DNA of 64,000 bases from Klebsiella sp. RIT-PI-d (GTDB lineage Bacteria > Pseudomonadota > Gammaproteobacteria > Enterobacterales > Enterobacteriaceae). The notes under the pieces are model-generated. The model saw only the letters and a program-made list of their open reading frames with translations. It was not told the origin of the DNA and searched no databases. Below are positions 1-64,000 of this stretch, piece by piece. The stretch spans positions 248,001-312,000 of the forward strand of contig NZ_LGIT01000009.1 in assembly GCF_001187865.1 (NCBI RefSeq). The letters are read 5' to 3'. The translations under genes and the position numbers were made by a program. Numbering within the stretch: the first letter of the stretch is position 1; every line of letters begins with the position of its first letter.

Positions 1-522
1 GGGGCGACGCTGGTGGATGTCTCTTTACCGTTTCTGAATGACGTCAGAGAGGCGACCTGCCTAAGCCTGTATGAATTTCGCATGGCGATCGACGACTGGC
101 TACGCAAGCAGCCCGGTGCGCCTGCTGGACTGGCGAGCATTGTCGACTCCGGTGCTTTTCTGCCAGAGTTTGCTCCGTTTCTCAGGCAGATGCTGACGTA
201 TAATACGTTGAAAACCCCGCTTTGGCTGGCGGGACGGCGGTTTCAGCGAGGGCTGCGACAGAACCTTTACCAGGCCGCAGAGCTGCAGAACATTGACGGA
301 TTTTTGTATCCCACTGTACAACGTTTACCGGAAAGCATGGCGAAGATGCCGCCAGGCTGCGCGCCGGAGCTTGCCGCCATCAGCGGCTTGCCTGCGATAA
401 CGCTGCCGTGTGGCGTGAGCCGAAGAGGATTGCCGGTGGGAATGGAGATTATGTTAGCGCATGAGGATGAAACTGCATTGATGATGCTGGCACTGGCCTG
501 TGAGCAGGCTTTTGTCGGGTGA
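1..522 (+). CDS. Amidase signature family protein, C-terminal part
   Basis: The reading frame is open from the first base, so the gene begins outside the window and only about 173 C-terminal residues are visible. The fragment begins with GATLVDVSLP and ends with a segment containing ISGLPAITLPCG and GLPVGMEIM, which is the usual C-terminal pattern of amidase-signature hydrolases such as Glu-tRNA amidotransferase A, allophanate hydrolase and aryl-acylamidases. The Ser-cisSer-Lys catalytic triad lies in the missing part, so substrate and activity cannot be judged. An inverted repeat follows the stop codon. Confidence 0.75.
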   Translation, partial: GATLVDVSLPFLNDVREATCLSLYEFRMAIDDWLRKQPGAPAGLASIVDSGAFLPEFAPFLRQMLTYNTLKTPLWLAGRRFQRGLRQNLYQAAELQNIDGFLYPTVQRLPESMAKMPPGCAPELAAISGLPAITLPCGVSRRGLPVGMEIMLAHEDETALMMLALACEQAFVG

Positions 523-541
523 CATAACGTGGAGTAGGCAC

Positions 542-577
542 AAAAAGCCCGCAGGGCTTGCGCCGTGCGGGCTCTTA
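542..577 (+). terminator. Inverted repeat after amidase gene
   Basis: AGCCCGCA (546-553) pairs with TGCGGGCT (566-573), flanked by A5 on the left and only CTT on the right. It is a plausible terminator, stronger for transcripts reading leftwards than for the amidase transcript. Confidence 0.5.
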
Positions 578-712
578 GAACTTCATCGAATGAATTTGGT
601 CATCACCGATGGGCTGGCGGAGTCTGAGTTTTTTCGCTAACCACCTGAATTAAAATGCTATTTATTCAATTTAATTATTCTCTGGTGCCTAAGGAAGTAG
701 CTAAAACTAATT

Positions 713-884
713 TCATTTTATCGGTCCGGTCGCACGACGGGCACGCAGAATGTCGATGGCACCAATCAGTGAAGAGCGTTCGGTGAGGTTGAAACGGCTG
801 TAGTCGGCGCGCACCAGTTCATACCTTTCCACATTGAAATTGACAGCATCACACAGAGAGATACCAGCGTTGATGTGCGCCTGA
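713..884 (-). pseudogene. cbtA: Remnant of CbtA/YeeV-type toxin gene
   Basis: The minus strand reads in one frame into residues including INAGISLCDAVNF, YELVRADYSRFNL and AIDILRARRATGPI, ending at a TGA at 713-715. This matches the C-terminal half of the CbtA/YkfI/YpjF toxins of CP4-like prophages, which inhibit cytoskeletal proteins MreB and FtsZ. About 56 of roughly 124 residues remain. There is no start codon, the N-terminal half is missing, and the last residues of the family are replaced by an early stop. No YeeU-type antitoxin is visible. It is almost certainly non-functional and marks a lost genomic island. Confidence 0.75.
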
Positions 885-932
885 ATTTGGAGTGGTCAAC
901 TTAAACCGTGCTTATCGCCCGATGAACTTATC

Positions 933-1362
933 TCATCGCACCGGAGGCGAAAACCGAAGTGCCCCGGCAATGCGATTCCAGGCATTAATAGCGCCGATGG
1001 CTGAGGTCAGGAAAATGATTTCCTGGGCGATAAAAGCCGCTTTTACTTCCGCATAAACCTCATCAGAGACATGCTGGCCTGCCATTAACGTGAGTGTTTC
1101 CGTCTATGCCAGAGCAGCACGTTCGCGCCCGGAATAAATACCGGCATCTCGCCATGCCTCGACCGAATCCACTTTAGCTGCTGAAAAGCCCGCTTTACGG
1201 CCTATATTGAGATTACGCAAAACGCACAGCCGTTAAGTTGTGATGCACGAAGTTTGAGGAGTTCGATAAGGTTTTTTTCCAGACCGGAATCATCGATCGC
1301 CTTTCCGGGCGCAGCCAGCGTATTCACCACCTTCGGGAGAAGGAAAGCGGGGTGAGAAAGGC
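933..1362 (-). pseudogene. Broken carboxymuconolactone decarboxylase / AhpD-like gene
   Basis: The minus strand encodes LEKNLIELLKLRASQLNGCAFCV, the CxxC-region signature of the carboxymuconolactone decarboxylase/alkylhydroperoxidase family, but the second cysteine-side residues are lost at a frameshift near 1205. The frame after the shift continues with NIGRKAGFSAAKVDSVEAWRDAG-type sequence, meets an in-frame TAG near 1108, and ends with a TGA at 933-935. The N-terminal region does not resemble the family and runs into the MarR remnant on the opposite strand. At least two disabling changes make this a pseudogene. Confidence 0.7.
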
Positions 1363-1766
1363 CATCCTGGTTACCTGTTACGTCAGGCCCATGCCGCTCA
1401 TAAAATAAGAATGAAAAACGCATTGAAACAGTCAGGGCTGACACAGCCTCAGTTTTCTGTGGTGACGATGATTCTGGCGTATGCGGGCATATCAGGCGCG
1501 CAGCTGGCCCGTCTCTCTTTTCTGACCCCCCAAACCATGAGTGTTATCGTTGCCAATCTGGAACGTGACGGAATGATAATCCGGCGCCCGCATGAAGAGC
1601 ACGGAAGAATTCAAATCATCGAGTTAACCCATTCAGGTCGCGAAGTAATGGATATCAGCAAAAAAGCGGTTCAGTCAGTAGAAGCCAAATTGTTATCCGA
1701 TTTGTCCTCCGAAGAGGAAACCGTGATACGCAATGGTTGGTGAGAATAGCCCAACTGCCGATCTGA
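1351..1766 (+). pseudogene. Truncated MarR-family regulator remnant
   Basis: The reading frame starting at ATG 1411 encodes a winged-helix MarR core (GLTQPQFSVVTMI, LSFLTPQTMSVIVANLERDGMI, EEHGRIQIIELTHSG). In-frame sequence upstream of that ATG still looks like MarR (GYLLRQAHAAHK), but no start codon is found before the family resemblance ends, so the 5' end is lost. Near 1735 a one-base deletion appears to have ended the protein early: restoring one A gives a natural C-terminus to a TGA at 1764. Its head-to-head partner is also broken, suggesting a single deletion removed the shared promoter. Confidence 0.6.
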
Positions 1767-1872
1767 TAGGGCGGCGGTGCCGAAAATTCTGAACAATCGT
1801 CAGTCAATGTAGTCTTTGTGGAAAATAATCTTAGGGTTGTTTATTTAACTGTGATGATATGTCAATTCACGG

Positions 1873-2010
1873 CTAATCAACCATTATGTCGGATAAGGTT
1901 TTAACCACATCGCGAATATGTGCTGGCGGATCATCTAAACATGAATCCGCACAATACATTATGCAAAAATATGCCAGAAGCATGATTGCGATAGTCACTA
2001 TTTTCATCAT
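1873..2010 (-). CDS. Possible small membrane protein (45 aa)
   Basis: A minus-strand frame starting at ATG 2010 gives a 45-residue protein with one hydrophobic segment (ITIAIMLLAYFCIMY-like, residues 4-18) followed by a polar tail with SCLDDPPAHIRDVVKTLSD. A purine-rich stretch (AGAAGTAAG) precedes the start. An upstream in-frame ATG at 2064 has no ribosome-binding site. The opposite strand also has an open frame here, so coding is uncertain. I do not recognise a family. Confidence 0.3.
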   Translation of the reverse strand: MMKIVTIAIMLLAYFCIMYCADSCLDDPPAHIRDVVKTLSDIMVD

Positions 2011-2107
2011 CTTACTTCTGGTATTCTCTTCTTCAGAAGAGATATCAATTTCTAAAGTGGTCATCGTTTTTTTGCTTAGTAGTGTTACATGATGTCGCGG
2101 TATATAT

Positions 2108-2159
2108 CAGGCCCCTTCACTGTAAACCATCTGGTAGCAATAACAGGTGAAAAGGCCTG
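2108..2159 (-). terminator. Long imperfect hairpin after hdeB
   Basis: CAGGCC plus TTCAC (2108-2120) pairs with GTGAA plus GGCCTG (2147-2159), with a small internal mismatch. It lies just beyond the hdeB stop and probably ends the hdeD-hdeB transcript. Confidence 0.45.
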
Positions 2160-2165
2160 ATGCAA

Positions 2166-2468
2166 TCACCGGATCTCGTTAATCCACTGTTCCAGTTTAG
2201 TTTCCGGGTTGGATTTACAGATCTTGATCAGACGCGGCACTGAGATGGTATCCACTTCATTCCAGTCCACATAATCTCCTCCTTTAAACTGTGTATCTTT
2301 ATTAATGATCCAAAACGCCACTGGCGTCATGGCTTTTGGATTCATATCCACAAACTCTTTACAGGTCATCTCCTGAGGGATATTTTCATTCAATTTTTCA
2401 GCGCTGGCTACATTAACGACAGAAGAAAACGCGATGACAGCAATAAGTGATTTAAATAACGTATTCAT
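2166..2468 (-). CDS. hdeB: Periplasmic acid-stress chaperone HdeB
   Basis: This 100-residue protein has a signal peptide (residues 1-23, cleavage after ASA) and a mature part with MTCKEFVDMNPKAMTPVAFW, GGDYVDWNEVDTISVPRLI and ICKSNP, matching HdeB of E. coli. The two cysteines (C36 and C84) correspond to the disulfide that keeps the fold. HdeB is a periplasmic dimer that dissociates at moderately acid pH and protects other proteins from aggregation. No hdeA copy is seen. It lies 48 bases downstream of hdeD on the same strand, so the two are likely co-transcribed, an order different from the hdeAB / divergent hdeD arrangement in E. coli. Confidence 0.9.
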   Translation of the reverse strand: MNTLFKSLIAVIAFSSVVNVASAEKLNENIPQEMTCKEFVDMNPKAMTPVAFWIINKDTQFKGGDYVDWNEVDTISVPRLIKICKSNPETKLEQWINEIR

Positions 2469-2516
2469 AAAGTAAACATCTCAAAGTGATAAAGTAAGTA
2501 TCGTAATGGCGTAATA

Positions 2517-3113
2517 CTACGCCTGCCGATGGGCTGATTTTTTGATCAGACTTTCAAAGCTATTACACAAAACAAAGTAAGTGCATGAATTTGATACCAT
2601 TTCAAGGCCAATAAATATTGACGTCAGCATCCAGGTAGTTTCTTCGCTTGCGCCCATCCAGATAAAAGCGATAACTAAATCAAGAAAACCGATCAGCATG
2701 CACCAGTAACGTCCCACCATCAGGGAGTTTTTAAAGGCTGCTGATAAACGACACAGGCCAGCAAGTAAAAAAAGAAAGCAGATTGTGGCCGAAAGAATAT
2801 TTATTCCAAGAATAGGACTCAGAAACACCCCGGCGCCGATAACAACATAAATAATGCCGAAAAGGATCAGGCAAAAAATAGCAATTTTGCCACTTTTTCT
2901 GAATGTATAAGCACTGCCCAGTGAAACAATGCCGCAAACAACCAACAGAATGCCGGTTAAATAGCTTAGTGCAACGCCTGCATAAATCGGAAACAGCAAA
3001 CATAAAATGCCACTTGCTGCCAGTAATAGCGCAAAGATGAATGCGGTTTTTTTGTATTTAGTTAATATTCTTTCATTGAGCTTGCTCAACGTTTGACGAT
3101 CGATAAGTAACAT
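2517..3113 (-). CDS. hdeD: HdeD-like acid-resistance membrane protein
   Basis: The 198-residue protein has six hydrophobic segments and the layout of HdeD (about 190 aa in E. coli): two DUF308-type triplets of helices with short loops, and a C-terminal segment GFLDLVIAFIWMGA close to the family pattern GxLDxxIAWxxLGA. HdeD is an inner-membrane protein needed for acid resistance at high cell density; its mechanism is unknown. It is divergent from yfdX, with 232 bases between them containing an EvgA-type box, and it is followed by hdeB. Confidence 0.88.
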   Translation of the reverse strand: MLLIDRQTLSKLNERILTKYKKTAFIFALLLAASGILCLLFPIYAGVALSYLTGILLVVCGIVSLGSAYTFRKSGKIAIFCLILFGIIYVVIGAGVFLSPILGINILSATICFLFLLAGLCRLSAAFKNSLMVGRYWCMLIGFLDLVIAFIWMGASEETTWMLTSIFIGLEMVSNSCTYFVLCNSFESLIKKSAHRQA

Positions 3114-3225
3114 TATTGTACCTTGACTAAATATAGTTAATTGTAGTGTGATTAAGCATTGAGGTGATCATATTTCATTATCTTGCTACGGTATATCAGA
3201 CAGCGTGTAGTTCACCTGCTGTTAA

Positions 3226-3243
3226 TTCCTACGCGTGTAATCC
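3226..3243. promoter_or_regulatory. Candidate EvgA box between hdeD and yfdX
   Basis: TTCCTACGCGTGTAATCC matches the first 15 positions of an 18-base inverted-repeat pattern of the type described for EvgA (TTCYTAC, two to three bases, TGTARGAA). It lies about 100 bases upstream of yfdX and a similar distance upstream of hdeD, so it could serve both divergent genes. Identification rests on similarity to the motif as I recall it. Confidence 0.5.
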
Positions 3244-3345
3244 AGGTCATTCAAATACGTATCTGTGCTCTTATGTTACGACGTAATTTTCGAGAATATT
3301 ATGACGCCGATTTCATTTAATATTCAAATCTAAGGAAAACCAATC

Positions 3346-3978
3346 ATGAAACGTTTTGCAATGGCAACTGTATTTGCAGCAATGATCGCAGCAGCGCCAG
3401 CACTGGCAACCGCCGCTACTACCACTACTGCGACCTCTGATGCTGCATCACAAGAGACTGCACTGCAGGTACGTGCAGCCGATCAGATTGCCGTTCAGGG
3501 CCAGAATGCACTGCATGACATCCAGTTAGCCCGTGTCGCGCTGTTCCAGGGACACCCGGACAAAGCAGAACTGCTGACTAACCATGCCGCTACCCTGCTG
3601 GCGGATGACAGCGTTGACTGGTCCAAATACTTCCGTACGGATAAAAAAGCCAGCCTGAAAGATGACAACTACGTGGCCATTGATGCCGCAATGGGCATTT
3701 CTGAAGACTTTGTCGCTTCGCCAGAAAAACAGGATGCCATCAAACGCGCCAATAAAAAACTGGAAAGCGGCGACAAAAAAGGGGCAGTGGAAGAACTGCG
3801 CCTGGCCGGTATTGGCGTAATGGAAAATGTTTGTCTGATGCCGCTGAAACAGACCCGCAATGCGGTTGCACAGGCGCAAAAACTGATGAGCGAACATAAA
3901 TATTACGAAGCCAACCTGGCGCTGAAAGGCGCTGAAGATGCAGTGATCATCGATAGCGCGGCGTTGTTTGCCAGCTAA
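3346..3978 (+). CDS. yfdX: YfdX family periplasmic stress protein
   Basis: The 210-residue protein has an N-terminal signal peptide (about residues 1-23) and matches E. coli YfdX over its length, including [57 protein letters not shown] and [19 protein letters not shown]. YfdX is a helical periplasmic protein induced by EvgA and linked to acid and antibiotic tolerance; no enzymatic role is established. It heads the yfdX-frc-oxc-yfdV-yfdE group. A stable hairpin just after its stop may separate its level from that of frc. Confidence 0.93.
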
Positions 3979-3994
3979 TAACGCACGCCGTCTG

Positions 3995-4021
3995 GTCGGA
4001 CAGCCTTGCTAAGGCACCGAC
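3995..4021 (+). terminator. Hairpin between yfdX and frc
   Basis: GTCGG (3995-3999) pairs with CCGAC (4017-4021), and inside it GCCTT (4003-4007) pairs with AAGGC (4011-4015). There is no T-run, so it is more likely an RNA-processing or partial-attenuation element than a full terminator. Confidence 0.4.
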
Positions 4022-4099
4022 AGTATCGCTCTCGCTGGGTCACTCCTCGTTATGTCGTGTGACCCTGCGAAGATCGCTCTATTTATGAAAGGTACAGCC

Positions 4100-5350
4100 A
4101 TGACTACTCCTCTTCAGGGCATTAAAATTCTTGATTTTACCGGTGTTCAATCCGGCCCTTCCTGCACGCAGATGCTGGCATGGTTCGGTGCCGACGTTAT
4201 TAAAATTGAACGACCGGGTGTGGGTGATGTTACCCGCCACCAGCTGCGCGACATTCCGGATGTCGATGCGCTCTATTTCACCATGCTGAACAGCAATAAA
4301 CGTTCTATCGAACTCAACACCAAAACGGCTGAAGGCAAAGAAATAATGGAGAAGCTGATCCGCGAGGCGGATATTCTGGTGGAGAACTTTCATCCCGGTG
4401 CTATCGATCACATGGGATTTACCTGGGAACACATCCAGGAAATTAATCCACGGCTGATCTTTGGCTCCATTAAAGGATTTAATGCCTGCTCGCCGTATGT
4501 CAACGTGAAAGCCTATGAAAACGTGGCTCAGGCTGCGGGTGGCGCTGCGTCTACAACTGGCTTCTGGGATGGCCCGCCGCTGGTTAGCTCGGCAGCGCTT
4601 GGTGACAGTAATACCGGCATGCATCTGCTGATCGGTCTGCTTGCCGCGCTGCTCTACAGAGAAAAAACCGGTCTCGGCCAGCGCGTCACTATGTCGATGC
4701 AGGATGCCGTGCTTAACCTTTGCCGCGTCAAACTGCGCGATCAGCAGCGCCTGCAGCGCGTAGGTTATCTGGAAGAGTATCCGCAATATCCGAACGGCAC
4801 TTTCGGCGATGCAGTGCCGCGTGGCGGCAATGCGGGCGGCGGCGGTCAGCCTGGCTGGATACTAAAATGTAAAGGATGGGAAACCGATCCTAATGCATAT
4901 ATTTATTTTACCATTCAGGAACAGAACTGGGAAAATACCTGTAAAGCGATCGGCAAACCAGAATGGATTAACGACAGCGCATATAATACGGCAAAAGCAC
5001 GTCAGCCGCATATTTTCGATATTTTCAATGTTATCGAACAATTTACCCTCACCATGGGTAAACACGACGCTGTGACTTATCTTACCTCTTTTGATATTCC
5101 CTGTGCGCCAGTATTGAGCATGAAGGAAATTGCCGAGGATAGCTCACTACGCGAAAGCGGCAGTGTGGTAGAGGTCGATCAGCCTCTGCGTGGCAAATAC
5201 CTGACGGTCGGCTGCCCGATGAAATTCTCAGCATTCACTCCGGAAATTAAATCAGCGCCTCTGCTGGGTGAACATACCGTTGAGATTTTAAAAGAACTTA
5301 ATTACAGCGATGAGCAAATTACCGCGCTGAAAAATAATAACGCAATTTAA
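4100..5350 (+). CDS. frc: Formyl-CoA:oxalate CoA-transferase
   Basis: This 416-residue class III CoA-transferase moves CoA from formyl-CoA to oxalate, giving oxalyl-CoA for Oxc. The catalytic aspartate is D169 in the context [11 protein letters not shown], and the mobile glycine loop GNAGGGGQ follows near residue 250; both agree with E. coli YfdW. An upstream in-frame ATG at 4052 would add 16 residues, but ATG 4100 follows GAAAGGTACAGCC and gives the family's normal N-terminus [14 protein letters not shown]. Together with oxc it forms the proton-consuming oxalate degradation pathway, which in E. coli contributes to oxalate-induced acid tolerance. Confidence 0.96.
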
Positions 5351-5355
5351 TGAGT

Positions 5356-5380
5356 AGAGGAGTCGGTGGCTCCTCTTTCT
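5356..5380 (+). terminator. Attenuator-like hairpin between frc and oxc
   Basis: AGAGGAG (5356-5362) pairs with CTCCTCT (5370-5376) and is followed by TTCTT. It is a probable partial terminator inside the oxalate operon, reducing transcription into oxc. Confidence 0.55.
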
Positions 5381-5404
5381 TGTCGAATATTGGGACACAT
5401 TACT

Positions 5405-7099
5405 ATGTCGGATGAACACGCGCTGACGGACGGTATGCATATTATCGTCGACGCGCTGAAAAAAAATAATATCGAATGTATTTATGGGGTGGTGGGCATT
5501 CCTGTTACGGATATGGCTCGTCATGCTCAGGCAAAAGGTATTCGTTATATTGGCTTTCGTCACGAGCAATCTGCAGGTCACGCTGCTGCCATTCGCGGTT
5601 TTATTACCCAAACGCCGGGCGTTTTCCTGACCGTTTCTGCACCAGGCTTTATGAACGGTCTGGCCGCACTGGCGAATGCCACGGTCAACGGTTTCCCGGT
5701 AATCATGATCAGTGGCTCAAGCGACCGTGCAAAAGTCGACCTGCAGCAGGGCGATTATGAAGAGCTGGATCAGATGAATGCGGCAAAGCCTTACGCAAAA
5801 GCGTCTTATCGGGTTAATCGACCTGAAGATCTGGGTATCGCACTAGCTCGTGCCATTCGTGCCGCCACATCAGGACGGCCGGGAGGCGTTTATCTTGACC
5901 TGACTGCTGAGGTCCTGTCAGCCACCATGAGCATCGATGACGCGGAAAAGAGTATTGTTCAGGTTGAGCCTCTGGCATTAAAGCAGCTCCCGGATGATGC
6001 CTCCATTACGCGTGCACTGTCTCTGCTGGCAAAAGCGGAACGTCCGCTGGTTATTCTGGGGAAAGGCGCGGCATATTCTCAGGCTGATAAGACGATCCGT
6101 GATTTTATCGAAACCACGCAAATCCCTTTCCTGCCCATGTCGATGGCGAAAGGACTGCTGGAAGATACGCATCGGCTTTCGGCGGCGACCGCGCGTTCGT
6201 TTGCCCTGGCAAATGCCGACGTTGTGGTATTAGTTGGTGCGCGTCTCAACTGGCTGTTGAACCACGGCAAAAAAGGATGGGCAGCAGATACGCAGTTTAT
6301 TCAACTGGATATCGAGCCCCAGGAAATAGACAGCAATCGCAAAATTGCCGCACCGGTGGTGGGCGATATTGCCTCTTCAATGCAGCTTCTGCTTTCTGAG
6401 CTGGCACTGCGTCCTTTTATCGCGCCTCTGGTATGGCGCGATATGCTGGATGTCCATAAACAGGCTAATGCCCAGAAAATGGCGTTGAAATTAGACACCG
6501 TGACGGCACCGCTGAACTATTTCAATACGCTGCGGGTGATCGGCGATGTTCTGGCGGACTATCGCGATATTTACCTTGTCAATGAAGGGGCCAATACCCT
6601 CGATAACGCGCGAAACCTTATCAATATGTATAAACCTCGCCGCCGTCTGGACTGCGGTACCTGGGGCGTGATGGGGATTGGTATGGGCTATGCCATTGGC
6701 GCCGCTACCACGACTGGCAAATCGGTGGTGGCCATTGAGGGCGACAGCGCATTTGGCTTTAGCGGCATGGATATCGAAACCATCTGCCGGTACAACCTGC
6801 CGGTAACCGTGATCATTTTCAATAATGACGGCATTTATCGGGGCGATGGTGAAAACCTTAGCGGCAATGGCGATCCTGCTCCGACCGATCTGCTGCGTCA
6901 TGCGCGCTATGACAAAATGATTGAGGCTTTTGGCGGCATCGGCTATCACGCCACCACCGAGAAGGACGTTCGTGCTGCGCTGATTGCCAGTCTTCAGTCC
7001 CGCAAACCGTCGCTTATTAACGTGGTGATCGATCCTGCGGCCGGTACGGAAAGCGGGCATATCACAACGTTAAATCCAAAGCATCTCACCAATCAATAA
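5405..7099 (+). CDS. oxc: Oxalyl-CoA decarboxylase
   Basis: The 564-residue thiamine-diphosphate enzyme converts oxalyl-CoA to formyl-CoA and CO2, consuming a proton. It has the three-domain ThDP fold: an N-terminal pyrimidine-binding domain with the conserved glutamate in GFRHEQSAGHAA, a middle domain, and a C-terminal ThDP/Mg site beginning GDSAFGF and ending in NN about 30 residues later. Length equals that of E. coli Oxc. ATG 5405 was chosen over the in-frame ATG 5366 because it gives the family N-terminus MSDEHALTDGMHIIVDALK. Confidence 0.96.
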   Translation: MSDEHALTDGMHIIVDALKKNNIECIYGVVGIPVTDMARHAQAKGIRYIGFRHEQSAGHAAAIRGFITQTPGVFLTVSAPGFMNGLAALANATVNGFPVIMISGSSDRAKVDLQQGDYEELDQMNAAKPYAKASYRVNRPEDLGIALARAIRAATSGRPGGVYLDLTAEVLSATMSIDDAEKSIVQVEPLALKQLPDDASITRALSLLAKAERPLVILGKGAAYSQADKTIRDFIETTQIPFLPMSMAKGLLEDTHRLSAATARSFALANADVVVLVGARLNWLLNHGKKGWAADTQFIQLDIEPQEIDSNRKIAAPVVGDIASSMQLLLSELALRPFIAPLVWRDMLDVHKQANAQKMALKLDTVTAPLNYFNTLRVIGDVLADYRDIYLVNEGANTLDNARNLINMYKPRRRLDCGTWGVMGIGMGYAIGAATTTGKSVVAIEGDSAFGFSGMDIETICRYNLPVTVIIFNNDGIYRGDGENLSGNGDPAPTDLLRHARYDKMIEAFGGIGYHATTEKDVRAALIASLQSRKPSLINVVIDPAAGTESGHITTLNPKHLTNQ

Positions 7100-7116
7100 G
7101 GCTTTGTCGTCATCTG

Positions 7117-7150
7117 TACCCCCTGCATTTTACCCAGGGGGTATTTAAAG
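7117..7150 (+). terminator. Hairpin between oxc and yfdV
   Basis: TACCCCCTG (7117-7125) pairs perfectly with CAGGGGGTA (7135-7143) and is followed by TTTAAAGG. It resembles a weak intrinsic terminator and would lower expression of yfdV and yfdE relative to frc and oxc. Confidence 0.55.
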
Positions 7151-7161
7151 GATAATTTCCG

Positions 7162-8106
7162 ATGTTTACTTTTTTTACCGGCGATTTGCTGCCAATTATC
7201 GTGATTATGCTGCTGGGATATATCAGCGGTAAACGCCAGGCGTTTAGTGAAGATCAGGCGAGAGCGCTCAACAAGCTGGTGCTGAATTATGCCCTCCCTG
7301 CGGCGCTTTTTGTCTCAATTGCCCGTGCCAATCGTGACATGATTTTTGCTGATACCCGACTGACGCTGATTTCACTGATCGTCATTGTGGGATGTTTTCT
7401 GTTCTCCTGGTTCAGTTGCTACAAGTTCTTTAAACGTACGCATGCGGAAGCGGCGGTGTGTGCGCTGATTGCCGGTTCACCGACCGTCGGCTTTCTTGGC
7501 TTTGCGGTCCTCGATCCTATTTACGGCGCGTCCGTGTCGACCGGGCTGGTGGTTGCCATTATCTCTATTATTGTCAATGCGATAACCATCCCACTCGGGT
7601 TGTATTTGCTCAATCCTTCTGCCGATCAGCAGGGAAAAGGCGCGAATAAATTCAGCGCATTGATTGCCGCGGCGAAAGAGCCTGTGGTATGGGTTCCTGT
7701 CCTGGCAACGCTTGTCGTGCTGGTCGGCATTAAAATTCCGGCGGCCTGGGATCCTTGCTTTAATCTGATCGCTAAATCTAACTCCGGCGTCGCCGTGTTT
7801 GCAGCAGGCCTGACGCTGGCAGCCCACAAGTTTGAGTTCAGCTGGGAAATTGCCTACAACACGTTCCTGAAATTGATCCTGATGCCGCTGGTATTGCTGA
7901 TAGTGGGCGTACTGTTCCATCTTGACGCAGAACAGTTGCAGATGACGGTACTGGTTGGCGCGCTGCCGCCTGCTTTCTCAGGCATTATCATCGCCAGCCG
8001 GTTCCAGATCTACACCCGCGCGGGTACAGCGTCTCTCGCCGTCAGCGTTATCGGCTTTATGATCACCGCACCAATGTGGATTTACATCAGCCGATTGGTC
8101 TCCTGA
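7162..8106 (+). CDS. yfdV: Auxin-efflux-carrier family transporter YfdV
   Basis: The 314-residue integral membrane protein has about ten hydrophobic segments and belongs to the auxin efflux carrier (AEC) family. It has the same length as E. coli YfdV. The position between oxc and yfdE suggests that it moves oxalate or a related dicarboxylate/formate across the inner membrane, but substrate has not been shown by sequence. AAGGATAATTTCCG precedes its ATG. Confidence 0.92.
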
Positions 8107-8173
8107 GTCGTTTTATATGTTGATGGCAAAGGGCGCGTCGTGCATTTTGCCATCCGTGAGTGAGTACAAGTTA

Positions 8174-9316
8174 ATGAGTGAAGCAAAAATTCCCGGCCCT
8201 TTCAGTGACCTGCTGGTGATTGATATGACGCACGTGCTGAATGGTCCTTTTGGCACGCAAATTTTGTGCGATCTGGGTGCGCGCGTTGTCAAAATCGAGC
8301 CGCCGGGCCACGGCGATGACACCCGACTGTTAGGCCCTTTCCTGAACGATCAGTCGTTATATTACAGCTTCGTCAATCGGGGAAAGGAGAGTGTGGTGCT
8401 CAACCTGAAAACCGAACACGATCGGCAGATATTCATCAATATGCTGAAAAAAGCCGACGTGCTGGCGGAAAATTTTCGCCCGGGCACGCTGGAAAAACTG
8501 GGCTTTTCCTGGGAGACGCTACAGGAGATTAACCCCCGTTTGATCTACGCCTCCTCCTCGGGATTTGGTCATACCGGTCCGTTAAAAGAGGCCTCTGCTT
8601 ACGACACGATTATTCAGGGCATGAGCGGCATTATGATGGAGACGGGCTTTCCCGATGGCCCTGGTGTGCGGGTGGGAACTTCTATTTCCGATCTGTGCGC
8701 GGGGGTGTATCTTTTCTGCGGCATCGCCAGCGCGCTGTACGCACGGCAGAAAACCGGCCGTGGGGCGCATGTAGATATTGCCATGTTCGACTCTACGCTC
8801 ACTTTTCTTGAGCATGGAATGATGAGTTACATTGCCACTCATAAGACGCCAGCGCGTCTGGGCAATCGTCATCCGTATATGGCGCCGTTTGACGTTTTTG
8901 CCACGGCAGATAAACCTGTCAGCATCTGCTGCGGCAACGACAGACTGTTTGCCGCGCTGTGTGATGCCCTGCAACGGCCGGATATGGCCAGCGATCCGCG
9001 CTATACCACTAATGTGCTGCGGGTGGAGAATCAGGCGGTGCTAAAAGCGGAGATCGAAGCCGTACTGTCCAGTGAAACCGCCGCCACCTGGCTCGCCCGT
9101 ATCGGTGAGGCCGGTGTACCTGTAGCGCCGATACTTAGCGTTGCCGAAGCGATTGAATTACCGCAGACGCAGGCCAGAAACATGATGATAGAAGCCGGCG
9201 GCATCCGGATGCCTGGCAACCCCATTAAAATCAGCGGCTACCCGGATCCGCATGTTCGTCCAGGTGCCGCCACGCTGGATCAGCATGGCGAGGCATTACG
9301 CCGGGAATTTGCCTGA
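8174..9316 (+). CDS. yfdE: Acetyl-CoA:oxalate CoA-transferase YfdE
   Basis: The 380-residue class III CoA-transferase resembles Frc but is closer to E. coli YfdE throughout (SDLLVIDMTHVLNGPFGTQ, LAENFRPGTLEKLGFSWETLQ, GNRHPYMAPFDVF). The catalytic aspartate is D173 in VGTSISDLCAG. YfdE uses acetyl-CoA as CoA donor and oxalate as acceptor, offering a formyl-CoA-independent entry of oxalate. The frame opens at 8117, but the ATG at 8174 gives the expected N-terminus and length. It ends convergently with evgS. Confidence 0.94.
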   Translation: MSEAKIPGPFSDLLVIDMTHVLNGPFGTQILCDLGARVVKIEPPGHGDDTRLLGPFLNDQSLYYSFVNRGKESVVLNLKTEHDRQIFINMLKKADVLAENFRPGTLEKLGFSWETLQEINPRLIYASSSGFGHTGPLKEASAYDTIIQGMSGIMMETGFPDGPGVRVGTSISDLCAGVYLFCGIASALYARQKTGRGAHVDIAMFDSTLTFLEHGMMSYIATHKTPARLGNRHPYMAPFDVFATADKPVSICCGNDRLFAALCDALQRPDMASDPRYTTNVLRVENQAVLKAEIEAVLSSETAATWLARIGEAGVPVAPILSVAEAIELPQTQARNMMIEAGGIRMPGNPIKISGYPDPHVRPGAATLDQHGEALRREFA

Positions 9317-9327
9317 GCCGGTGAGTC

Positions 9328-9354
9328 CCGGGAAGAGGATAATTCCTTTCCCGG
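9328..9354. terminator. Inverted repeat between convergent yfdE and evgS
   Basis: CCGGGAA (9328-9334) pairs with TTCCCGG (9348-9354) in the 46-base gap between the two convergent genes. No T-run is present on either side, so a shared terminator role is only plausible. Confidence 0.4.
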
Positions 9355-9362
9355 CGGCGGAT

Positions 9363-12300
9363 TTAGTCCCCGGCATGTTTAAGGTAGTGCGCAATTTCCC
9401 GTTCAATTTCTGCTGAACAGACTTCCAGCTTATTGAGCAACTGAAGGGAAGGCTGAATATCAGGCGGCACAGGCAGCGATTCAAGCTGGTGGCAAATATC
9501 CCGCAGCGCGACCAGATTAAGGATCCCTGCTGAACCGTGGATGCGATGAATATGCCTTTTGAACGTGTGCCAGTCCTGACGATCCCAGGTTTGTCGTGCC
9601 ATGGTTAAATCATCACGGCAGGCGTCGCTAAAGGTGGTCAGTATTTCGCGTATTAACTCAGGGTCGCTTTCGGTATTTGCCTGCAGTGCCTGAAGATCAA
9701 GATGATGGTAATCGACAACCAACGGCGTCGTCCCGCAAAGCTGGCTCAGGTGGCGCTTGAGGATATCAAGCGTCAGCGGTTTAAAGAGGCACAGATCCAT
9801 GCCTGCGTTAAGCCCGCGTTCGCGTTCATGAGTCTGCGCGTTGGCGGTTAATCCCCAGATGGTGAGTGGGGTATGGTTCTGACGCAGAGCCTGCGTCAAT
9901 TCAATACCGTCCAGGCGAGGCATGTTGACATCGGTGATAAGCAAATCAAAGTGCTGCTGACTAACTTTATCGAGCGCATCCTGACCATCGCAGGCTTCTG
10001 TGACGTCATAGCCTAGCGTGCTGAGTTGCCGCTTAAGCAGCAGGCGATTAGTGGGATGATCGTCAGCGACAAGAATACGCAGCCCCGCGGGCAGTGGATA
10101 AGCGGTTTCTTGATCGTCTGCCACACAGTCTTTACGGGATGTGACGGCTACCGGAAGGGTCAAGGTGAAGGTCGAGCCGATACCCGGCTGGCTTTCTACG
10201 CTAAGTTCACCCTGCATTTTGCTCACCAGCTGTTTGCAGATCAGCAATCCCAGGCCTGAGCCCGTTTGCTGGCGTCCGCACTGTGTCTGGCTGTAATGTT
10301 GAAACAGAAGCTTCTGCTCTTGAGGACTGATCCCGCAGCCTGAATCTGCCACCTCAATGACCAGCTTTGCCATATCGTTACCTCCTACAATCAGCGCAGC
10401 ATTGAGTTTGACAACACCGGCATGCGTAAACTTCAGCGCATTACTGAGCAGGTTGGTAAGCACTTGCTTAATCGCCTGCGGATCAATCATTACTGCGCTG
10501 TGCGGATCGATTGCAAGATCGATCGTTAATGCGATGTTCTTTTTAGCCGCCAGCGTATGCCACGCCCGATGGATCCCCGTAAGGTGGCGGGTAATATCAA
10601 CCCATTCAGGCTGTAATTGATATTTGCCGGACTCAATTTTGTCGACATCAAGGATCTCGCCAATCAGGTCGAGCAGAGAGTGTCCCGTTGAATAGGCCAG
10701 TTTGATGGCCTCAGCTTTCTGTTCCTGGGTTTGTGTCTGACTCGCGAGCAGCTCAAGGAAGCCCATAATTGAACTGACCGGGGTTCTTATCTCATGGCTC
10801 ATGGTTGCCAGAAACTGACTCTTGGCGAGCGTCGCATTAATAGCTTTGTTTTTTTCAATCTCCAGCGCGTGGATAAGCGAACGCGTTTCGGTAATATCTT
10901 CCCAGCCGCAAATAAAGACTTTGTCGGCGCTGGCGGGCAGATCGCACACCGTTAGCCAGTGCTGAATGTAGCGCGTTGTAGTGCCGTTACTGATCTCCAT
11001 TTCACGCGTATTTATTGGGCGATAGCCGTCCGCCTCCAGCCTCATTTCGGCAAATTCGCGTAGTACGGTTGAAAAGGGCGACTGCGCATCGGTCAACGGG
11101 AGTGCGGCGGTCGCGTAGTATTCCGGGGTAAAATACTGCGAAAAGGCGCTATTGTGACTCCTGATATGCCCCTGCGGATCGACCACATAGCTCGGGTTTG
11201 GCAGAGAGTCGGACAGCGCTTTACGAAACGAAATCTGATTTTCAAGATCGCCCTGTATGGCCTTACGACGGTTAACTTCGCGTAACAGATAAAATCCCCA
11301 GAGCAGGCTACTGACGATCAGGGCCACTGACAGGCCGGTAACTATGTAAAACTGCTGGCTATAAAGATCCCACGTATCAATGGTAACGTTAGGCATCTTG
11401 GTCCATTTTTCAGTTAAACGAAGCAGTTCGCTCGGCGGCAAATTATTAAATGCCTTATCAATAATACTTTTCAGTTCCGGCTGATCCCTGGGCAGCGCAA
11501 ACGTAATTGCCGCGCGCGGTGTATGCCGCAGGCGATAGAAGACCTGGGTATCCGGGTAGTAATGGTCAAGCATATATTGCGCCGTTGGCTGAGTGGTCAC
11601 CAGCGCGTCCAGTGTTCCCTCCTGAACCTGATGAAACGCCGCGCTGGCATTTTTAATCTCTATCCATTCCACTTCGGGGTAGCGCGCTTTCAGCGTGGCA
11701 TCAAGACCGTAATAAGGCGGCAAACCGACCTTCATTCCCGGTTTCAGTTTTTGCACTTTCATCAGGTCTTTTTTCATGACGTAGACATAGGGCGTCATCA
11801 TCAACGTGTCAGTAAAGGCAACCTGATGTTCACGTTGTTCTGAATAAATGGCTCCGGGAAAAATATCCCACTTTCCATCCGGATTAAGTTCCATGCCCGA
11901 AGGGCCATTGGGCGAAGAAACCGGAACGAACTTCATACCGGTCTGCAGTTCGATAATATTCAGCAGATCGCCCATGATGCCCCGCGGCGTACCCTGCTCA
12001 TCAGTCATTGAAAACGGCGGATGAAAGGAGTTAACCAGCACCTTGACCGTGGGATGATTCTTGATCCATTTTTTTTCCTGAGCGGTTAATGCCAGCGGTT
12101 GATTAACAAATCCCAAATTGCCGACATTAAGCCAGTTCTGCATCACATCCCTTCTGACCTCATTGGTCAGGCTGTTGACAAATCTGTCGAGAATAGAAGA
12201 CAGCACGGATGTCTCTTTACGGGTAAAAAAGAAGTTGAGCTGGCACGGGCAATCATAATATTTGATAGCGTTCAGCGAATGGGTAAAATAGCGTGAGATC

Positions 12301-12956
12301 AACGTACTGCTAATAATATTACTGCCGACAAAATACTGATTATCGCCAGAAGCAATTGACGCCAGCGCCTCGTAATGATCGTCATAATCAACGATGGTAG
12401 CATTGGGAAATGAACGGAAAATCATGGTGCTGGCCGGGTAGCCATTAACCCGCGCAATGCTCACCGGTTTAGTGGTGCTGATCGGGCGCATGGTGTTATT
12501 AACCGTCGTGATCAGCACCGGGAAGGTGGTGATCAGCGGTTGAGACACTTTAAAGATTGTCTCCTTCGGCCGGGCGTTAAGCAGATCGGTCAACATGATA
12601 TCCACCTCGCCTTTTTCGAGGGCGTTGGCGGCATCCACTGCAGTTGGATAGACCCGCAGAACAATATTAACTTTCAGATTTTGTTGCAGTAACCCAAGAT
12701 AATCAGCGTTAATCCCTTTAGCCTGCTGGCCAGGTTCAGTCTGTAAAAGGGCGGTGTGCATCGTACGATCGATACCGATGTAAAAATGCTTTTTGCTGTT
12801 CAGCCAGCGAAGCTCGTCATCGGTTAAACGTAAATCGTCAAGCTCGACGCTGCCGTTGGTGAACTGAATAGCGTGGTCAGTCCAGGATAAGGCCGTATGG
12901 CCTTGCAGAGAGAAAAACAGAAAAAAGGGGATGAGAATATAATTGAGAAAATGCAT
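9363..12956 (-). CDS. evgS: Hybrid sensor histidine kinase EvgS
   Basis: The 1197-residue protein has exactly the length of E. coli EvgS and the same domain order: signal sequence, two periplasmic type-3 solute-binding domains (about residues 55-270 and 300-520), a transmembrane helix near residue 540, a PAS segment, a HisKA domain with the phosphorylated histidine in ATMSHEIRTP near residue 720, HATPase_c (GSGLGLLICKQLV), a receiver domain (DLLITDVNMPRLDG) and a C-terminal HPt domain (HRIHGSAGIL). It senses mild acid and redox state and phosphorelays to EvgA, which starts the acid-resistance cascade. Its ATG lies 4 bases after evgA. Confidence 0.97.
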   Translation of the reverse strand: MHFLNYILIPFFLFFSLQGHTALSWTDHAIQFTNGSVELDDLRLTDDELRWLNSKKHFYIGIDRTMHTALLQTEPGQQAKGINADYLGLLQQNLKVNIVLRVYPTAVDAANALEKGEVDIMLTDLLNARPKETIFKVSQPLITTFPVLITTVNNTMRPISTTKPVSIARVNGYPASTMIFRSFPNATIVDYDDHYEALASIASGDNQYFVGSNIISSTLISRYFTHSLNAIKYYDCPCQLNFFFTRKETSVLSSILDRFVNSLTNEVRRDVMQNWLNVGNLGFVNQPLALTAQEKKWIKNHPTVKVLVNSFHPPFSMTDEQGTPRGIMGDLLNIIELQTGMKFVPVSSPNGPSGMELNPDGKWDIFPGAIYSEQREHQVAFTDTLMMTPYVYVMKKDLMKVQKLKPGMKVGLPPYYGLDATLKARYPEVEWIEIKNASAAFHQVQEGTLDALVTTQPTAQYMLDHYYPDTQVFYRLRHTPRAAITFALPRDQPELKSIIDKAFNNLPPSELLRLTEKWTKMPNVTIDTWDLYSQQFYIVTGLSVALIVSSLLWGFYLLREVNRRKAIQGDLENQISFRKALSDSLPNPSYVVDPQGHIRSHNSAFSQYFTPEYYATAALPLTDAQSPFSTVLREFAEMRLEADGYRPINTREMEISNGTTTRYIQHWLTVCDLPASADKVFICGWEDITETRSLIHALEIEKNKAINATLAKSQFLATMSHEIRTPVSSIMGFLELLASQTQTQEQKAEAIKLAYSTGHSLLDLIGEILDVDKIESGKYQLQPEWVDITRHLTGIHRAWHTLAAKKNIALTIDLAIDPHSAVMIDPQAIKQVLTNLLSNALKFTHAGVVKLNAALIVGGNDMAKLVIEVADSGCGISPQEQKLLFQHYSQTQCGRQQTGSGLGLLICKQLVSKMQGELSVESQPGIGSTFTLTLPVAVTSRKDCVADDQETAYPLPAGLRILVADDHPTNRLLLKRQLSTLGYDVTEACDGQDALDKVSQQHFDLLITDVNMPRLDGIELTQALRQNHTPLTIWGLTANAQTHERERGLNAGMDLCLFKPLTLDILKRHLSQLCGTTPLVVDYHHLDLQALQANTESDPELIREILTTFSDACRDDLTMARQTWDRQDWHTFKRHIHRIHGSAGILNLVALRDICHQLESLPVPPDIQPSLQLLNKLEVCSAEIEREIAHYLKHAGD

Positions 12957-12960
12957 CCGG

Positions 12961-13575
12961 TTACCAGATTTTATTGTTTTGTGCGAAAGTAAAAAGGCTC
13001 ATCAATGATTTGCATTGAAGTTTATCCATTAACCGGCTTTTATAGGTGCTAACGGTTTTATTACTGATAAACATTTTCTCTGCAATGGCATTGTTATCAT
13101 CGCCATCAAGAATGAAGCGCAGCACGGTGATTTCTTGCCGTGACAACGAGTCCAGTTTTTGTTGGTCGGATGTCAGCCGTCCGGTAAACCGTTCCATGCT
13201 GAAAGGAAAGTAACTATAGCCATTTCGCGCAGCCTCAATGGCCGCAATAATATTGTTAACGCCCTCTTTTTTACTGACAAATCCATTGGCGCCAGCCTCT
13301 GCGCTGTAGCGACCGTAAAAATAATCATTCTTAGCTGAAACAATAATGATAATCCCGGTGTAATGGCGCTTGCGCAGCATTTCGAGAACCTGGATACCGT
13401 TATGGCCCGGAATATCAACATCAATGATCATAATATCAGGCTGCAACTTTTCCATACTCTGTACCGCTTGAGAACCATCACTCAATTCGGCAACAATTTC
13501 CACTGAGTGCTTACGCAGCAGATTGCGAATAGCCGTAATGGCGAGCGGGTGATCGTCAATGATAATTGCTTTCAT
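12961..13575 (-). CDS. evgA: NarL-type response regulator EvgA
   Basis: The 204-residue regulator has a receiver domain (acidic pair D7/D8, phosphoacceptor D52 in IIDVDIPGHNG) and a LuxR-type helix-turn-helix near residues 145-195 (NAIAEKMFISNKTVSTYKSR). In E. coli, phosphorylated EvgA activates emrKY, the yfdX/frc operons and, through SafA and YdeO, the gad/hde acid-resistance genes. It forms an operon with evgS and is divergent from emrK. Here many of its expected targets lie within 18 kb. Confidence 0.97.
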   Translation of the reverse strand: MKAIIIDDHPLAITAIRNLLRKHSVEIVAELSDGSQAVQSMEKLQPDIMIIDVDIPGHNGIQVLEMLRKRHYTGIIIIVSAKNDYFYGRYSAEAGANGFVSKKEGVNNIIAAIEAARNGYSYFPFSMERFTGRLTSDQQKLDSLSRQEITVLRFILDGDDNNAIAEKMFISNKTVSTYKSRLMDKLQCKSLMSLFTFAQNNKIW

Positions 13576-13990
13576 TTCTAATGCCTTATTCCGCTAATAA
13601 TATTTTTTGCTGTGAATACAGTTGTCGACAGAGAAACCAGGTTTAAATGATGATCAATTTTACGTCAGGCGCTGAATGTAGTGCAAAAAGAATTCAATAT
13701 TGAGAGCCCATATTAAAAGGGAGAAACTAAACAAAACGATAACGAATGCAAGGTGTCTAAATTATGATTTATAATCAATGGCTTATGATTTTTTCTGACG
13801 GCGTAAAACTACAGTTGTAGGAATTGTATGGCAACAATATCAGGAAAATCTACTATTAAGTTTCTGATAATTTTTTATCCTGTGCACAGTCGAAATATCC
13901 TGCGGTGCATCATTTGTGTTAATAACATATTACGTTTTCGTAAATGTTATGGTGAGATGTTAAAATATAAGCTTAATATGAGAAATTAAC
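13576..13990. promoter_or_regulatory. evgA-emrK divergent control region
   Basis: This 415-base AT-rich gap holds no convincing gene. It contains the EvgA-type box at 13806-13823. At 13922-13950 there is an inverted repeat, ATAACAT...TTACG against CGTAA...ATGTTAT, with a TTTT loop. That repeat lies in the presumed emrK leader and could form a hairpin or a second regulator site. Confidence 0.6.
13806..13823. promoter_or_regulatory. EvgA box upstream of emrK
   Basis: AAACTACAGTTGTAGGAA contains the inverted repeat CTACA/TGTAG and the TGTAGGAA half-site of the EvgA motif. It sits 168 bases upstream of emrK. emrKY is a direct EvgA target in E. coli. Confidence 0.65.
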
Positions 13991-15154
13991 GTGGAACGGT
14001 CTGAAGCGTCAGAAAAGAAAAAATCACGAAAGAAATATTTTATTGTTTTTTTAGGTATCGTACTTCCGGTATTTATTGGCCTTTTTTTCTACTGGGATCT
14101 CGTCCTGAGTCGCCAGGTTAATACTGATGATGCCTATGTGACGGGCAATATGAATGCCGTCTCATCACAAGTTAACGGTAGCGTGACGACAATTAATTAC
14201 ACCGATACCGAGTTCGTGCGCAAGGGGGATATCGTTATCGGGCTGGATAAAACAGATTCAATCATTGCCTTCAACCAGGCCAAAAACAATCTGGCCAATA
14301 CGGTACGTGAAATGCGCAAGCTATATGTTCTGGATTCTCAGTATCTGGCCAATGTTAACGCGGCAAAGATCCAGGCAAAGCAGGCATCAGAAGATTATCA
14401 GAGACGGCAACGCCTCGCGGCGAGTGGCGTTATCGCACGCGAAGATCTTGAACATGCAAAAGACAGTGTAATAAGCAGTAATGCCGCACTGGATGCCGCC
14501 GTACAGGCCTACAAAGCCAACAAAACGCTCATTATGAATACCTCGCTTGCACAACAGCCGCAGGTGCTGCAGGCGGCCGATAATATGAAGCAGGCGTGGC
14601 TTGCGCTTCAAAGAACGGATATCCGTAGCCCGGTAACCGGCTACGTGGCACAGCGTAATGTTCAGGTTGGCGAGACAATTACCCCGGCTCAGCCGCTTAT
14701 GGCAGTAGTGCCCGCGCAACAAATGTGGGTGAATGCCAATTTTAAAGAAACGCAGCTGACCAATGTCCGTATCGGCCAGCCGGTCACGCTTACCAGCGAA
14801 CTGTATGGCGATAAAGTGATTTTTCATGGTCATGTTAAAGGCATCAATATGGGGACCGGCAATGCGTTTGCACTGCTGCCTTCGCAAAATGCTTCTGGCA
14901 ACTGGATTAAAGTCGTTCAGCGCGTGCCGGTAAACGTGGTGCTGGATGAAAATGAACTGAGCCAGCATCCGCTGCGTATTGGTTTGTCAATGAATGCCAC
15001 TATTGATATTGGCGCAAGCCATCGCAAAGCCTTACCGGAACTGTCAACCGTTGTGACCAGCTCTCCGGCTTACGTCAGCGATGCACTTGTCATTGATACC
15101 ACGCCGGTAGAGATGGAGATCGCCAGAATCATTAATCTGAATGGTCAGCCCTGA
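13991..15154 (+). CDS. emrK: Multidrug efflux membrane-fusion protein EmrK
   Basis: The 387-residue HlyD-family adaptor has one N-terminal transmembrane helix (about residues 17-37), a lipoyl/beta-barrel region (NTDDAYVTGNMNAVSSQVNG near residue 45, SPVTGYVAQRNVQVGE near residue 215) and a central helical hairpin. It couples the EmrY pump to an outer-membrane channel, normally TolC. Its stop overlaps the emrY start by one base. It is expected to be activated by EvgA. Confidence 0.95.
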   Translation: MERSEASEKKKSRKKYFIVFLGIVLPVFIGLFFYWDLVLSRQVNTDDAYVTGNMNAVSSQVNGSVTTINYTDTEFVRKGDIVIGLDKTDSIIAFNQAKNNLANTVREMRKLYVLDSQYLANVNAAKIQAKQASEDYQRRQRLAASGVIAREDLEHAKDSVISSNAALDAAVQAYKANKTLIMNTSLAQQPQVLQAADNMKQAWLALQRTDIRSPVTGYVAQRNVQVGETITPAQPLMAVVPAQQMWVNANFKETQLTNVRIGQPVTLTSELYGDKVIFHGHVKGINMGTGNAFALLPSQNASGNWIKVVQRVPVNVVLDENELSQHPLRIGLSMNATIDIGASHRKALPELSTVVTSSPAYVSDALVIDTTPVEMEIARIINLNGQP

Positions 15155-16701
15155 TGGAGAGCGTAAAATCATCACCGGAGCCACTGCGCGGTGCAATGTT
15201 GATTTTCATGACTTTTGCGCTCTCAATGGCGACCTTCATGCAAATGCTGGACTCGACGATTTCCAATGTGGCGATCCCGACTATTTCAGGTTTTTTGGGG
15301 GCTTCAACGGATGAAGGAACGTGGGTTATCACCTCTTTTGGGGTAGCCAATGCGATATCAATTCCTTTAACCGGACGTCTGGCTCAGCGTTTTGGTGAGT
15401 TACGCCTTTTTTTAACCTCAGTGGCTCTTTTTTCGCTGGCGTCACTGGCCTGTGGCTGTTCAACCAGCCTTGATATGCTGATTTTCTTCAGGGTAGTGCA
15501 GGGTGCAATGGCGGGGCCACTCGTCCCGCTGTCACAAAGCCTGCTGCTGAGAAATTATCCACCGGAAAAGCGGACGTTTGCTCTGGCAATGTGGTCAATG
15601 ACCGTCATTATTGCCCCCATTTGTGGGCCCATTTTAGGCGGATATATTTGCGATAATTTTAATTGGGGATGGATATTTTTTATTAATGTTCCAATGGGGA
15701 TTATCGCCGTCACACTCTCGGCAACCTTATTAAAAGGCAGGGAGACAGAGACGCAATCGGTGAAAATGAATTACGTTGGTTTAGTACTATTGGTGCTTGG
15801 CGTCGGTGCGTTACAACTGATGCTAGATAAAGGCAAAGATTTAGACTGGTTTAACTCTAATACTATTTTGATCCTGGCGGTGGTTTCGATTCTGGCCCTG
15901 GTATCGCTAATTATCTGGGAGTCAACCGATGAGCATCCCATTCTCGATCTTAATTTGTTTAAATCACGGAACTTTACTATTGGGATAATTTGCACCACCT
16001 GCGCTTTTCTTTTTTACTCCGGTGCAATTGTGCTAATGCCGCAGTTACTTCAGGAAACGATGGGATACAATGCGATATGGGCTGGCCTGGCATATGCGCC
16101 GATAGGATTAATGCCGCTGATTTTGTCGCCGATCATTGGCTTCTACGGTAATAAAATTGATATGCGCATTTTGGTAACGTTCAGTTTTGTTGTCTATGCC
16201 ATTTGTTACTACTGGCGATCGGTCACTTTCACGACGGGTATCGACTTTGTCGGGATTATTAGCCCGCAAATATTGCAGGGATGTGCGGTAGCCTGTTTTT
16301 TCCTTCCGCTCACGACGATTACGCTTTCAGGATTGCCGGATGATAAATTTGCTAATGCATCCAGTATGAGCAACTTTTTCCGTACGTTAGCCGGCTCAGT
16401 CGGGACGTCGCTGACGATGACCCTGTGGAGTCGCTGGGAATCAGGCCAGCATGGGCTGTTAACCGGACCTATAAACAAGTTTAATCCAATATTCAATGAA
16501 TATTATCAAAAGGCAGGGCAGTCAGGATTTTCTTTCTCGCAAGTGCTTGAGCAGGTAAATAATATGATTACTCAACAGGGGATGCTTATTTCTGCTAATG
16601 AAATATTTCGTCTTTCATCAATAGCATTTGTGATGCTCACTATTCTGGTGTGGTTTGCCAGACCTCCCTTTACCCAGGGGGGAATGACTAACGCTGCCTG
16701 A
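15154..16701 (+). CDS. emrY: MFS multidrug efflux pump EmrY
   Basis: The 515-residue protein has the 14 transmembrane segments of the DHA2 drug:H+ antiporter family, with LDSTISNVAIPTISG in helix 1 and GPILGGYICDNFNWGWIFFINVP in helix 5 (motif C and adjacent loop). The ATG overlaps the emrK TGA (TGATG), indicating translational coupling. E. coli EmrKY exports drugs and bile salts and is induced through EvgAS. Confidence 0.95.
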   Translation: MESVKSSPEPLRGAMLIFMTFALSMATFMQMLDSTISNVAIPTISGFLGASTDEGTWVITSFGVANAISIPLTGRLAQRFGELRLFLTSVALFSLASLACGCSTSLDMLIFFRVVQGAMAGPLVPLSQSLLLRNYPPEKRTFALAMWSMTVIIAPICGPILGGYICDNFNWGWIFFINVPMGIIAVTLSATLLKGRETETQSVKMNYVGLVLLVLGVGALQLMLDKGKDLDWFNSNTILILAVVSILALVSLIIWESTDEHPILDLNLFKSRNFTIGIICTTCAFLFYSGAIVLMPQLLQETMGYNAIWAGLAYAPIGLMPLILSPIIGFYGNKIDMRILVTFSFVVYAICYYWRSVTFTTGIDFVGIISPQILQGCAVACFFLPLTTITLSGLPDDKFANASSMSNFFRTLAGSVGTSLTMTLWSRWESGQHGLLTGPINKFNPIFNEYYQKAGQSGFSFSQVLEQVNNMITQQGMLISANEIFRLSSIAFVMLTILVWFARPPFTQGGMTNAA

Positions 16702-16795
16702 GTCTCAGCAAACTATTATCCGGAAATAGACCGACGCTAATTATATAAGTGTGGGGATATGACCGATTTAAATGTAGTAAGTGAAATTTTAAACC

Positions 16796-17392
16796 ATGAG
16801 AAAATTTATGTTAAACAATAACGTTTTTAAAAAAACTCTGGCGAGCTTAGCCGTCGTTTCCACACTTTTACTGTCTGGCTGTGCCACAATACCTGACAGT
16901 ATTAAAGGCGCAAATGTTGCCGTTAGCTCCGCGTCATATGAGCAGATCGCCATTAGCCCGGAGAGTTATCAGGGACAGGATGTACGTGTAGGCGGTAAGG
17001 TTATTAACGTCATCAATCTTAAGTCCTCGACTATCCTTGAGCTGGCCGTATTGCCGTTGAATGAGTACGCCAGACCGAAAATTCAGTCTCCTTACCAGGG
17101 GCGTGTACTGGTTTACACCAATAACTTCCTTGACCCTGAGAACTTCCGCAGCCGGTATGTTACCGTGCTCGGCAAAGTAGAAGGAACAGAATATCAGTTG
17201 ATTGGTAAGCAGCCCTACAAATTCCTGAAAATGTCCATGCTTGGCTATCAAACATGGCAGCTTGAAAATAGCTTTGTGCCAGAGAACGGCTGGGTTTACG
17301 CATGGTCTTCAGACTGGGGTATTGCACCACCTCCAGGATATCTCTATACCCCGTCAGAAGTGGTAAATGAGAACTCTTACCTGGAGCCATAA
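16796..17392 (+). CDS. slp: Slp/YeaY family outer-membrane lipoprotein
   Basis: The product is 198 residues with a lipobox LLSG-C29 and the family core GGKVINVINLKSSTILELAVLPLN, YQGRVLVYTN and FLDPENFRSRYVTVLGKVEG. This fits Slp, an acid- and starvation-induced outer-membrane lipoprotein that in E. coli lies in the acid fitness island with hdeABD; YeaY is the paralogue. The C-terminus differs from Slp, so the exact orthologue is uncertain. A second in-frame ATG at 16808 is an alternative start. It follows emrY in the same direction and ends at a strong terminator. Confidence 0.82.
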   Translation: MRKFMLNNNVFKKTLASLAVVSTLLLSGCATIPDSIKGANVAVSSASYEQIAISPESYQGQDVRVGGKVINVINLKSSTILELAVLPLNEYARPKIQSPYQGRVLVYTNNFLDPENFRSRYVTVLGKVEGTEYQLIGKQPYKFLKMSMLGYQTWQLENSFVPENGWVYAWSSDWGIAPPPGYLYTPSEVVNENSYLEP

Positions 17393-17425
17393 TTCCGGCT
17401 AACGCGGTTATTAACCACCTCGCTT

Positions 17426-17457
17426 AAAAAGCCATGCGCTATCGCATGGCTTTTTAT
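17426..17457 (+). terminator. Intrinsic terminator after slp
   Basis: AAAAAGCCATGCG (17426-17438) pairs with CGCATGGCTTTTT (17443-17455), a GC-rich stem with a T-run. It also has an A-run on the left and so could work in both directions. Confidence 0.85.
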
Positions 17458-17702
17458 ATGGGTTGAGCTGAAAAGAGATATAATAATAAACACAGTGTAA
17501 ACGTCCTGAAGTGATTTTAATTAACGGGCGGTTGTTTATCCGCGGTTTAAAGTTTTACTAAGTTAGTGTTATTTCATCGTAATGCAGTCAGGCTTCTTCT
17601 AATGCCACTTATTTATTTCATTGCTGCCGTCATCATTTAGAAATTGTTTATGATCATACATGTAAACTTAAGTCCAATTGTTACTGGTGAGGTTTTTTTT
17701 AA
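17458..17702. other. AT-rich leader of the SDR gene
   Basis: No gene is visible here. The stretch is AT-rich and presumably carries the promoter of the downstream reductase gene. I found no convincing EvgA-type box in it. GGTGAGG, 5 to 10 bases before ATG 17703, is the ribosome-binding site. Confidence 0.4.
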
Positions 17703-18812
17703 ATGAAAAAGTTATTAATTACAGGTGTTACAGGATTTCTGGGTGGAGCAGTACTGGAAAAAATCATTAATAATAATGAAGATGTAGATCTATTATTGCT
17801 GGTTCGCGCCAGCGATCGCAGCGCCGCGCTGGAGCGTGTAAAAGATAATATGCGCAAGTTCAATGTCGACGAAGCAAAATTGCAAAATCTGAATACCTCG
17901 AACATTTTATTGGGCGATCTGGCTACACCTTCCACATTCCTGAATTCTGTTGAACTTGATGATGTAACACACGTTATCAACTGCGCCGCTGTAGCATCAT
18001 TCGGCAATAATCCGCTGATCAAAAAAGTGAATGTCGAAGGCACCTTTGAATTTGCTAAACGCATGAATGATGTTAAAACGCTGCAGCGCTTTTTACACGT
18101 GGGTACCGCAATGTCTTGTACTCCGAAGCCGGATTCACTGGTGCCGGAAAGTGAAAAATTCCCGCAGAATGCCGAGCATCTGGTGGAATATACCCATTCT
18201 AAATCGACCATTGAGCGTTTAATGCGTGAAAATTGTCCGGATCTGCCGCTGGCGATTGCCAGACCGTCGATTGTTGTTGGACATACTCAGTACGGATGCC
18301 AGCCGTCGAGCAGTATTTTTTGGGTCTTCCGGATGGGATTAATGCTGCAAAAGTTCATGTGTTCACTGGATGATAAAATTGATGTTATTCCCGTCGACTA
18401 TTGTGCCAACGCGCTATTGATGCTTCTTGAAAGCGATCTAAAACAAGGCGAAGTAGTGCACATTTCTGCCGGGGAAGAAAACAGCGTGAAATTTGCGGAC
18501 ATCGATCGGGCAATGGCTAAAGCGCTTGAGGAACAGCCGATTGCAGAACAGTATACTCAGGTAGATTATGAGGCACTGGTTAAAATGCGTCATCAACTCA
18601 ATTCAATCTTTGGTCCGTGTAACGAAAGACTGATGTTAAGAGCGATGCGCTTATACGGTTCATTTGCCATGATGAATGTGCGCTTTTGCAATGATAAATT
18701 ATTGAGTCTGGGAATGGGTAAACCACCGCGTTTCACCGACTATTTATCTCGCTGTGTGCAAACCACCCGTGGGTTGTCCATCCCTCAGCAAATGGCTGTT
18801 GATTTTAAATAA
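17703..18812 (+). CDS. SDR-family NAD(P)-dependent reductase, thioester-reductase-like
   Basis: This 369-residue extended short-chain dehydrogenase has the nucleotide-binding motif TGVTGFLGG (residues 7-15) and the catalytic Y163-x3-K167 (YTHSK). The pattern GDL..., VINCAA...F, NVEGT and HVGTA is typical of the NAD_binding_4 / male-sterility group. Members reduce acyl-CoA or carrier-bound thioesters to aldehydes, or act on steroid-like and other substrates. No carrier-protein or adenylation domain is fused. It is AT-richer than the flanking core genes and lies between slp and the antiporter/decarboxylase pair. Specific substrate is unknown. Confidence 0.75.
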   Translation: MKKLLITGVTGFLGGAVLEKIINNNEDVDLLLLVRASDRSAALERVKDNMRKFNVDEAKLQNLNTSNILLGDLATPSTFLNSVELDDVTHVINCAAVASFGNNPLIKKVNVEGTFEFAKRMNDVKTLQRFLHVGTAMSCTPKPDSLVPESEKFPQNAEHLVEYTHSKSTIERLMRENCPDLPLAIARPSIVVGHTQYGCQPSSSIFWVFRMGLMLQKFMCSLDDKIDVIPVDYCANALLMLLESDLKQGEVVHISAGEENSVKFADIDRAMAKALEEQPIAEQYTQVDYEALVKMRHQLNSIFGPCNERLMLRAMRLYGSFAMMNVRFCNDKLLSLGMGKPPRFTDYLSRCVQTTRGLSIPQQMAVDFK

Positions 18813-18836
18813 GTCATTATAATGATAAAAGAACAC

Positions 18837-18861
18837 TCTCCGCACATTGCAGGTGCGGAGA
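18837..18861 (+). terminator. Hairpin after the SDR gene
   Basis: TCTCCGCAC (18837-18845) pairs perfectly with GTGCGGAGA (18853-18861). There is no following T-run, so termination may be incomplete or factor-dependent. Confidence 0.45.
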
Positions 18862-18947
18862 AGGTTAACTCATCGAGTCCAAAAACTATTATCAGACTAT
18901 CTATCTGTTTTATACGTTATCCTGACCTGTAGCACTCTACCTTTTAT

Positions 18948-18965
18948 ATCTTACTCGTGTAGGAA
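18948..18965. promoter_or_regulatory. Candidate EvgA box upstream of antiporter gene
   Basis: ATCTTACTCGTGTAGGAA agrees with the EvgA-type pattern (TTCYTAC, spacer, TGTARGAA) at 16 of 18 positions, as good as or better than the boxes at emrK and yfdX in this window. It lies 132 bases before the start of the antiporter gene. It suggests acid-stress control by the neighbouring EvgAS system, but this is inference. Confidence 0.55.
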
Positions 18966-19096
18966 TAGTAATACATAAATAGCTGCATGCTCTGATAACG
19001 TTTTTTATGGAAACTGATAATATCAGTAGCTAATAAATTATTTACCAAAGCAGCTATACATAACGCTATTCTATTACCTTTATAAGTGAATTAATA

Positions 19097-20584
19097 ATGG
19101 AAAATAAAAAGCCTAAGGCTACTTCAGCTGGTCATCAGCTGGGTATCCTGGCGATGACGCTATTAGTCGTCAGCGCCATGTTCGGTGGGGGTATATTTAA
19201 TATTCCACAAAATATGTCGCAGTCCGCGGCACTCGGCGCGATTATTATCGCGTGGATAGTTACCGCGCTAGGTATTTTCTTTCTGGCAAAAACATTTCAG
19301 ATCCTTTCCAGTGTAAAACCTGAAATGAAGTCAGGCATCTATATGTACTCCAGAGCGGGATTCGGCAAACTGGTCGGGTTTCTCGTGGCCTGGGGCTACT
19401 GGATGTCCACTGCCTTTGGTAACGTCGGCTATGCCGTTCTTTTGATGGATGCACTGAACTACTTTTTCCCACCGTGGTTTAAGGGAGGAAATACCTGGCA
19501 GGCAGTCGCGTTAGCCTCTGTTTGTATTTGGGGAATGAGTTTTATGGTCATTCGGGGCGTAAAAGCGGCAACCGTACTGAATAATATCGGTACCATTGCT
19601 AAATTTGTTCCCGTCCTTATCTTTATTGCGATCGCGCTGTTTTACGCCATTGAATATCATCATTTCTCCATTGATTTTTGGGGCAATATGAAATCCAACG
19701 CGCTGCATGATAAACCGTTGGGTAGCGTCTTTGACCAGATTAAAAGTACCATGCTGGTGACGCTATGGATGTATATCGGTATTGAAGGCGCGGTTGTACT
19801 TTCCGATAAGTCGGATGCTAAAACCGTCGGTAAGGCGACAATCTTTGGTTTTATCATCACCACCATTCTGTATGTTGCCGTCTCTGTTTTGCCGTACGGA
19901 TTTTTCTCTCAAGGCGAACTGGCCACCATGTCACCGCCTTCCACCGCGGCGATCCTGTCACAACTGGTAGGACACTGGGGTGAGATCATGATCAACGTCG
20001 GGGTCATCATCGCGCTGCTCTCCTCCTGGCTGGTATGGACCATGCTGGTAGCGGAACTGCCCTGGGCATGTGCAAAAGATGGTGCATTTCCAAAAGTATT
20101 CGCTAAAACCAACAGCGCGGGTGTTGCCAACGTTTCATTATGGACATCCACTGTCGTCATGCAGCTGGCGATGCTGCTGGTGTATTTCTCAAATAATGCC
20201 TGGAATGTAATGCTGTCAATTACCGGCGTTATTCTGTTGCCAGCCTATATCGGTTCATCTGCATATTTGTGGCGACTGATATTCACTAAACAGTACCCGA
20301 TGAAAGCGGCGTATGGTGCCACTACGGCGCTCCTGACAAGTATTATTGCAACCGTTTATGGCTTTTGGTTAATTTACGCTGCTGGCTTGTCCTATATTCT
20401 GGTGGGCTGCGTAATCTATACCATCGGTTTACTGGTTTTCTATAAAGCCAGAAAAGAAGAATCGCCAGATGAGCCTGCATTTACACGTAGCGAATTTATT
20501 ATCAGTGTAGTTATGGTGGCTGTAGCTATTATTTCACTGGTAATGCTTTTCAACGGCATGCTCCCGGAAATCTATTCATTCTAA
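19097..20584 (+). CDS. APC-superfamily amino acid antiporter
   Basis: The 495-residue protein has twelve or more hydrophobic segments and the basic amino acid/polyamine antiporter (APA) signature near the N-terminus: SAMFGGGIFNIPQNM is the substrate-binding glycine-rich break of helix 1, and MKSGIYMYSRAGFGKLVGF follows. GadC, AdiC, CadB and ArcD are in the same superfamily; none matches closely enough to name it. It lies 28 bases ahead of the PsiD-like decarboxylase, the arrangement of an amino acid/amine exchanger with its decarboxylase. It probably imports the amino acid and exports the amine. An EvgA-type box lies upstream. Confidence 0.85.
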   Translation: MENKKPKATSAGHQLGILAMTLLVVSAMFGGGIFNIPQNMSQSAALGAIIIAWIVTALGIFFLAKTFQILSSVKPEMKSGIYMYSRAGFGKLVGFLVAWGYWMSTAFGNVGYAVLLMDALNYFFPPWFKGGNTWQAVALASVCIWGMSFMVIRGVKAATVLNNIGTIAKFVPVLIFIAIALFYAIEYHHFSIDFWGNMKSNALHDKPLGSVFDQIKSTMLVTLWMYIGIEGAVVLSDKSDAKTVGKATIFGFIITTILYVAVSVLPYGFFSQGELATMSPPSTAAILSQLVGHWGEIMINVGVIIALLSSWLVWTMLVAELPWACAKDGAFPKVFAKTNSAGVANVSLWTSTVVMQLAMLLVYFSNNAWNVMLSITGVILLPAYIGSSAYLWRLIFTKQYPMKAAYGATTALLTSIIATVYGFWLIYAAGLSYILVGCVIYTIGLLVFYKARKEESPDEPAFTRSEFIISVVMVAVAIISLVMLFNGMLPEIYSF

Positions 20585-20612
20585 GTTAAAAATTAATTAA
20601 ATTGAGGATATT

Positions 20613-21881
20613 ATGACAGACCAATCTTTGCCCGCTAACAATACCTATATCACCGGTAAGTGGATGCCTTCAGATGAGCAGACGCTGGCATTCTGGCTGA
20701 AAAAAATAATGAAAGAAGAAGCGTGTTCAACGCGCCCGCTATTACCCGTCATTCAGGAGTTTAAGGACTTTATTGAAAGTGATCCGATCATCTTCATGTA
20801 CTTTAATGAAATGTTTGAAGAAGTTCCGCATCGCCTGAAACATTCACCGGCAAATCTGCCTCAGGTTCGCGACTATGAGCACATGCTGCAGTTGATGAAT
20901 GTTATTATGACGCATGCACCAGAATTTGATGAGACCGGGCTGGTAGGCTTTCCTTTTAACGCTATTTTTAACTGGTCAATGGCCACTGAAAATGGCTGGA
21001 GCGCTTTTCTTAACGAAAAAATCAATGCGCATTTGAAAAAAATCCTCAATGAGTGGGCGGTATTTCTGCAGTCTCCAGAGAGCGCTAAGGTCCTGAATGA
21101 TCATCCGAAAAACGGCTGGTTTGGCGAAAGTGCGCGCAAAGCGATGCCAACGTTTGTTGACGATTTCCAGTGCGATCCGACGAAGCCACATTACGGTTTC
21201 ACCTCATGGGACGATTTCTTTACCCGTCGTTTCCGCGACGGCGTACGTCCTGTCGCATCGCCGGAAGATGATAGTGTTATCATTAATGCCTGTGAATCAG
21301 CGCCGTATCGTCTGGTCACTGATGTTAAACCCGTTGATAAATTCTGGCTGAAAGCACAGCCTTACTCACTGAATTTTATGATGGACAATGACGCGATGGC
21401 TGCCCATTTCGAGGGCGGTACGGTTTATCAGGCATTCCTGAGTGCGCTGAGCTACCATCGCTGGCATGCGCCGGTGTCCGGACGCATCGTTAAAACGAAA
21501 ATTATTGACGGCACTTATTATTCAGAAGCCCTGTCTCAGGGGCGTGACGACTCAGGCCCGAATGCTTCTCAGGGATACATTACTGAAGTGGCGACGCGAG
21601 GGTTAATTTTCATTGAAGCCGACAATAAAGACATCGGTCTGATGTGTTTTATGGCTGTCGGGATGGCGGAAGTCTCTACCTGTGACATTCGCGTTTTCGA
21701 AGGACAGCACGTTAAGAAAGGCGATGAGCTGGGTATGTTCCACTTTGGTGGCTCTACTCACTGCCTGTTCTTCTCTAAAGATGTCTCACTGGATTTTGAT
21801 TTGCATGACCAGGTTCCGGGGCTGGAAAGTCATAATATTCCGGTTAATGCAAAATTAGCGACGGTCAAAGCGAAAGACTGA
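20613..21881 (+). CDS. PsiD-like pyruvoyl-dependent amino acid decarboxylase
   Basis: The 422-residue protein belongs to the phosphatidylserine decarboxylase fold. It has the extra N-terminal PSDC-type domain (about residues 40-170) seen in the fungal tryptophan decarboxylase PsiD. The C-terminal catalytic domain carries YHRWHAPVSG (281-290), matching the YHRxHxP motif of the family, and the self-cleavage site GGST at 379-382, where S381 would become the pyruvoyl group; classic membrane Psd has LGST. It lacks a membrane anchor. These features and the adjacent amino acid antiporter point to a soluble amino acid decarboxylase, perhaps for aromatic substrates, not phospholipid synthesis. Confidence 0.78.
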   Translation: MTDQSLPANNTYITGKWMPSDEQTLAFWLKKIMKEEACSTRPLLPVIQEFKDFIESDPIIFMYFNEMFEEVPHRLKHSPANLPQVRDYEHMLQLMNVIMTHAPEFDETGLVGFPFNAIFNWSMATENGWSAFLNEKINAHLKKILNEWAVFLQSPESAKVLNDHPKNGWFGESARKAMPTFVDDFQCDPTKPHYGFTSWDDFFTRRFRDGVRPVASPEDDSVIINACESAPYRLVTDVKPVDKFWLKAQPYSLNFMMDNDAMAAHFEGGTVYQAFLSALSYHRWHAPVSGRIVKTKIIDGTYYSEALSQGRDDSGPNASQGYITEVATRGLIFIEADNKDIGLMCFMAVGMAEVSTCDIRVFEGQHVKKGDELGMFHFGGSTHCLFFSKDVSLDFDLHDQVPGLESHNIPVNAKLATVKAKD

Positions 21882-21897
21882 CGTTAATCGGGTTAAT

Positions 21898-21923
21898 GGC
21901 CAGCCTGTGCTGGCCTTCTTTTT
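21898..21923 (+). terminator. Intrinsic terminator after the decarboxylase
   Basis: GGCCAGC (21898-21904) pairs with GCTGGCC (21909-21915) around a four-base loop and is followed by TTCTTTTT. It ends the antiporter-decarboxylase transcript before the convergent acetyltransferase gene. Confidence 0.85.
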
Positions 21924-21924
21924 C

Positions 21925-22395
21925 CTATAGCAGCTTATTCATATTGATGCCGGTCACGCAGAAACCATTAGCCGTATAAAGTTGTCTCGCATGATGATTC
22001 CCCTCGGCAACTCTCAATTTCAGCTGAATAAATCCTTCCTCACTAAGCTTTTGCTCAAGCGCTTTCATCGCCATGCTGCCCAGACCTTTACTTCTGAACG
22101 GCTCAAAAATACAAAAGTCATTAATATAGGCTGACTTAAGCACCGTATCCGCTTTATACCAGAAGTAGCCAATATGCTGCCCGGCCTCATGTTTTTCGCT
22201 CATAATACACAGCACAATCTGGTCTGCCGTTTCTTCGGCCTGTGGAAAACTGTGCTCTGCATCGCGGGTAGCTTGCGCCAGTGCGTCCTGAGGCGTCAGA
22301 CGGTAATTGACCTCAATTTCAGTGGCGTAATCTGCAATAAAATAGTGCAGAAAATCAGCAAACTCGCCTTTATTCACTGGCCTTAACGTAATCAT
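21925..22395 (-). CDS. GNAT family N-acetyltransferase
   Basis: The 156-residue protein has the GNAT acetyl-CoA-binding motif FRSKGLGSMAMKAL near residue 105-118 and the C-terminal pattern LRVAEGNHHARQLYTANGF. The substrate cannot be told; small amines, amino acids, antibiotics and protein N-termini are all known for the family. It lies alone, convergent with the decarboxylase gene. Acetylation of an amine made by that neighbour is an untested possibility. Confidence 0.85.
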   Translation of the reverse strand: MITLRPVNKGEFADFLHYFIADYATEIEVNYRLTPQDALAQATRDAEHSFPQAEETADQIVLCIMSEKHEAGQHIGYFWYKADTVLKSAYINDFCIFEPFRSKGLGSMAMKALEQKLSEEGFIQLKLRVAEGNHHARQLYTANGFCVTGINMNKLL

Positions 22396-22577
22396 GGCTT
22401 CTCCTTTGGCAGCGTGCGCTTCCCGAAACGTGTTACCTGATGGTAAATGCTGTTTTTATCATGATACCGCCACGACAGGCGAGAGCTTCCCTCCTGGATT
22501 TAGCAGGCCGCACCGTCGTCGACACGCTTCATTTCTGTGTTAAGGTTTTTTATCCTGGCTGAAATAAGCGATAAAAA

Positions 22578-23024
22578 ATGTTTCCTTCACTTGATGAATT
22601 AAAAACCCGCTATCCAGACGCGCACGTGTGGGCATTTGGTGACTCCTCAGAGATGGCAGATGAACTGGCTCAATTAGTGATTGCCGGTGAGAAAAAAGCC
22701 AGCTGTAGCTCCCTCGCTGCCTGGCAGCAGGGCGATGAGAAAGTGACCGTGGGCGACTACCATATTGTTCTTGATTGCAGAGACAAGCCTGTCTGTGTGA
22801 TCCAAACGACCAGCCTGAAGCTGATCCGCTTTAACGAGGTTTCTGCGCAAGACGCAGCAGCAGAAGGAGAGGGGGACAAAAGCCTGCGCTACTGGCGTAA
22901 CGAGCACCGGGCTTTTTTTGAGCGCAGCGGTTACTTTAGCGAAGAGATGGAATTGGTGTTTGAAACATTTACGCGGGTATTTCCCGAGGCCGATACTGTC
23001 GCAAATTGCGTCTCGCAGAAATGA
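22578..23024 (+). CDS. ASCH domain protein
   Basis: The 148-residue protein matches the larger group of ASCH-domain proteins: HVWAFGDSSEMADELAQLVIAGEKKAS, then a beta-rich core (VGDYHIVLDCRDKPVCVIQTTSLKLIRFNEV) and WRNEHRAFFE. ASCH domains are PUA-like folds thought to bind RNA or nucleosides; some members hydrolyse N4-acetylcytidine. The role of this one is unknown. It is a single gene divergent from the acetyltransferase. Confidence 0.8.
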   Translation: MFPSLDELKTRYPDAHVWAFGDSSEMADELAQLVIAGEKKASCSSLAAWQQGDEKVTVGDYHIVLDCRDKPVCVIQTTSLKLIRFNEVSAQDAAAEGEGDKSLRYWRNEHRAFFERSGYFSEEMELVFETFTRVFPEADTVANCVSQK

Positions 23025-23099
23025 ATATAACCGCACGTCGGCTAAATGAAGGTTATGACATTAGTTACAACATACTTTAGGGCGATGTGAAAGTTAACG

Positions 23100-23123
23100 G
23101 CGAACGCCGGATACAGCGTTCGC
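23100..23123 (-). terminator. Inverted repeat after yciE
   Basis: GCGAACGC (23100-23107) pairs with GCGTTCGC (23116-23123), just beyond the yciE stop. On the minus strand it is followed by CGTTAACTTT, a weak T-rich stretch. Confidence 0.55.
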
Positions 23124-23139
23124 AAGGCATGAAAGGGCG

Positions 23140-23649
23140 CTATTTTTTTGCTTCAACGCCGGGCGCTTCTGAGCGCACAAGAAACTGAGCGGTAACATCA
23201 GGTAAATGCTCAAGCGTCCATTTCGCCATAGCTTCTTCTTCGGCGAGAATGGTTTTGAAAACGGCCACGCCTTCAGTGTCACCGGCTTGTTCAGCGGCGG
23301 CAATCAGTGAGGTGTAACAGGCAATCTCGAACTGTTCAAATACATAACCGCTGATTGCGCCTTTGACAATTTCATCGGATGCAAAAAGGCCGCCAGCAGA
23401 CTGCCCAAGCGCAGCGATTTTACTCATGGAGTCTTTCACCACTGAACGCGAAATATTATTACGGTCAAATACGCCTTCCAGCAGTTCAATCTGACGTTTT
23501 GTTTCAGTAATATGTTGCTCAATACGCGCCCGGATGTCAGGATAATTATCGATTCGGCTTGCCATTGACTCAAGCATCGACTCAGCCTGTTTTTCCATTG
23601 CATGAGCATCGCGCAGCCAGTCGTGATAATGTTCTACTTTATTCATCAT
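23140..23649 (-). CDS. yciE: DUF892 ferritin-like protein YciE
   Basis: The 169-residue helical protein matches E. coli YciE in IEHYHDWLRDAHAMEKQAESMLESMASRIDNYP-like N-terminus, SRSVVKDSMSKIAALGQS and SDEIVKGAISGYVFEQFEIACYTSL. It has the DUF892 four-helix ferritin-like fold, whose members can bind a di-metal centre; YciE is a general-stress protein. In E. coli it is the third gene of yciGFE. Here it stands alone on the opposite strand, about 2 kb from yciG and yciF. Confidence 0.9.
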   Translation of the reverse strand: MMNKVEHYHDWLRDAHAMEKQAESMLESMASRIDNYPDIRARIEQHITETKRQIELLEGVFDRNNISRSVVKDSMSKIAALGQSAGGLFASDEIVKGAISGYVFEQFEIACYTSLIAAAEQAGDTEGVAVFKTILAEEEAMAKWTLEHLPDVTAQFLVRSEAPGVEAKK

Positions 23650-24071
23650 TTTTCCTCAGAAGCAACATGTAAAGAGTGCTGTAATAACATGCATTACTTT
23701 AAAGTTAATAAGTAAATACAGTTTCAAACAATAATGTTTGATATGGATTTAACTATAGTCGCTCGACAAAAATTAACAAGGGCAGCGGCTATGAAAGCGA
23801 AACGGAAACGTCTCAATGAGTTGCAAGAAATGTTTAATGATGTGATCTTGTATATTATTTAAGGGGTTAGCGCTATCAGATATATTATTTATTAATTTTA
23901 CTGTTTAAACGGATTTATCTTAAGGCCGAATTTCACCTGGTACTATATCGAGTTAAATTATTCAAAATAAAGCTCAGTTTATTCTGTTATTTATTTACGT
24001 TAACCGACCAAAAAAGACAGCAGCAGGGTAAATGACCCACAGCCCCGCCAGGAGCTGTGGGTAAACACGTG
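23650..24071. other. Intergenic region upstream of yciE
   Basis: This AT-rich 420-base stretch has no convincing gene. A 23-codon frame (MKAKRKRLNELQEMFNDVIL..., 23791-23862) exists but with a poor ribosome-binding site. At 24031-24062 a stem with ACCCACAGC against GCTGTGGGT follows the end of the AI-2E family gene and probably ends its transcript. The yciE promoter must lie in 23650-23780. Confidence 0.4.
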
Positions 24072-25190
24072 TTATTTCTCTTCTGACTCAGGGTGATTCA
24101 GCCCTTCTTCAATAACCACCTCGTCGATTTCATCGGCGTTACCCGGATGATCGCGCCCGGAAAGCAGGTTCCAGCAGGCGATAAACAGCGCGGCAATCAA
24201 TGGCCCGAGGACAAATCCGTTGATACCGTAGATTTCCATTCCGCCAAGAGTAGTGATCAGGATGAGGTAGTCCGGCATTTTGGTATCTTTACCCACCAGC
24301 AGTGGCCGCAAGATATTGTCCGCCAGCCCGACAATGACCACAAAGAAGCCGATCATGAAAAAGCCCTGCCACAGTTGATCGGTAGCAAACAGATAAATGG
24401 TCGCAGGCACCCAGATGATCGCCGATCCTACAGCAGGAACCAGAGAGAGGAACGCCATCAGTGCGCCCCATAGAACGCTGCCGTCAATGCCCGCAATGTA
24501 GAATGCGAGTCCGCCCAGCACCCCCTGAACGACCGCCACCACTACCGTGCCTTTTACTGTTGCACGCGAAACGGCAGCGAACTTGGCAAAAAGATGATGT
24601 TTCATATAGTTAGACAGCGGCAGCGCTTCCAGCGTCAGACGAACCAGATACGGGCCATCTTTTAACAGGAAAAAAAGCAGGTACAGCATGATGCCAAAGC
24701 TAATGGTAAAGCCGAACGTGCCTTTACCAATCAGGAATGCGCTGCCCGCCAGATACTGCCCGCCTTTTAACGCCACCCCGGAGAGTTTTTCCTGGATCTG
24801 TGTCGCGTTATCCAGATCGTGCTCGGCAAGGAAGTGCCGCGCCCACGCCGGGAGATGCTCAAACAGTCCGGCAATCACTACCGGGAACTGCGTGTTATGC
24901 TGCTGCAATTTGCCGTAAACCAGATTAATTTCAATGGCTAAAGAGGAGAGAATAATCGCCAGCGGAGTAAAGACTATCAGACAGATAATCAGTAGCGTTA
25001 CCAGTGAGGCCAGCACGTTGCGATCGGCAAACTTGTCGCGAAGCTTATTCTTAAGCGGGTAAAAAATAATGGCCAGAATCGCGGCCCATAAAATCGCTGA
25101 GTAGTAAGGGGCAATAACATCAAAAAACGCCCACGTCACCATGAGCAGTATCAGTATAAAAAAGCCTTTGGCCAGACCCTTGAATCTCAT
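24072..25190 (-). CDS. AI-2E family transporter
   Basis: The 372-residue membrane protein has about eight hydrophobic segments and the features of the AI-2E (YdiK/PerM/TqsA) family: an N-terminal helix pair, a long polar loop (about residues 80-150), VQGVLGGLAFYIAGI, and the PAVGSAIIWVPATIYLF and GLADNILRPLLVGKDTKMPDYLILITTLGG signatures. Members export small signals or ions (autoinducer-2, Na+/H+), and the substrate here is undetermined. It separates yciE from yciG-yciF and ends at a hairpin. Confidence 0.88.
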   Translation of the reverse strand: MRFKGLAKGFFILILLMVTWAFFDVIAPYYSAILWAAILAIIFYPLKNKLRDKFADRNVLASLVTLLIICLIVFTPLAIILSSLAIEINLVYGKLQQHNTQFPVVIAGLFEHLPAWARHFLAEHDLDNATQIQEKLSGVALKGGQYLAGSAFLIGKGTFGFTISFGIMLYLLFFLLKDGPYLVRLTLEALPLSNYMKHHLFAKFAAVSRATVKGTVVVAVVQGVLGGLAFYIAGIDGSVLWGALMAFLSLVPAVGSAIIWVPATIYLFATDQLWQGFFMIGFFVVIVGLADNILRPLLVGKDTKMPDYLILITTLGGMEIYGINGFVLGPLIAALFIACWNLLSGRDHPGNADEIDEVVIEEGLNHPESEEK

Positions 25191-25580
25191 AAGTACATCC
25201 TGTAATTCCTATGTTTAACATTGGGTAGAGTATAGATAGAAACCCGGCGGGTGCCTGCACGGTTGCTGCTTTTATAGGCATTTGAACCGTAACATTGTCA
25301 GGATCGCTCAATTTTGAGGCATTACGTGATTTCTTACTGTTTATCTCAGGTTAACTGATTGATCTGGAATAATTATTATCAACGCCGTCAAATAAACGAA
25401 AATAATACCTGGCATACGTTATTTACCGCTTCGTTTAACAGTGAGTTGGCCTCTGCCTGCGTCAGGTAATATAAGATTGCTCTGAGGTAGATAACTTGCG
25501 GAGTAGCACATAGTGACTAATATTAAGGCTTGCTTAGTAATAAGACTTATTAACCCTAACTCTGTAATGAGGTGATTTTT
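25191..25580. other. Divergent intergenic region, AI-2E transporter / yciG
   Basis: This 390-base AT-rich stretch contains no credible gene. It must hold the promoters of the leftward transporter gene and the rightward yciG-yciF genes. I did not identify a specific operator. Confidence 0.35.
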
Positions 25581-25760
25581 ATGACTCAACATCGTGGCGG
25601 TTCAGGTAATTTCGCAGCTGATAAAAATCGTGCCGCGGAAGCCGGGCGTAAAGGTGGGCAGCAGAGCGGAGGCAACTTTAAAAACGATCCGCAGCGAGCC
25701 TCAGAAGCGGGTAAAAAAGGCGGGAAAAATAGTCACGGCGGCGGTCGTCCAGCGGAATAA
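25581..25760 (+). CDS. yciG: KGG-repeat stress protein YciG
   Basis: The 59-residue, glycine- and lysine-rich protein has two to three copies of the con-10/KGG motif (ADKNRAAEAGRKGGQQSGG, NDPQRASEAGKKGGKNSHGG). This is the YciG/GsiB-type general stress protein family, hydrophilic and probably disordered. A GTG nine bases upstream is in frame, but GAGGTG lies at the right distance for ATG 25581. It precedes yciF in the same direction with a gap of about 140 bases. Confidence 0.9.
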   Translation: MTQHRGGSGNFAADKNRAAEAGRKGGQQSGGNFKNDPQRASEAGKKGGKNSHGGGRPAE

Positions 25761-25903
25761 CGCTTTTATAGCCTGGTTATCAATTCAGCATGCTCAAAAC
25801 CTGGTAAATAGCAGAGCTGTGCTGATTAACTGGCTATAAAGTTACACTTTGCTTTTGACGTCTCTGTAATAAATGTTGATTAATTTACGACGAGGTAATG
25901 TTT

Positions 25904-26383
25904 ATGCCAGCGGTAAAAAATCTTAATGATTTATTCATTCATGAATTATCAGATATTTACAGTGCCGAAAAACAAATTACCCGTGCACTGCCGAAAATGG
26001 CCAGGGCCGCCACTTCGCCAAAATTAGTTGCGGCGTTCGAAGCTCATCTTGAGGAAACTCGCGGACAAATCGAAAGGCTCGATCAACTGGTCGATGTCAC
26101 TGAAGGCGTGCGGATCAAGAGGATGAAATGTCACGCGCTTGAAGGGCTGGCAGAAGAAGCGCTGGAGATAATCGAATCGGTTGAAGCGGGTGATGTTCGC
26201 GATGCAGGGCTGATCGGTGCAGCCCAGAAGGTAGAGCATTATGAAATTGCTTCCTATGGTACGTTAAAAACGCTGGCGCTCAGGCTGGGTTATAAAGAAG
26301 CCGCTAAATTGCTCGATGAAACGTTACAAGAAGAAAAAGCGACGGACAGTAAGCTGACCGTGATTGCCGAAGGTAGTAAATAA
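25904..26383 (+). CDS. yciF: DUF892 ferritin-like protein YciF
   Basis: The 159-residue protein matches YciF: NLNDLFIHELSDIYSAEKQITRALPKMARAA at the start, then HLEETRGQIERLDQLV and KVEHYEIASYGTLKTLA. The acidic/histidine residues in these helices are the expected di-metal ligands of the ferritin-like DUF892 fold. It is a stress protein structurally similar to rubrerythrin. An ATG at 25898 is also in frame but is only two bases from GAGG, so ATG 25904 is preferred. Confidence 0.9.
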   Translation: MPAVKNLNDLFIHELSDIYSAEKQITRALPKMARAATSPKLVAAFEAHLEETRGQIERLDQLVDVTEGVRIKRMKCHALEGLAEEALEIIESVEAGDVRDAGLIGAAQKVEHYEIASYGTLKTLALRLGYKEAAKLLDETLQEEKATDSKLTVIAEGSK

Positions 26384-26403
26384 AGATAGTAATAAGTGCA
26401 TCC

Positions 26404-26426
26404 CCCGGCGGCATTCTGCAGCCGGG
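26404..26426 (+). terminator. Hairpin after yciF
   Basis: CCCGGC pairs with GCCGGG around an 11-base loop directly after yciF. There is no T-run; it could be an RNA end-stabilising hairpin. Confidence 0.4.
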
Positions 26427-26499
26427 TATCCCCGCCCAATCTCATCTCAAAGTATGACGAATCATGAATTCATGTAACCATCAGGCTTGATAATCTGAA

Positions 26500-26524
26500 G
26501 AGAATGAGTATAGTTCTCATTCTC
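26500..26524. promoter_or_regulatory. Fur-type operator upstream of YncE-like gene
   Basis: GAGAATGAG (26500-26508) and CTCATTCTC (26516-26524) form a perfect 9-base inverted repeat separated by TATAGTT. Spacing and AT-rich GATAAT-like context (TGATAATC just upstream) resemble Fur boxes of siderophore genes. It precedes the YncE-like/TonB-receptor pair by about 170 bases. Confidence 0.6.
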
Positions 26525-26692
26525 TTTGTTATTCGCAGGCGCGCCATGGACTTCCTGCACCACAGTGAACGCTTTTCACAGGGAAACACTGAGGCACATG
26601 GTGGAGTGCGTATAACGAAGACCGGAACGTCATAACATAATCCGGGATGCCTCCACATTTTTGCGTATTTCAAAGGTGAAGGACTTCCCCCG

Positions 26693-27781
26693 ATGAAAAT
26701 GAAAATCTCCGCCCTGGCGCTGCTGATGACCGTCGCGCTCAGCGGTTGTACTGCCCAATCGACTTCTGCCATTAAACCTGCGGCTGACACCCAGAAAGCC
26801 CCGGCTGCCGTGCAGCCTGCGAATGTACAAAAACGCGATCTGGCAGATGGCCTGTACGAAATGGCGCTTAGTCCGAAAGGGGACGCGCTTTACGTTGCCA
26901 GTGCTGAAGGCTTTAAAGATGTGCAGGGTGGCGTGGTCTACAAACTTGACTCGCGTACGCTGAAAACCATCGGGGCCAGCCATACCGATCTGAAAAACTT
27001 CGCCCTCGCGCTGTCCGACGACGGCCAGACGCTGTATGTCACTAACTCACTCGACGGCGGCGTTACTGCCATCAATACCGCTGACGGTAAAGTCAAAAAT
27101 CGCGTGCTGTTCCCGGAACGCAATGACGAAGGCTTCCCGTACGGCGCGCGCCAGGTCCTGCTGCATAAAGATACGTTGTATATCGGCGCCGTCGCCGATC
27201 CGGCAATTATCTGGGTTGTTGATGCCAAAACGCTGAAGCTGAAAACGCGCATCAAAAACACCGGCAAATGGATGACCGGCCTGCATTACTCCGAAAAAAC
27301 CGATCGTCTGTATGCGGCTAACGGCGGCGGTGAGATCCTGGTGATTAATCCGCGCACCAACCGGATTGAACATCGCTGGAAACCGCTGGGCGATAAACCG
27401 GCGCTGCTGCTGAATATTGCTGAAGACAGTAACACCGGCCGTCTGTTCGTCACTGATAACTCGAAAGCGAAGACCACGCTGGTGCTGGATATTCACAGCG
27501 GTGACATTATCAAGCAGCTGGATATTGGCGATTCGCTGGCGGTTAAATTCAATCCTGCACGCAATGAGATTTACATCTCCCGTCGCGACGGCGGCAAAGT
27601 GGTCAGCCTTGATGCAACGTCTTACGCCGTTAAGCAGTCCTGGGATCTGCCACCTAATCCGAACAGTCTGACGCTTTCTGCCGACGGTCAAACGTTGTTT
27701 GTCACCGTGAAGCAGGCGTTCAACAAAGATCATTCAACCAGCGGGCCTGATAGCGTCGTCCGTATTGATTTGAATAAATAA
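26693..27781 (+). CDS. YncE-like beta-propeller lipoprotein
   Basis: The 362-residue protein has a lipoprotein signal with LSG-C19 and a low-complexity linker (residues 20-45). It then has repeated four-stranded blades with the YVTN-type pattern (LSDDGQTLYVTNSLDGGVTAINTADGKV, NPARNEIYISRRDGGKVVSLDA, SADGQTLFVTVKQAF). It resembles YncE, an iron-repressed periplasmic propeller that binds single-stranded DNA in E. coli, but YncE is soluble and this one should be membrane-anchored. It lies between a Fur-type site and a TonB-dependent receptor gene, so an accessory role in siderophore or metal uptake is likely. Confidence 0.82.
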   Translation: MKMKISALALLMTVALSGCTAQSTSAIKPAADTQKAPAAVQPANVQKRDLADGLYEMALSPKGDALYVASAEGFKDVQGGVVYKLDSRTLKTIGASHTDLKNFALALSDDGQTLYVTNSLDGGVTAINTADGKVKNRVLFPERNDEGFPYGARQVLLHKDTLYIGAVADPAIIWVVDAKTLKLKTRIKNTGKWMTGLHYSEKTDRLYAANGGGEILVINPRTNRIEHRWKPLGDKPALLLNIAEDSNTGRLFVTDNSKAKTTLVLDIHSGDIIKQLDIGDSLAVKFNPARNEIYISRRDGGKVVSLDATSYAVKQSWDLPPNPNSLTLSADGQTLFVTVKQAFNKDHSTSGPDSVVRIDLNK

Positions 27782-27787
27782 CCATCC

Positions 27788-27810
27788 GGCCCGGAAACGG
27801 GCCTTTTTTT
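27788..27810 (+). terminator. Intrinsic terminator between YncE-like and receptor genes
   Basis: GGCCCG (27788-27793), loop GAAA, CGGGCC (27798-27803), then seven T. It is a textbook intrinsic terminator located only 27 bases before the receptor ATG, so readthrough or an undetected second promoter is needed for receptor expression. Confidence 0.8.
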
Positions 27811-27836
27811 CACTGTTTACTTTTCCTGAGTGATTT

Positions 27837-30032
27837 ATGCACAACACCACTGTTTCATTCCCCTTGCGTAAAACGCTGCTTGCGCTGGCTATTGGCGCAG
27901 CAACCCATACGGTAATCGCTGCAACCGGCGAGGTTACCGGTCAGAAAGAAGAGACTATCGTGGTCCAGGCCGCCCCAGAGGGAAGCTTTACGCCGGGCGG
28001 CAATGACCTGGTGCCTGCTTATCTTGACGGGCAAATCGCGCACGGCGGACGCATGGGAATGCTTGGCGAACAAAAGGCGATGGATGTGCCGTTTAACGTT
28101 ATCGGCTACACCGCTAAGCTGGTGCAGGATCAGCAGGCAAAAACCATTGCCGACGTGGTCAGCAATGACGCGGGCGTGCAGGCGGTGCAGGGCTACGGCA
28201 ACTATGCTGAAACCTATCGCATCCGCGGCTTCAAGCTTGACGGCGATGACATGACTTTCGGCGGGCTGCCCGGTGTGGTACCACGCCAGGTGATGGACAC
28301 CCAAATGCTGGAGCGCATCGAAATCTTTAAAGGGGCTAACTCGCTGGTAAACGGTGCGGCGAGCAGCGGCGTCGGCGGGATGATCAACCTTGAACCGAAG
28401 CGCGCAGAAGATACGCCAAACGCTACGGTAGGCGTGGATTATACCTCGGACTCCCAGGTCGGCGGCACCGTCGATGCTGGCCGTCGTTTTGGCGACAATA
28501 ATCAGTTCGGTGCGCGGGTCAACCTGGTTCACCGTGAAGGTGAAACCGCCGTTGAGGATGATAAACACCGTACCACGCTGGCCTCTATTGGCCTGGATTA
28601 CCGCGGCGAGCGGCTGCGTTCTTCACTCGATTTTGGCTATCAGAAAAAGACCTTCCACGGCGGCGAAACGGGACTTAACATCAGCGGCGTCGATTTTATT
28701 CCGCGTCTGCCGGATGCCAGCAAAAACTACAGCCAGAAGTGGGCGTTCAGCGATATTGAAAACGAATTCGGGATGGTAAAAAACGAATACGATCTGACCG
28801 ATAACTGGACTGCCTATACCGCGCTCGGAATGCAGCACGCGCATGAAACAGGCGTTTATAGCGGACCTAAGCTGCTGAATGCGAATGGCGATGCCACCGC
28901 CGGTCGTCTGGACACCAACCGCATTACCGACGCGTATAGCGGCATGGGCGGTCTGCGCGGTAATTTTGATACCGGCGTTGTCTCGCATAAAGTGAATGTG
29001 GGCTACTCGGCGCAAATCAAGAAAGATAAAACTGCCTGGACTAGTTCGAAAGTCAACCCGACCACCAATATTTATGATAACCATCCTGTGCCGATCCCGG
29101 ACAACGCGAGTTTTGGCGGCAACTATTCCGATCCGCTGACCACCACCCGCAACCGTACCCAGGGCTGGCTGCTGAGCGATACGCTTGGCGTCCTGGACGA
29201 TACGCTGCTGTTTACTGTCGGCGCACGGCATCAGAAAGTCGTGGTACGTAACTACAGTAATGCGACCGGGGCCGAAGATACCGCCAGCCGCTACACCCAA
29301 AGCCGCTGGATGCCGACCTACGGCGTGGTTTATAAGCCGTGGGAACAACTCTCCCTGTATGCTAACCATACGGAAGCGCTGCAGCCGGGCAGCGTGGCGC
29401 CAAAATCCGCCGCTAACTATGGTAAAAGTACCGGTATTGCGCACTCTAAACAGAATGAAGTTGGCGTGAAGGTGGATTATGAACGCGTCGGCGGCTCGCT
29501 GGCGCTGTTTGAAATCAAAAAACCGTCTGCCCTTCAGGACAGCGTTACCGGCATTTATGCTCTCGACGGCGAGCAGCGTAACCGTGGCGTGGAGTTAAAT
29601 GTCTTCGGTGAGCCGGTGCTAGGCCTGCGTCTGAACGGCAGCACCGTCTGGCTGGATCCTGAAATGACCAAAACCAAAGGCGGCGTGAATAACGGTAAAG
29701 ATGCCATTGGTGTACCAGGTTTCTATATGGTGCTTGGTGCAGAATATGACATCAAGCCGATAGACGGTCTGACGGCCACTGCCAATGTGAACCATTCCGG
29801 CTCACAATATGCTAATGCGGCCAACACCAAAAAGCTGGACGATTACACCACCCTGGATCTGGGCGTACGTTACCGTATGCACCTGAATCAGGAGAAAAAC
29901 GACATGGTCGTGCGCGTCGGGGTGGATAACGTCACCAATGAGAAATACTGGTCGGGCGTTGAAGACAACGGGACCTATATCTTCGAAGGCCAGCCGCGGA
30001 CGTTGAAAGTCTCGATGAGCTACGACTTCTGA
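27837..30032 (+). CDS. TonB-dependent siderophore receptor
   Basis: The 731-residue outer-membrane receptor has a signal peptide (about residues 1-29), a TonB box EETIVVQA (38-45), a plug domain (PFNVIGYTAKLVQDQQAKTIADVV, YRIRGF, MLERIEIFKGANSLVNG) and a 22-strand barrel ending in aromatic F (LKVSMSYDF). It belongs to the ferrichrome/hydroxamate-type receptor group (FhuA, FhuE, FcuA relatives), so a fungal or bacterial xenosiderophore is the likely ligand. It does not match E. coli FhuE or FhuA closely enough to name. Its neighbour, the YncE-like gene, carries a Fur-type site. Confidence 0.88.
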   Translation: MHNTTVSFPLRKTLLALAIGAATHTVIAATGEVTGQKEETIVVQAAPEGSFTPGGNDLVPAYLDGQIAHGGRMGMLGEQKAMDVPFNVIGYTAKLVQDQQAKTIADVVSNDAGVQAVQGYGNYAETYRIRGFKLDGDDMTFGGLPGVVPRQVMDTQMLERIEIFKGANSLVNGAASSGVGGMINLEPKRAEDTPNATVGVDYTSDSQVGGTVDAGRRFGDNNQFGARVNLVHREGETAVEDDKHRTTLASIGLDYRGERLRSSLDFGYQKKTFHGGETGLNISGVDFIPRLPDASKNYSQKWAFSDIENEFGMVKNEYDLTDNWTAYTALGMQHAHETGVYSGPKLLNANGDATAGRLDTNRITDAYSGMGGLRGNFDTGVVSHKVNVGYSAQIKKDKTAWTSSKVNPTTNIYDNHPVPIPDNASFGGNYSDPLTTTRNRTQGWLLSDTLGVLDDTLLFTVGARHQKVVVRNYSNATGAEDTASRYTQSRWMPTYGVVYKPWEQLSLYANHTEALQPGSVAPKSAANYGKSTGIAHSKQNEVGVKVDYERVGGSLALFEIKKPSALQDSVTGIYALDGEQRNRGVELNVFGEPVLGLRLNGSTVWLDPEMTKTKGGVNNGKDAIGVPGFYMVLGAEYDIKPIDGLTATANVNHSGSQYANAANTKKLDDYTTLDLGVRYRMHLNQEKNDMVVRVGVDNVTNEKYWSGVEDNGTYIFEGQPRTLKVSMSYDF

Positions 30033-30051
30033 TAAGAGCACCTCGTGAGGC

Positions 30052-30076
30052 GGGCAGGGAAGCCCGTTCTTTCCCC
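30052..30076 (+). terminator. Terminator-like hairpin after receptor gene
   Basis: CGGGC pairs with GCCCG around AGGGAA and is followed by TTCTTT. It probably ends the receptor transcript before pheP. Confidence 0.6.
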
Positions 30077-30146
30077 CACAACTTGAAGTGTGATGTCTTT
30101 AAGTGTTAAAAGATGCCCCTTATTATAAATAGCACAGGGGTATGAC

Positions 30147-31535
30147 GTGAAAAACGCGTCACAGGCGTCCGCACATTCAGTGGATGCATCAGCACAAACG
30201 CATCCGACCTTACACCGCGGTTTACAAAACCGACACATTCAATTGATCGCCCTGGGCGGGGCAATCGGCACTGGCCTGTTCCTCGGCATCGGCCCGGCGA
30301 TCCAGATGGCAGGGCCGGCCGTTGTACTTGGCTACGCTATCGCCGGTATCATCGCCTTCCTGATTATGCGCCAGCTAGGTGAAATGGTGGTTGAAGAACC
30401 GGTTTCCGGCTCTTTCGCCCATTTTGCCTATAAATACTGGGGACCGTTTGCCGGTTTTCTCTCCGGCTGGAACTACTGGGTGATGTTCGTGCTGGTTGGC
30501 ATGGCAGAGCTGACGGCGGCCGGGATCTATATGCAGTACTGGCTACCGGATGTGCCGACGTGGATATGGGCCGCAGCCTTCTTTATTATTATCAATGCCA
30601 TTAATCTGGTGAATGTCCGCCTTTATGGCGAAACAGAGTTTTGGTTTGCGCTAATCAAAGTGCTGGCCATTATCGGCATGATTGGCTTTGGCATCTGGAT
30701 GCTGGTTTCCGGTCACGGCGGTGCACATGCCAACATCAATAACTTGTGGGTTCACGGCGGTTTTCTGGCGACCGGCTGGCACGGCCTGATCCTGTCGCTG
30801 GCAGTGATTATGTTCTCGTTCGGCGGTCTGGAGCTGATTGGTATTACCGCTGCCGAAGCGCGCGATCCTGAAAAATCGATCCCTAAAGCAGTGAACCAGG
30901 TGGTATACCGTATTTTGCTTTTCTATATCGGTTCGCTCATCGTCTTACTGGCGCTCTACCCGTGGACCGAAATCAGCTCCAGCAGCAGCCCGTTTGTGAT
31001 GATATTCCACAATCTTGACAGTAATCTGGTGGCATCGGCGCTGAACATGGTGATTCTGGTGGCCTCGCTGTCGGTGTATAACAGCGGCGTATACTCTAAC
31101 AGCCGGATGCTGTTCGGCCTGTCCGTGCAGGGCAATGCGCCGAAGTTCCTGACCCGTATCAGCCGTCGCGGCGTACCGATTAACTCGCTGTTGCTGTCGG
31201 GAGGGATCACTTCGCTGGTGGTTGTTATCAACTACCTGCTGCCAAAACAGGCTTTTGGCCTGCTGATGGCGCTGGTGGTGGCCACGCTGCTGCTGAACTG
31301 GATTATGATTTGTCTGGCGCATCTGAAGTTTCGTGCAGCCATGCGTCGTAAAGGGCGGCTGCCGAAATTTAAAGCGCTGTTGACCCCCGGCGGAAACTAT
31401 CTGTGTATTGCTTTCCTGATAATGATCCTTGGGCTGATGTGTACGATGGATGAGATGCGTACTTCAGCCATCTTACTGCCGGTATGGATACTGGTGCTAT
31501 TTGTCGCCTTTAAATGTCTGCGTCGTAAAGCCTGA
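30147..31535 (+). CDS. pheP: Phenylalanine:H+ symporter PheP
   Basis: The 462-residue APC-family permease matches E. coli PheP almost throughout (LHRGLQNRHIQLIALGGAIGTGLFLGIGPAIQMAGPAV at the first helices, SFAHFAYKYWGPFAGFLSGWNYWVMFVLVGMAELTAAGIYMQYW), including its twelve helices. It imports L-phenylalanine and to a lesser extent tyrosine and tryptophan. Translation starts at GTG 30147, as in E. coli, preceded by AGGGG. It is the first gene here that fits the E. coli 13-minute order (pheP, nfsB, ybdF, ybdJ, ybdK, entD). Confidence 0.96.
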   Translation: MKNASQASAHSVDASAQTHPTLHRGLQNRHIQLIALGGAIGTGLFLGIGPAIQMAGPAVVLGYAIAGIIAFLIMRQLGEMVVEEPVSGSFAHFAYKYWGPFAGFLSGWNYWVMFVLVGMAELTAAGIYMQYWLPDVPTWIWAAAFFIIINAINLVNVRLYGETEFWFALIKVLAIIGMIGFGIWMLVSGHGGAHANINNLWVHGGFLATGWHGLILSLAVIMFSFGGLELIGITAAEARDPEKSIPKAVNQVVYRILLFYIGSLIVLLALYPWTEISSSSSPFVMIFHNLDSNLVASALNMVILVASLSVYNSGVYSNSRMLFGLSVQGNAPKFLTRISRRGVPINSLLLSGGITSLVVVINYLLPKQAFGLLMALVVATLLLNWIMICLAHLKFRAAMRRKGRLPKFKALLTPGGNYLCIAFLIMILGLMCTMDEMRTSAILLPVWILVLFVAFKCLRRKA

Positions 31536-31549
31536 CATCACGCGTTTAT

Positions 31550-31575
31550 CGGGCCTGCGACGCTATCCAGGCCCG
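31550..31575. repeat. REP-like hairpin between pheP and isomerase gene
   Basis: CGGGCCTG (31550-31557) pairs with CAGGCCCG (31568-31575) around CGACGCTATC, in the gap between convergent genes. It resembles a single REP unit and may stabilise or end both transcripts. Confidence 0.55.
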
Positions 31576-31581
31576 GTATGC

Positions 31582-32427
31582 TCAATGCGGTAATTTCTCC
31601 AGCGCGGCCCGCAGATTTTTATGTGAAGTATCGATAATACTCCAGGCATCTTTCGGTTTATCGTGTTCAATAATAAACCACTTCACGCCGCTGGCTTTCG
31701 CCGCAGGTAAAATCGTCGCCCAGTCCAGTAGTCCTTCGCCCAACGGCGTAAAATTCATCTCATCATCGCGAATGCCGATGGCGGCATTGTCTTTGGCGTG
31801 AATCGCATAAACCCGGCCCGGGTACTGTTGCAGAATGCGCGCCGGATCCTGGCCTCCGCGTGATATCCATGCCGCATCCATTTCAAGCTTAAGATTTTCC
31901 GGGCGGGAGTGGTTAAACACGATTTCCAGCGCGGTCACGCCGTCATACTTTTTCATTTCGAAATTATGGTTGTGATACGCCAGCTGCATCCCGTCCTGGC
32001 GTAATTTCGCCCCCAGAGTATCCAGGCGCTGCGCAAAGTCTTTCCAGCCCTGCGCGCTGTCCGGGCGATCCTGCGGTTCGATCCACGGCACGACGATCGT
32101 GCTGTTACCTACGGCTTTATTGAACGCTACCGTCTGCTGATAGTGTTGCTCAAGGGCGCTGAGTTGTTCGTGAGACGAGGTCACCGTCAGATGGTTTTTT
32201 GCCAGCAGCGATTTCATCTCGTCAGCATCCAGCCCGTGATTGCCCACCAGTTCGACATGCTCAAAGCCCGCCTTACTGGCCATTGCAAATTGTTCCGCAG
32301 GCGTACCAACGTTGCGCAGAGTGTACATTTGCAGGGCAATTTCATCTTCAGTACTGGCAGGGGAGGGCTGGGCGGCAGACAGCGAAAATGCCGCAAACAG
32401 CGTGGCGGCTACAATCAATTTTTTCAT
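31582..32427 (-). CDS. Exported sugar isomerase/epimerase-like TIM-barrel protein
   Basis: The 281-residue product has a signal peptide (MKKLIVAATLFAAFSLSAA) followed by an AP_endonuc_2/xylose-isomerase-like TIM barrel. The metal-ligand pattern includes HVELVGNHG, YHNHNFEM, KLEMDAAW and YAIHAKDN. Family members epimerise or isomerise sugars and inositols, and some handle 3-keto-glycosides. Export to the periplasm is unusual for the family. The start at 32427 was chosen over the upstream ATG at 32565 because it creates the signal peptide and lies after AGGTTCC-type sequence. It is divergent from the MFS gene and preceded by two GTAATCGATTAC-type operators. Confidence 0.82.
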   Translation of the reverse strand: MKKLIVAATLFAAFSLSAAQPSPASTEDEIALQMYTLRNVGTPAEQFAMASKAGFEHVELVGNHGLDADEMKSLLAKNHLTVTSSHEQLSALEQHYQQTVAFNKAVGNSTIVVPWIEPQDRPDSAQGWKDFAQRLDTLGAKLRQDGMQLAYHNHNFEMKKYDGVTALEIVFNHSRPENLKLEMDAAWISRGGQDPARILQQYPGRVYAIHAKDNAAIGIRDDEMNFTPLGEGLLDWATILPAAKASGVKWFIIEHDKPKDAWSIIDTSHKNLRAALEKLPH

Positions 32428-32450
32428 GCTTATCAGGTTCCTTGTCAAAA

Positions 32451-32462
32451 GTAATCGATTAC
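32451..32462. promoter_or_regulatory. LacI-type operator 1
   Basis: GTAATCGATTAC is a perfect 12-base palindrome located 24 bases upstream of the leftward isomerase start. It is one of four copies in this divergent region and the likely target of the LacI-family regulator at 36221. Confidence 0.8.
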
Positions 32463-32478
32463 AAACTACCTGTGCCAG

Positions 32479-32490
32479 GTCATCGATTAC
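32479..32490. promoter_or_regulatory. LacI-type operator 2 (imperfect)
   Basis: GTCATCGATTAC differs at one position from the palindrome GTAATCGATTAC and lies 28 bases from operator 1. Confidence 0.65.
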
Positions 32491-32653
32491 AAATAGCCGA
32501 TGAGTATTCTGTGATCGCTTCGACATATTTAGGCGAAGACCAGGTGGTGACGCCTTTTTCGCCACCAGGCGTATTTCTGCCGCAGGATCTTCCGACGATC
32601 TTATGATCGTGATCGCTCTCCCGTTTTCACTACAACATCCTCGATCTTTATTT

Positions 32654-32665
32654 GTAATCGATTAC
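32654..32665. promoter_or_regulatory. LacI-type operator 3
   Basis: A perfect GTAATCGATTAC palindrome upstream of the rightward MFS gene, in the extended context TTTGTAATCGATTACTTT. Confidence 0.8.
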
Positions 32666-32685
32666 TTTCTACCTAAATGGCTTTT

Positions 32686-32697
32686 GTAATCGATTAC
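32686..32697. promoter_or_regulatory. LacI-type operator 4
   Basis: A second perfect copy on the rightward side, 32 bases (three helical turns) from operator 3 and sharing the flanks TTTTGTAATCGATTACTTT. It lies 17 bases before the MFS start codon, a position that would block transcription or initiation. Confidence 0.8.
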
Positions 32698-32713
32698 TTT
32701 AGAGGGTAAGCAA

Positions 32714-33952
32714 ATGTCTACAACAGGAATTAATGCCAACAGCGGGCCGCAGCATCGGTTGCTGGTCCCGCGTCTTTCTCTCATGATGTTTCTTCAGTTT
32801 TTCATTTGGGGGAGCTGGTCAGTCACGCTTGGGCTGGTGATGACCCAGTACAACATGTCGCTGCTGATTGGCGATGCGTTTTCTGCCGGGCCAATAGCCT
32901 CAATTCTCTCGCCGTTTGTGCTCGGAATGCTGGTGGATCGCTTTTTTGCTTCGCAAAAAGTGATGGCGGTTATGCATCTGCTGGGCGCCATTATCCTGTG
33001 GTTTGTGCCGCAGGCGCTGGTCGCTGAAAATGGCGCAATGCTGATTGGCCTGCTGTTTGGTTATACGCTGTGCTACATGCCCACGCTGGCGCTGACCAAC
33101 AACATCGCGTTTCACAGTCTGAGCAATATTGATAAAACTTTTCCGGTAGTGCGCGTTTTCGGCACTATCGGCTGGATTATTGCCGGGATCTTTATCGGTG
33201 TAACCGGCATTTCAGATACCACCGGCATCTTTACCCTCGCGGCAATTTGTTCTGTGATACTGGCGCTGTACAGCCTGACCCTGCCGCATACCCCTGCACC
33301 GGCAAAAGGTTTGCCGATCCAGGTACGCGATCTGTTCTGCGCCGATGCGTTTGCACTGCTGAAAACCCGCCACTTTTTCATCTTCTCGCTGTGCGCCACG
33401 CTAATCTCCGTGCCGCTGGGCACCTACTACGCCTATACCGCCTCCTACCTGGCGGATGCGGGCGTAGCCGATGTCAGTACCGCGATGTCGTTTGGCCAGA
33501 TGTCAGAAATTTTCTTCATGCTGGTGATCCCGCTGCTGTTCCGCCGTCTTGGGGTGAAATATATGCTGCTGATTGGGATGCTGGCGTGGTTCGTTCGTTA
33601 TGCGATGTTCGCCCTCGGTGTCAGTGAGGAAGGGCGCGTGTTGCTGTACCTCGGCATTTTGCTGCACGGCGTTTGTTACGATTTCTTCTTTGTCGTTGGC
33701 TTTATCTATACCGACCGCGTGGCAGGGGAGAAGGTCAAAGGTCAGGCGCAAAGCATGATTGTCATGTTCACTTACGGTATTGGAATGCTGCTTGGATCGC
33801 AGATCTCCGGCGCGCTCTATAACCGCCTGGTTGCCGGGCAAACCGTGCCGCAGGCGTGGGTAACGTTCTGGTGGATCCCGGCGATTGCCGCCGCCGTTAT
33901 CGCGCTGATTTTCCTGTTCTCTTTCCGCTATAACGAGAAAGAGTCTGCGTAA
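32714..33952 (+). CDS. NupG-family MFS permease
   Basis: The 412-residue protein has 12 hydrophobic segments and matches the nucleoside:H+ symporter family (NupG, XapB, YegT) in LMMFLQFFIWGSWSVTLG, YMPTLALTNNIAFHSL and VRVFGTIGWIIAGIFIG. Several members of this family occur in clusters that transport sugars or glycosides, not nucleosides, and the neighbours here (sugar isomerases, Gfo/Idh dehydrogenase) favour a sugar or glycoside. It is the first gene of a rightward operon under the GTAATCGATTAC operators. Confidence 0.85.
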   Translation: MSTTGINANSGPQHRLLVPRLSLMMFLQFFIWGSWSVTLGLVMTQYNMSLLIGDAFSAGPIASILSPFVLGMLVDRFFASQKVMAVMHLLGAIILWFVPQALVAENGAMLIGLLFGYTLCYMPTLALTNNIAFHSLSNIDKTFPVVRVFGTIGWIIAGIFIGVTGISDTTGIFTLAAICSVILALYSLTLPHTPAPAKGLPIQVRDLFCADAFALLKTRHFFIFSLCATLISVPLGTYYAYTASYLADAGVADVSTAMSFGQMSEIFFMLVIPLLFRRLGVKYMLLIGMLAWFVRYAMFALGVSEEGRVLLYLGILLHGVCYDFFFVVGFIYTDRVAGEKVKGQAQSMIVMFTYGIGMLLGSQISGALYNRLVAGQTVPQAWVTFWWIPAIAAAVIALIFLFSFRYNEKESA

Positions 33953-33968
33953 TTGTCTGGAGGATTTT

Positions 33969-34997
33969 ATGAGAACCATTAAGGGACCGGGTATTTTTTT
34001 AACGCAGTTTCTCGGTGCACAGCCGCCGTTTAACACCCTTGACGCGCTGGCAGGCTGGGCGGCAGGGTTAGGCTATAAAGCCCTGCAAATTCCCTGTCAT
34101 AATAAAGCGATTTTCGATGTTCAGCAGGCGGCAGAAAGCCAGATCTACTGTGATGAGATAAGCGGCACCCTGGCAGAACACGGGCTGGTTATCAGCGAGC
34201 TTTCAACCCATCTTGAGGGGCAGCTGGTGGCGGTTCATCCGGCCTACGATGCGGCCTTTGACGGTTTCGCCCCGCCGCAGCTGCGCGGTGATCCCTCAGC
34301 CCGTCAGGCATGGGCGACAGAAACCCTGAAGCAGGCCGCCGCCGCCTCAGCACGTCTTGGACTGACGGCCCATGCGACCTTCTCCGGCGCGCTGGCCTGG
34401 CCGTACTTCTACCCGTGGCCGCCGCACAATGCGCAACTGCTGGATGAGGCGTTTGACGAGCTGGCAACACGCTGGCGGCCAATCCTTGACTGTTTTGACC
34501 AACATGGTGTGGACGTGTGTTACGAGATCCATCCCGGCGAAGACCTGCACGATGGCGTGACCTTCGAGCGTTTCCTGCACAAGGTCGATAACCATCCGCG
34601 CTGTAATATGCTCTACGATCCGAGTCACCTGCTGCTGCAACATATCGATTATCTGACATGGATCGATATTTACCACTCGCGCATCAAAGCCTTTCACGTC
34701 AAAGATGCAGAGTATCGGGCCAACGGGCGCAGCGGCACCTATGGCGGTTATCAGCCGTGGATCGACAGGGCCGGGCGCTTTCGCTCGCTGGGCGACGGCC
34801 AGGTCGATTTCAAAACCGTGTTTAGCAAGTTAACGCAGTATGACTACCCTGGCTGGGCGGTACTGGAATGGGAGTGCTGTCTGAAAGACGGCGAAACCGG
34901 CGCGCGCGAGGGCAGCCACTTTATCCGTCGCCATATCATCCCGGTTGCCAGCCATGCTTTTGACGATTTCGCGGCGGGTAATGAGGTACGTAAATGA
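33969..34997 (+). CDS. Cytosolic sugar isomerase/epimerase-like TIM-barrel protein
   Basis: The 342-residue protein is an AP_endonuc_2-type TIM barrel without signal peptide. Likely metal ligands lie in CYEIHPGEDLHDG, NMLYDPSHLL, KAFHVKDAEY and AVLEWECC. It resembles enzymes such as YcjR that epimerise 3-keto-glucosides. TCTGGAGGATTTT gives a strong ribosome-binding site. Its last four bases overlap the start of the next gene (ATGA), showing translational coupling. Confidence 0.85.
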   Translation: MRTIKGPGIFLTQFLGAQPPFNTLDALAGWAAGLGYKALQIPCHNKAIFDVQQAAESQIYCDEISGTLAEHGLVISELSTHLEGQLVAVHPAYDAAFDGFAPPQLRGDPSARQAWATETLKQAAAASARLGLTAHATFSGALAWPYFYPWPPHNAQLLDEAFDELATRWRPILDCFDQHGVDVCYEIHPGEDLHDGVTFERFLHKVDNHPRCNMLYDPSHLLLQHIDYLTWIDIYHSRIKAFHVKDAEYRANGRSGTYGGYQPWIDRAGRFRSLGDGQVDFKTVFSKLTQYDYPGWAVLEWECCLKDGETGAREGSHFIRRHIIPVASHAFDDFAAGNEVRK

Positions 34998-36142
34998 TCC
35001 AGGTCGGTATTATTGGCAGCGGCTTTATTGGCCCTGCTCATCTTGAAGCCCTGCGTCGGCTGGGCGATGTGGAGGTGGTGGCGCTGTGCGACCATTCCCT
35101 CGATATGGCGCAACGTAAGGCCCGGGAACTTCACGTGCCGCACGCATTTGGCAGCGTCGATGCACTGCTGGCGCATCCAGGCCTTGAGGTGGTGCATAAC
35201 TGCACGCCGAATCATCTTCACGCCGCGATTAACCGGCAGATCCTGCGGGCAGGGAAACATGTGTTCTCTGAAAAGCCGCTGTGCATGACCGGTGAAGAAG
35301 CGCGTGAACTGGTGCAGCTGGCGGAACAGGCCGGCGTCGTTCACGGCGTCAGTTTTGTTTATCGTCAATTTGCGATGGTTCAGCAGGCCGCCAGTATGCG
35401 CCGGGCGGGAAGCCTTGGACGGCTTTTCTCCGCCCACGGCACCTATTTACAAGACTGGATGCTGCTGGAAACGGACTATAACTGGCGGGTTGATTCCGCG
35501 CAGGGCGGCGTATCCCGGGCCGTCGCGGATATTGGCTCCCACTGGTGCGATACTATCCAGTTTGTTACCGGCAGGCGGATCGTTGAGGTGATGGCCGATT
35601 TGTCTATTGTCTGGCCAACGCGCAAAGCGAACCAGGCCGGGGCAACCACCTTTGGTCACGGCGGGGACGAGGCGCATTATGAGGATCGCGCGGTTTCCAC
35701 CGAGGATAGCGGTTCAGTACTGTTGCGCTTTGATGACGGGAGCAAAGGTTGTTTTCACGTGTCGCAGGTCAGCGCAGGACGCAAAAACCGGCTAAGCTTT
35801 GAGATTGACGGCAGCGAGCGTGCGCTGGCCTGGGATCAGGAAACGCCGCAGCGCCTGTGGATTGGCCATCGTGCACAGCCCAATCAGCTATTGAGTGACG
35901 ATCCGGGTTTAATGAACCCGGATGTGGCGGGCAGCGCGCATTTCCCCGGCGGTCATATTGAAGGCTGGCCGGACGCCTTTAAAAACATGCTCCGGCAGTT
36001 TTATCAGGCGGTGCGCGACGGCAAAATGCCCGTCCACTCTGATGCATTCGCGTCCTTTTATGACGGTGCAAATGTGATGTACCTCATTGAGGCGATTGTG
36101 AAAAGCCACACAGAGCAACGCTGGGTCCGCGTCGGGCAGTAA
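34994..36142 (+). CDS. Gfo/Idh/MocA family dehydrogenase
   Basis: The 382-residue oxidoreductase has an N-terminal Rossmann motif GIIGSGFIGPAHLEAL (residues 5-20), NCTPNHLHAA, the catalytic lysine in GKHVFSEKPLCMT (EKP), and a C-terminal domain with DIGSHWCDTIQFVTG, where the histidine is a usual catalytic residue. Family members oxidise sugars or inositols at C2/C3 with NAD(P). With the coupled TIM-barrel enzyme it could form a glycoside 3-oxidation and epimerisation step comparable to E. coli YcjS/YcjR. Confidence 0.88.
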   Translation: MIQVGIIGSGFIGPAHLEALRRLGDVEVVALCDHSLDMAQRKARELHVPHAFGSVDALLAHPGLEVVHNCTPNHLHAAINRQILRAGKHVFSEKPLCMTGEEARELVQLAEQAGVVHGVSFVYRQFAMVQQAASMRRAGSLGRLFSAHGTYLQDWMLLETDYNWRVDSAQGGVSRAVADIGSHWCDTIQFVTGRRIVEVMADLSIVWPTRKANQAGATTFGHGGDEAHYEDRAVSTEDSGSVLLRFDDGSKGCFHVSQVSAGRKNRLSFEIDGSERALAWDQETPQRLWIGHRAQPNQLLSDDPGLMNPDVAGSAHFPGGHIEGWPDAFKNMLRQFYQAVRDGKMPVHSDAFASFYDGANVMYLIEAIVKSHTEQRWVRVGQ

Positions 36143-36146
36143 CACA

Positions 36147-36173
36147 TTGCCCGGTTCGCCGGGCAACCATTTT
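36147..36173 (+). terminator. Terminator after the Gfo/Idh gene
   Basis: TTGCCCGG and CCGGGCAA (36147-36166) form an 8-base stem closed by the stable TTCG loop and followed by CCATTTTG. It separates the catabolic genes from the regulator gene. Confidence 0.7.
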
Positions 36174-36220
36174 GTGATAGCCTGCCACTCTTAACGCTAA
36201 CCGCAGGATCTGCCGTCACT

Positions 36221-37201
36221 ATGTCCATTCAAAAAATTGCCCGTCTCGCTGGCGTCTCGGTGGCGACGGTCTCACGCGTGCTGAATAACAGTGATACCGT
36301 TAAAGCCAAAAACCGTGAGCGCGTGCTGGCGGCCATTGCGGAAAGTAACTATCAGCCTAATTTGCTGGCACGGCAGTTACGCACCTCGCGCAGTTATATG
36401 ATCCTGGTGATGGTTTCTAATATTGCTAACCCTTTTTGCGCCGCGGTGGTGAAAGGCATTGAAGAAGAGGCAGAGAAAAACGGCTATCGCATCCTGCTGT
36501 GTAACTCCGGCTCCGATCTTGAGCGTTCGCGCTCCGGGCTGAAGCTGCTCTCCGGTAAAATCGTTGACGGCATTATTACTATGGATGCCTTCTCGAAACT
36601 GCCCGAGCTGGCGGCGCTGATTGGCGAGGCACCCTGGGTGCAGTGCGCGGAGTATGCCGATAGCGGAGCGGTCTCCTGCGTGGGCATTAATGATGTAGAT
36701 GCGGCCCAGCACGTGGTGTCGTGGCTGGCGGATAAAGGCCGACAGCGCATCGCACTGATCAACCACGATCTCAGCTATAAATACGCCCGCCTGCGTGAAC
36801 GGGGTTATAAAAGTGTGGTACACACCCGTAATCTGCCTTTTCAGTCCATCGAATACGCCAGCGAGCTGAGTGCCGCTGCGGGTAAAGCGGCTGCCGAGAG
36901 ATTACTGGCGGCAAACGAGCGTCCGGACGCTATTTTTGCGGTTTCCGATACTCTCGCTGCCGGTGCGATCCGGGCGATTGAGCAGGCCGGGCTTCGGGTG
37001 CCGGATGATATTTCAGTGGTCGGCTTCGATGGGACCGATCTGGCAGAGATGATCTCCCCGCAGCTCACCACCATTGAGCAACCTTCACATGACATCGGCC
37101 GCAAAGCCGTCGGGCTATTGCTGACCAAAATCGATAATCCTGACTCCCGCACCGAGCGGGTAATGATGGCGTGGCGTTTAACGCCGCGTGCCAGCGCCTA
37201 G
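36221..37201 (+). CDS. LacI-family transcriptional regulator
   Basis: The 326-residue regulator has the LacI helix-turn-helix (IQKIARLAGVSVATVSRVLNNSDTVKAKNRERV, residues 3-35), the hinge region (YQPNLLARQLRTSRS) and a periplasmic-binding-protein-like effector domain (IFAVSDTLAAGAIRAIEQAGLRVPDDISVVGFDGTDLAEMISPQLTTIEQP). It very likely binds the GTAATCGATTAC palindromes at 32451-32697, whose centre is CG as is usual for LacI-type operators. Its stop codon overlaps that of the convergent Slam gene. Confidence 0.92.
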   Translation: MSIQKIARLAGVSVATVSRVLNNSDTVKAKNRERVLAAIAESNYQPNLLARQLRTSRSYMILVMVSNIANPFCAAVVKGIEEEAEKNGYRILLCNSGSDLERSRSGLKLLSGKIVDGIITMDAFSKLPELAALIGEAPWVQCAEYADSGAVSCVGINDVDAAQHVVSWLADKGRQRIALINHDLSYKYARLRERGYKSVVHTRNLPFQSIEYASELSAAAGKAAAERLLAANERPDAIFAVSDTLAAGAIRAIEQAGLRVPDDISVVGFDGTDLAEMISPQLTTIEQPSHDIGRKAVGLLLTKIDNPDSRTERVMMAWRLTPRASA

Positions 37202-38616
37202 AAGCGTTTATCCAGCGTTAAATAAATATTGCGCTGGGTATAGTCGTAGAAGTCGATATTGCTGTTCACTTTCTTATAAACGAAATTCAGTTTTGGCATT
37301 ACCGACATAAAATGCAGATCGCGATGCCACAGTGACAGCATGCCGATCTGCTCATTATCCTGGCGGCGGACGCCAAAAATATCGTTGTCATCGTCGTAGT
37401 GACGTTTAGCGAGCGCGCCCATCAGCCCGGCGGAAATCCCCCACGGCAAATCGGCTTCCACTCCGCTGCGCAGGCTGTAACGCTGGTTAGTTTCACTGGC
37501 CGTTGAGGTATTTTGCCAGGCAATGTCACCGCCGAAAAACACCGACAGCCGCGCATTCACTACGTGTGACAGGGTAGTGGAGATATAACGATTATCGCCG
37601 GCTAAAAAATCATACTGCGCATTGTCGTAATGCAGTTTCTGATATTCCAGCGCCTGACTAATTTGCCATGAGGGCGAAAGTAAATAGCTGTACTCGGCGC
37701 GCATTCCCGGTCCGGAGGAATAGGCTTCGGTTCCGTACCAGCGTTTCTCATAAAACGGCAGCAGGGCGATCTGCTGACGAAAATCCTGCCAGCGATAACC
37801 GACATACAGGCGGCTGGTAATATCGTCGAAGCGATGATTATTCCAGTAGCTTTTACCGGTGATCGTGCCGAGAAAACGCAGAGAATGGCGGTCGTAGAGC
37901 GACACATCTTTTTGCAGCGCGCCGTTGAACCAGAAGCCTTCTCCGCGCTGCGGATACGCCTCTTTATTGCGAATAAACAGCTTATCGCCGATACGAATAT
38001 ATTTACCGGTCGAGGCATTATTGACGTTACTGTCATTGAGGTAGCTGACGCTAAGATTACCCGTCACGCGATCCTGGGATCGGACCTGCTTAAGATAGGT
38101 GTTAATCCGCTGCGCGACCTCCGGAGGCGGGTTAGTGGTATTCACCCGTTCGAAATTGTATTCCGCCGCATCAAATTGTCGGTCTTCATACAGCGCGCGT
38201 GCCAGGTCAAGACGCACGGCGGCAAAATCAGGATGGGTACTCAGGATCGCCCGATAGTGTTCAATCGCTTCGCCATAATGCCCTTCACTGCGTGCCAGTC
38301 CGGCTTTGGCATAGTGAATAAGAACCTCATCCGGTGCGGAGAGTCGCTCATACACCGGCAGCAGGCTTTTCACGACCGGCCAGGCTTCATCGCGTACCGC
38401 CTGATTAAGCAGAGCTGTTGTCAGTTCAGGCTGTGTTTCAAGCTGCTGATTTGATACCCGCAGCGTCTTTGCGGACACCTGCTCATCAGACGTCCTGGGG
38501 GTTAGCCTCTCGAAATGCGGCGCCGCCGGGATCAACATATTATCGGTGGGGGCCGCAAGGGCAAGCGCGGGCAGAAAAAGCGTGACAAACAGGGAACGCA
38601 GGCGCAGGGAAGACAT
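37198..38616 (-). CDS. Surface lipoprotein assembly modifier (Slam, DUF560)
   Basis: The 472-residue protein has a signal peptide (MSSLRLRSLFVTLFLPALALAA), an N-terminal TPR-type helical domain (about residues 75-185, including HYAKAGLARSEGHYGEAIEHYRAIL and AAVRLDLARALYEDRQFDAAEYNFERV) and a C-terminal outer-membrane barrel ending in LTLDKRF. This is the Slam architecture, which moves lipoproteins across the outer membrane to the cell surface. Two further in-frame ATGs (38634, 38631) lie just upstream; 38616 gives the neatest signal peptide. The gene upstream encodes its probable client, separated by a terminator-like hairpin. Confidence 0.85.
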   Translation of the reverse strand: MSSLRLRSLFVTLFLPALALAAPTDNMLIPAAPHFERLTPRTSDEQVSAKTLRVSNQQLETQPELTTALLNQAVRDEAWPVVKSLLPVYERLSAPDEVLIHYAKAGLARSEGHYGEAIEHYRAILSTHPDFAAVRLDLARALYEDRQFDAAEYNFERVNTTNPPPEVAQRINTYLKQVRSQDRVTGNLSVSYLNDSNVNNASTGKYIRIGDKLFIRNKEAYPQRGEGFWFNGALQKDVSLYDRHSLRFLGTITGKSYWNNHRFDDITSRLYVGYRWQDFRQQIALLPFYEKRWYGTEAYSSGPGMRAEYSYLLSPSWQISQALEYQKLHYDNAQYDFLAGDNRYISTTLSHVVNARLSVFFGGDIAWQNTSTASETNQRYSLRSGVEADLPWGISAGLMGALAKRHYDDDNDIFGVRRQDNEQIGMLSLWHRDLHFMSVMPKLNFVYKKVNSNIDFYDYTQRNIYLTLDKRF

Positions 38617-38641
38617 ACCGCAAATTACCATCATCAGGAAA

Positions 38642-38664
38642 ACCGGCCAGGTCGCCTGGCCGGT
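38642..38664 (-). terminator. Hairpin between the lipoprotein and Slam genes
   Basis: ACCGGCCAGG (38642-38651) and CCTGGCCGGT (38655-38664) form a perfect 10-base stem with a TCG loop. Read on the minus strand it is followed by TTTTCC, so it should terminate most transcripts after the lipoprotein gene and leave Slam at lower level. Confidence 0.7.
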
Positions 38665-38670
38665 AAAATA

Positions 38671-39414
38671 TTATTGTTTTGTCGCGCCAAACGATGCGCT
38701 TTTGTGGGTATCAGCGAATTCTGCGATCCCGCCCAGCTCTTCAGCCGCCGGACCGTTAAAGTGACCGACGAAGGTACCGTTGTCGCCACCGGACTGCGCG
38801 TTACCGTTAAAGCCGCCGTCAACAATTTTACCCTGCATGGCAACCGCCGAACCAAACTCGTTATTGCCGGTAATATTGCCGTCAATCGTTTTGGCCGCAA
38901 AATCAACGTTGAAGCTGGCATCCGTGCGGACGCCGTCACGCATCCCGGAACCGACGTAAGTTGCGCTTCCCTGCGTCGGCACATTGGCCGCCGCCGTAGC
39001 TTCACCGCTATAGAACACGCCATGCTCGCCTTTTTCCTGCGAGGTCCAGCTACCAAACTGGGTGTAGCTCATCGGGCCGCAGCACCAGCTGGTGCTGGAA
39101 ACCGGCGTGCCGTCAGTTTTGACTAAGCGCTCAGTCCAGGTGCCACCAAAGGTAATTCCGCTTCGGCGCATTTGATATTCAATACCATTCGGCGTGGTAT
39201 AGGTCACGCCCGAGACGCTGCCCAGCGTGGCTTTACTTTCCGGCGGGGAAACCGGCTGCGCTGGTGCCGGCGTGTTGTCGGTCTCCGGCTGTGTCGGGGC
39301 CGTGGTTTCCGGCGCCGGGGCATTATTGTCATCATGATGACCGCCACCACCACCGCCACCGCAGGCAGCAAGGAATAACGCGGAGAGTAAAAGTGCAGGT
39401 TTAAGATGTGCCAT
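38671..39414 (-). CDS. Slam-dependent surface lipoprotein, TbpB-like barrel
   Basis: The 247-residue lipoprotein has a signal peptide ending LAA-C18 followed directly by a run of glycines and histidines, the hallmark of Slam clients and neisserial surface lipoproteins. A Pro/Thr-rich linker (about residues 25-60) leads to an 8-strand barrel domain with the TbpB-type C-terminal pattern (AAKTIDGNITG, GNAQSGGDNGTFVGHFNGPAAEELGGIAEF). The ligand is unknown. ATG 39414 was chosen because AGGA lies 8 bases before it; the in-frame ATG at 39423 is too close. No TonB receptor is adjacent. Confidence 0.85.
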   Translation of the reverse strand: MAHLKPALLLSALFLAACGGGGGGGHHDDNNAPAPETTAPTQPETDNTPAPAQPVSPPESKATLGSVSGVTYTTPNGIEYQMRRSGITFGGTWTERLVKTDGTPVSSTSWCCGPMSYTQFGSWTSQEKGEHGVFYSGEATAAANVPTQGSATYVGSGMRDGVRTDASFNVDFAAKTIDGNITGNNEFGSAVAMQGKIVDGGFNGNAQSGGDNGTFVGHFNGPAAEELGGIAEFADTHKSASFGATKQ

Positions 39415-39727
39415 AGTAAACATCCTGTTTCAGAGGTAATAGGCTAGTGAGGAATATATTTGCCGACATATTAAGACATATTTTTTTACACGTATTGTAG
39501 GAATAGTCCTGGATGGGCAGGGAGAGAAATTACGACTTAAAGTAAATCATGCCTTGTATTTATTTTAAAATATTGAATTTATTGCTTTTTTATTGGGAGG
39601 GTAAATATGGCGCGACGCTTTAGCCCTAATATTTGGTAGGGGGTGAAATATATTTCGCAGGACGTTGGGAAATGAATAAAGTGGGAGAGGGTCGTATGCC
39701 GGTAATATTGGCTACCGATAGCGTGAA
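39415..39727. other. AT-rich region upstream of the surface lipoprotein gene
   Basis: About 310 bases with no gene. The stretch 39470-39620 is notably AT-rich and must contain the lipoprotein promoter. It includes TTGTAGGAATAG, resembling one half of an EvgA-type box, but the other half is not convincing. Confidence 0.35.
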
Positions 39728-39805
39728 GGCCTGATGGCGCTTCGCTTATCAGGCCTACAAAGAATACAAATTGCAGGCCTGATTAGGCGCAGCCGCCATC
39801 AGGCA
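39728..39805. repeat. BIME: pair of REP elements
   Basis: GGCCTGATGGCGCTTCGCTT...ATCAGGCC (39728-39756) is a typical REP unit, and a second unit in the opposite orientation (GCCTGATTAGGCGCAGCCGCCATCAGGC, 39777-39804, shown here in two parts: GCCTGATTAGGC and GCCGCCATCAGGC) follows 20 bases later. Such pairs bind gyrase/IHF and stabilise mRNA 3' ends; this one lies at the nfsB 3' end. Confidence 0.85.
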
Positions 39806-39824
39806 GCCTCGCTGAGCGGCCGGA

Positions 39825-40478
39825 TTAACACTCCGTCAGGGTAGTGCTTGCTGGCAGACGAGATTTTGGCAGTGCGGCGTTAAAATCGTCTGCGCTGTGC
39901 TGACCCACCGGCACAATCACCAGGCTGGTATAGCCCTGCTCGCTCAGACCAAATTCTTTATCAAGGACCGCCGCGTCAAAGCCTTCAATAGGCACCGCGT
40001 CCAGACCCATTGCCGCAACGCCCAGCAGGAAATTACCGACATTCAGATAGACCTGTTTAGCCATCCACTGATCGTCATCATTCAAATCCTTACGGTGCAT
40101 ATCGGCAAAGAATGTGCGGCCTTTATGATTAGCCGCTTTAGCGTCTGGCGTGGCAAAACGACCATCGGCATCTTCCTGATCGACAACGCGCTCCAGCCAT
40201 GCGTCATCCATCGCCGTTTTGGCGCAGAAAACTACCACATGCGAGGCATCAAGGATCTTCCGCTCATTAAAGACATAACCCCCGGCGGCGGATTTAGCGA
40301 CCCGCGCTTTACCTTCATCGGTGCTGGCAACAATAAAATGCCACGGCTGAGAGTTCGTGCTGGACGGGCTAAAACGCAGTAGCGTTTTCAGATTTTCAGC
40401 CTGTTCTGCGGTCAATTTTTTACTCGCATCGAATGCCTTAGTGGAATAACGTTTTAAGGCAACGGAAATAATATCCAT
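39825..40478 (-). CDS. nfsB: Oxygen-insensitive NAD(P)H nitroreductase NfsB
   Basis: The 217-residue FMN enzyme has the length of E. coli NfsB and its motifs: [34 protein letters not shown] (FMN-binding S-S-T-N-S-Q-P-W) and [14 protein letters not shown]. It reduces nitroaromatics, quinones and dihydropteridine. It is oriented like ramR-ybdF but separated from ybdF by about 100 bases, so it probably has its own promoter. Confidence 0.95.
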
Positions 40479-40581
40479 AACAACTCCTGATGTATTAAAT
40501 GCGTACCGTACAGGTACGTCCGATGGGCAGCAGAGTAGCGCCTCCCACAGGGGAAAATAAAGTGATGAAAATCGATAAGTG

Positions 40582-40968
40582 TTATCGTTTTGTGCGACAG
40601 CCCGTCGGGCGCAGGCGCTGCCGGTCTTTTTTCGCCAGCTTATCCACCACCAGATCCCAGGAATCCATCACCAGGTCGGTGACCAGCGCCGGGGTAATAT
40701 CGTCACCCGCGTAAACCGAAATCCAGTGCTTCTTGTTCAGATGATAACCCGGCTCGATACTGCGATAAATTTGCTGATTAATCAGTGATTTTTGCGGATC
40801 GGATTTGACGCTGACCAGCGGTCTGCCGTGGGCGACGGCGGTCATCATAAAGATCCTACCGTTGACCTTGAACACGTCGTATTCCGGGCCAAACGGCCAG
40901 CAGTGTTCGGTAAAAGGCAATTCCAGAGCAATGCGATGGGCGCACTGTTTAATCGCCTCGCTGTCCAT
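40582..40968 (-). CDS. ybdF: MmcQ/YjbR-type protein YbdF
   Basis: The 128-residue protein matches E. coli YbdF ([63 protein letters not shown]). It belongs to the YjbR/MmcQ DNA-binding-like fold group, with no known function. The start at 40968 overlaps the ramR stop by one base (TGATG), so YbdF is translationally coupled to RamR. Confidence 0.9.
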
Positions 40969-41549
40969 CAGCCATTCTCGCTGGACAGGGCGCGCCACAT
41001 CGTTTCAAAGCCGATAGCTTTAAACTCGCTGGCGCGGGCGGGTTCGCGCATCGCAAACTCCATCGTGGTTTCGGCCAGCGCAAGAAAACAGGCATCGCCG
41101 AACGCATTAAACTCTTCTGATTTAAACACCGGCAGAATTGAGCTGCGACATAGCGTTTTCATCTCCGGGAACATCTCTTCAACCTGAAGTTTGGTCTCTT
41201 TAGTGATTTTCTCACTCACCGCCAGCTGGCGGACGGTACGGTTACCGAGCGGGTTTTGCACGCCCCAGTCGATATAATTATTCCAGATATAGTGGGTATT
41301 TTGCTTAGGATCGACCATCGCCGGATCGCGATTGGCCAGCATGGCCCGGCAGAGCTGCTGTTTGAGATGCAGATAAAGCGCATTAAGGAGATCGTCTTTA
41401 GTCGCGAAATAGCGGAACAGCGTGCCTTCTGCGACGCCTGCGCTCCGGGCAATCGTGGCGGTGGATGCGGTAATCCCCGACTGGGCAAATGCAATGGTCG
41501 CCGCCTCCAGTAATGCCTGTCTTTTATCTTCACTCTTCGGTCGAGCCAC
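40968..41549 (-). CDS. ramR: TetR-family repressor RamR
   Basis: The 193-residue repressor has a TetR helix-turn-helix ([31 protein letters not shown], residues 28-60) and matches RamR of Salmonella/Klebsiella. It represses romA-ramA by binding the palindrome at 41663-41682 and releases on binding bile acids, dyes and similar compounds. It is divergent from romA. Loss-of-function mutations would raise efflux; this copy appears intact. Confidence 0.93.
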
Positions 41550-41662
41550 TGCACGTTACCTTTTGTCTGTAAAACCCTGATTGAAACATGCCCTTAGCGG
41601 CACTTCAACGGCGAATGTCAAAAAACGAAAAACGCCTTGACGATAGTCAGCCTCTTTCTATA

Positions 41663-41682
41663 ATGAGTGCTTACTCACTCAT
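41663..41682. promoter_or_regulatory. RamR operator
   Basis: ATGAGTG (41663-41669), six bases CTTACT, CACTCAT (41676-41682): exactly the ATGAGTGN6CACTCAT site described for RamR, located in the ramR-romA intergenic region 53 bases before the romA start. Confidence 0.92.
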
Positions 41683-41734
41683 AATCAAGTCTCCTATAGC
41701 GCTTCTACGGACAGAGTCTGCTTCAGGTCAGGAT

Positions 41735-42835
41735 ATGAAACGTCTAACAATAAGTGTGGTTGCCGTTATGTTGATTGCCTGCGCTGCAAGCGTACCGTTT
41801 ATTTTTAATGCCGGATTTGGCCAGGCTCCCCAGGGCAAGGCGCTGACCGACGTCGAAAAATCGCCGCATTATCGTGATGGGGTTTTTCATAATCAGCTGC
41901 CGACCCCGGGATTTACCGGCGACAAAAATATGCTGGCCGCATGGTGGGAATTCCTGACCGCCCGGCGGGAAAATGCCCGACCGTCTCAGTCGCTGCCAAA
42001 GGTGAAAACCGATCTGGCGAGCATGCCGCGCGATCGGGAGGTTGCTGTCTGGCTGGGCCACTCCTCTTGGTATCTGCAACTCGGCGGTAAACGGATCCTG
42101 ATTGATCCGGTCCTTGGCAACTACGCCGCGCCATTCTCGTTTTTAAATAAAGCCTTTGATGGGGATTTTCCGTGGACTGCGCAGAGTATGCCGGAGATTG
42201 ACCTGCTGATCATTTCGCACGACCACTATGACCATCTTGACTACGCCACTATCAAGGCGCTGATGCCCAAAATTAAGCGGACCATTACGCCGCTGGGCGT
42301 CGGCTCGCACCTGCGCTACTGGGGGATGAACCCTGACATCATTACCGAAGCCGACTGGGATCGGGCAATTACTCTTGATGAACAGTTAACGATTCATGTT
42401 CTGCCCGCCCGCCACTTTTCCGGGCGCGGCCTGAAGCGTAATCAGACGTTGTGGGCGAGCTTTATGTTCGTCACTCCGGATCAAAAACTGTATTACAGCG
42501 GCGACAGCGGTTACGGTCCGCATTTTAAGGCCATCGGCGAGCAGTTTGGCGCGGTGGATCTGGCCATTATGGAAAACGGTCAGTACGACAACGACTGGAA
42601 ATACATTCACATGATGCCAGAACAAACGGCGCAGGCGGCCGTTGACCTTAATGCCAGGGCCATTTTACCCAGCCATTCCGGGCGCTTTGTGCTGGCAAAA
42701 CATACCTGGGATGACCCGTATAAGCGGCTGGCCCAGGCCAGTCAGCATAAACCCTACCGGTTATTAACGCCGCAGGCTGGCGAGCCGGTCAATATTCACG
42801 ATCGTTTGCATCAGTTTAGTGCCTGGTGGGAATAA
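41735..42835 (+). CDS. romA: Metallo-beta-lactamase fold protein RomA
   Basis: The 366-residue protein has an N-terminal hydrophobic anchor or signal (residues 3-25) and an UlaG/RomA-type metallo-hydrolase domain with the metal motif HDHYDH (H162, H164, D166, H167), then ARHFSGRG, YYSGDSGYG and PSHSGRFVL. RomA is encoded with RamA and its overexpression has been linked to reduced porin. Similarity also extends to NAPE-PLD-like hydrolases. ATG 41735 was chosen over the start at 41588, which would cross the RamR operator. ramA follows 31 bases later. Confidence 0.9.
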   Translation: MKRLTISVVAVMLIACAASVPFIFNAGFGQAPQGKALTDVEKSPHYRDGVFHNQLPTPGFTGDKNMLAAWWEFLTARRENARPSQSLPKVKTDLASMPRDREVAVWLGHSSWYLQLGGKRILIDPVLGNYAAPFSFLNKAFDGDFPWTAQSMPEIDLLIISHDHYDHLDYATIKALMPKIKRTITPLGVGSHLRYWGMNPDIITEADWDRAITLDEQLTIHVLPARHFSGRGLKRNQTLWASFMFVTPDQKLYYSGDSGYGPHFKAIGEQFGAVDLAIMENGQYDNDWKYIHMMPEQTAQAAVDLNARAILPSHSGRFVLAKHTWDDPYKRLAQASQHKPYRLLTPQAGEPVNIHDRLHQFSAWWE

Positions 42836-42866
42836 CCCATCGTTACACTGGAGAGAGGGGAGCTAT

Positions 42867-43208
42867 ATGACGATTTCTGCTCAGGTTATCGATACCATCG
42901 TTGAATGGATAGATGACAATCTGCATCAGCCGCTGCGCATTGAAGAAATTGCCCGTCATTCTGGCTATTCGAAATGGCATTTGCAGCGTCTGTTTTTGCA
43001 ATATAAAGGTGAGAGTCTCGGGCGCTATATCCGCGAGCGCAAGCTGCTGCTGGCCGCCCGCGATCTGCGTGATACTGACCAGCGGGTTTACGACATCTGC
43101 CTGAAATACGGTTATGAATCGCAGCAGACGTTTACCCGGGTGTTTACCCGCACTTTCAATCAGCCGCCGGGAGCCTATCGCCGCGAAAACCATAACAGTG
43201 TGCACTAA
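42867..43208 (+). CDS. ramA: AraC/XylS-family activator RamA
   Basis: The 113-residue protein is nearly identical to RamA of Klebsiella/Enterobacter/Salmonella: two helix-turn-helix units (LRIEEIARHSGYSKWHLQRLF and VYDICLKYGYESQQTFTRVFTR) with no effector domain. It activates acrAB-tolC, micF and other mar-box genes, giving multidrug tolerance. GAGAGAGGGGAGC precedes the ATG. It is co-transcribed with romA and repressed by RamR. Confidence 0.96.
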   Translation: MTISAQVIDTIVEWIDDNLHQPLRIEEIARHSGYSKWHLQRLFLQYKGESLGRYIRERKLLLAARDLRDTDQRVYDICLKYGYESQQTFTRVFTRTFNQPPGAYRRENHNSVH

Positions 43209-43259
43209 GGACGAGTAACGGCATATCCTCCTGCGCTTGCCGTATTCGACATCGCGGGC

Positions 43260-43508
43260 CTATTCTGCCAGTGAAAACCAGCGGCGCCAGATAAAGCGAA
43301 TAATCAGATATTCGATAATGCCGAGCGCCAGAAACCACAGGCAAAATAACAGGGTATAGAGCTGGCTGAGATCCATCAGGTGGAACACGGCGATAAGCTT
43401 TTTCGCGAGGACCAGGCCGAGTGACGGCGCGGGCAGCAGCAGGCAGGACAGGAACGCCAGCAGCAAAATGCCGCCGGCGGTCATCAGGGTTTCAAGCGGA
43501 TGTTTCAT
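43260..43508 (-). CDS. ybdJ: Small inner-membrane protein YbdJ
   Basis: The 82-residue protein has two transmembrane segments (about residues 9-28 and 50-72) and matches E. coli YbdJ (MKHPLETL..., LSCLLLPAP, FHLMDLSQLYTLLFCLWFL, IRFIWRRWFSL). Function is unknown. It lies downstream of ybdK on the same strand, as in E. coli. Confidence 0.92.
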   Translation of the reverse strand: MKHPLETLMTAGGILLLAFLSCLLLPAPSLGLVLAKKLIAVFHLMDLSQLYTLLFCLWFLALGIIEYLIIRFIWRRWFSLAE

Positions 43509-43569
43509 GGGCCGTTAATCTTCTGTTAAAAATCGTATGGCGCATTGTAAAGCCTGACCACCAGAGCGG

Positions 43570-44688
43570 CTAGCATGCAGCCCAGATTTCCGTGTGCTTT
43601 TGTACCAGCCCGATGAGCGATCCGCCATCGACAATAAAATCGCGCATCAACTGAACGTCGCTTCTGTCCGCCTTAAGCATCAGGGCGATGTTGTCCAGCG
43701 CGCTTCCGGCGTTCAGTTTATCGGCGTAGGGCATCAGCCGTGGAAGCAGGCGCGTGAGATCGTCGGCAATGGTGCATTGCTCACCGGTATGGACATCGGT
43801 TAGCACACCCTCCAGTCCGTAGCGACAGGCCTGAAAGCGATTAAATTTGTACAGCAGATAATCCCGCTCCTGATGCTTAAAGGGCCGTTCAGTCAGGATC
43901 CAGCTGGCCAGCGTCTGAATGAATCCGGCAGTATTAACCGCCTGTGCCAGGGTCAGCGGCGTATCCATCACCCGCACTTCCACCGTGCCAAATTGCGGGC
44001 TGGGGCGAATATCCCAGTGTAAGTCCTTAATGCTGTCGATGGTGGAGGTATAACTCAGGCGGCGAAAAAGCCCTTCGAAGTCCTGCCAGTTATTTACCCA
44101 CGGCATTGGGCCGTTATCGGGAAACGCAGAAAAAATATTCAGCCGCGACGAGGCAAACTTACTGTCGGCGCCCTGAAGATAGGGCGAGGCGGCATTCAGG
44201 GCAATAAAATGCGGCACAAAACGCGACAGGCCGTGCAGCAGATAGAGAGCATCATCGCCGTTCTTGCAGCCGATATGCACATGCTGGCCAAATACCGTCG
44301 CCTGCCGGGTCAAGTATCCGTAGTATTCCAGCGTCTGTTTATAACGCTCGCTTTTGCTGACTTCCTGGCGCTGCCACGTCTGGAAGGGATGCGTCCCGCC
44401 GCCGCATATGTTCAGGTGATGTTTCCCGGCAGCGTGCAGGATGCTGTGCTGGATGGCGGAAAGCTCGCTCGCCGCCTGATCAATATCCCGGCACACGCCG
44501 GTTGCAACTTCCAGCATACTTTCGGTGATATCGTGTTTTACCTCTCCGGCTTTCACGTCGGCCTGCACCGCATCAATCAGCGTTGAGGAGTCCTGACTGA
44601 GATCGTAACCCGGCGGGTTAACCACCTGTAGCTCCAGCTCGATACCCAGGGTTAAGGGATCGGAGGTATGAAAATCGGGCAGGGACAT
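43570..44688 (-). CDS. ybdK: Carboxylate-amine ligase YbdK
   Basis: The 372-residue protein of the GCS2/YbdK family has weak gamma-glutamylcysteine-ligase activity in E. coli. Its motifs are [14 protein letters not shown] (ATP/Mg site), [23 protein letters not shown] and [11 protein letters not shown]. The physiological substrate is unknown. The frame opens at 44838, but ATG 44688, directly after AGGAGGCCAGTT, gives the family length. It probably forms an operon with ybdJ. Confidence 0.94.
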
Positions 44689-44756
44689 AACTGGCCTCCT
44701 CGCATTATGTTTATGATAAGTATAGAAGCGAGTGGCCGGACAGGAATACTCAGGCG

Positions 44757-46304
44757 TTAACCGTCCGGCGATGCGGCGCTTATCTGGGCGGGAGGTGCAG
44801 ATCTCTGGCTTCGCGTCATCGTCACTGCCTGCTGCCACTCGTGCCAGCGCTTTTGCAGACGACCGTGGCGGGCCATGTCAGGTTCAAAGACGGCGTGCGC
44901 CGGCAGGACGTGGCGCAGGGCTTCAACCTCCACCGTCAGCAACGCTTTACGTGCCAGTAGTGCCGCGCCAATAGCGGAAAGTTCGGCTACGTCGCTGCGC
45001 ATCACCGGACAGCCCAGCAGGTCAGCCTGATACTGCATGAGCCAGTTATTTTGAGTGGGACCGCCATCCACCATTAATGCCTGTAACGCAAAGTCGTTAT
45101 GCTGGCGCATGGCGACGGTCACGTCGGCTATCTGATAGGTAATTGACTCCAGCGCGGCGCGGATCAAATGCGCCCGCTTTACGCCCCGGCTCAGACCATG
45201 AATGAGCCCGCGCGCCTGTTCATCCCACCACGGCGCGCCGAGACCGGTTAATGCCGGAACAAAATAGACGCCGAGCGTAGACGCCACGGCAGCAGGAAGC
45301 GTATTGAGCTGGCGCGCAAGCTCGGCGGGAGGAAGATCGCTTAGCCCGGTGCTGTCAGCCATCCATGCTACCGCATCACCGGTGTGCGGGATATTGCCCT
45401 CCAGGGCGTACACCAGCCGTTCGCCATCGTGCCAGGCGATCGTGGTGGCCAGCGTATTGACCCCACACTGGGTGGACGACACCGGAGCCATTACCGATGA
45501 ACCGGTGCCGTAGGTTGCTTTTACGCGTCCTTCCGCGCCGAGGCCGTGGGCAAATAACGCCGCGTGAGAATCGCCGATCATTGCGAGGATTGGTATTCCG
45601 TCCGGGATATTTTTCAGCCCCCGCGTGCGGCCAAATTCGCCGCTGGAAGGGCGGATCTCCGGCAGCGCGGCGCGGGGAATGCCAAATAGCGTCAGCATTT
45701 CCTCATCCCAGGCGGCGGTATGGAGGTTGAAAAGCTGGGTGCGCGAGGCATTAGAGTAGTCGCAGCAAAATGCCTGCCCGCCGGTGAGATGCCACAGTAA
45801 CCAGCTGTCTACCGTCCCGAGACAAATCTCCGCATCGGCCGCCAGCGTCTGGCCGTCAGGTACGGCATCCAGCAGCCAGCGCATTTTTGAGGCAGAAAAC
45901 AGCGGGGCAACGGGCAACCCGGTCAGGGCTTTTATCCGTGGCTCGGCTCCGGACTGGCGCAGCTCCTGACAAAATGCCGCGCTGCGTGAGCATTGCCAGC
46001 TAAGCGCAGGGCCGATGGCCCGGCCGTTGCGCCGATACCAGCCCACGGCCGTCTCACGCTGATTGCTGACCGCCAGCGCCGCCACCCGATCGGCACCTAC
46101 CGCGGCCACCGCCTGCGAGACAACATCAACAGACGCCTCAATCAGCAGTTCTGCCGACTGCTCCACCCAGCCTTCACGCGGGGTATGAATCGACAATCCG
46201 CGTGAGAACATCGCCACTACCTTACCCGATGCATCAATTGCCACGGCCTTAGCATTGGTTGTGCCTTCATCCAGCGCAATAATAATCTCTTTACTCACCG
46301 ACAT
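44757..46304 (-). CDS. FGGY-family carbohydrate kinase
   Basis: The 515-residue kinase has the FGGY ATPase fold: an N-terminal phosphate motif [16 protein letters not shown], a central [14 protein letters not shown] with [10 protein letters not shown] (phosphate 2), and [21 protein letters not shown] (adenosine motif). It is nearest to the glycerol/erythritol/pentulose kinase types. It is the last gene of the transketolase-isomerase-kinase operon, 17 bases after the isomerase, and probably phosphorylates the keto-sugar that the isomerase makes (apulose or another pentulose by inference). Confidence 0.85.
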
Positions 46305-46321
46305 AACAGGCTCCGCCGTTT

Positions 46322-47740
46322 CTACTGATGCAGGTAGGTATTGACGCCGAGATAGCGCGTAAAAGCTTCGTGGAGGACGTCAGCGCTGGCAGAGTGATTC
46401 ATCGCGACGTGATGCTCGAACCCGTTGCGGCAAATCCAGTTCAACAGATTTTCCAGATGCGGTACTTCGATTACCGCCCGACAACCCACTGTATCCAGCG
46501 GATCGTCTACCGATTTCCCCGCGCCAACGTACGCTTTAATTTCGCCGGTTAAATCATCGGTGCTGAGACGGAAATAGGTCAGGTCCCCGCTGCGCAAACG
46601 ACCGTGCACTGCGCCGCAGGTGTTCTCTTTGCCGACGGTAGTGCCGATGATGTCTGCGGTGCCCATATGAGGATTATCAAGACTTTCGGCTGCGAAGTTT
46701 CCGCAGTGAAAAAGCACGCATTTGTTACGATCGTCGCCAAAATTATTGTTCCAGTCGGCAATAGAGGCCGGACTCATATTGCTGCTCGCCAGCGCGTACA
46801 TTGACAGTGCGCCCATTACATCGACTTCACAGGCGCTCGGCATCAGTTGCCCGGACATCACGCTCATGATCGAGCAGACATTAATGCCAAGATTTTCCTG
46901 AAGCGAGGTCCAGCACTGGATGGCGGTGGTGTCGATATCATTGGCGATCACCCATTCGCTGATCACCACGAACAGTTTCGCCATCGTCACCAGTTTGTCT
47001 GCCGGAATACCGCTGGCATCGGCGTTGTCGATCAGCAGGCGACGTTTTTCGTCGACGCGAATATCATTGTCGCGCAGCAGTTTGATGCGGGTAAAGACTT
47101 CGGAGAGATCGAGGGTTTCAACCGCGATCCCGAGGCGCTCAAGCAGTTTTTCGCTATAGCGGACGGTGTTAAAGCCCGCCGGACGCGCGCCGATAGCGCC
47201 GACGCGTACACCGCGCATACTGCTGACCACCCGACAAATCTGTTCAAAGCGCTGTAAATCCCCGGCAAAAATATCGCCATCAAGGGCGCAGACGTGCTGG
47301 GTCGTTAATGTGAAAGGGATACCATACTGACGCAAGTTATTGCACAGCGAAATTTTGCCGCAGAAGCTGTCCCGACGGGTGGCGAGGCCCATTTTATCCA
47401 GATTGTCTTCCTGCGCCTGCACCAGCACCGGCACGTTCAGCCCGGAGAGACGCAGCGTTTCCGCCACCGCTTTTTCATCGCCAAAGTTTGGTAGCAGTAC
47501 CACCACACCGTGAATGCTATCGCGATGGGTGCGAAACAGTTCGGCGCAGGCTTTCGCCTCCTCGCGGGTTTCCACGCCGCCCAGCTGAGTCTGGGTTTCA
47601 CTCACCATAATGGTCTTAATGCCGAGACGGGCAAATAGCGCTACTGCCTGTTCACGTGCTTCCGCCACCAGATAGCTGGGGAAAAATCCCCGGTTACCAA
47701 TAATGACCGCCATGGTGAGTTGTTGAGGAATTCGGGACAT
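46322..47740 (-). CDS. L-fucose/L-arabinose isomerase family sugar isomerase
   Basis: The 472-residue protein belongs to the fucose/arabinose isomerase fold group. It has an N-terminal sugar-binding-like domain (VVVLPNFGDEKAVAETLR), a middle region with CWTSLQENLGINVCSIMSVMSGQLMPSACEVDVMGALSMYAL (metal-site glutamate and aspartate), and a C-terminal histidine region (FEHHVAMNHS). It should interconvert an aldose and a ketose. With the kinase and split transketolase it fits the aldose-isomerase step of a branched pentose pathway. Precise substrate is not determined. Confidence 0.82.
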   Translation of the reverse strand: MSRIPQQLTMAVIIGNRGFFPSYLVAEAREQAVALFARLGIKTIMVSETQTQLGGVETREEAKACAELFRTHRDSIHGVVVLLPNFGDEKAVAETLRLSGLNVPVLVQAQEDNLDKMGLATRRDSFCGKISLCNNLRQYGIPFTLTTQHVCALDGDIFAGDLQRFEQICRVVSSMRGVRVGAIGARPAGFNTVRYSEKLLERLGIAVETLDLSEVFTRIKLLRDNDIRVDEKRRLLIDNADASGIPADKLVTMAKLFVVISEWVIANDIDTTAIQCWTSLQENLGINVCSIMSVMSGQLMPSACEVDVMGALSMYALASSNMSPASIADWNNNFGDDRNKCVLFHCGNFAAESLDNPHMGTADIIGTTVGKENTCGAVHGRLRSGDLTYFRLSTDDLTGEIKAYVGAGKSVDDPLDTVGCRAVIEVPHLENLLNWICRNGFEHHVAMNHSASADVLHEAFTRYLGVNTYLHQ

Positions 47741-47775
47741 TGCATAATCTCCAGTAAGCTTCAGCGTAATTATTG

Positions 47776-48723
47776 TTATTGTTGGGCGTGATACAGCGCG
47801 GTGGCGTTTTTCACTACGCCTGCCGCGTCAATTTCGTGTCGTGCGCGGGTTGCGGCGCGGTCGGCGGCAATGGCGTAGTGACCATCCGCGATGCCGAGTC
47901 GGCGCAGCGGAATGCCGCATCCGGCTTCTGCCAGCACTTCCGCCACCAGACTGCCCACGCCACCGTTGATATTGTGCTCCTCTACGCTGACCACAGCCTT
48001 ATGCCCTTTCAGCAGCTCGAGAAGCCGGGCGGTATTGCAGGGACGAATAGAAGGTACACCGATCACGCTGGCCTCAATACCGGCTTGCGCCAGTTGTGTG
48101 GCGGCATCGACAATTTCGTGCACCGTCGAACCCATGGCGACCAGCGCGATATCCGTACCTTTACGCAGGATATCAATATTGCCGGGGGCGAAACGGTAGT
48201 CCGCATCGTGCAGTTCCGGGAGAGCTTTCCCGTCAAGCCTGATATAAACCGGACCAATATGTTCCAGCGCGTAATCAATAATTTGTCGGCACTCCAGCGG
48301 GCAGGAGGGGGCATAGATTTCGATATTGCCAAAGCCGCGCAGCACCGAGATGTCATCAATACTGTGGTGGGTGCTGGCCAGCGGGCCATAGCTGGCCCCG
48401 GCGTTCAGGCCGAACAGCTTAACGTTAGTGTTGTTGTAGCAGACATCGACTTTGATCTGCTCGTTGGCGCGGGAAATCAAGAAGGGTGCAGCGTTACAGG
48501 TTACGGCAATCTTACCGCCAATCGCCAGACCCGCGGCCGCGCCCACCAGCGTTTGCTCGGCAATCCCGACGTTCACCAGCCGGTCGGGGAATTTTTTAAT
48601 AAACGGCGAGATTTTGGCGGTTGAAGTGGAGTCGGCGACCACCGGTACCAGATCCACGCCGCGCTCGACGGCATCCATAAACGCATTCACCATGACCGTG
48701 GCGAGATGTTCGCTATTACGCAT
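47776..48723 (-). CDS. Transketolase, C-terminal subunit
   Basis: The 315-residue protein is the pyrimidine-binding plus C-terminal half of a split transketolase: FPDRLVNVGIAEQTLVGAAAGLAIGG carries the catalytic glutamate, followed by GASYGPLASTHHSIDDISVLRGFGNI and DIALVAMGSTVHEIVDAATQL. It overlaps the N-terminal subunit gene by 8 bases, so the two are translationally coupled and form one enzyme. Split transketolases act in D-apiose breakdown (apulose-4-phosphate transketolase) and in some other dedicated sugar pathways. Confidence 0.9.
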   Translation of the reverse strand: MRNSEHLATVMVNAFMDAVERGVDLVPVVADSTSTAKISPFIKKFPDRLVNVGIAEQTLVGAAAGLAIGGKIAVTCNAAPFLISRANEQIKVDVCYNNTNVKLFGLNAGASYGPLASTHHSIDDISVLRGFGNIEIYAPSCPLECRQIIDYALEHIGPVYIRLDGKALPELHDADYRFAPGNIDILRKGTDIALVAMGSTVHEIVDAATQLAQAGIEASVIGVPSIRPCNTARLLELLKGHKAVVSVEEHNINGGVGSLVAEVLAEAGCGIPLRRLGIADGHYAIAADRAATRARHEIDAAGVVKNATALYHAQQ

Positions 48724-49546
48724 CTTTCAGTTCCTCCAGTGCCAGTTCGATCTCTTCCCCTTTCGGTACCCGGTGATGCCATTCAGGGCGTCCCTGAATA
48801 AAGGAGATCCCCGCGCCTTTCGTGGTGTTGGCAATAATCACCTGTGGCTTACCGTTGGGCGTTAACCCTTCCAGCGTAGCAACCACATCCGCCATATCGT
48901 TGCCACGACATTCGGTCACTTCCATCCCGAACGCGCGCCATTTCTCATCCAGCGGATCGGTATTCATGATGTCTTTGGTCGACCCTGCCAGCTGAAGATT
49001 ATTTTTGTCGTTAATGATGATCAGGTTATCGAGCTGATAGTGTGCCGCCACCAGCGCCGCCTCCCAGTTACTGCCTTCTGCCAGTTCACCGTCGCCGGTA
49101 ATGGCAAAAACGCGACGTTTGCTGTTGCTGCGTTTCGCCGCCAGCGCGATGCCGACGGCCACCGGCAGACCGTGGCCAAGCGCCCCGGTGTTTAGTTCAA
49201 TGCCCGGCGTTTTGTGTTTTACCGGGTGGCCCGGCAGGTGCGAGTCCGCGTGTTGATACGTTGACAGCCACTCGACGGGAATAAATCCGGCTTCGGCCAG
49301 CACGCAGTAATAGCCGCCGACGGCATGACCTTTAGACTGGATATAAATATCGCGCTCGTCGCTCTCTTGCAGGGCGGGCGAGCAGTTCAGGATGCGAAAG
49401 TAGAGGGCGGTCAGCAGTTCAACCTGCGACAAATCTGCCCCGGTATGACCGCCTGCCGGACTTTCCGCATTGAGGACAATAATGCGACGACGGACGGCAC
49501 GCGCTTTTTTCTCAAGCTCCTCAACGGAGAGCGAAAACGGATTCAT
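48716..49546 (-). CDS. Transketolase, N-terminal subunit
   Basis: The 276-residue protein is the ThDP pyrophosphate-binding half: TGALGHGLPVAVGIALAAK, ITGDGELAEGSNWEA (the GDG motif) and LIIINDKNNLQLAGSTKD (closing NN). It needs the next gene's product to make an active enzyme. It is the first gene of the four-gene sugar operon; the control region with tandem operators lies between it and the divergent SorC regulator. The housekeeping transketolase is a single chain of about 660 aa, so this is a specialised enzyme. Confidence 0.9.
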   Translation of the reverse strand: MNPFSLSVEELEKKARAVRRRIIVLNAESPAGGHTGADLSQVELLTALYFRILNCSPALQESDERDIYIQSKGHAVGGYYCVLAEAGFIPVEWLSTYQHADSHLPGHPVKHKTPGIELNTGALGHGLPVAVGIALAAKRSNSKRRVFAITGDGELAEGSNWEAALVAAHYQLDNLIIINDKNNLQLAGSTKDIMNTDPLDEKWRAFGMEVTECRGNDMADVVATLEGLTPNGKPQVIIANTTKGAGISFIQGRPEWHHRVPKGEEIELALEELKDA

Positions 49547-49852
49547 AAAGCACCTCTTGAATGTTTAATCTTCTATGAATAAATATTCAATCAGGGTAAA
49601 AAAAGATCCTGAACACCTACTAACGCGGCATAGCGACGCGGTATTCTGTCTGCTCAGAATATATATTCACTACTGATTTATTATTCATGGGATAAAGATA
49701 TGCCCAGTTACCCGATTTGTCTATCACCCCAGGAGCGTGGGTTTACAGAAAAGCGAGTACGATCACACTTGATCGCGGATGAACGCGGCGGCTGGCTTGT
49801 TAAATATTCAGTAATGCATAAAAATAACAGGCAGAAAATTAAGGGGAACGCT
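49547..49852. promoter_or_regulatory. Divergent control region, transketolase operon / SorC regulator
   Basis: The 306-base gap contains a TGAATA-AA-TATTCA palindrome at 49576-49589 close to the transketolase start. At 49656-49687 it contains a tandem site: AGAATATATATTCA, four bases, then TGATTTATTATTCA. The same tandem layout occurs before the ABC transporter operon (57924-57955). These are the probable operators of the SorC-type regulator. Confidence 0.75.
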
Positions 49853-50803
49853 ATGTCTAAGCAGGATGAACAGCGCTTGCTGGTGAAGATCGCCACGCTT
49901 TATTACAGTGAAAATAAAAAGCAGTCCGAGATAGCCTCGCTGCTCCACCTTTCTCAGTCGTTTGTCTCGCGGGCGCTCACGCGCTGTCAAAAAGAGGGAC
50001 TGGTGAAAATCACTGTCGTACAGCCGACCCATATCTTCGTCTCCCTTGAGAAGGCTATTGAAGAGCAGTACGGCATTCGCCAGGCAATCGTGGTTGATAC
50101 CGGTGAAATCTCCAGTAATATGCAGATCAAACATGCTATCGGCAGCGCGGCGGCACACTATGTCGAAACCCGCCTGCGTCCGGAAGACCTGGTAGGGATC
50201 TCCTCCTGGAGCAGCACCATCCGCTGCATGGTCGATGAGATGCATCCCCAGAACATTCGCGCCGCCGGTGTGATCCAGCTATTGGGCGGGGTTGGCCCTA
50301 ACGGTAACGTACAGGCCACTATCCTGACTCAACAACTGGCCGCGCATCTGGGCTGCCCTGCGTGGCTGCTACCGTCCCAGAGTATCGAACATTCGGTTGA
50401 AGAACGCACCCGGCTGGTGAGTAGCCCGGACGTGGCCGCCGTGGTGGAAAAGTTCGCCGAAGTCGACGTGGCGATTGTCGGCATTGGCGAACTGGAGCCT
50501 TCTCAACTGCTGAAAAACTCCGGCAATTATTACAACGAACAGATGCTAACTCTGCTTTCTGAACGCGGGGCGGTAGGTGATATTTGCCTGCATTACTACG
50601 ACGGTGCAGGCAATCCGGTCCTCACCCCACAGGAAGATCCGGTCATTGGTATGGAGCTTTCGCAGATCCGCGCCTGTCCGCAGGTCATTGCCCTCGCCGG
50701 CGGCCCGGAAAAAAGCAATGCTATTCGTGGCGCATTGCAGGGAAATTACATTGACGTGCTGATCACCGATTACCTGACCGCCCGCAGCCTGGTGAAAGCC
50801 TGA
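49853..50803 (+). CDS. SorC/DeoR-type sugar-binding transcriptional regulator
   Basis: The 316-residue regulator has an N-terminal helix-turn-helix (KQSEIASLLHLSQSFVSRALTRCQKEGLVKI) and a SorC sugar-phosphate-binding domain (AIGSAAAHYVETRLRPEDLVGISSWSSTIRCMVDEM, VIQLLGGVGPNG, IRACPQVIALAGGPEKSNAIRGAL). It is divergent from the transketolase operon and probably senses a phosphorylated intermediate of that pathway. The start at 49853, after AAGGGG, was preferred to 49700 because the extra N-terminal residues do not resemble the family. Confidence 0.9.
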   Translation: MSKQDEQRLLVKIATLYYSENKKQSEIASLLHLSQSFVSRALTRCQKEGLVKITVVQPTHIFVSLEKAIEEQYGIRQAIVVDTGEISSNMQIKHAIGSAAAHYVETRLRPEDLVGISSWSSTIRCMVDEMHPQNIRAAGVIQLLGGVGPNGNVQATILTQQLAAHLGCPAWLLPSQSIEHSVEERTRLVSSPDVAAVVEKFAEVDVAIVGIGELEPSQLLKNSGNYYNEQMLTLLSERGAVGDICLHYYDGAGNPVLTPQEDPVIGMELSQIRACPQVIALAGGPEKSNAIRGALQGNYIDVLITDYLTARSLVKA

Positions 50804-51033
50804 CGGCCGGGAGATGCTATTGCACCGGAGAAGATAGAAAAACGTTTTGTCACCCTGGTAAGGATCGCCGGTCTTGACAGATAACGTTAAGGCCGTGCTG
50901 TACTCCGTTTGCTGTTGCATACCGTAGAGGGTCATCCCTGACAGTTTCTCCGGCCGGTACACGCTGACGCGCGACCGATGGGGTCGTCACTCGTTGTCGT
51001 CCTCCGGCCGGAGCCGGACTACGTCCTTTGGCG
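50804..51033. other. Non-coding gap after the SorC gene
   Basis: I find no credible gene in this 230-base stretch. It contains several short inverted repeats, among them TCCGGCCGGA near 51000-51010 (TCCGGCCGG followed by AGCCGGA). One of these probably ends the SorC transcript. A minus-strand frame entering the SorC gene is not convincing. Confidence 0.35.
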
Positions 51034-51294
51034 TTAGTTCTTTTGTTCGTTCAGGCCTGCAAGCGTATGCAGGTACGGCACATGCTGAGCCGCAATCTCC
51101 GGGGTATCCATCGCTTTCAGCCAGCTTCTGGCCTCATGAATTTCAACTAACCGTTGATCGCTGGCTTCCATCCTGGCCATAAAACCTAACTCGTCGATCA
51201 GAGAATAAACGCTAATCTCTTTTTCGCTGAGTGCCAGGCTAAGTGCCGCTTCGCCAATAATGACGTGGCCTATCTCGTCTTCTGGAAATAACAC
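51034..51294 (-). CDS. Small acidic protein, possibly YmgA/AriR-like
   Basis: The 86-residue acidic, helical protein starts at GTG 51294 behind a near-perfect ribosome-binding site AAAGGAGG, 8 bases away, which strongly supports coding. I do not recognise it with confidence. The segment VIIGEAALSLALSEKEISVYSLIDELGFMARME resembles the helical core pattern of the AriR/YmgA connector proteins (a hydrophobic helix, short break, then a second helix). Its place beside the ariR and ycgZ homologues supports a related regulatory role, but this is inference. Confidence 0.6.
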   Translation of the reverse strand: MLFPEDEIGHVIIGEAALSLALSEKEISVYSLIDELGFMARMEASDQRLVEIHEARSWLKAMDTPEIAAQHVPYLHTLAGLNEQKN

Positions 51295-51346
51295 GTTAAA
51301 ACCTCCTTTCTACGAGTTTATGACAACCGCCCTACACACTGTAGAC

Positions 51347-51360
51347 CCTCTCAAGAGAGG
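51347..51360 (-). repeat. Small inverted repeat upstream of 51034-51294
   Basis: CCTCTC and GAGAGG separated by AA, in the presumed promoter/leader of the GTG-started gene. Role unknown. Confidence 0.3.
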
Positions 51361-51523
51361 CGTAGCAAAATAAATGCCATTCTCCCAATAAAAGCGGGTA
51401 TTCGGATTAATCGCCACGAAGGCAGTAAGCTATATCACCATTACGGATTAAAAAAGCGGCTGCTGTTTCGTTTGCCGGGCGTAAGGTGTTACACTGGATG
51501 GACATCCAATAGTTGGAGGAGCT

Positions 51524-51727
51524 TTGATAAAAAATCAAATCGGAAGAGGCGTTGATTTTAGTGAACTGATGGGACAGGTTGTCGTTGACCTGCTGGCCTC
51601 CACTAAAGTTATTTCCGTTCACGATATTATAGAGTCTTTACACAACGTGATGGAAATCACTGAAAATCAGTGCAGACGCGAAAACTGCAAGATTTTAATC
51701 GACATGCTTACCCGCAAATTGCATTAA
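51524..51727 (+). CDS. AriR/YmgB-like small regulatory protein
   Basis: The 67-residue protein has the AriR/YmgB pattern: ELMGQVVVDLLASTKVISVHDIIESLHNVMEITENQCRRENCKILIDML, i.e. two helices that pair in a dimeric four-helix bundle. It starts at TTG 51524 behind GGAGGAG; an in-frame ATG at 51569 would give a shortened product. Members act as connectors of the Rcs phosphorelay, affecting biofilm and acid resistance. It points toward the ariR homologue, with a terminator between them. Confidence 0.65.
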   Translation: MIKNQIGRGVDFSELMGQVVVDLLASTKVISVHDIIESLHNVMEITENQCRRENCKILIDMLTRKLH

Positions 51728-51778
51728 TTTAGCGACGGGTAAAGGATCTTATTTACCATGAAAAGTCACAACTTTCCT

Positions 51779-51815
51779 GAGCAGACAGCCGCTAAGGTCA
51801 GCGTCTGCTCTTGTT
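51779..51815. terminator. Bidirectional terminator between convergent AriR-like genes
   Basis: GAGCAGAC (51779-51786) pairs with GTCTGCTC (51803-51810), followed by TTGTT on the plus strand. Confidence 0.65.
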
Positions 51816-52104
51816 AGTGCGTTTGTCCAGCGTGTGCGGAGCGCGGGAAAAAGTAATCTTCATCATCCGTTTGACGACCTATCACGATTTCAAGACAGCT
51901 ACGCAGAATATCCAGTTCTACCACGTCCGCGGTGTTCTCAAGCTTGCTAATCAGGCGCAAAATGATTGCCTTGTTAGACAGCATAACGTTGTCTGCAATC
52001 AGATTCATAATTACGCCGTCAAGTACGTCCTGTTCTGCTGCATACATATCACCCGTATCGAGAAAATAAGCATGAAGTGGCGTAGTGTTAGTGATCTGGC
52101 GCAT
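51814..52104 (-). CDS. ariR: Biofilm/acid-resistance regulator AriR (YmgB) homologue
   Basis: The 96-residue protein matches AriR: EQDVLDGVIMNLIADNVMLSNKAIILRLISKLENTADVVELDILRSCLEIVIGRQTDDED, compared with VLGQAVTNLML...NKNIILSLIHSLE...IRKTLEIVLRYTADDM in E. coli. It is a small dimeric helical protein that modulates the Rcs phosphorelay, favouring colanic acid and repressing curli; in E. coli it is controlled by the blue-light sensor BluF and its MerR-like repressor BluR. It lies downstream of the ycgZ homologue. Confidence 0.85.
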   Translation of the reverse strand: MRQITNTTPLHAYFLDTGDMYAAEQDVLDGVIMNLIADNVMLSNKAIILRLISKLENTADVVELDILRSCLEIVIGRQTDDEDYFFPRSAHAGQTH

Positions 52105-52188
52105 AGTGTGTTCTTCTCTGTCGTATGACGTTTGTAGCGTTCAGGTAAGAGATCGCGTCATACCTGAACAGATTCACAGATTCCATGT

Positions 52189-52467
52189 TTAAAAAAGCAG
52201 GCCCAGCAGATCCTGATAAAGCTGTTTTTCATCATCCGATGTGGCGTTATCCATACGAGCCAGCAGTCGCAGACAAATCGCTTTACGGTTCAGCGTTTTA
52301 CCTGACTGTAAAATTTCTACCACGATAGCACCCAGTGCTTTCTGTTGATGGGCAAGCGTTGCCTGGCCAAAAAAGGCTGTAAGATGACTTGATGGTGCCT
52401 GAGGTTGCATAATCTGTTGCATATGTAGCCCAATTGTATGTTTAACGTTCGCCGTGGTGTTAAGCAA
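52189..52467 (-). CDS. ycgZ: Connector protein YcgZ homologue
   Basis: The 92-residue protein matches YcgZ in its core: LTAFFGQATLAHQQKALGAIVVEILQSGKTLNRKAICLRLLARMDNATSDDEKQLYQDLLGLLF. In E. coli ycgZ-ymgA-ariR is one operon repressed by BluR and induced by blue light at low temperature. Here ycgZ and ariR are 84 bases apart on the same strand without a ymgA between them. Repeated TTGTACA motifs lie upstream. An ATG at residue 16 is an alternative start. Confidence 0.85.
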   Translation of the reverse strand: MLNTTANVKHTIGLHMQQIMQPQAPSSHLTAFFGQATLAHQQKALGAIVVEILQSGKTLNRKAICLRLLARMDNATSDDEKQLYQDLLGLLF

Positions 52468-52488
52468 AGTTATACAATAATGACTAAG

Positions 52489-52583
52489 TTGTACAGTTAT
52501 TTCTGTTTATAAAATAGCTGTACAAGGTATTTTTTGTTAAATATCAATAAATTCATTATGTTATCAAAATGTAAAGTTGTACA
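52489..52583. promoter_or_regulatory. ycgZ promoter region with TTGTACA repeats
   Basis: TTGTACA at 52489-52495 faces TGTACAA at 52519-52525, and another TTGTACA lies at 52577-52583. TTGTACA...TGTACAA is the half-site pattern I recall for MlrA, a MerR-like relative of BluR. These are candidate operators for a BluR/MlrA-type regulator. No such regulator gene is in the window. Confidence 0.5.
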
Positions 52584-52693
52584 GGTTTGTGAAAGTCTGT
52601 GTAGTGCTATCAGGCTGTACGCTTTTCGGCGGGGCAGAGAGGACGAAAGAGGGGTTGCCCGCAGCCTGATCTGACTGCGGTCAGCGGTAGCGG

Positions 52694-53587
52694 TTACTTA
52701 GGCAGAATCGCATAGCCTTCAAACTGACTGGTTTGTTCAATAAAGGCGTTGAAGTATTTGTTCTCTTCAACCGAGTTTTTCCTGCCAGCCTTGATATTTG
52801 CTTCGACCATGGCATGGGTCGCCTGGCTGATGTCCTTTCTCACCGCCTGGTGAATATCGGGATCGGTGGAGTCACTGATTTTTTTCAGCAGGGTAACGAT
52901 TTTTTCGGCTTCCTTCTGCATTTCAGGATCGCTAAACGCTGGCTGTGGAATTCGGTAGTCGAAAACGGTATTAACGGAGTCTTTTGCTTCACCATTACCC
53001 GGCGCTGGCGTGAGCTTCTCACCGTACTCCTGCTCGAAATAGGTAAGCAATTCGGGTTTATCAAAACACTTATTAAAGATGTTACCTTCAGTGTTTTTAT
53101 TTAGCGTGGTCATATTCTCCGGAAAAGGCTCACCCACCTGATATTTACAGGCAAAGAAATTATGATCGATGATAGTGGCATTGGCGCTGCGTAATGGCAT
53201 TTTAAGATCGTGCCCATTGAGCGTTATCTGATATTCCGCCGGGCTGAAGCGCTTTTCATGTCCCTTAACCGCATAAACTTCAGACAACATATAGTACATC
53301 TGGTTATCCGGATTAATGATCCCGCCGCTGTTTTTATCAAAAACCATAAACTGGCTTTTTTTGCCGGCTGCGTTTTGCATATTATGCATGCCGGGTGACA
53401 GGCTGAGTTTCCCCGTTGCGCCAGGCTCTACCGAATAGTCCTTGTCATCAACCTTAAATGTCATGGTGCTGCTGCCAGGATTACTGTAATAAAAATCCCC
53501 TTTAGTGCTGGTGGGATCTAAACTGTCGCAGGCGGTAATCGACAACACCAGTGCACCTAATAACCCTGATTTTACTAGCTCATTCAT
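52694..53587 (-). CDS. Predicted lipoprotein of unknown function
   Basis: The 297-residue protein has a lipoprotein signal ending SITA-C20. It continues as a hydrophilic, mixed alpha/beta protein with SNPGSSTMTFKVDDKDYSVEPGATGKLSLSPGMHNM (a PEGA-like beta unit near residues 35-75) and two later cysteines in FACKYQVGEPFPEN and FNKCFDKPE that could form a disulfide. I recognise no named family. The start at 53587 follows AGGATAATATTA. It stands alone between ycgZ and the ABC operon. Confidence 0.75.
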   Translation of the reverse strand: MNELVKSGLLGALVLSITACDSLDPTSTKGDFYYSNPGSSTMTFKVDDKDYSVEPGATGKLSLSPGMHNMQNAAGKKSQFMVFDKNSGGIINPDNQMYYMLSEVYAVKGHEKRFSPAEYQITLNGHDLKMPLRSANATIIDHNFFACKYQVGEPFPENMTTLNKNTEGNIFNKCFDKPELLTYFEQEYGEKLTPAPGNGEAKDSVNTVFDYRIPQPAFSDPEMQKEAEKIVTLLKKISDSTDPDIHQAVRKDISQATHAMVEANIKAGRKNSVEENKYFNAFIEQTSQFEGYAILPK

Positions 53588-53696
53588 TAATATTATCCTT
53601 TTATATCCTGTCTTCTTTAAATACCGTAGCATATTCGTGCCAGGATGAGAGGCTATTAATATTAGTGACTATCGCGTTACAACACCTTTAATAGTA

Positions 53697-53723
53697 CGGG
53701 CGGGCAAATTTACTCTCCGCCCG
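53697..53723 (-). terminator. Terminator-like hairpin after the ABC operon
   Basis: CGGGCGG (53697-53703) pairs with CCGCCCG (53717-53723). Read on the minus strand it is followed by TACTATTAAAGG with no clear T-run. Confidence 0.5.
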
Positions 53724-53731
53724 CCGTGACG

Positions 53732-54820
53732 CTATTTTGCCTCAATCACCGCCTTCTGAGCGACAACCGCCGCTTTTTGCTGCATCCGGTTTTGCATCTG
53801 GTCAATAATTACCGCAACGATAATCACGATGCCCTTAATGACCATCTGCCAGAACTCGCTCACGCCCATCATCACCAGCCCGTCGGCCAGAAATCCAATA
53901 ACAAACGCGCCGATTAGCGTGCCGAGAATGGTGCCGCGACCGCCGGCCAGCGATGTACCGCCCAGCACCACCGCCGCGATAGCGTTCATCTCAAAGGCCG
54001 TGCCGTTTGCCGGATGACTGGCAAGAAGCTGGGCAGACACCACGATCCCGGCGATAGCCGCACACAGCCCGGACAGCATATAGACCAGCATTTTAATCTG
54101 CTTAACGCGCACGCCGGAAAGCTCGGCAGCCCGTTCGTTATCACCGATGGCATACACATGCCGGCCAAAAGGCAGGCGACGGGCAATATATGCGATGACC
54201 AGCGCCAGCACGATCATCATCCAGATGGCCCACGGAATGCCAAACAGCGAACCGGCACCAATCTCATCAAAACCGGTATTGCCGAGCTGCGGATTTCCGG
54301 AAAGGCCCGGGAAGGTTTGCCCGTCAGAGGTTAACATCGCCGCCCCGCGCAGAACGTACATGGTGCCGAGGGTACAGATGAACGGCGCGACATTATACCG
54401 CGTAATGATCCAGCCATTGACGCCGCCGATCAGGGCGCCAATCAACAGCACAATCGGCACCACCACCCACACGCTCGGGAAAATGGCGATGCCAAACATC
54501 GGCAGTACAATGCCTTTAGTGATAAGCCAACCGGCAATCATCCCGCACAGGCCGAGCGTTGCGCCAATCGATAGATCGATCCCGGCGGTAATAATGACAA
54601 AGGTGATCCCCAGCGCCAGAAACGCGTTGATAGCGATGTGTTTGATCATGATAACCATGCTGCCGGCTGAGAGAAAACCCGGTACGGTCAGGGTAAAAAA
54701 GCCGACGATCAGAAACAGTGCAATAAAGGTACGCAACTTTAACAGCATCAGCAGGATATTTTCCCGCGATACCGACGCCCCGGCGCGCGGTGCTAATGTG
54801 GCAGACTGTGTTGTTTTCAT
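53732..54820 (-). CDS. RbsC-type ABC sugar permease
   Basis: The 362-residue inner-membrane protein has eight to ten hydrophobic segments and the ribose-type permease motifs ITAGIDLSIGATLGLCGMIAGW, GGVNGWIITRYNVAPFICTLGTMYVLRGAAML and AIGDNERAAELSGVRVKQIK (the cytoplasmic loop that contacts the ATPase). It starts one base after the ATPase stop, behind AGGGG; an earlier ATG at 54838 would overlap the ATPase gene. It is the last gene of the transporter operon. Confidence 0.92.
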   Translation of the reverse strand: MKTTQSATLAPRAGASVSRENILLMLLKLRTFIALFLIVGFFTLTVPGFLSAGSMVIMIKHIAINAFLALGITFVIITAGIDLSIGATLGLCGMIAGWLITKGIVLPMFGIAIFPSVWVVVPIVLLIGALIGGVNGWIITRYNVAPFICTLGTMYVLRGAAMLTSDGQTFPGLSGNPQLGNTGFDEIGAGSLFGIPWAIWMMIVLALVIAYIARRLPFGRHVYAIGDNERAAELSGVRVKQIKMLVYMLSGLCAAIAGIVVSAQLLASHPANGTAFEMNAIAAVVLGGTSLAGGRGTILGTLIGAFVIGFLADGLVMMGVSEFWQMVIKGIVIIVAVIIDQMQNRMQQKAAVVAQKAVIEAK

Positions 54821-54821
54821 C

Positions 54822-56347
<1,526 letters not shown>

Positions 56348-56348
<1 letters not shown>

Positions 56349-56956
56349 TATTGTGCCTCCTGTTTCAGCGTCAGCGCGGCCGCGTTTTCAACAATGCCGC
56401 CGTTGAGCGTTGCTGCCATCAGGACAGTGGCGGTTTTACCGGTCCAGCTGTCATCAATTTTCGGCAAATGTTTAATGGCTTCCCGGTTATAGGCCCGGGA
56501 GAGCTGAGCAAACTGCACCTGGTTGGTAAAATCTTCAAATTTAAATCCGGTGGCGTCGCGAATGGCATTACCCCGAATGAGTGGCCCGGTCTGCACCTCC
56601 AGCGGTTGACCGTTGAAGGTCACGATCAGTTTATGCTCACGCTCGTTGCGGGTATCGACCCGCTCCACGACGCTGGTGAGGCGGATAAACACGCTGGTCG
56701 CGGTGGGCGACGGGCTTTTTAACTGCGTCGACAGTGCGGTGGCATCCAGCGCCTGTTTCTCGGCCGCATCCATAACACGTTGCTGCCAGGTTTGTTGCGC
56801 GATCTGCTGTGGGGTCTGGTTGTCAAAATTTGCTTTGGCATTCGGATCGGCAGGCATTATTGGCTTGCCGTTCTCATCCAGATCCACCACCGTGCAGGCC
56901 GTCAGCAACAGGGTGGCACAGCCCACTAGCGTGGCACCCCATTGTTTTAACGACAT
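56348..56956 (-). CDS. DUF2291 lipoprotein of a sugar ABC transporter
   Basis: The 202-residue protein has a signal peptide with LLTA-C21 and matches DUF2291 (YPMKAEEA-type periplasmic proteins): NFDNQTPQQIAQQTWQQRVMDAA, FIRLTSVVERVDTRNEREHKLIVTFNGQPLEVQTGPLIRGNAIRDATGFKFEDFTNQVQFAQLSRAYN. Genes of this family occur almost only inside ribose-type sugar ABC operons, but their role is unknown. It lies between the binding protein and the ATPase, tightly coupled to the latter. Confidence 0.88.
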
Positions 56957-56967
56957 AATGCCTCCGC

Positions 56968-57955
<988 letters not shown>

Positions 57956-58044
57956 AGTTAACGATAAAGCGGCCCAATGAAACTGTCTACGGTTTACGCA
58001 GGTAATTTCTTAAAAGGAGAAAAGGATCACGATCCTGAGGTGGG

Positions 58045-58689
58045 TTATGCCGTTACTGTAACGATGTTTTGCGCCAGCCGGGCCCAGTGAAAGGTCACGA
58101 AAGTCCCGCTGAGATGCGCCGAAAACGCAGGGCAGGGTTGCAGTACCAGCGTATTCGTAGTGAGACTGACAATGCGGGCACTGTGAAAACCGGGGGCAGG
58201 AGCAGCGAGGGCAGACCAGGCTTTAAATAAGCTCTCCTTTGCTGAAAAAACCAGGGTTAAGGCGTGCGGGAATGAAAGCGGGGCAGTAAGCAGTAACGTG
58301 CGTTCCTGTGGGTCGATGATGCTGTCGGCAAGTTCATCGCTTAATTGCGCAGTGAACAGCGTTTCGATATCTATGCCAACAGGGCGGGTCGACACGACCG
58401 CCAGCGCAGTGGTCCCGCAATGGCTGATACTGCCATAAAGCCCGGCCGGCCACAGCGGCTGACGCTGGTCGCCAGGCGCGGGCACGGTGTTTTGATTATA
58501 TTCCAGCAGCGCATGAACGGCGGCAATGCGCCCGGCGAGATGTTCGGTTTGACGTTTGCGCCCGGCATTCGCGAGCAGAGTATGATGCGGTAGCCAGAGC
58601 AGGTCGTGTTTGCTGAACGTGTCTGGAGTGAAAGTGATCTGATGCAAGCGGTGCTGGCCGAGGCTGAATGTGGTGTGAACGGTATGCAT
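58045..58689 (-). CDS. entD: Enterobactin 4'-phosphopantetheinyl transferase EntD
   Basis: The 214-residue Sfp-type enzyme transfers phosphopantetheine from CoA to the carrier domains of EntF and EntB. Motifs: GSISHCGTTALAVVS, VGIDIE (Mg-binding Asp/Glu) and FSAKESLFKAWS (third metal ligand and catalytic lysine). It is somewhat divergent from E. coli EntD, which is normal for this fast-evolving gene. It lies downstream of fepA on the same strand, so Fur control from the fepA/fes promoter is likely. Confidence 0.93.
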   Translation of the reverse strand: MHTVHTTFSLGQHRLHQITFTPDTFSKHDLLWLPHHTLLANAGRKRQTEHLAGRIAAVHALLEYNQNTVPAPGDQRQPLWPAGLYGSISHCGTTALAVVSTRPVGIDIETLFTAQLSDELADSIIDPQERTLLLTAPLSFPHALTLVFSAKESLFKAWSALAAPAPGFHSARIVSLTTNTLVLQPCPAFSAHLSGTFVTFHWARLAQNIVTVTA

Positions 58690-58705
58690 AATATGATGGC
58701 CTTTT

Positions 58706-58742
58706 CCCCCTCACCCTCCCCCAGAGGGGAGGGTGAGGGGGG
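58706..58742 (-). repeat. C/G-rich inverted repeat between fepA and entD
   Basis: CCCCTCACCCTCCCC pairs with GGGGAGGGTGAGGGG around a short CAGA-type loop. It is a very stable hairpin of the kind dispersed in Enterobacter-type genomes and may terminate fepA transcripts partially or protect their 3' end. Confidence 0.7.
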
Positions 58743-58770
58743 TTTCAACCGGGCGCCCAGCCCCGTCCTG

Positions 58771-61008
58771 TTAAAAGTGCGTATTCACGCTCATATACCA
58801 GGTACGCCCTGACTCGTTATAAGTCTCAGCGCCTGCGCCATACATATAACCCGTAGTTCCGCCAGTCGTTTGCGCGTTACCTGCACGCCAGTGACGTTTA
58901 TCAAACACGTTGTCCACGCCGCCAGTCAGACTGACGTTTTTCGTTGCATCCCAGGTCGCACTCAGACCGACGATGCTATAAGGACTCACCTCGTTGGTTT
59001 CTGAACCCACTGCCGGTTTACCCTGATAGTTATACTTTTTCGGCTGCTGTTTGCCATACCAGGTTAATGTCGACTGAACCGATAAATCCTCCTGCACCTG
59101 CCAGCTCAGGGTCGAGTTAACGGTGTACTGCGGAATAATCGACAGACGTTCGCCGGTCTCTTTATTCTTACTCTGCAACATATAAGTCATGTTGTTGGTC
59201 CAGTTAACCGTGTCGCTGACCGGCACATTAACAGTACCTTCCAGCCCCTCGACCACCGCTTTCGGAATGTTCTCCCACTGATAGATATCCGTTTTGACTT
59301 TCCCGGTACCGGTCTGGCTAATCGGCGAATAACCCGCATCAATCTTGTCGCGATAATCATTGCGGAACCAGGTCAACCCGGCCAGCCAGCCGTCGCGTTT
59401 AAACTCCAGGCCAATCTCTTTATTGATGCTGGTTTCCGCTTTCAGATCGTCGTTGCCCATCATGTAGCAGCCCACGCCGGTGCCGCTGGCGTAGCAGCCC
59501 TGGCCCTTGCTGTACAAAATGTAGTTCGGGTTGGTCTGATACAGACTTGGCGCTTTATAGGCGCGGGCAATGCCCATTTTCAGGGTGAAATCATCGCCAA
59601 GACCCTGCGACAGGTTCAGAGATGGACTCCAGTTATTACCTACAATGCTGTGATGATCGAAACGCAGGCCTGGCGTCAGCATGGTGCTGTCGGTCAGCTC
59701 AATGTTGTCTTCGGTAAACAGGGAGAAAATCTCAGCTTTCGAGTACGGACTGCGATCGGTGCTAGCGTAACCCGGAATATCGCCCCCCATAAACGTCTGA
59801 CCGTTTGAGGTCATATCCTTCATGCGCTGCTGGTTCCATTCGCTGCCAAGCGTCAGGTTCTGATTAACCAGCCACTCGAAAGGCAGATTAATTTCGCTGT
59901 GGAGCAGCACATCACTCAGATCGATATCGGCAAATTTCTGCGTTGCGTTGGGATCGAAAATGCCTTCCGTACCGCCCGCCAGACCTTCTGGGGTGCGCGA
60001 GTTACGCGTATGTTCGTACTGCGCCCAGTTACTGGTAGTGATACCGCTATCCCAGCCGCCGTTCCAGGTCAGAGAATAGGTCTGGCGATAGAGCCGGTTA
60101 GTCTCTTTACCGTAGTTTTTCTTCACCAGTGCGTTGGTATTGGTATTTTGCGTATCGCCCGCGTAGAGGTTGTTCTGACGGCTGTAGCCGGACTCAAATT
60201 CCAGCGATTGCATCGGGGCGAAATCCCAGCGCAGCACGCCGTTGATATCTTTATTTTCTACCCCTTCACGTCCGGCAGGCAGGGTATCGGCATAAATACC
60301 GGTACGTTCCGACTGATGACCCTGGTTAATATCCCAGGCGTCGGCCTGCGTTTTATCCAGATTACCGTAAAGACGGAAGCTGAAATCGGCGCCCAGCGGG
60401 CCGGTCAGATTGAAGTTAGTGCGTTTGGTTGATCCTTCATCCTTATGTTCCGGCGCATCCAGATAGGTATCCCACGAGCCGTGCCATTCGCCGCTGCTTT
60501 TTTTGGTGATGATATTGACCACGCCACCCGCCGCGCCGTTGCCGTAACGGGCGGCCGCCGGACCACGCAGAACTTCAATACGCTCGATCATTTCCGGCGG
60601 CACCCAACCGGTGTCACCACGGGTATCGCGCTCGCCGCGCCAGCCCAGACGCACGGAGTTACGGCTGGTTACCGGTTTACCGTCGATCAGGATCAGGGTG
60701 TTTTCCGGCCCCATACCGCGGATGTCAATCTGGCGATTATTGCCGCGCTGGCCGCTGGTGGAGTTACCGGTCAGGTTAACCCCGGGCATGGTGCGAATAA
60801 TTTCAGACACGTCGCGGGCGGGAGGATTTTTGCGGATCTCGTCGGCGGTAATCGTTGATACGCCGGGAGCCTGAAGATTTTGCTGTGCGGCGGTCACGAC
60901 CATCGTTTCGCCGTCGGATGGGGTGCTTTCTTCCGCATGCAGTGGAAGCGCTACCCCGTAAATTCCCAGATTGACCAGCAAGGCCAGGGAGTGAATTTTG
61001 TTATTCAT
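58771..61008 (-). CDS. fepA: Ferric enterobactin receptor FepA
   Basis: The 745-residue TonB-dependent outer-membrane receptor matches E. coli FepA closely. It has a signal peptide (MNNKIHSLALLVNLGIYGVALPLHA), a TonB box region (GETMVVTAA), a plug (VIRTMPGVNL-like, RQIDIRGMGPENTLILIDGKPV, RGPAAARYGNGAAGGVVNIITK) and a 22-strand barrel ending in NTHF. Upstream ATG 61113 was rejected because ATG 61008, after AGGACTGATA, starts the known signal peptide. It is divergent from fes with Fur sites between. Confidence 0.97.
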   Translation of the reverse strand: MNNKIHSLALLVNLGIYGVALPLHAEESTPSDGETMVVTAAQQNLQAPGVSTITADEIRKNPPARDVSEIIRTMPGVNLTGNSTSGQRGNNRQIDIRGMGPENTLILIDGKPVTSRNSVRLGWRGERDTRGDTGWVPPEMIERIEVLRGPAAARYGNGAAGGVVNIITKKSSGEWHGSWDTYLDAPEHKDEGSTKRTNFNLTGPLGADFSFRLYGNLDKTQADAWDINQGHQSERTGIYADTLPAGREGVENKDINGVLRWDFAPMQSLEFESGYSRQNNLYAGDTQNTNTNALVKKNYGKETNRLYRQTYSLTWNGGWDSGITTSNWAQYEHTRNSRTPEGLAGGTEGIFDPNATQKFADIDLSDVLLHSEINLPFEWLVNQNLTLGSEWNQQRMKDMTSNGQTFMGGDIPGYASTDRSPYSKAEIFSLFTEDNIELTDSTMLTPGLRFDHHSIVGNNWSPSLNLSQGLGDDFTLKMGIARAYKAPSLYQTNPNYILYSKGQGCYASGTGVGCYMMGNDDLKAETSINKEIGLEFKRDGWLAGLTWFRNDYRDKIDAGYSPISQTGTGKVKTDIYQWENIPKAVVEGLEGTVNVPVSDTVNWTNNMTYMLQSKNKETGERLSIIPQYTVNSTLSWQVQEDLSVQSTLTWYGKQQPKKYNYQGKPAVGSETNEVSPYSIVGLSATWDATKNVSLTGGVDNVFDKRHWRAGNAQTTGGTTGYMYGAGAETYNESGRTWYMSVNTHF

Positions 61009-61167
61009 TATCAGTCCTGCTTTTCGTTGCCGCATCCCTGTTAATCCCGTCCCGGTGCTCAGGGTGCTGACCTTATTATTGCCGGGGTGCTTAGTGCCAC
61101 TTCCCTGAATCACTCAGCCCATAGCATGGTTTTAGGATCTGCGCTGCCACAGCGCGCCATTACGCTA

Positions 61168-61205
61168 TTGCAAATGCAAATAGTTATCAATAATATTATC
61201 AATAA
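61168..61205. promoter_or_regulatory. Fur sites in the fepA-fes divergent promoter
   Basis: GCAAATGCAAATAGTTATCA (61170-61189) and the following ATAATATTATCAAT (61190-61203) closely match the Fur-protected region between fepA and fes in E. coli, with GATAAT-type hexamers on both strands. Iron-loaded Fur should repress both directions. Confidence 0.8.
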
Positions 61206-61252
61206 AATTTAACGATTAAAAAAAAGATTCACATAAACAAAGGGTTAATATT

Positions 61253-62449
61253 GTGGCAAGTATGTTAACGGGTAGTGAAGCCTGGTGGCGTGCGCAAAAT
61301 GGCCCGCAAATCGTGCGGGAAGGAGAGCGCTGTCGGGTCACTTTTTTATGGCGCGATCCTGCTGGCGTACAGTCTCAGGTGCGCCGGGTATGGATTTACA
61401 TCACCGGCGTCACCGATCACCATCAAAATGCCGTTCCGCAGACCCTGCAGCGTGTTCCCGGTACTGACGTCTGGCAGTGGCAAACCTGGCTGGCAGCGGA
61501 CTGGCGGGGTAGCTATTGTTTTATTCCCTCTGAGCGGGACGGCGATTTTGCACCCGACGTCTTTATTGACGGCGCGCTGGACCGGACGGCACTACGCGAA
61601 GGTTGGCGTAAATTGCTGCCGCGCGCGCTGGCCGATCCGCTGAATGCGCAGAGCTGGAAGGGCGGTCGTGGTCACCCGGTATCGGCCCTGGAAATGCCCG
61701 ATGCGCCGGTCCAGCCTGGCTGGCACTCTCCGGCAGCGCAGTGTCCGTCGCCTGAACTGCTGCGCTGGCACAGCGATCGGCTGGGTAACGAGCGCCGGGT
61801 ATGGGTATTTTCCAGCGGTGAGGATAACGGGGCCGATCGTCCGCTGGTGATCCTGCTGGACGGTCAGTTCTGGGCCGGGAGCATGCCGATCTGGCCTGCT
61901 TTAACCACGCTTACCCATGAAGGGCAACTTCCCGCCGCCGTGTATGTGCTGATTGATGCCATTGATACGGCCCGGCGCAGCGTTGAATTACCCTGCAACC
62001 CGGATTTCTGGCAGGCGGTGCAGGATGAACTGCTGCCGCAGGTTCATGCGTTAGCACCTTTCAGCGAGCGGGCCGATAAAACGGTTGTTGCCGGACAGAG
62101 TTTTGGCGGGCTGTCGTCGCTGTATGCCGCGCTGCACTGGCCGCAACGTTTTGGCTGCGTGCTCAGTCAGTCAGGATCGTACTGGTGGCCGCAGCGCGGC
62201 GGGCAACAACCAGGCGCGCTGGTACAGGCGATCGCCCGCGGCGCGCTGAAGCCTGAAGGTCTGAAGCTGGTGCTGGAAGCAGGCGTTCGTGAACCGATCA
62301 TCATGCGAGTCAATCTGGCGCTGTGTGAGGCTCTGCATCAGGTGGGCCAGGCGGTGGAATGGCGACCCGTTGAAGGTGGGCATGATGCCCTGTGCTGGCG
62401 CGGCGGCCTCATCTCGGGACTGATTTCTCTTTTGCAGCCGCAATCATAA
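61253..62449 (+). CDS. fes: Enterobactin esterase Fes
   Basis: The 398-residue cytoplasmic hydrolase cleaves ferric enterobactin to release iron. The N-terminal lid domain has RRVWIYITGVTDHHQNAVPQ and the alpha/beta-hydrolase domain has the nucleophile motif GQSFGG, an aspartate/glutamate region (VLEAGVREPIIM) and the catalytic histidine in GGHDALCWRGG. GTG 61253, 8 bases after AGGG, aligns with the E. coli start; ATG 61262 is the alternative. It starts the fes-ybdZ-entF transcript. Confidence 0.95.
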   Translation: MASMLTGSEAWWRAQNGPQIVREGERCRVTFLWRDPAGVQSQVRRVWIYITGVTDHHQNAVPQTLQRVPGTDVWQWQTWLAADWRGSYCFIPSERDGDFAPDVFIDGALDRTALREGWRKLLPRALADPLNAQSWKGGRGHPVSALEMPDAPVQPGWHSPAAQCPSPELLRWHSDRLGNERRVWVFSSGEDNGADRPLVILLDGQFWAGSMPIWPALTTLTHEGQLPAAVYVLIDAIDTARRSVELPCNPDFWQAVQDELLPQVHALAPFSERADKTVVAGQSFGGLSSLYAALHWPQRFGCVLSQSGSYWWPQRGGQQPGALVQAIARGALKPEGLKLVLEAGVREPIIMRVNLALCEALHQVGQAVEWRPVEGGHDALCWRGGLISGLISLLQPQS

Positions 62450-62461
62450 CGGGAGTTGGCA

Positions 62462-62665
62462 ATGCAATTCAGTAACCCTTTCGATAGCTCAGAAGGGCAG
62501 TTTTATATTCTGCAAAATGAGCAGCAGCAGTTTAGCCTCTGGCCACAGCACTGTGCGTTGCCGCAGGGCTGGACGGTGATTTGCACGCCGCAGTCTCCGC
62601 AGGCCTGTAATGACTGGCTGACCCATCACTGGACCACGCTCGCACCCGCGCATTATGCCCGTTAA
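62462..62665 (+). CDS. ybdZ: MbtH-like protein YbdZ
   Basis: The 67-residue MbtH-family protein has the signature NPFDSSEGQFYILQNEQQQFSLWP and GWTVICTPQSPQACNDWLTHHW. It binds and activates the adenylation domain of EntF. It lies 12 bases after fes and 10 bases before entF. ATG 62462 follows GGGAG; the product lacks a few C-terminal residues compared with E. coli. Confidence 0.95.
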   Translation: MQFSNPFDSSEGQFYILQNEQQQFSLWPQHCALPQGWTVICTPQSPQACNDWLTHHWTTLAPAHYAR

Positions 62666-62675
62666 GGAAGATATT

Positions 62676-64000
62676 ATGACCCCTCGTCTGCCTCTGGTAG
62701 CCGCTCAGCCTGGTATCTGGATGGCTGAAAAACTCTCCACCCTGCCCAATGCCTGGAGCGTCGCCCACTATGTTGAACTTCACGGTGAACTGGATGCCGC
62801 GCTGCTACAGCAGGCGATAGCGGCCGGGATGATGCAGGCCGATACGCTACGGATGCGCTTTACCGAACAGGAGGGCGAAGTCTGGCAATGGGTGGATGAG
62901 CACGCCGAATTTTCGCTGCCCGCGCAGGTTGATGTGCGGGCGTCTGCCTGCCCGCATGAGACCGCACTGGCGTTAATGCATGCCGATCTCGATCAGAATT
63001 TACGCGTCGACAGCGGTAATCCGCTGATATGCCATCAACTGATTCAGGTCAGCGATACAAGGTGGTACTGGTATCAGCGTTACCACCATTTGCTGGTTGA
63101 TGGCTTCAGTTTCCCGGCTATTACCCGCCAGATCGCCGCTATTTACCGGGCGTGGCAGCGTGGGGAATCGACGCCAGCATCGCCATTTACCCCGTTTAGC
63201 GAGGTGGTGGAGGAGTATCAGCGCTACCGTGACAGTGCGACCTGGACGCGCGATGCGCAATTCTGGGCGCAGCAGCGTCGCCAGCTTCCCGCGCCGGCGT
63301 CGCTCTCGGCGGCTGCGCTGCCGGGCCGGGCAACAAGTAGCGCTATTTTGCGCCTGAAACGTTGCGCCAGCCGTGCAGACTTTAGCCGGCTGGCCGCCGC
63401 TGCACCTGATTGCCAGCGGGTCGATCTGGCGCTGGCGCTGGCTGCGTTATGGCTGGGACGACTGTGCGGACGTAACGACTATGCCGCCGGGTTTATCTTT
63501 ATGCGCCGGATGGGATCAGCAGCACTTACCGCTAGCGGACCGGTTCTCAACGTGCTGCCGCTTTCGGTGATGCTCGATCCGCAGGAAACCTTGCCTCAGC
63601 TGGCGATGCGTCTTGCCGGACAGCTCAAAAAAATGCGTCGCCATCAGCGTTATGATGCCGAGCAAATTGTTCGCGACAGCGGACGCGCCGCCGGGGATGA
63701 ACCGCTGTTTGGCCCGGTATTCAACATCAAAGTGTTCGATTATCAGCTCGATCTGGAGGGAATTAGCGCAACCACCCACACGCTGGCGACCGGCCCGGTT
63801 AACGATCTTGAACTGGCGCTGTTCCCGGATGAAGACGGCGGCCTGTCGCTGGAGGTACTTGCCAGTAAGCAACGCTACGATGAAGCGAGCCTCACCGCGC
63901 ACGTTGCCCGCCTGGATGCGCTACTTGCCCAGTTTGCCGCCTGTCCGCAGCTGCGCTGCGGCGAAGCAGAGTTGATTTCTGCCGGGGAATGGCAGCAAAT
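62676..64000 (+). CDS. entF: Enterobactin synthetase component F (partial, 5' part)
   Basis: The frame opens at ATG 62676 (after AAGGAAGATATT) and continues without a stop to the window end, giving the first 441 residues of an approximately 1290-residue nonribosomal peptide synthetase. The visible part is the condensation domain, with the catalytic HHLLVDG at about residues 137-143 and RMRF, DLALALAALWLGRLCGRNDYAAGFIFMRR and GRAAGDEPLFGPVFNIKVFDYQ as in E. coli EntF. Adenylation, carrier and thioesterase domains lie beyond the window. EntF activates serine and cyclises enterobactin. Confidence 0.95.
   Translation, partial: MTPRLPLVAAQPGIWMAEKLSTLPNAWSVAHYVELHGELDAALLQQAIAAGMMQADTLRMRFTEQEGEVWQWVDEHAEFSLPAQVDVRASACPHETALALMHADLDQNLRVDSGNPLICHQLIQVSDTRWYWYQRYHHLLVDGFSFPAITRQIAAIYRAWQRGESTPASPFTPFSEVVEEYQRYRDSATWTRDAQFWAQQRRQLPAPASLSAAALPGRATSSAILRLKRCASRADFSRLAAAAPDCQRVDLALALAALWLGRLCGRNDYAAGFIFMRRMGSAALTASGPVLNVLPLSVMLDPQETLPQLAMRLAGQLKKMRRHQRYDAEQIVRDSGRAAGDEPLFGPVFNIKVFDYQLDLEGISATTHTLATGPVNDLELALFPDEDGGLSLEVLASKQRYDEASLTAHVARLDALLAQFAACPQLRCGEAELISAGEWQQ

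Follow-up and report, generated by a model that had tools for sequence, protein, structure and literature searches.

We propose that an antiporter gene and a decarboxylase gene in the window (the whole stretch of 64,000 nucleotides analysed, from Klebsiella sp. RIT-PI-d) probably form an AR3-like acid-resistance operon, in which a pyruvoyl-dependent L-arginine decarboxylase of the phosphatidylserine decarboxylase (PSD) family works with an arginine/agmatine exchanger under the control of EvgA. Arginine is the proposed substrate because the clusters of relatives contain aguA and aguB and because the PDB entry that the enzyme matches best is an arginine decarboxylase; an acid role is proposed because of the acid island, the predicted EvgA box and the recurrence of the island. 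In such a system, EvgS would sense mild acid and activate EvgA, which would bind the box at 18948-18965. The decarboxylase, having cut itself at S381 to create its pyruvoyl cofactor, would convert L-arginine to agmatine with the consumption of one cytoplasmic proton per turnover. The antiporter would bring arginine in and carry agmatine out, removing positive charge at each exchange and so helping the cell to survive acid.

The gene pair and its acid island

The antiporter ORF (495 aa) ends 28 bases ahead of the decarboxylase ORF (422 aa), and a hairpin with a T-rich tail closes the pair, both as described in the first-pass annotation. The short gap and the single terminator are consistent with co-transcription. 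The pair stands at the end of an island made up of hdeA/B-, hdeD-, yfdX-, frc/oxc-, evgAS-, emrKY- and slp-like genes, with the following features.

2166-2468, reverse strand: HdeA/HdeB-family acid chaperone (PF06411, 73 bits)
2517-3113, reverse strand: hdeD-like DUF308 membrane protein (PF03729)
3226-3243, no strand: predicted EvgA box upstream of yfdX (third best in the window, 13.5 bits)
3346-3978, forward strand: yfdX (PF10938, 130 bits)
4052-9316, forward strand: frc, oxc, yfdV and yfdE-like genes, the oxalate arm (CoA_transf_3, TPP enzyme, Mem_trans, CoA_transf_3; K-12 order)
9363-12956, reverse strand: evgS-like sensor kinase (SBP_bac_3, HisKA, HATPase, receiver, Hpt; domain order as in K-12 evgS)
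12961-13575, reverse strand: evgA-like response regulator (Response_reg and GerE; 59% to the annotated evgA of pUPC1)
13806-13823, no strand: predicted EvgA box between evgA and emrK (second best in the window, 15.3 bits)
13991-15154, forward strand: emrK-like adaptor (HlyD-type domains, gene order)
15154-16701, forward strand: emrY-like MFS pump (TIGR00711, 578 bits)
16796-17392, forward strand: slp-like outer membrane lipoprotein (TIGR00752, 172 bits; cut-off 88)
17703-18812, forward strand: NAD_binding_4 / thioester-reductase-like protein (PF07993, 126 bits)
18948-18965, no strand: predicted EvgA box, lying 149 to 132 bases ahead of the start codon (ATG) of the antiporter gene (matrix, 18.6 bits)
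19097-20584, forward strand: APC antiporter of the basic amino acid/polyamine group, a putative exchanger of arginine and agmatine (TIGR00905; AdiC positions kept)
20613-21881, forward strand: PSD-family decarboxylase, predicted pyruvoyl-dependent L-arginine decarboxylase (PF12588 and PF02666; match to 9jer)
21453-21473, forward strand: YHRWHAP motif, decarboxylase residues 281-287 (from the sequence)
21747-21758, forward strand: GGST self-processing site, starting at residue 379, with S381 as predicted pyruvoyl precursor (from the sequence)
21898-21915, forward strand: intrinsic terminator-like hairpin (T-rich tail)

The evgAS genes that had been reported near the pair do belong to the same island, at 9363-13575, 5.5 kb upstream. 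EvgA sites were predicted with a matrix trained on five E. coli K-12 promoters alone. The site before the antiporter is the best in the 64 kb. The top score in 40 Markov copies was 17.7 bits, 6.0 million bases of simulated DNA contained no site at 18.5 bits or more, and none of 500 shuffled antiporter promoters matched the box. For scores of at least 13.4 bits, 0.29 sites per 64 kb are expected by chance.

Four lineages with evgA have a predicted box at the antiporter (18.6, 14.0, 12.6 and 21.8 bits), and the locus L095 carries one. The island recurs at two Erwinia loci and partly on pUPC1; Erwinia L004 has evgAS, and at L081 evgA adjoins the pair. However, the box is absent from the antiporter in the two Erwinia islands, which counts against EvgA control and an acid role, and the PotE pairs in G145 and G371 have none. 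In G383 and G641 the pair is kept without an evgA relative. The acid role suggested in the first-pass annotation is strengthened by the conserved pair, the island and the predicted EvgA site, and weakened by the missing Erwinia boxes.

Protein families and closest structural matches

Residues 45-178 of the decarboxylase match the PF12588 PSDC domain (172 bits; curated cut-off 23.4) and residues 200-395 the PF02666 PS_Dcarbxylase domain (126 bits; curated cut-off 22). With both domain cut-offs passed and the GGS[T] serine conserved, the protein falls in the PSD/PsiD-like pyruvoyl decarboxylase family. No other Pfam domain was found at E 0.001; the PvlArgDC domain of the AaxB and M. jannaschii type is absent. 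The Pfam domains and the sequence agree with the earlier description of a PSDC-type N-terminal domain, YHRWHAP and GGST. Among 68 aligned sequences Y281, H282, R283, W284 and P287 are invariant, as are G379, G380, S381 and T382, and self-cleavage at S381 is predicted to yield the pyruvoyl cofactor. The enzyme has no membrane anchor, again in line with the first description: its highest 19-residue hydropathy mean is only 1.5, compared with 3.1 for the antiporter.

A protein search scored 8,000 candidates and returned 7,202 matches at E 0.001, the best 120 of these 7,202 having at least 62% identity. Relatives are named "phosphatidylserine decarboxylase family protein" in the databases. The best score against the PSD equivalog was 104.5 bits, under its cut-off of 371, and the seven NCBIfam decarboxylase models listed for the protein all lie far under their cut-offs.

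Of the PDB sequences, 9jer scores highest (261 bits), narrowly ahead of PsiD (257 bits). By its PDB title 9jer is an arginine decarboxylase in Aspergillus oryzae, an identity that we learnt after the gene context had already pointed to arginine; 9jf5 is the same enzyme with arginine bound. PMC12283126 cites Murakami et al. 2024 (Appl Environ Microbiol, doi 10.1128/aem.00294-24) for this enzyme and calls it pyruvoyl-dependent. It shares with the window decarboxylase the GxWMP N-terminus, the PSD-type catalytic region and the GGS site, with 39% identity over 419 columns and full-length similarity in both sequence and fold. The A. oryzae enzyme differs in being fungal, and neither an antiporter operon nor EvgA control was seen for it.

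PsiD, the tryptophan decarboxylase of Psilocybe, acts on an aromatic substrate and, to our knowledge, has no antiporter. It shows 42% similarity to the window protein over 359 columns. The bacterial-conserved N116, W121, W245, Y272 and Q320 are altered in PsiD, and the other conserved columns match. Counted over conserved columns, the A. oryzae enzyme and PsiD are not distinguished (22 versus 18, p 0.64), and the decarboxylase fold is slightly nearer to PsiD than to the A. oryzae enzyme, which counts against arginine. In a tree built without L004, L054, L063 and L082, PsiD and the A. oryzae chain sit on very long branches (3.88 and 3.07), and the window protein groups with the other linked members, except L006 and L066, in a 34-row clade (100/100).

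The antiporter passes the cut-off of TIGR00905, the basic amino acid/polyamine antiporter model (488 bits; cut-off 409); the 13 other NCBIfam models listed for it all score short of their cut-offs. TIGR03810 gives 477 bits (cut-off 591), the TyrP model 24 (630) and the AdiC equivalog 139 (574). Y93, N101, W202, E208, W293 and Y365, which we take to be positions with a role in AdiC, are kept in this antiporter and in the nine other paired antiporters of the same type. The protein is predicted to take up arginine from outside in return for agmatine from inside the cell.

Conservation of the pair and choice of substrate

The close set of relatives (identity of at least 66%) comprises 14 distinct decarboxylase genes at 13 loci, from 15 rows with one place counted once. 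In 11/14 of these genes the next gene upstream, 21-156 bases off and of the same strand, encodes an antiporter; the first-pass annotation had asked whether the pair was conserved elsewhere, and a decarboxylase conserved beside an antiporter is the arrangement looked for in an acid-resistance system. Among less similar rows this was seen in 1/61 (L066, a P. damselae plasmid). Matches below 250 bits (L052, L059, L060, L084, the L061 fragment and the second decarboxylase of L054) were left out of these counts. This second L054 decarboxylase (33%) sits between aguA and an antiporter.

The partners in the close set are of the basic amino acid/polyamine type or PotE, the latter in three of the 11 adjacent antiporters (L078, L080 and L005; 563-602 bits, above both curated cut-offs, 409 and 560). 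AguA and AguB act on agmatine and N-carbamoylputrescine. aguA scores above its NCBIfam cut-off at L078, L080, L088 and L054, and aguB is found at these four and at L005, so that one or both occur at 5/13 close-set loci. The order at L088 is aguB-aguA-antiporter-decarboxylase, with antiporter and decarboxylase 69% and 68% identical to the window genes; L078 and L080 have the same order with PotE as antiporter. The 61 less similar rows have no aguA or aguB relative. A PAD-family neighbour (L018, L019, L050 and L012; Pseudoalteromonas, Parabeggiatoa) was left out of the aguA count; in L018 and L012, a comparison with the NCBIfam models at E 1e-10 gave no hit for it.

Counting its own genome throughout, the decarboxylase was found in 2/60 genomes of relatives at E 1e-40 (its own and G017, 37%) and in 1/4 of the genus, at E 1e-100 in 7/392 of the family and 10/394 of the order, and at E 1e-60 in 1/369 of the class. 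This sporadic spread fits horizontal transfer. AdiA and AdiC are under cut-off in the window's own genome (best 739 against 1167 and 160 against 574 bits), which has a PLP cluster on contig C9 at 1.18 Mb. speA is above cut-off in 8/8 genomes checked, which counts against an arginine acid system and defeats the argument that the decarboxylase is the sole source of agmatine; PF01276 decarboxylases are missing from G641 only among these eight.

An enzyme acting on ornithine or lysine, with an antiporter swapping ornithine for putrescine or lysine for cadaverine in acid resistance, would suit the PotE partners and the fact that the window antiporter's group includes the arginine-ornithine exchangers of TIGR03810. 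We consider it unlikely: aguA and aguB share clusters with the pair, the top PDB match is an arginine decarboxylase, and at those loci PotE may export AguAB-made putrescine in return for arginine or ornithine. It is also quite improbable that the enzyme decarboxylates arginine for polyamine supply, its place in the acid island being incidental. The aguBA operons of relatives lead to putrescine, and G383 and G641 keep the pair without evgA, as this would allow; against it stand the boxes of the four evgA-bearing lineages, an island common to Erwinia and in part to pUPC1, and the speA already present.

Tryptamine, tyramine and phenethylamine had been put forward as products in the first-pass annotation, and an aromatic, PsiD-like activity now seems very improbable. 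We set it low because of the antiporter group (the partners handle basic amino acids and polyamines or are PotE, and TyrP scores far from its cut-off), because aguAB stand nearby in relatives, and because the match to the A. oryzae enzyme extends over the N-terminal GxWMP segment. The very long PsiD branch also speaks against it, yet that of the A. oryzae chain is long likewise. A soluble enzyme of phospholipid metabolism acting on phosphatidylserine would explain the database name and the common catalytic domain; given the low scores of the seven models we rejected this role, whose probability is close to negligible. An L-arginine decarboxylase with an acid role is the reading that we retain.

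Comparison with known systems

Amino-acid-dependent acid resistance allows enteric bacteria to get through the stomach and to persist in plant tissue and acid food. The enterobacterial pairs GadB/GadC, AdiA/AdiC, CadA/CadB and SpeF/PotE all use PLP enzymes. The window pair resembles AdiA/AdiC (AR3) in predicted reaction, antiporter logic and predicted acid control, but AdiA depends on PLP and has a different fold, and the window antiporter, unlike AdiC, is of the TIGR00905/ArcD-like branch. AaxB of chlamydiae belongs to another pyruvoyl family.

Chlamydial AaxB (about 195 residues) and AaxC are described in PMC2720952 as a pyruvoyl arginine decarboxylase and an arginine:agmatine antiporter, a pairing like that of the window, where the reaction is predicted. 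Ornithine and arginine decarboxylases derived from AdoMetDC occur in bacteria (PMC10407285); there too a pyruvoyl enzyme was recruited to a basic amino acid, from a different protein family, and the terms phosphatidylserine, PSD and Aspergillus do not occur in that text. Our searches of the open PubMed Central literature, outside which most subscription papers lie, brought up no bacterial PSD-family arginine decarboxylase.

The first-pass annotation had proposed a new, pyruvoyl type of acid resistance. The partnership of a PSD-superfamily enzyme with an antiporter supports this; the AaxB/AaxC precedent, outside enterobacteria, limits it. There is perhaps an even chance that a large proportion of bacterial PSDC-domain "phosphatidylserine decarboxylase family" proteins are arginine decarboxylases, one enterobacterial branch of which, joined by a basic amino acid antiporter and EvgA, became a horizontally mobile, arginine-dependent, PLP-free acid resistance, plasmid-borne in Enterobacter cancerogenus. 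If true, this would correct the name of a very large protein group and connect the arginine decarboxylase of a fungus with an operon in bacteria. Seen beside its two precedents, the PSD-type arginine decarboxylase of a fungus and AaxB/AaxC of chlamydiae, a PSD-family pyruvoyl enzyme would mean that arginine-dependent acid resistance had been solved with a new enzyme and that this physiology had arisen separately.

Conservation of the antiporter-decarboxylase pair

The decarboxylase gene begins 28 bases downstream of the antiporter gene:

19097-20584, + strand, APC antiporter (495 aa)
20613-21881, + strand, decarboxylase (422 residues; PSDC and PS_Dcarbxylase domains)
21898-21915, terminator-like hairpin 3' of the decarboxylase gene

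The YHRWHAP and GGST motifs claimed in the first-pass annotation are present, at decarboxylase residues 281-287 and 379-382, and all 68 aligned sequences share G379, G380, S381 and T382. Conservation of the pair in other genomes, which that annotation had left to be checked, was borne out by a survey of 76 decarboxylase rows at 75 loci, matches below 250 bits being set aside (L052, L059, L060, L084, the L061 fragment and a second L054 gene). Rows at least 66% identical to the window decarboxylase number 15 and represent 14 genes at 13 loci (L083 and L099 are the same place; L078 has two genes). Eleven of these 14 genes adjoin an upstream antiporter gene, located on the same strand and 21-156 bases 5' of the decarboxylase, in L063 (plasmid pUPC1), L003, L078 (both genes, two antiporters), L079 and L004 (Erwinia), L088, L082, L081, L080 and L005. 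As for the others, the L054 locus is cut by a contig end, its antiporter lying 5 kb off beside a second, 33% identical decarboxylase; a PLP AdiA-like gene intervenes in L006; and no antiporter was found beside the L083 decarboxylase. Among the less similar rows, a directly adjoining antiporter occurs in 1 of 61, on a Photobacterium damselae plasmid (L066), where the antiporter is 69% identical to that of the window and the decarboxylase 48%, possibly a partner swap. The decarboxylase of this L066 pair (pair at 2405-5267) groups with those of other Vibrionaceae. Since many loci were found with the window protein and some are kin (two Erwinia, others of the order), these pairings are not independent events.

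Predicted EvgA boxes in the acid-response island

The pair forms the final, putative operon of an acid-response island that extends upstream with genes on both strands. Its members include an HdeA/HdeB-family protein, a DUF308 (hdeD-like) protein, yfdX, evgSA, emrKY, slp and a thioester-reductase-like gene, and its CoA-transferase, TPP decarboxylase, transporter and CoA-transferase genes follow the K-12 order frc-oxc-yfdV-yfdE. The thioester-reductase/NAD_binding_4 gene (17703-18812) sits between slp and the antiporter gene; BLAST found no relative of its protein in the sequenced stretches compared from other islands.

Five K-12 promoter regions (emrK, yfdX, safA, ydeP and frc), which we took to be EvgA-regulated, were submitted to motif discovery with no motif supplied. 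The top shared 18-mer, obtained without a null comparison, is an inverted repeat resembling TTCYTACA-NN-TGTARGAA, present in all five. Excerpts of published work report binding of the emrKY promoter by EvgA (PMC8174306) and name ydeP, safA and ydeO together with EvgS (PMC4283999). A matrix was built from the K-12 sites alone, the window sequence being unseen in training, and left-out K-12 sites score 18.6 to 24.4 bits. The highest-ranking predicted EvgA boxes in the 64 kb are:

18948-18965, 5' of the antiporter gene, rank 1, 18.6 bits
between evgA and emrK, rank 2, 15.3 bits
5' of yfdX, rank 3, 13.5 bits

The highest score in 40 Markov copies of the window was 17.7 bits, and no site of at least 18.5 bits occurred in 6.0 million simulated bases. 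The yfdX box is weak taken alone, because 0.29 sites of at least 13.4 bits are expected by chance per 64 kb in simulation.

We scanned 350 bases 5' of the antiporter gene in relatives, using 500 shuffles as the null. Boxes were predicted in L081 (21.8 bits, equalled in 0 of 500 shuffles), L063 (14.0 bits, 3 of 500 as good) and L078 (12.6 bits, 3 of 500). The best scores were only 5.1 and 5.4 bits in the Erwinia loci L004 and L079 (98 and 82 of 500 shuffles as good), and at most 1.9 bits in L003, L066, L082 and L088. A genome-wide check for evgA, which covered L078, L079, L080, L081, L082 and L088, detected relatives for L078 (88% to the window evgA), L081 and L079, and none at E 1e-30 for L082 and L088; evgA is annotated on pUPC1 and was found by BLAST in L004. 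From box scores and evgA presence together, a predicted box before the window-type antiporter accompanies evgA in four lineages. The Erwinia islands have a predicted EvgA box at yfdX and none at the antiporter. L078 and L080 have no box at their PotE-type pairs; both genomes carry evgA relatives.

Arginine as the expected substrate

The paired antiporters fall into two curated groups, TIGR00905 (the window type), whose cut-off was passed by all four window-type antiporters scanned (L003, L066, L082 and L088), and PotE (L005, L078 and L080). Genes for agmatine deiminase (aguA) and N-carbamoylputrescine amidase (aguB) score above curated cut-offs in L078, L080, L088 and L054, as does aguB in L005. 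The clearest case is L088, with aguB-aguA-antiporter-decarboxylase on a single strand and a window-type antiporter; this order recurs in L078 and L080, where the antiporter is PotE. The 61 less similar rows yielded neither an aguA nor an aguB relative; their flanks vary, and some of these loci are short. An enzyme feeding AguA would make agmatine, and arginine is therefore the expected substrate.

The best PDB sequence match of the decarboxylase is 9jer, an Aspergillus oryzae arginine decarboxylase (9jf5 has arginine bound), by a narrow lead of 261 bits versus 257 for PsiD, the Psilocybe tryptophan decarboxylase; in fold comparison PsiD leads slightly. The identity of 9jer was recognised, in a fold search, only after arginine had been inferred from gene context. 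The A. oryzae enzyme is described, in an excerpt of PMC12283126, as one of three convergent pyruvoyl arginine decarboxylases.

Several neighbourhoods have further features. In L078 (3186-8894), two decarboxylase genes lie end to end with 208 bases between them; PotE and aguBA accompany one, and a window-type antiporter the other. The second PSD-like protein of L054 (4298-5752) is encoded between aguA and the antiporter gene. The decarboxylase adjoins a PF04371 (peptidyl-arginine deiminase type) gene in L018 (6466-10776), L019, L050 and L012 (2525-5852), from Pseudoalteromonas and Parabeggiatoa, with a C69 dipeptidase also nearby in both loci scanned for it (L018 and L012).

AdiC residues Y93, N101, W202, E208, W293 and Y365, which we take to be arginine-binding or gating positions, are identical in the window antiporter and in nine other paired window-type antiporters. 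This group departs from AdiC at positions 26, 96, 97, 104, 297, 357 and 361; position 22 is A in the group and in the AdiC chain used, and N in a second AdiC chain. These residues fit transport of a basic amino acid, without fixing one exact substrate. Judged from sequence and gene context, the "phosphatidylserine decarboxylase" is probably a pyruvoyl-dependent arginine decarboxylase; together with the antiporter it would do the work of AR3 (AdiA/AdiC arginine-dependent acid resistance) in an EvgA-linked island.

Distribution and relation to known systems

Neither AdiA nor AdiC scores above cut-off in the Klebsiella genome itself, which encodes an LdcC-type lysine decarboxylase (1504 bits versus a cut-off of 968), an ornithine decarboxylase (1380 versus 794) and a glutamate decarboxylase (632 versus 380). 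Outside the window, it also carries an antiporter - AdiA-like PLP gene - antiporter cluster (L095 2533-8044; G000:C9:1179032-1184543), whose decarboxylase reaches 739 bits versus a cut-off of 1167. This cluster, chosen as a control, has an EvgA-like box (20.1 bits) that lies 190 bases 5' of its first antiporter gene. EvgA would thus control two decarboxylase clusters for basic amino acids in this genome, one with a PLP enzyme and the other with a pyruvoyl enzyme. The same layout, with an Orn/Lys/Arg decarboxylase, is found in E. coli MCJCHV-1 (L100 4590-10176); an EvgA-like site scores 17.2 bits 5' of the cluster, and another scores 17.6 bits elsewhere in the stretch. A blastn query matched 493 of 5426 E. 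coli genomes, the 20 matches listed being short and one genome being inspected.

Carriers of the decarboxylase gene, own genome included, number 1 of 4 in the genus, 7 of 392 in the family and 10 of 394 in the order. An 82% relative lies on pUPC1 of Enterobacter cancerogenus, typed in its record as IncF and conjugative, together with evgA and hdeD-, yfdX- and emrKY-like genes. An IS-like transposase reading frame, identified by eye, follows evgA (L063 1279-2700), and the pUPC1 stretch compared has no annotated evgS. Given this sporadic carriage and the plasmid copy, the island seems often to be moved or lost.

Searches on the decarboxylase in the open PubMed Central literature yielded no enterobacterial combination of these elements. 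Each element has a precedent: the A. oryzae enzyme, the chlamydial pyruvoyl system AaxB/AaxC, and AdiA/AdiC.
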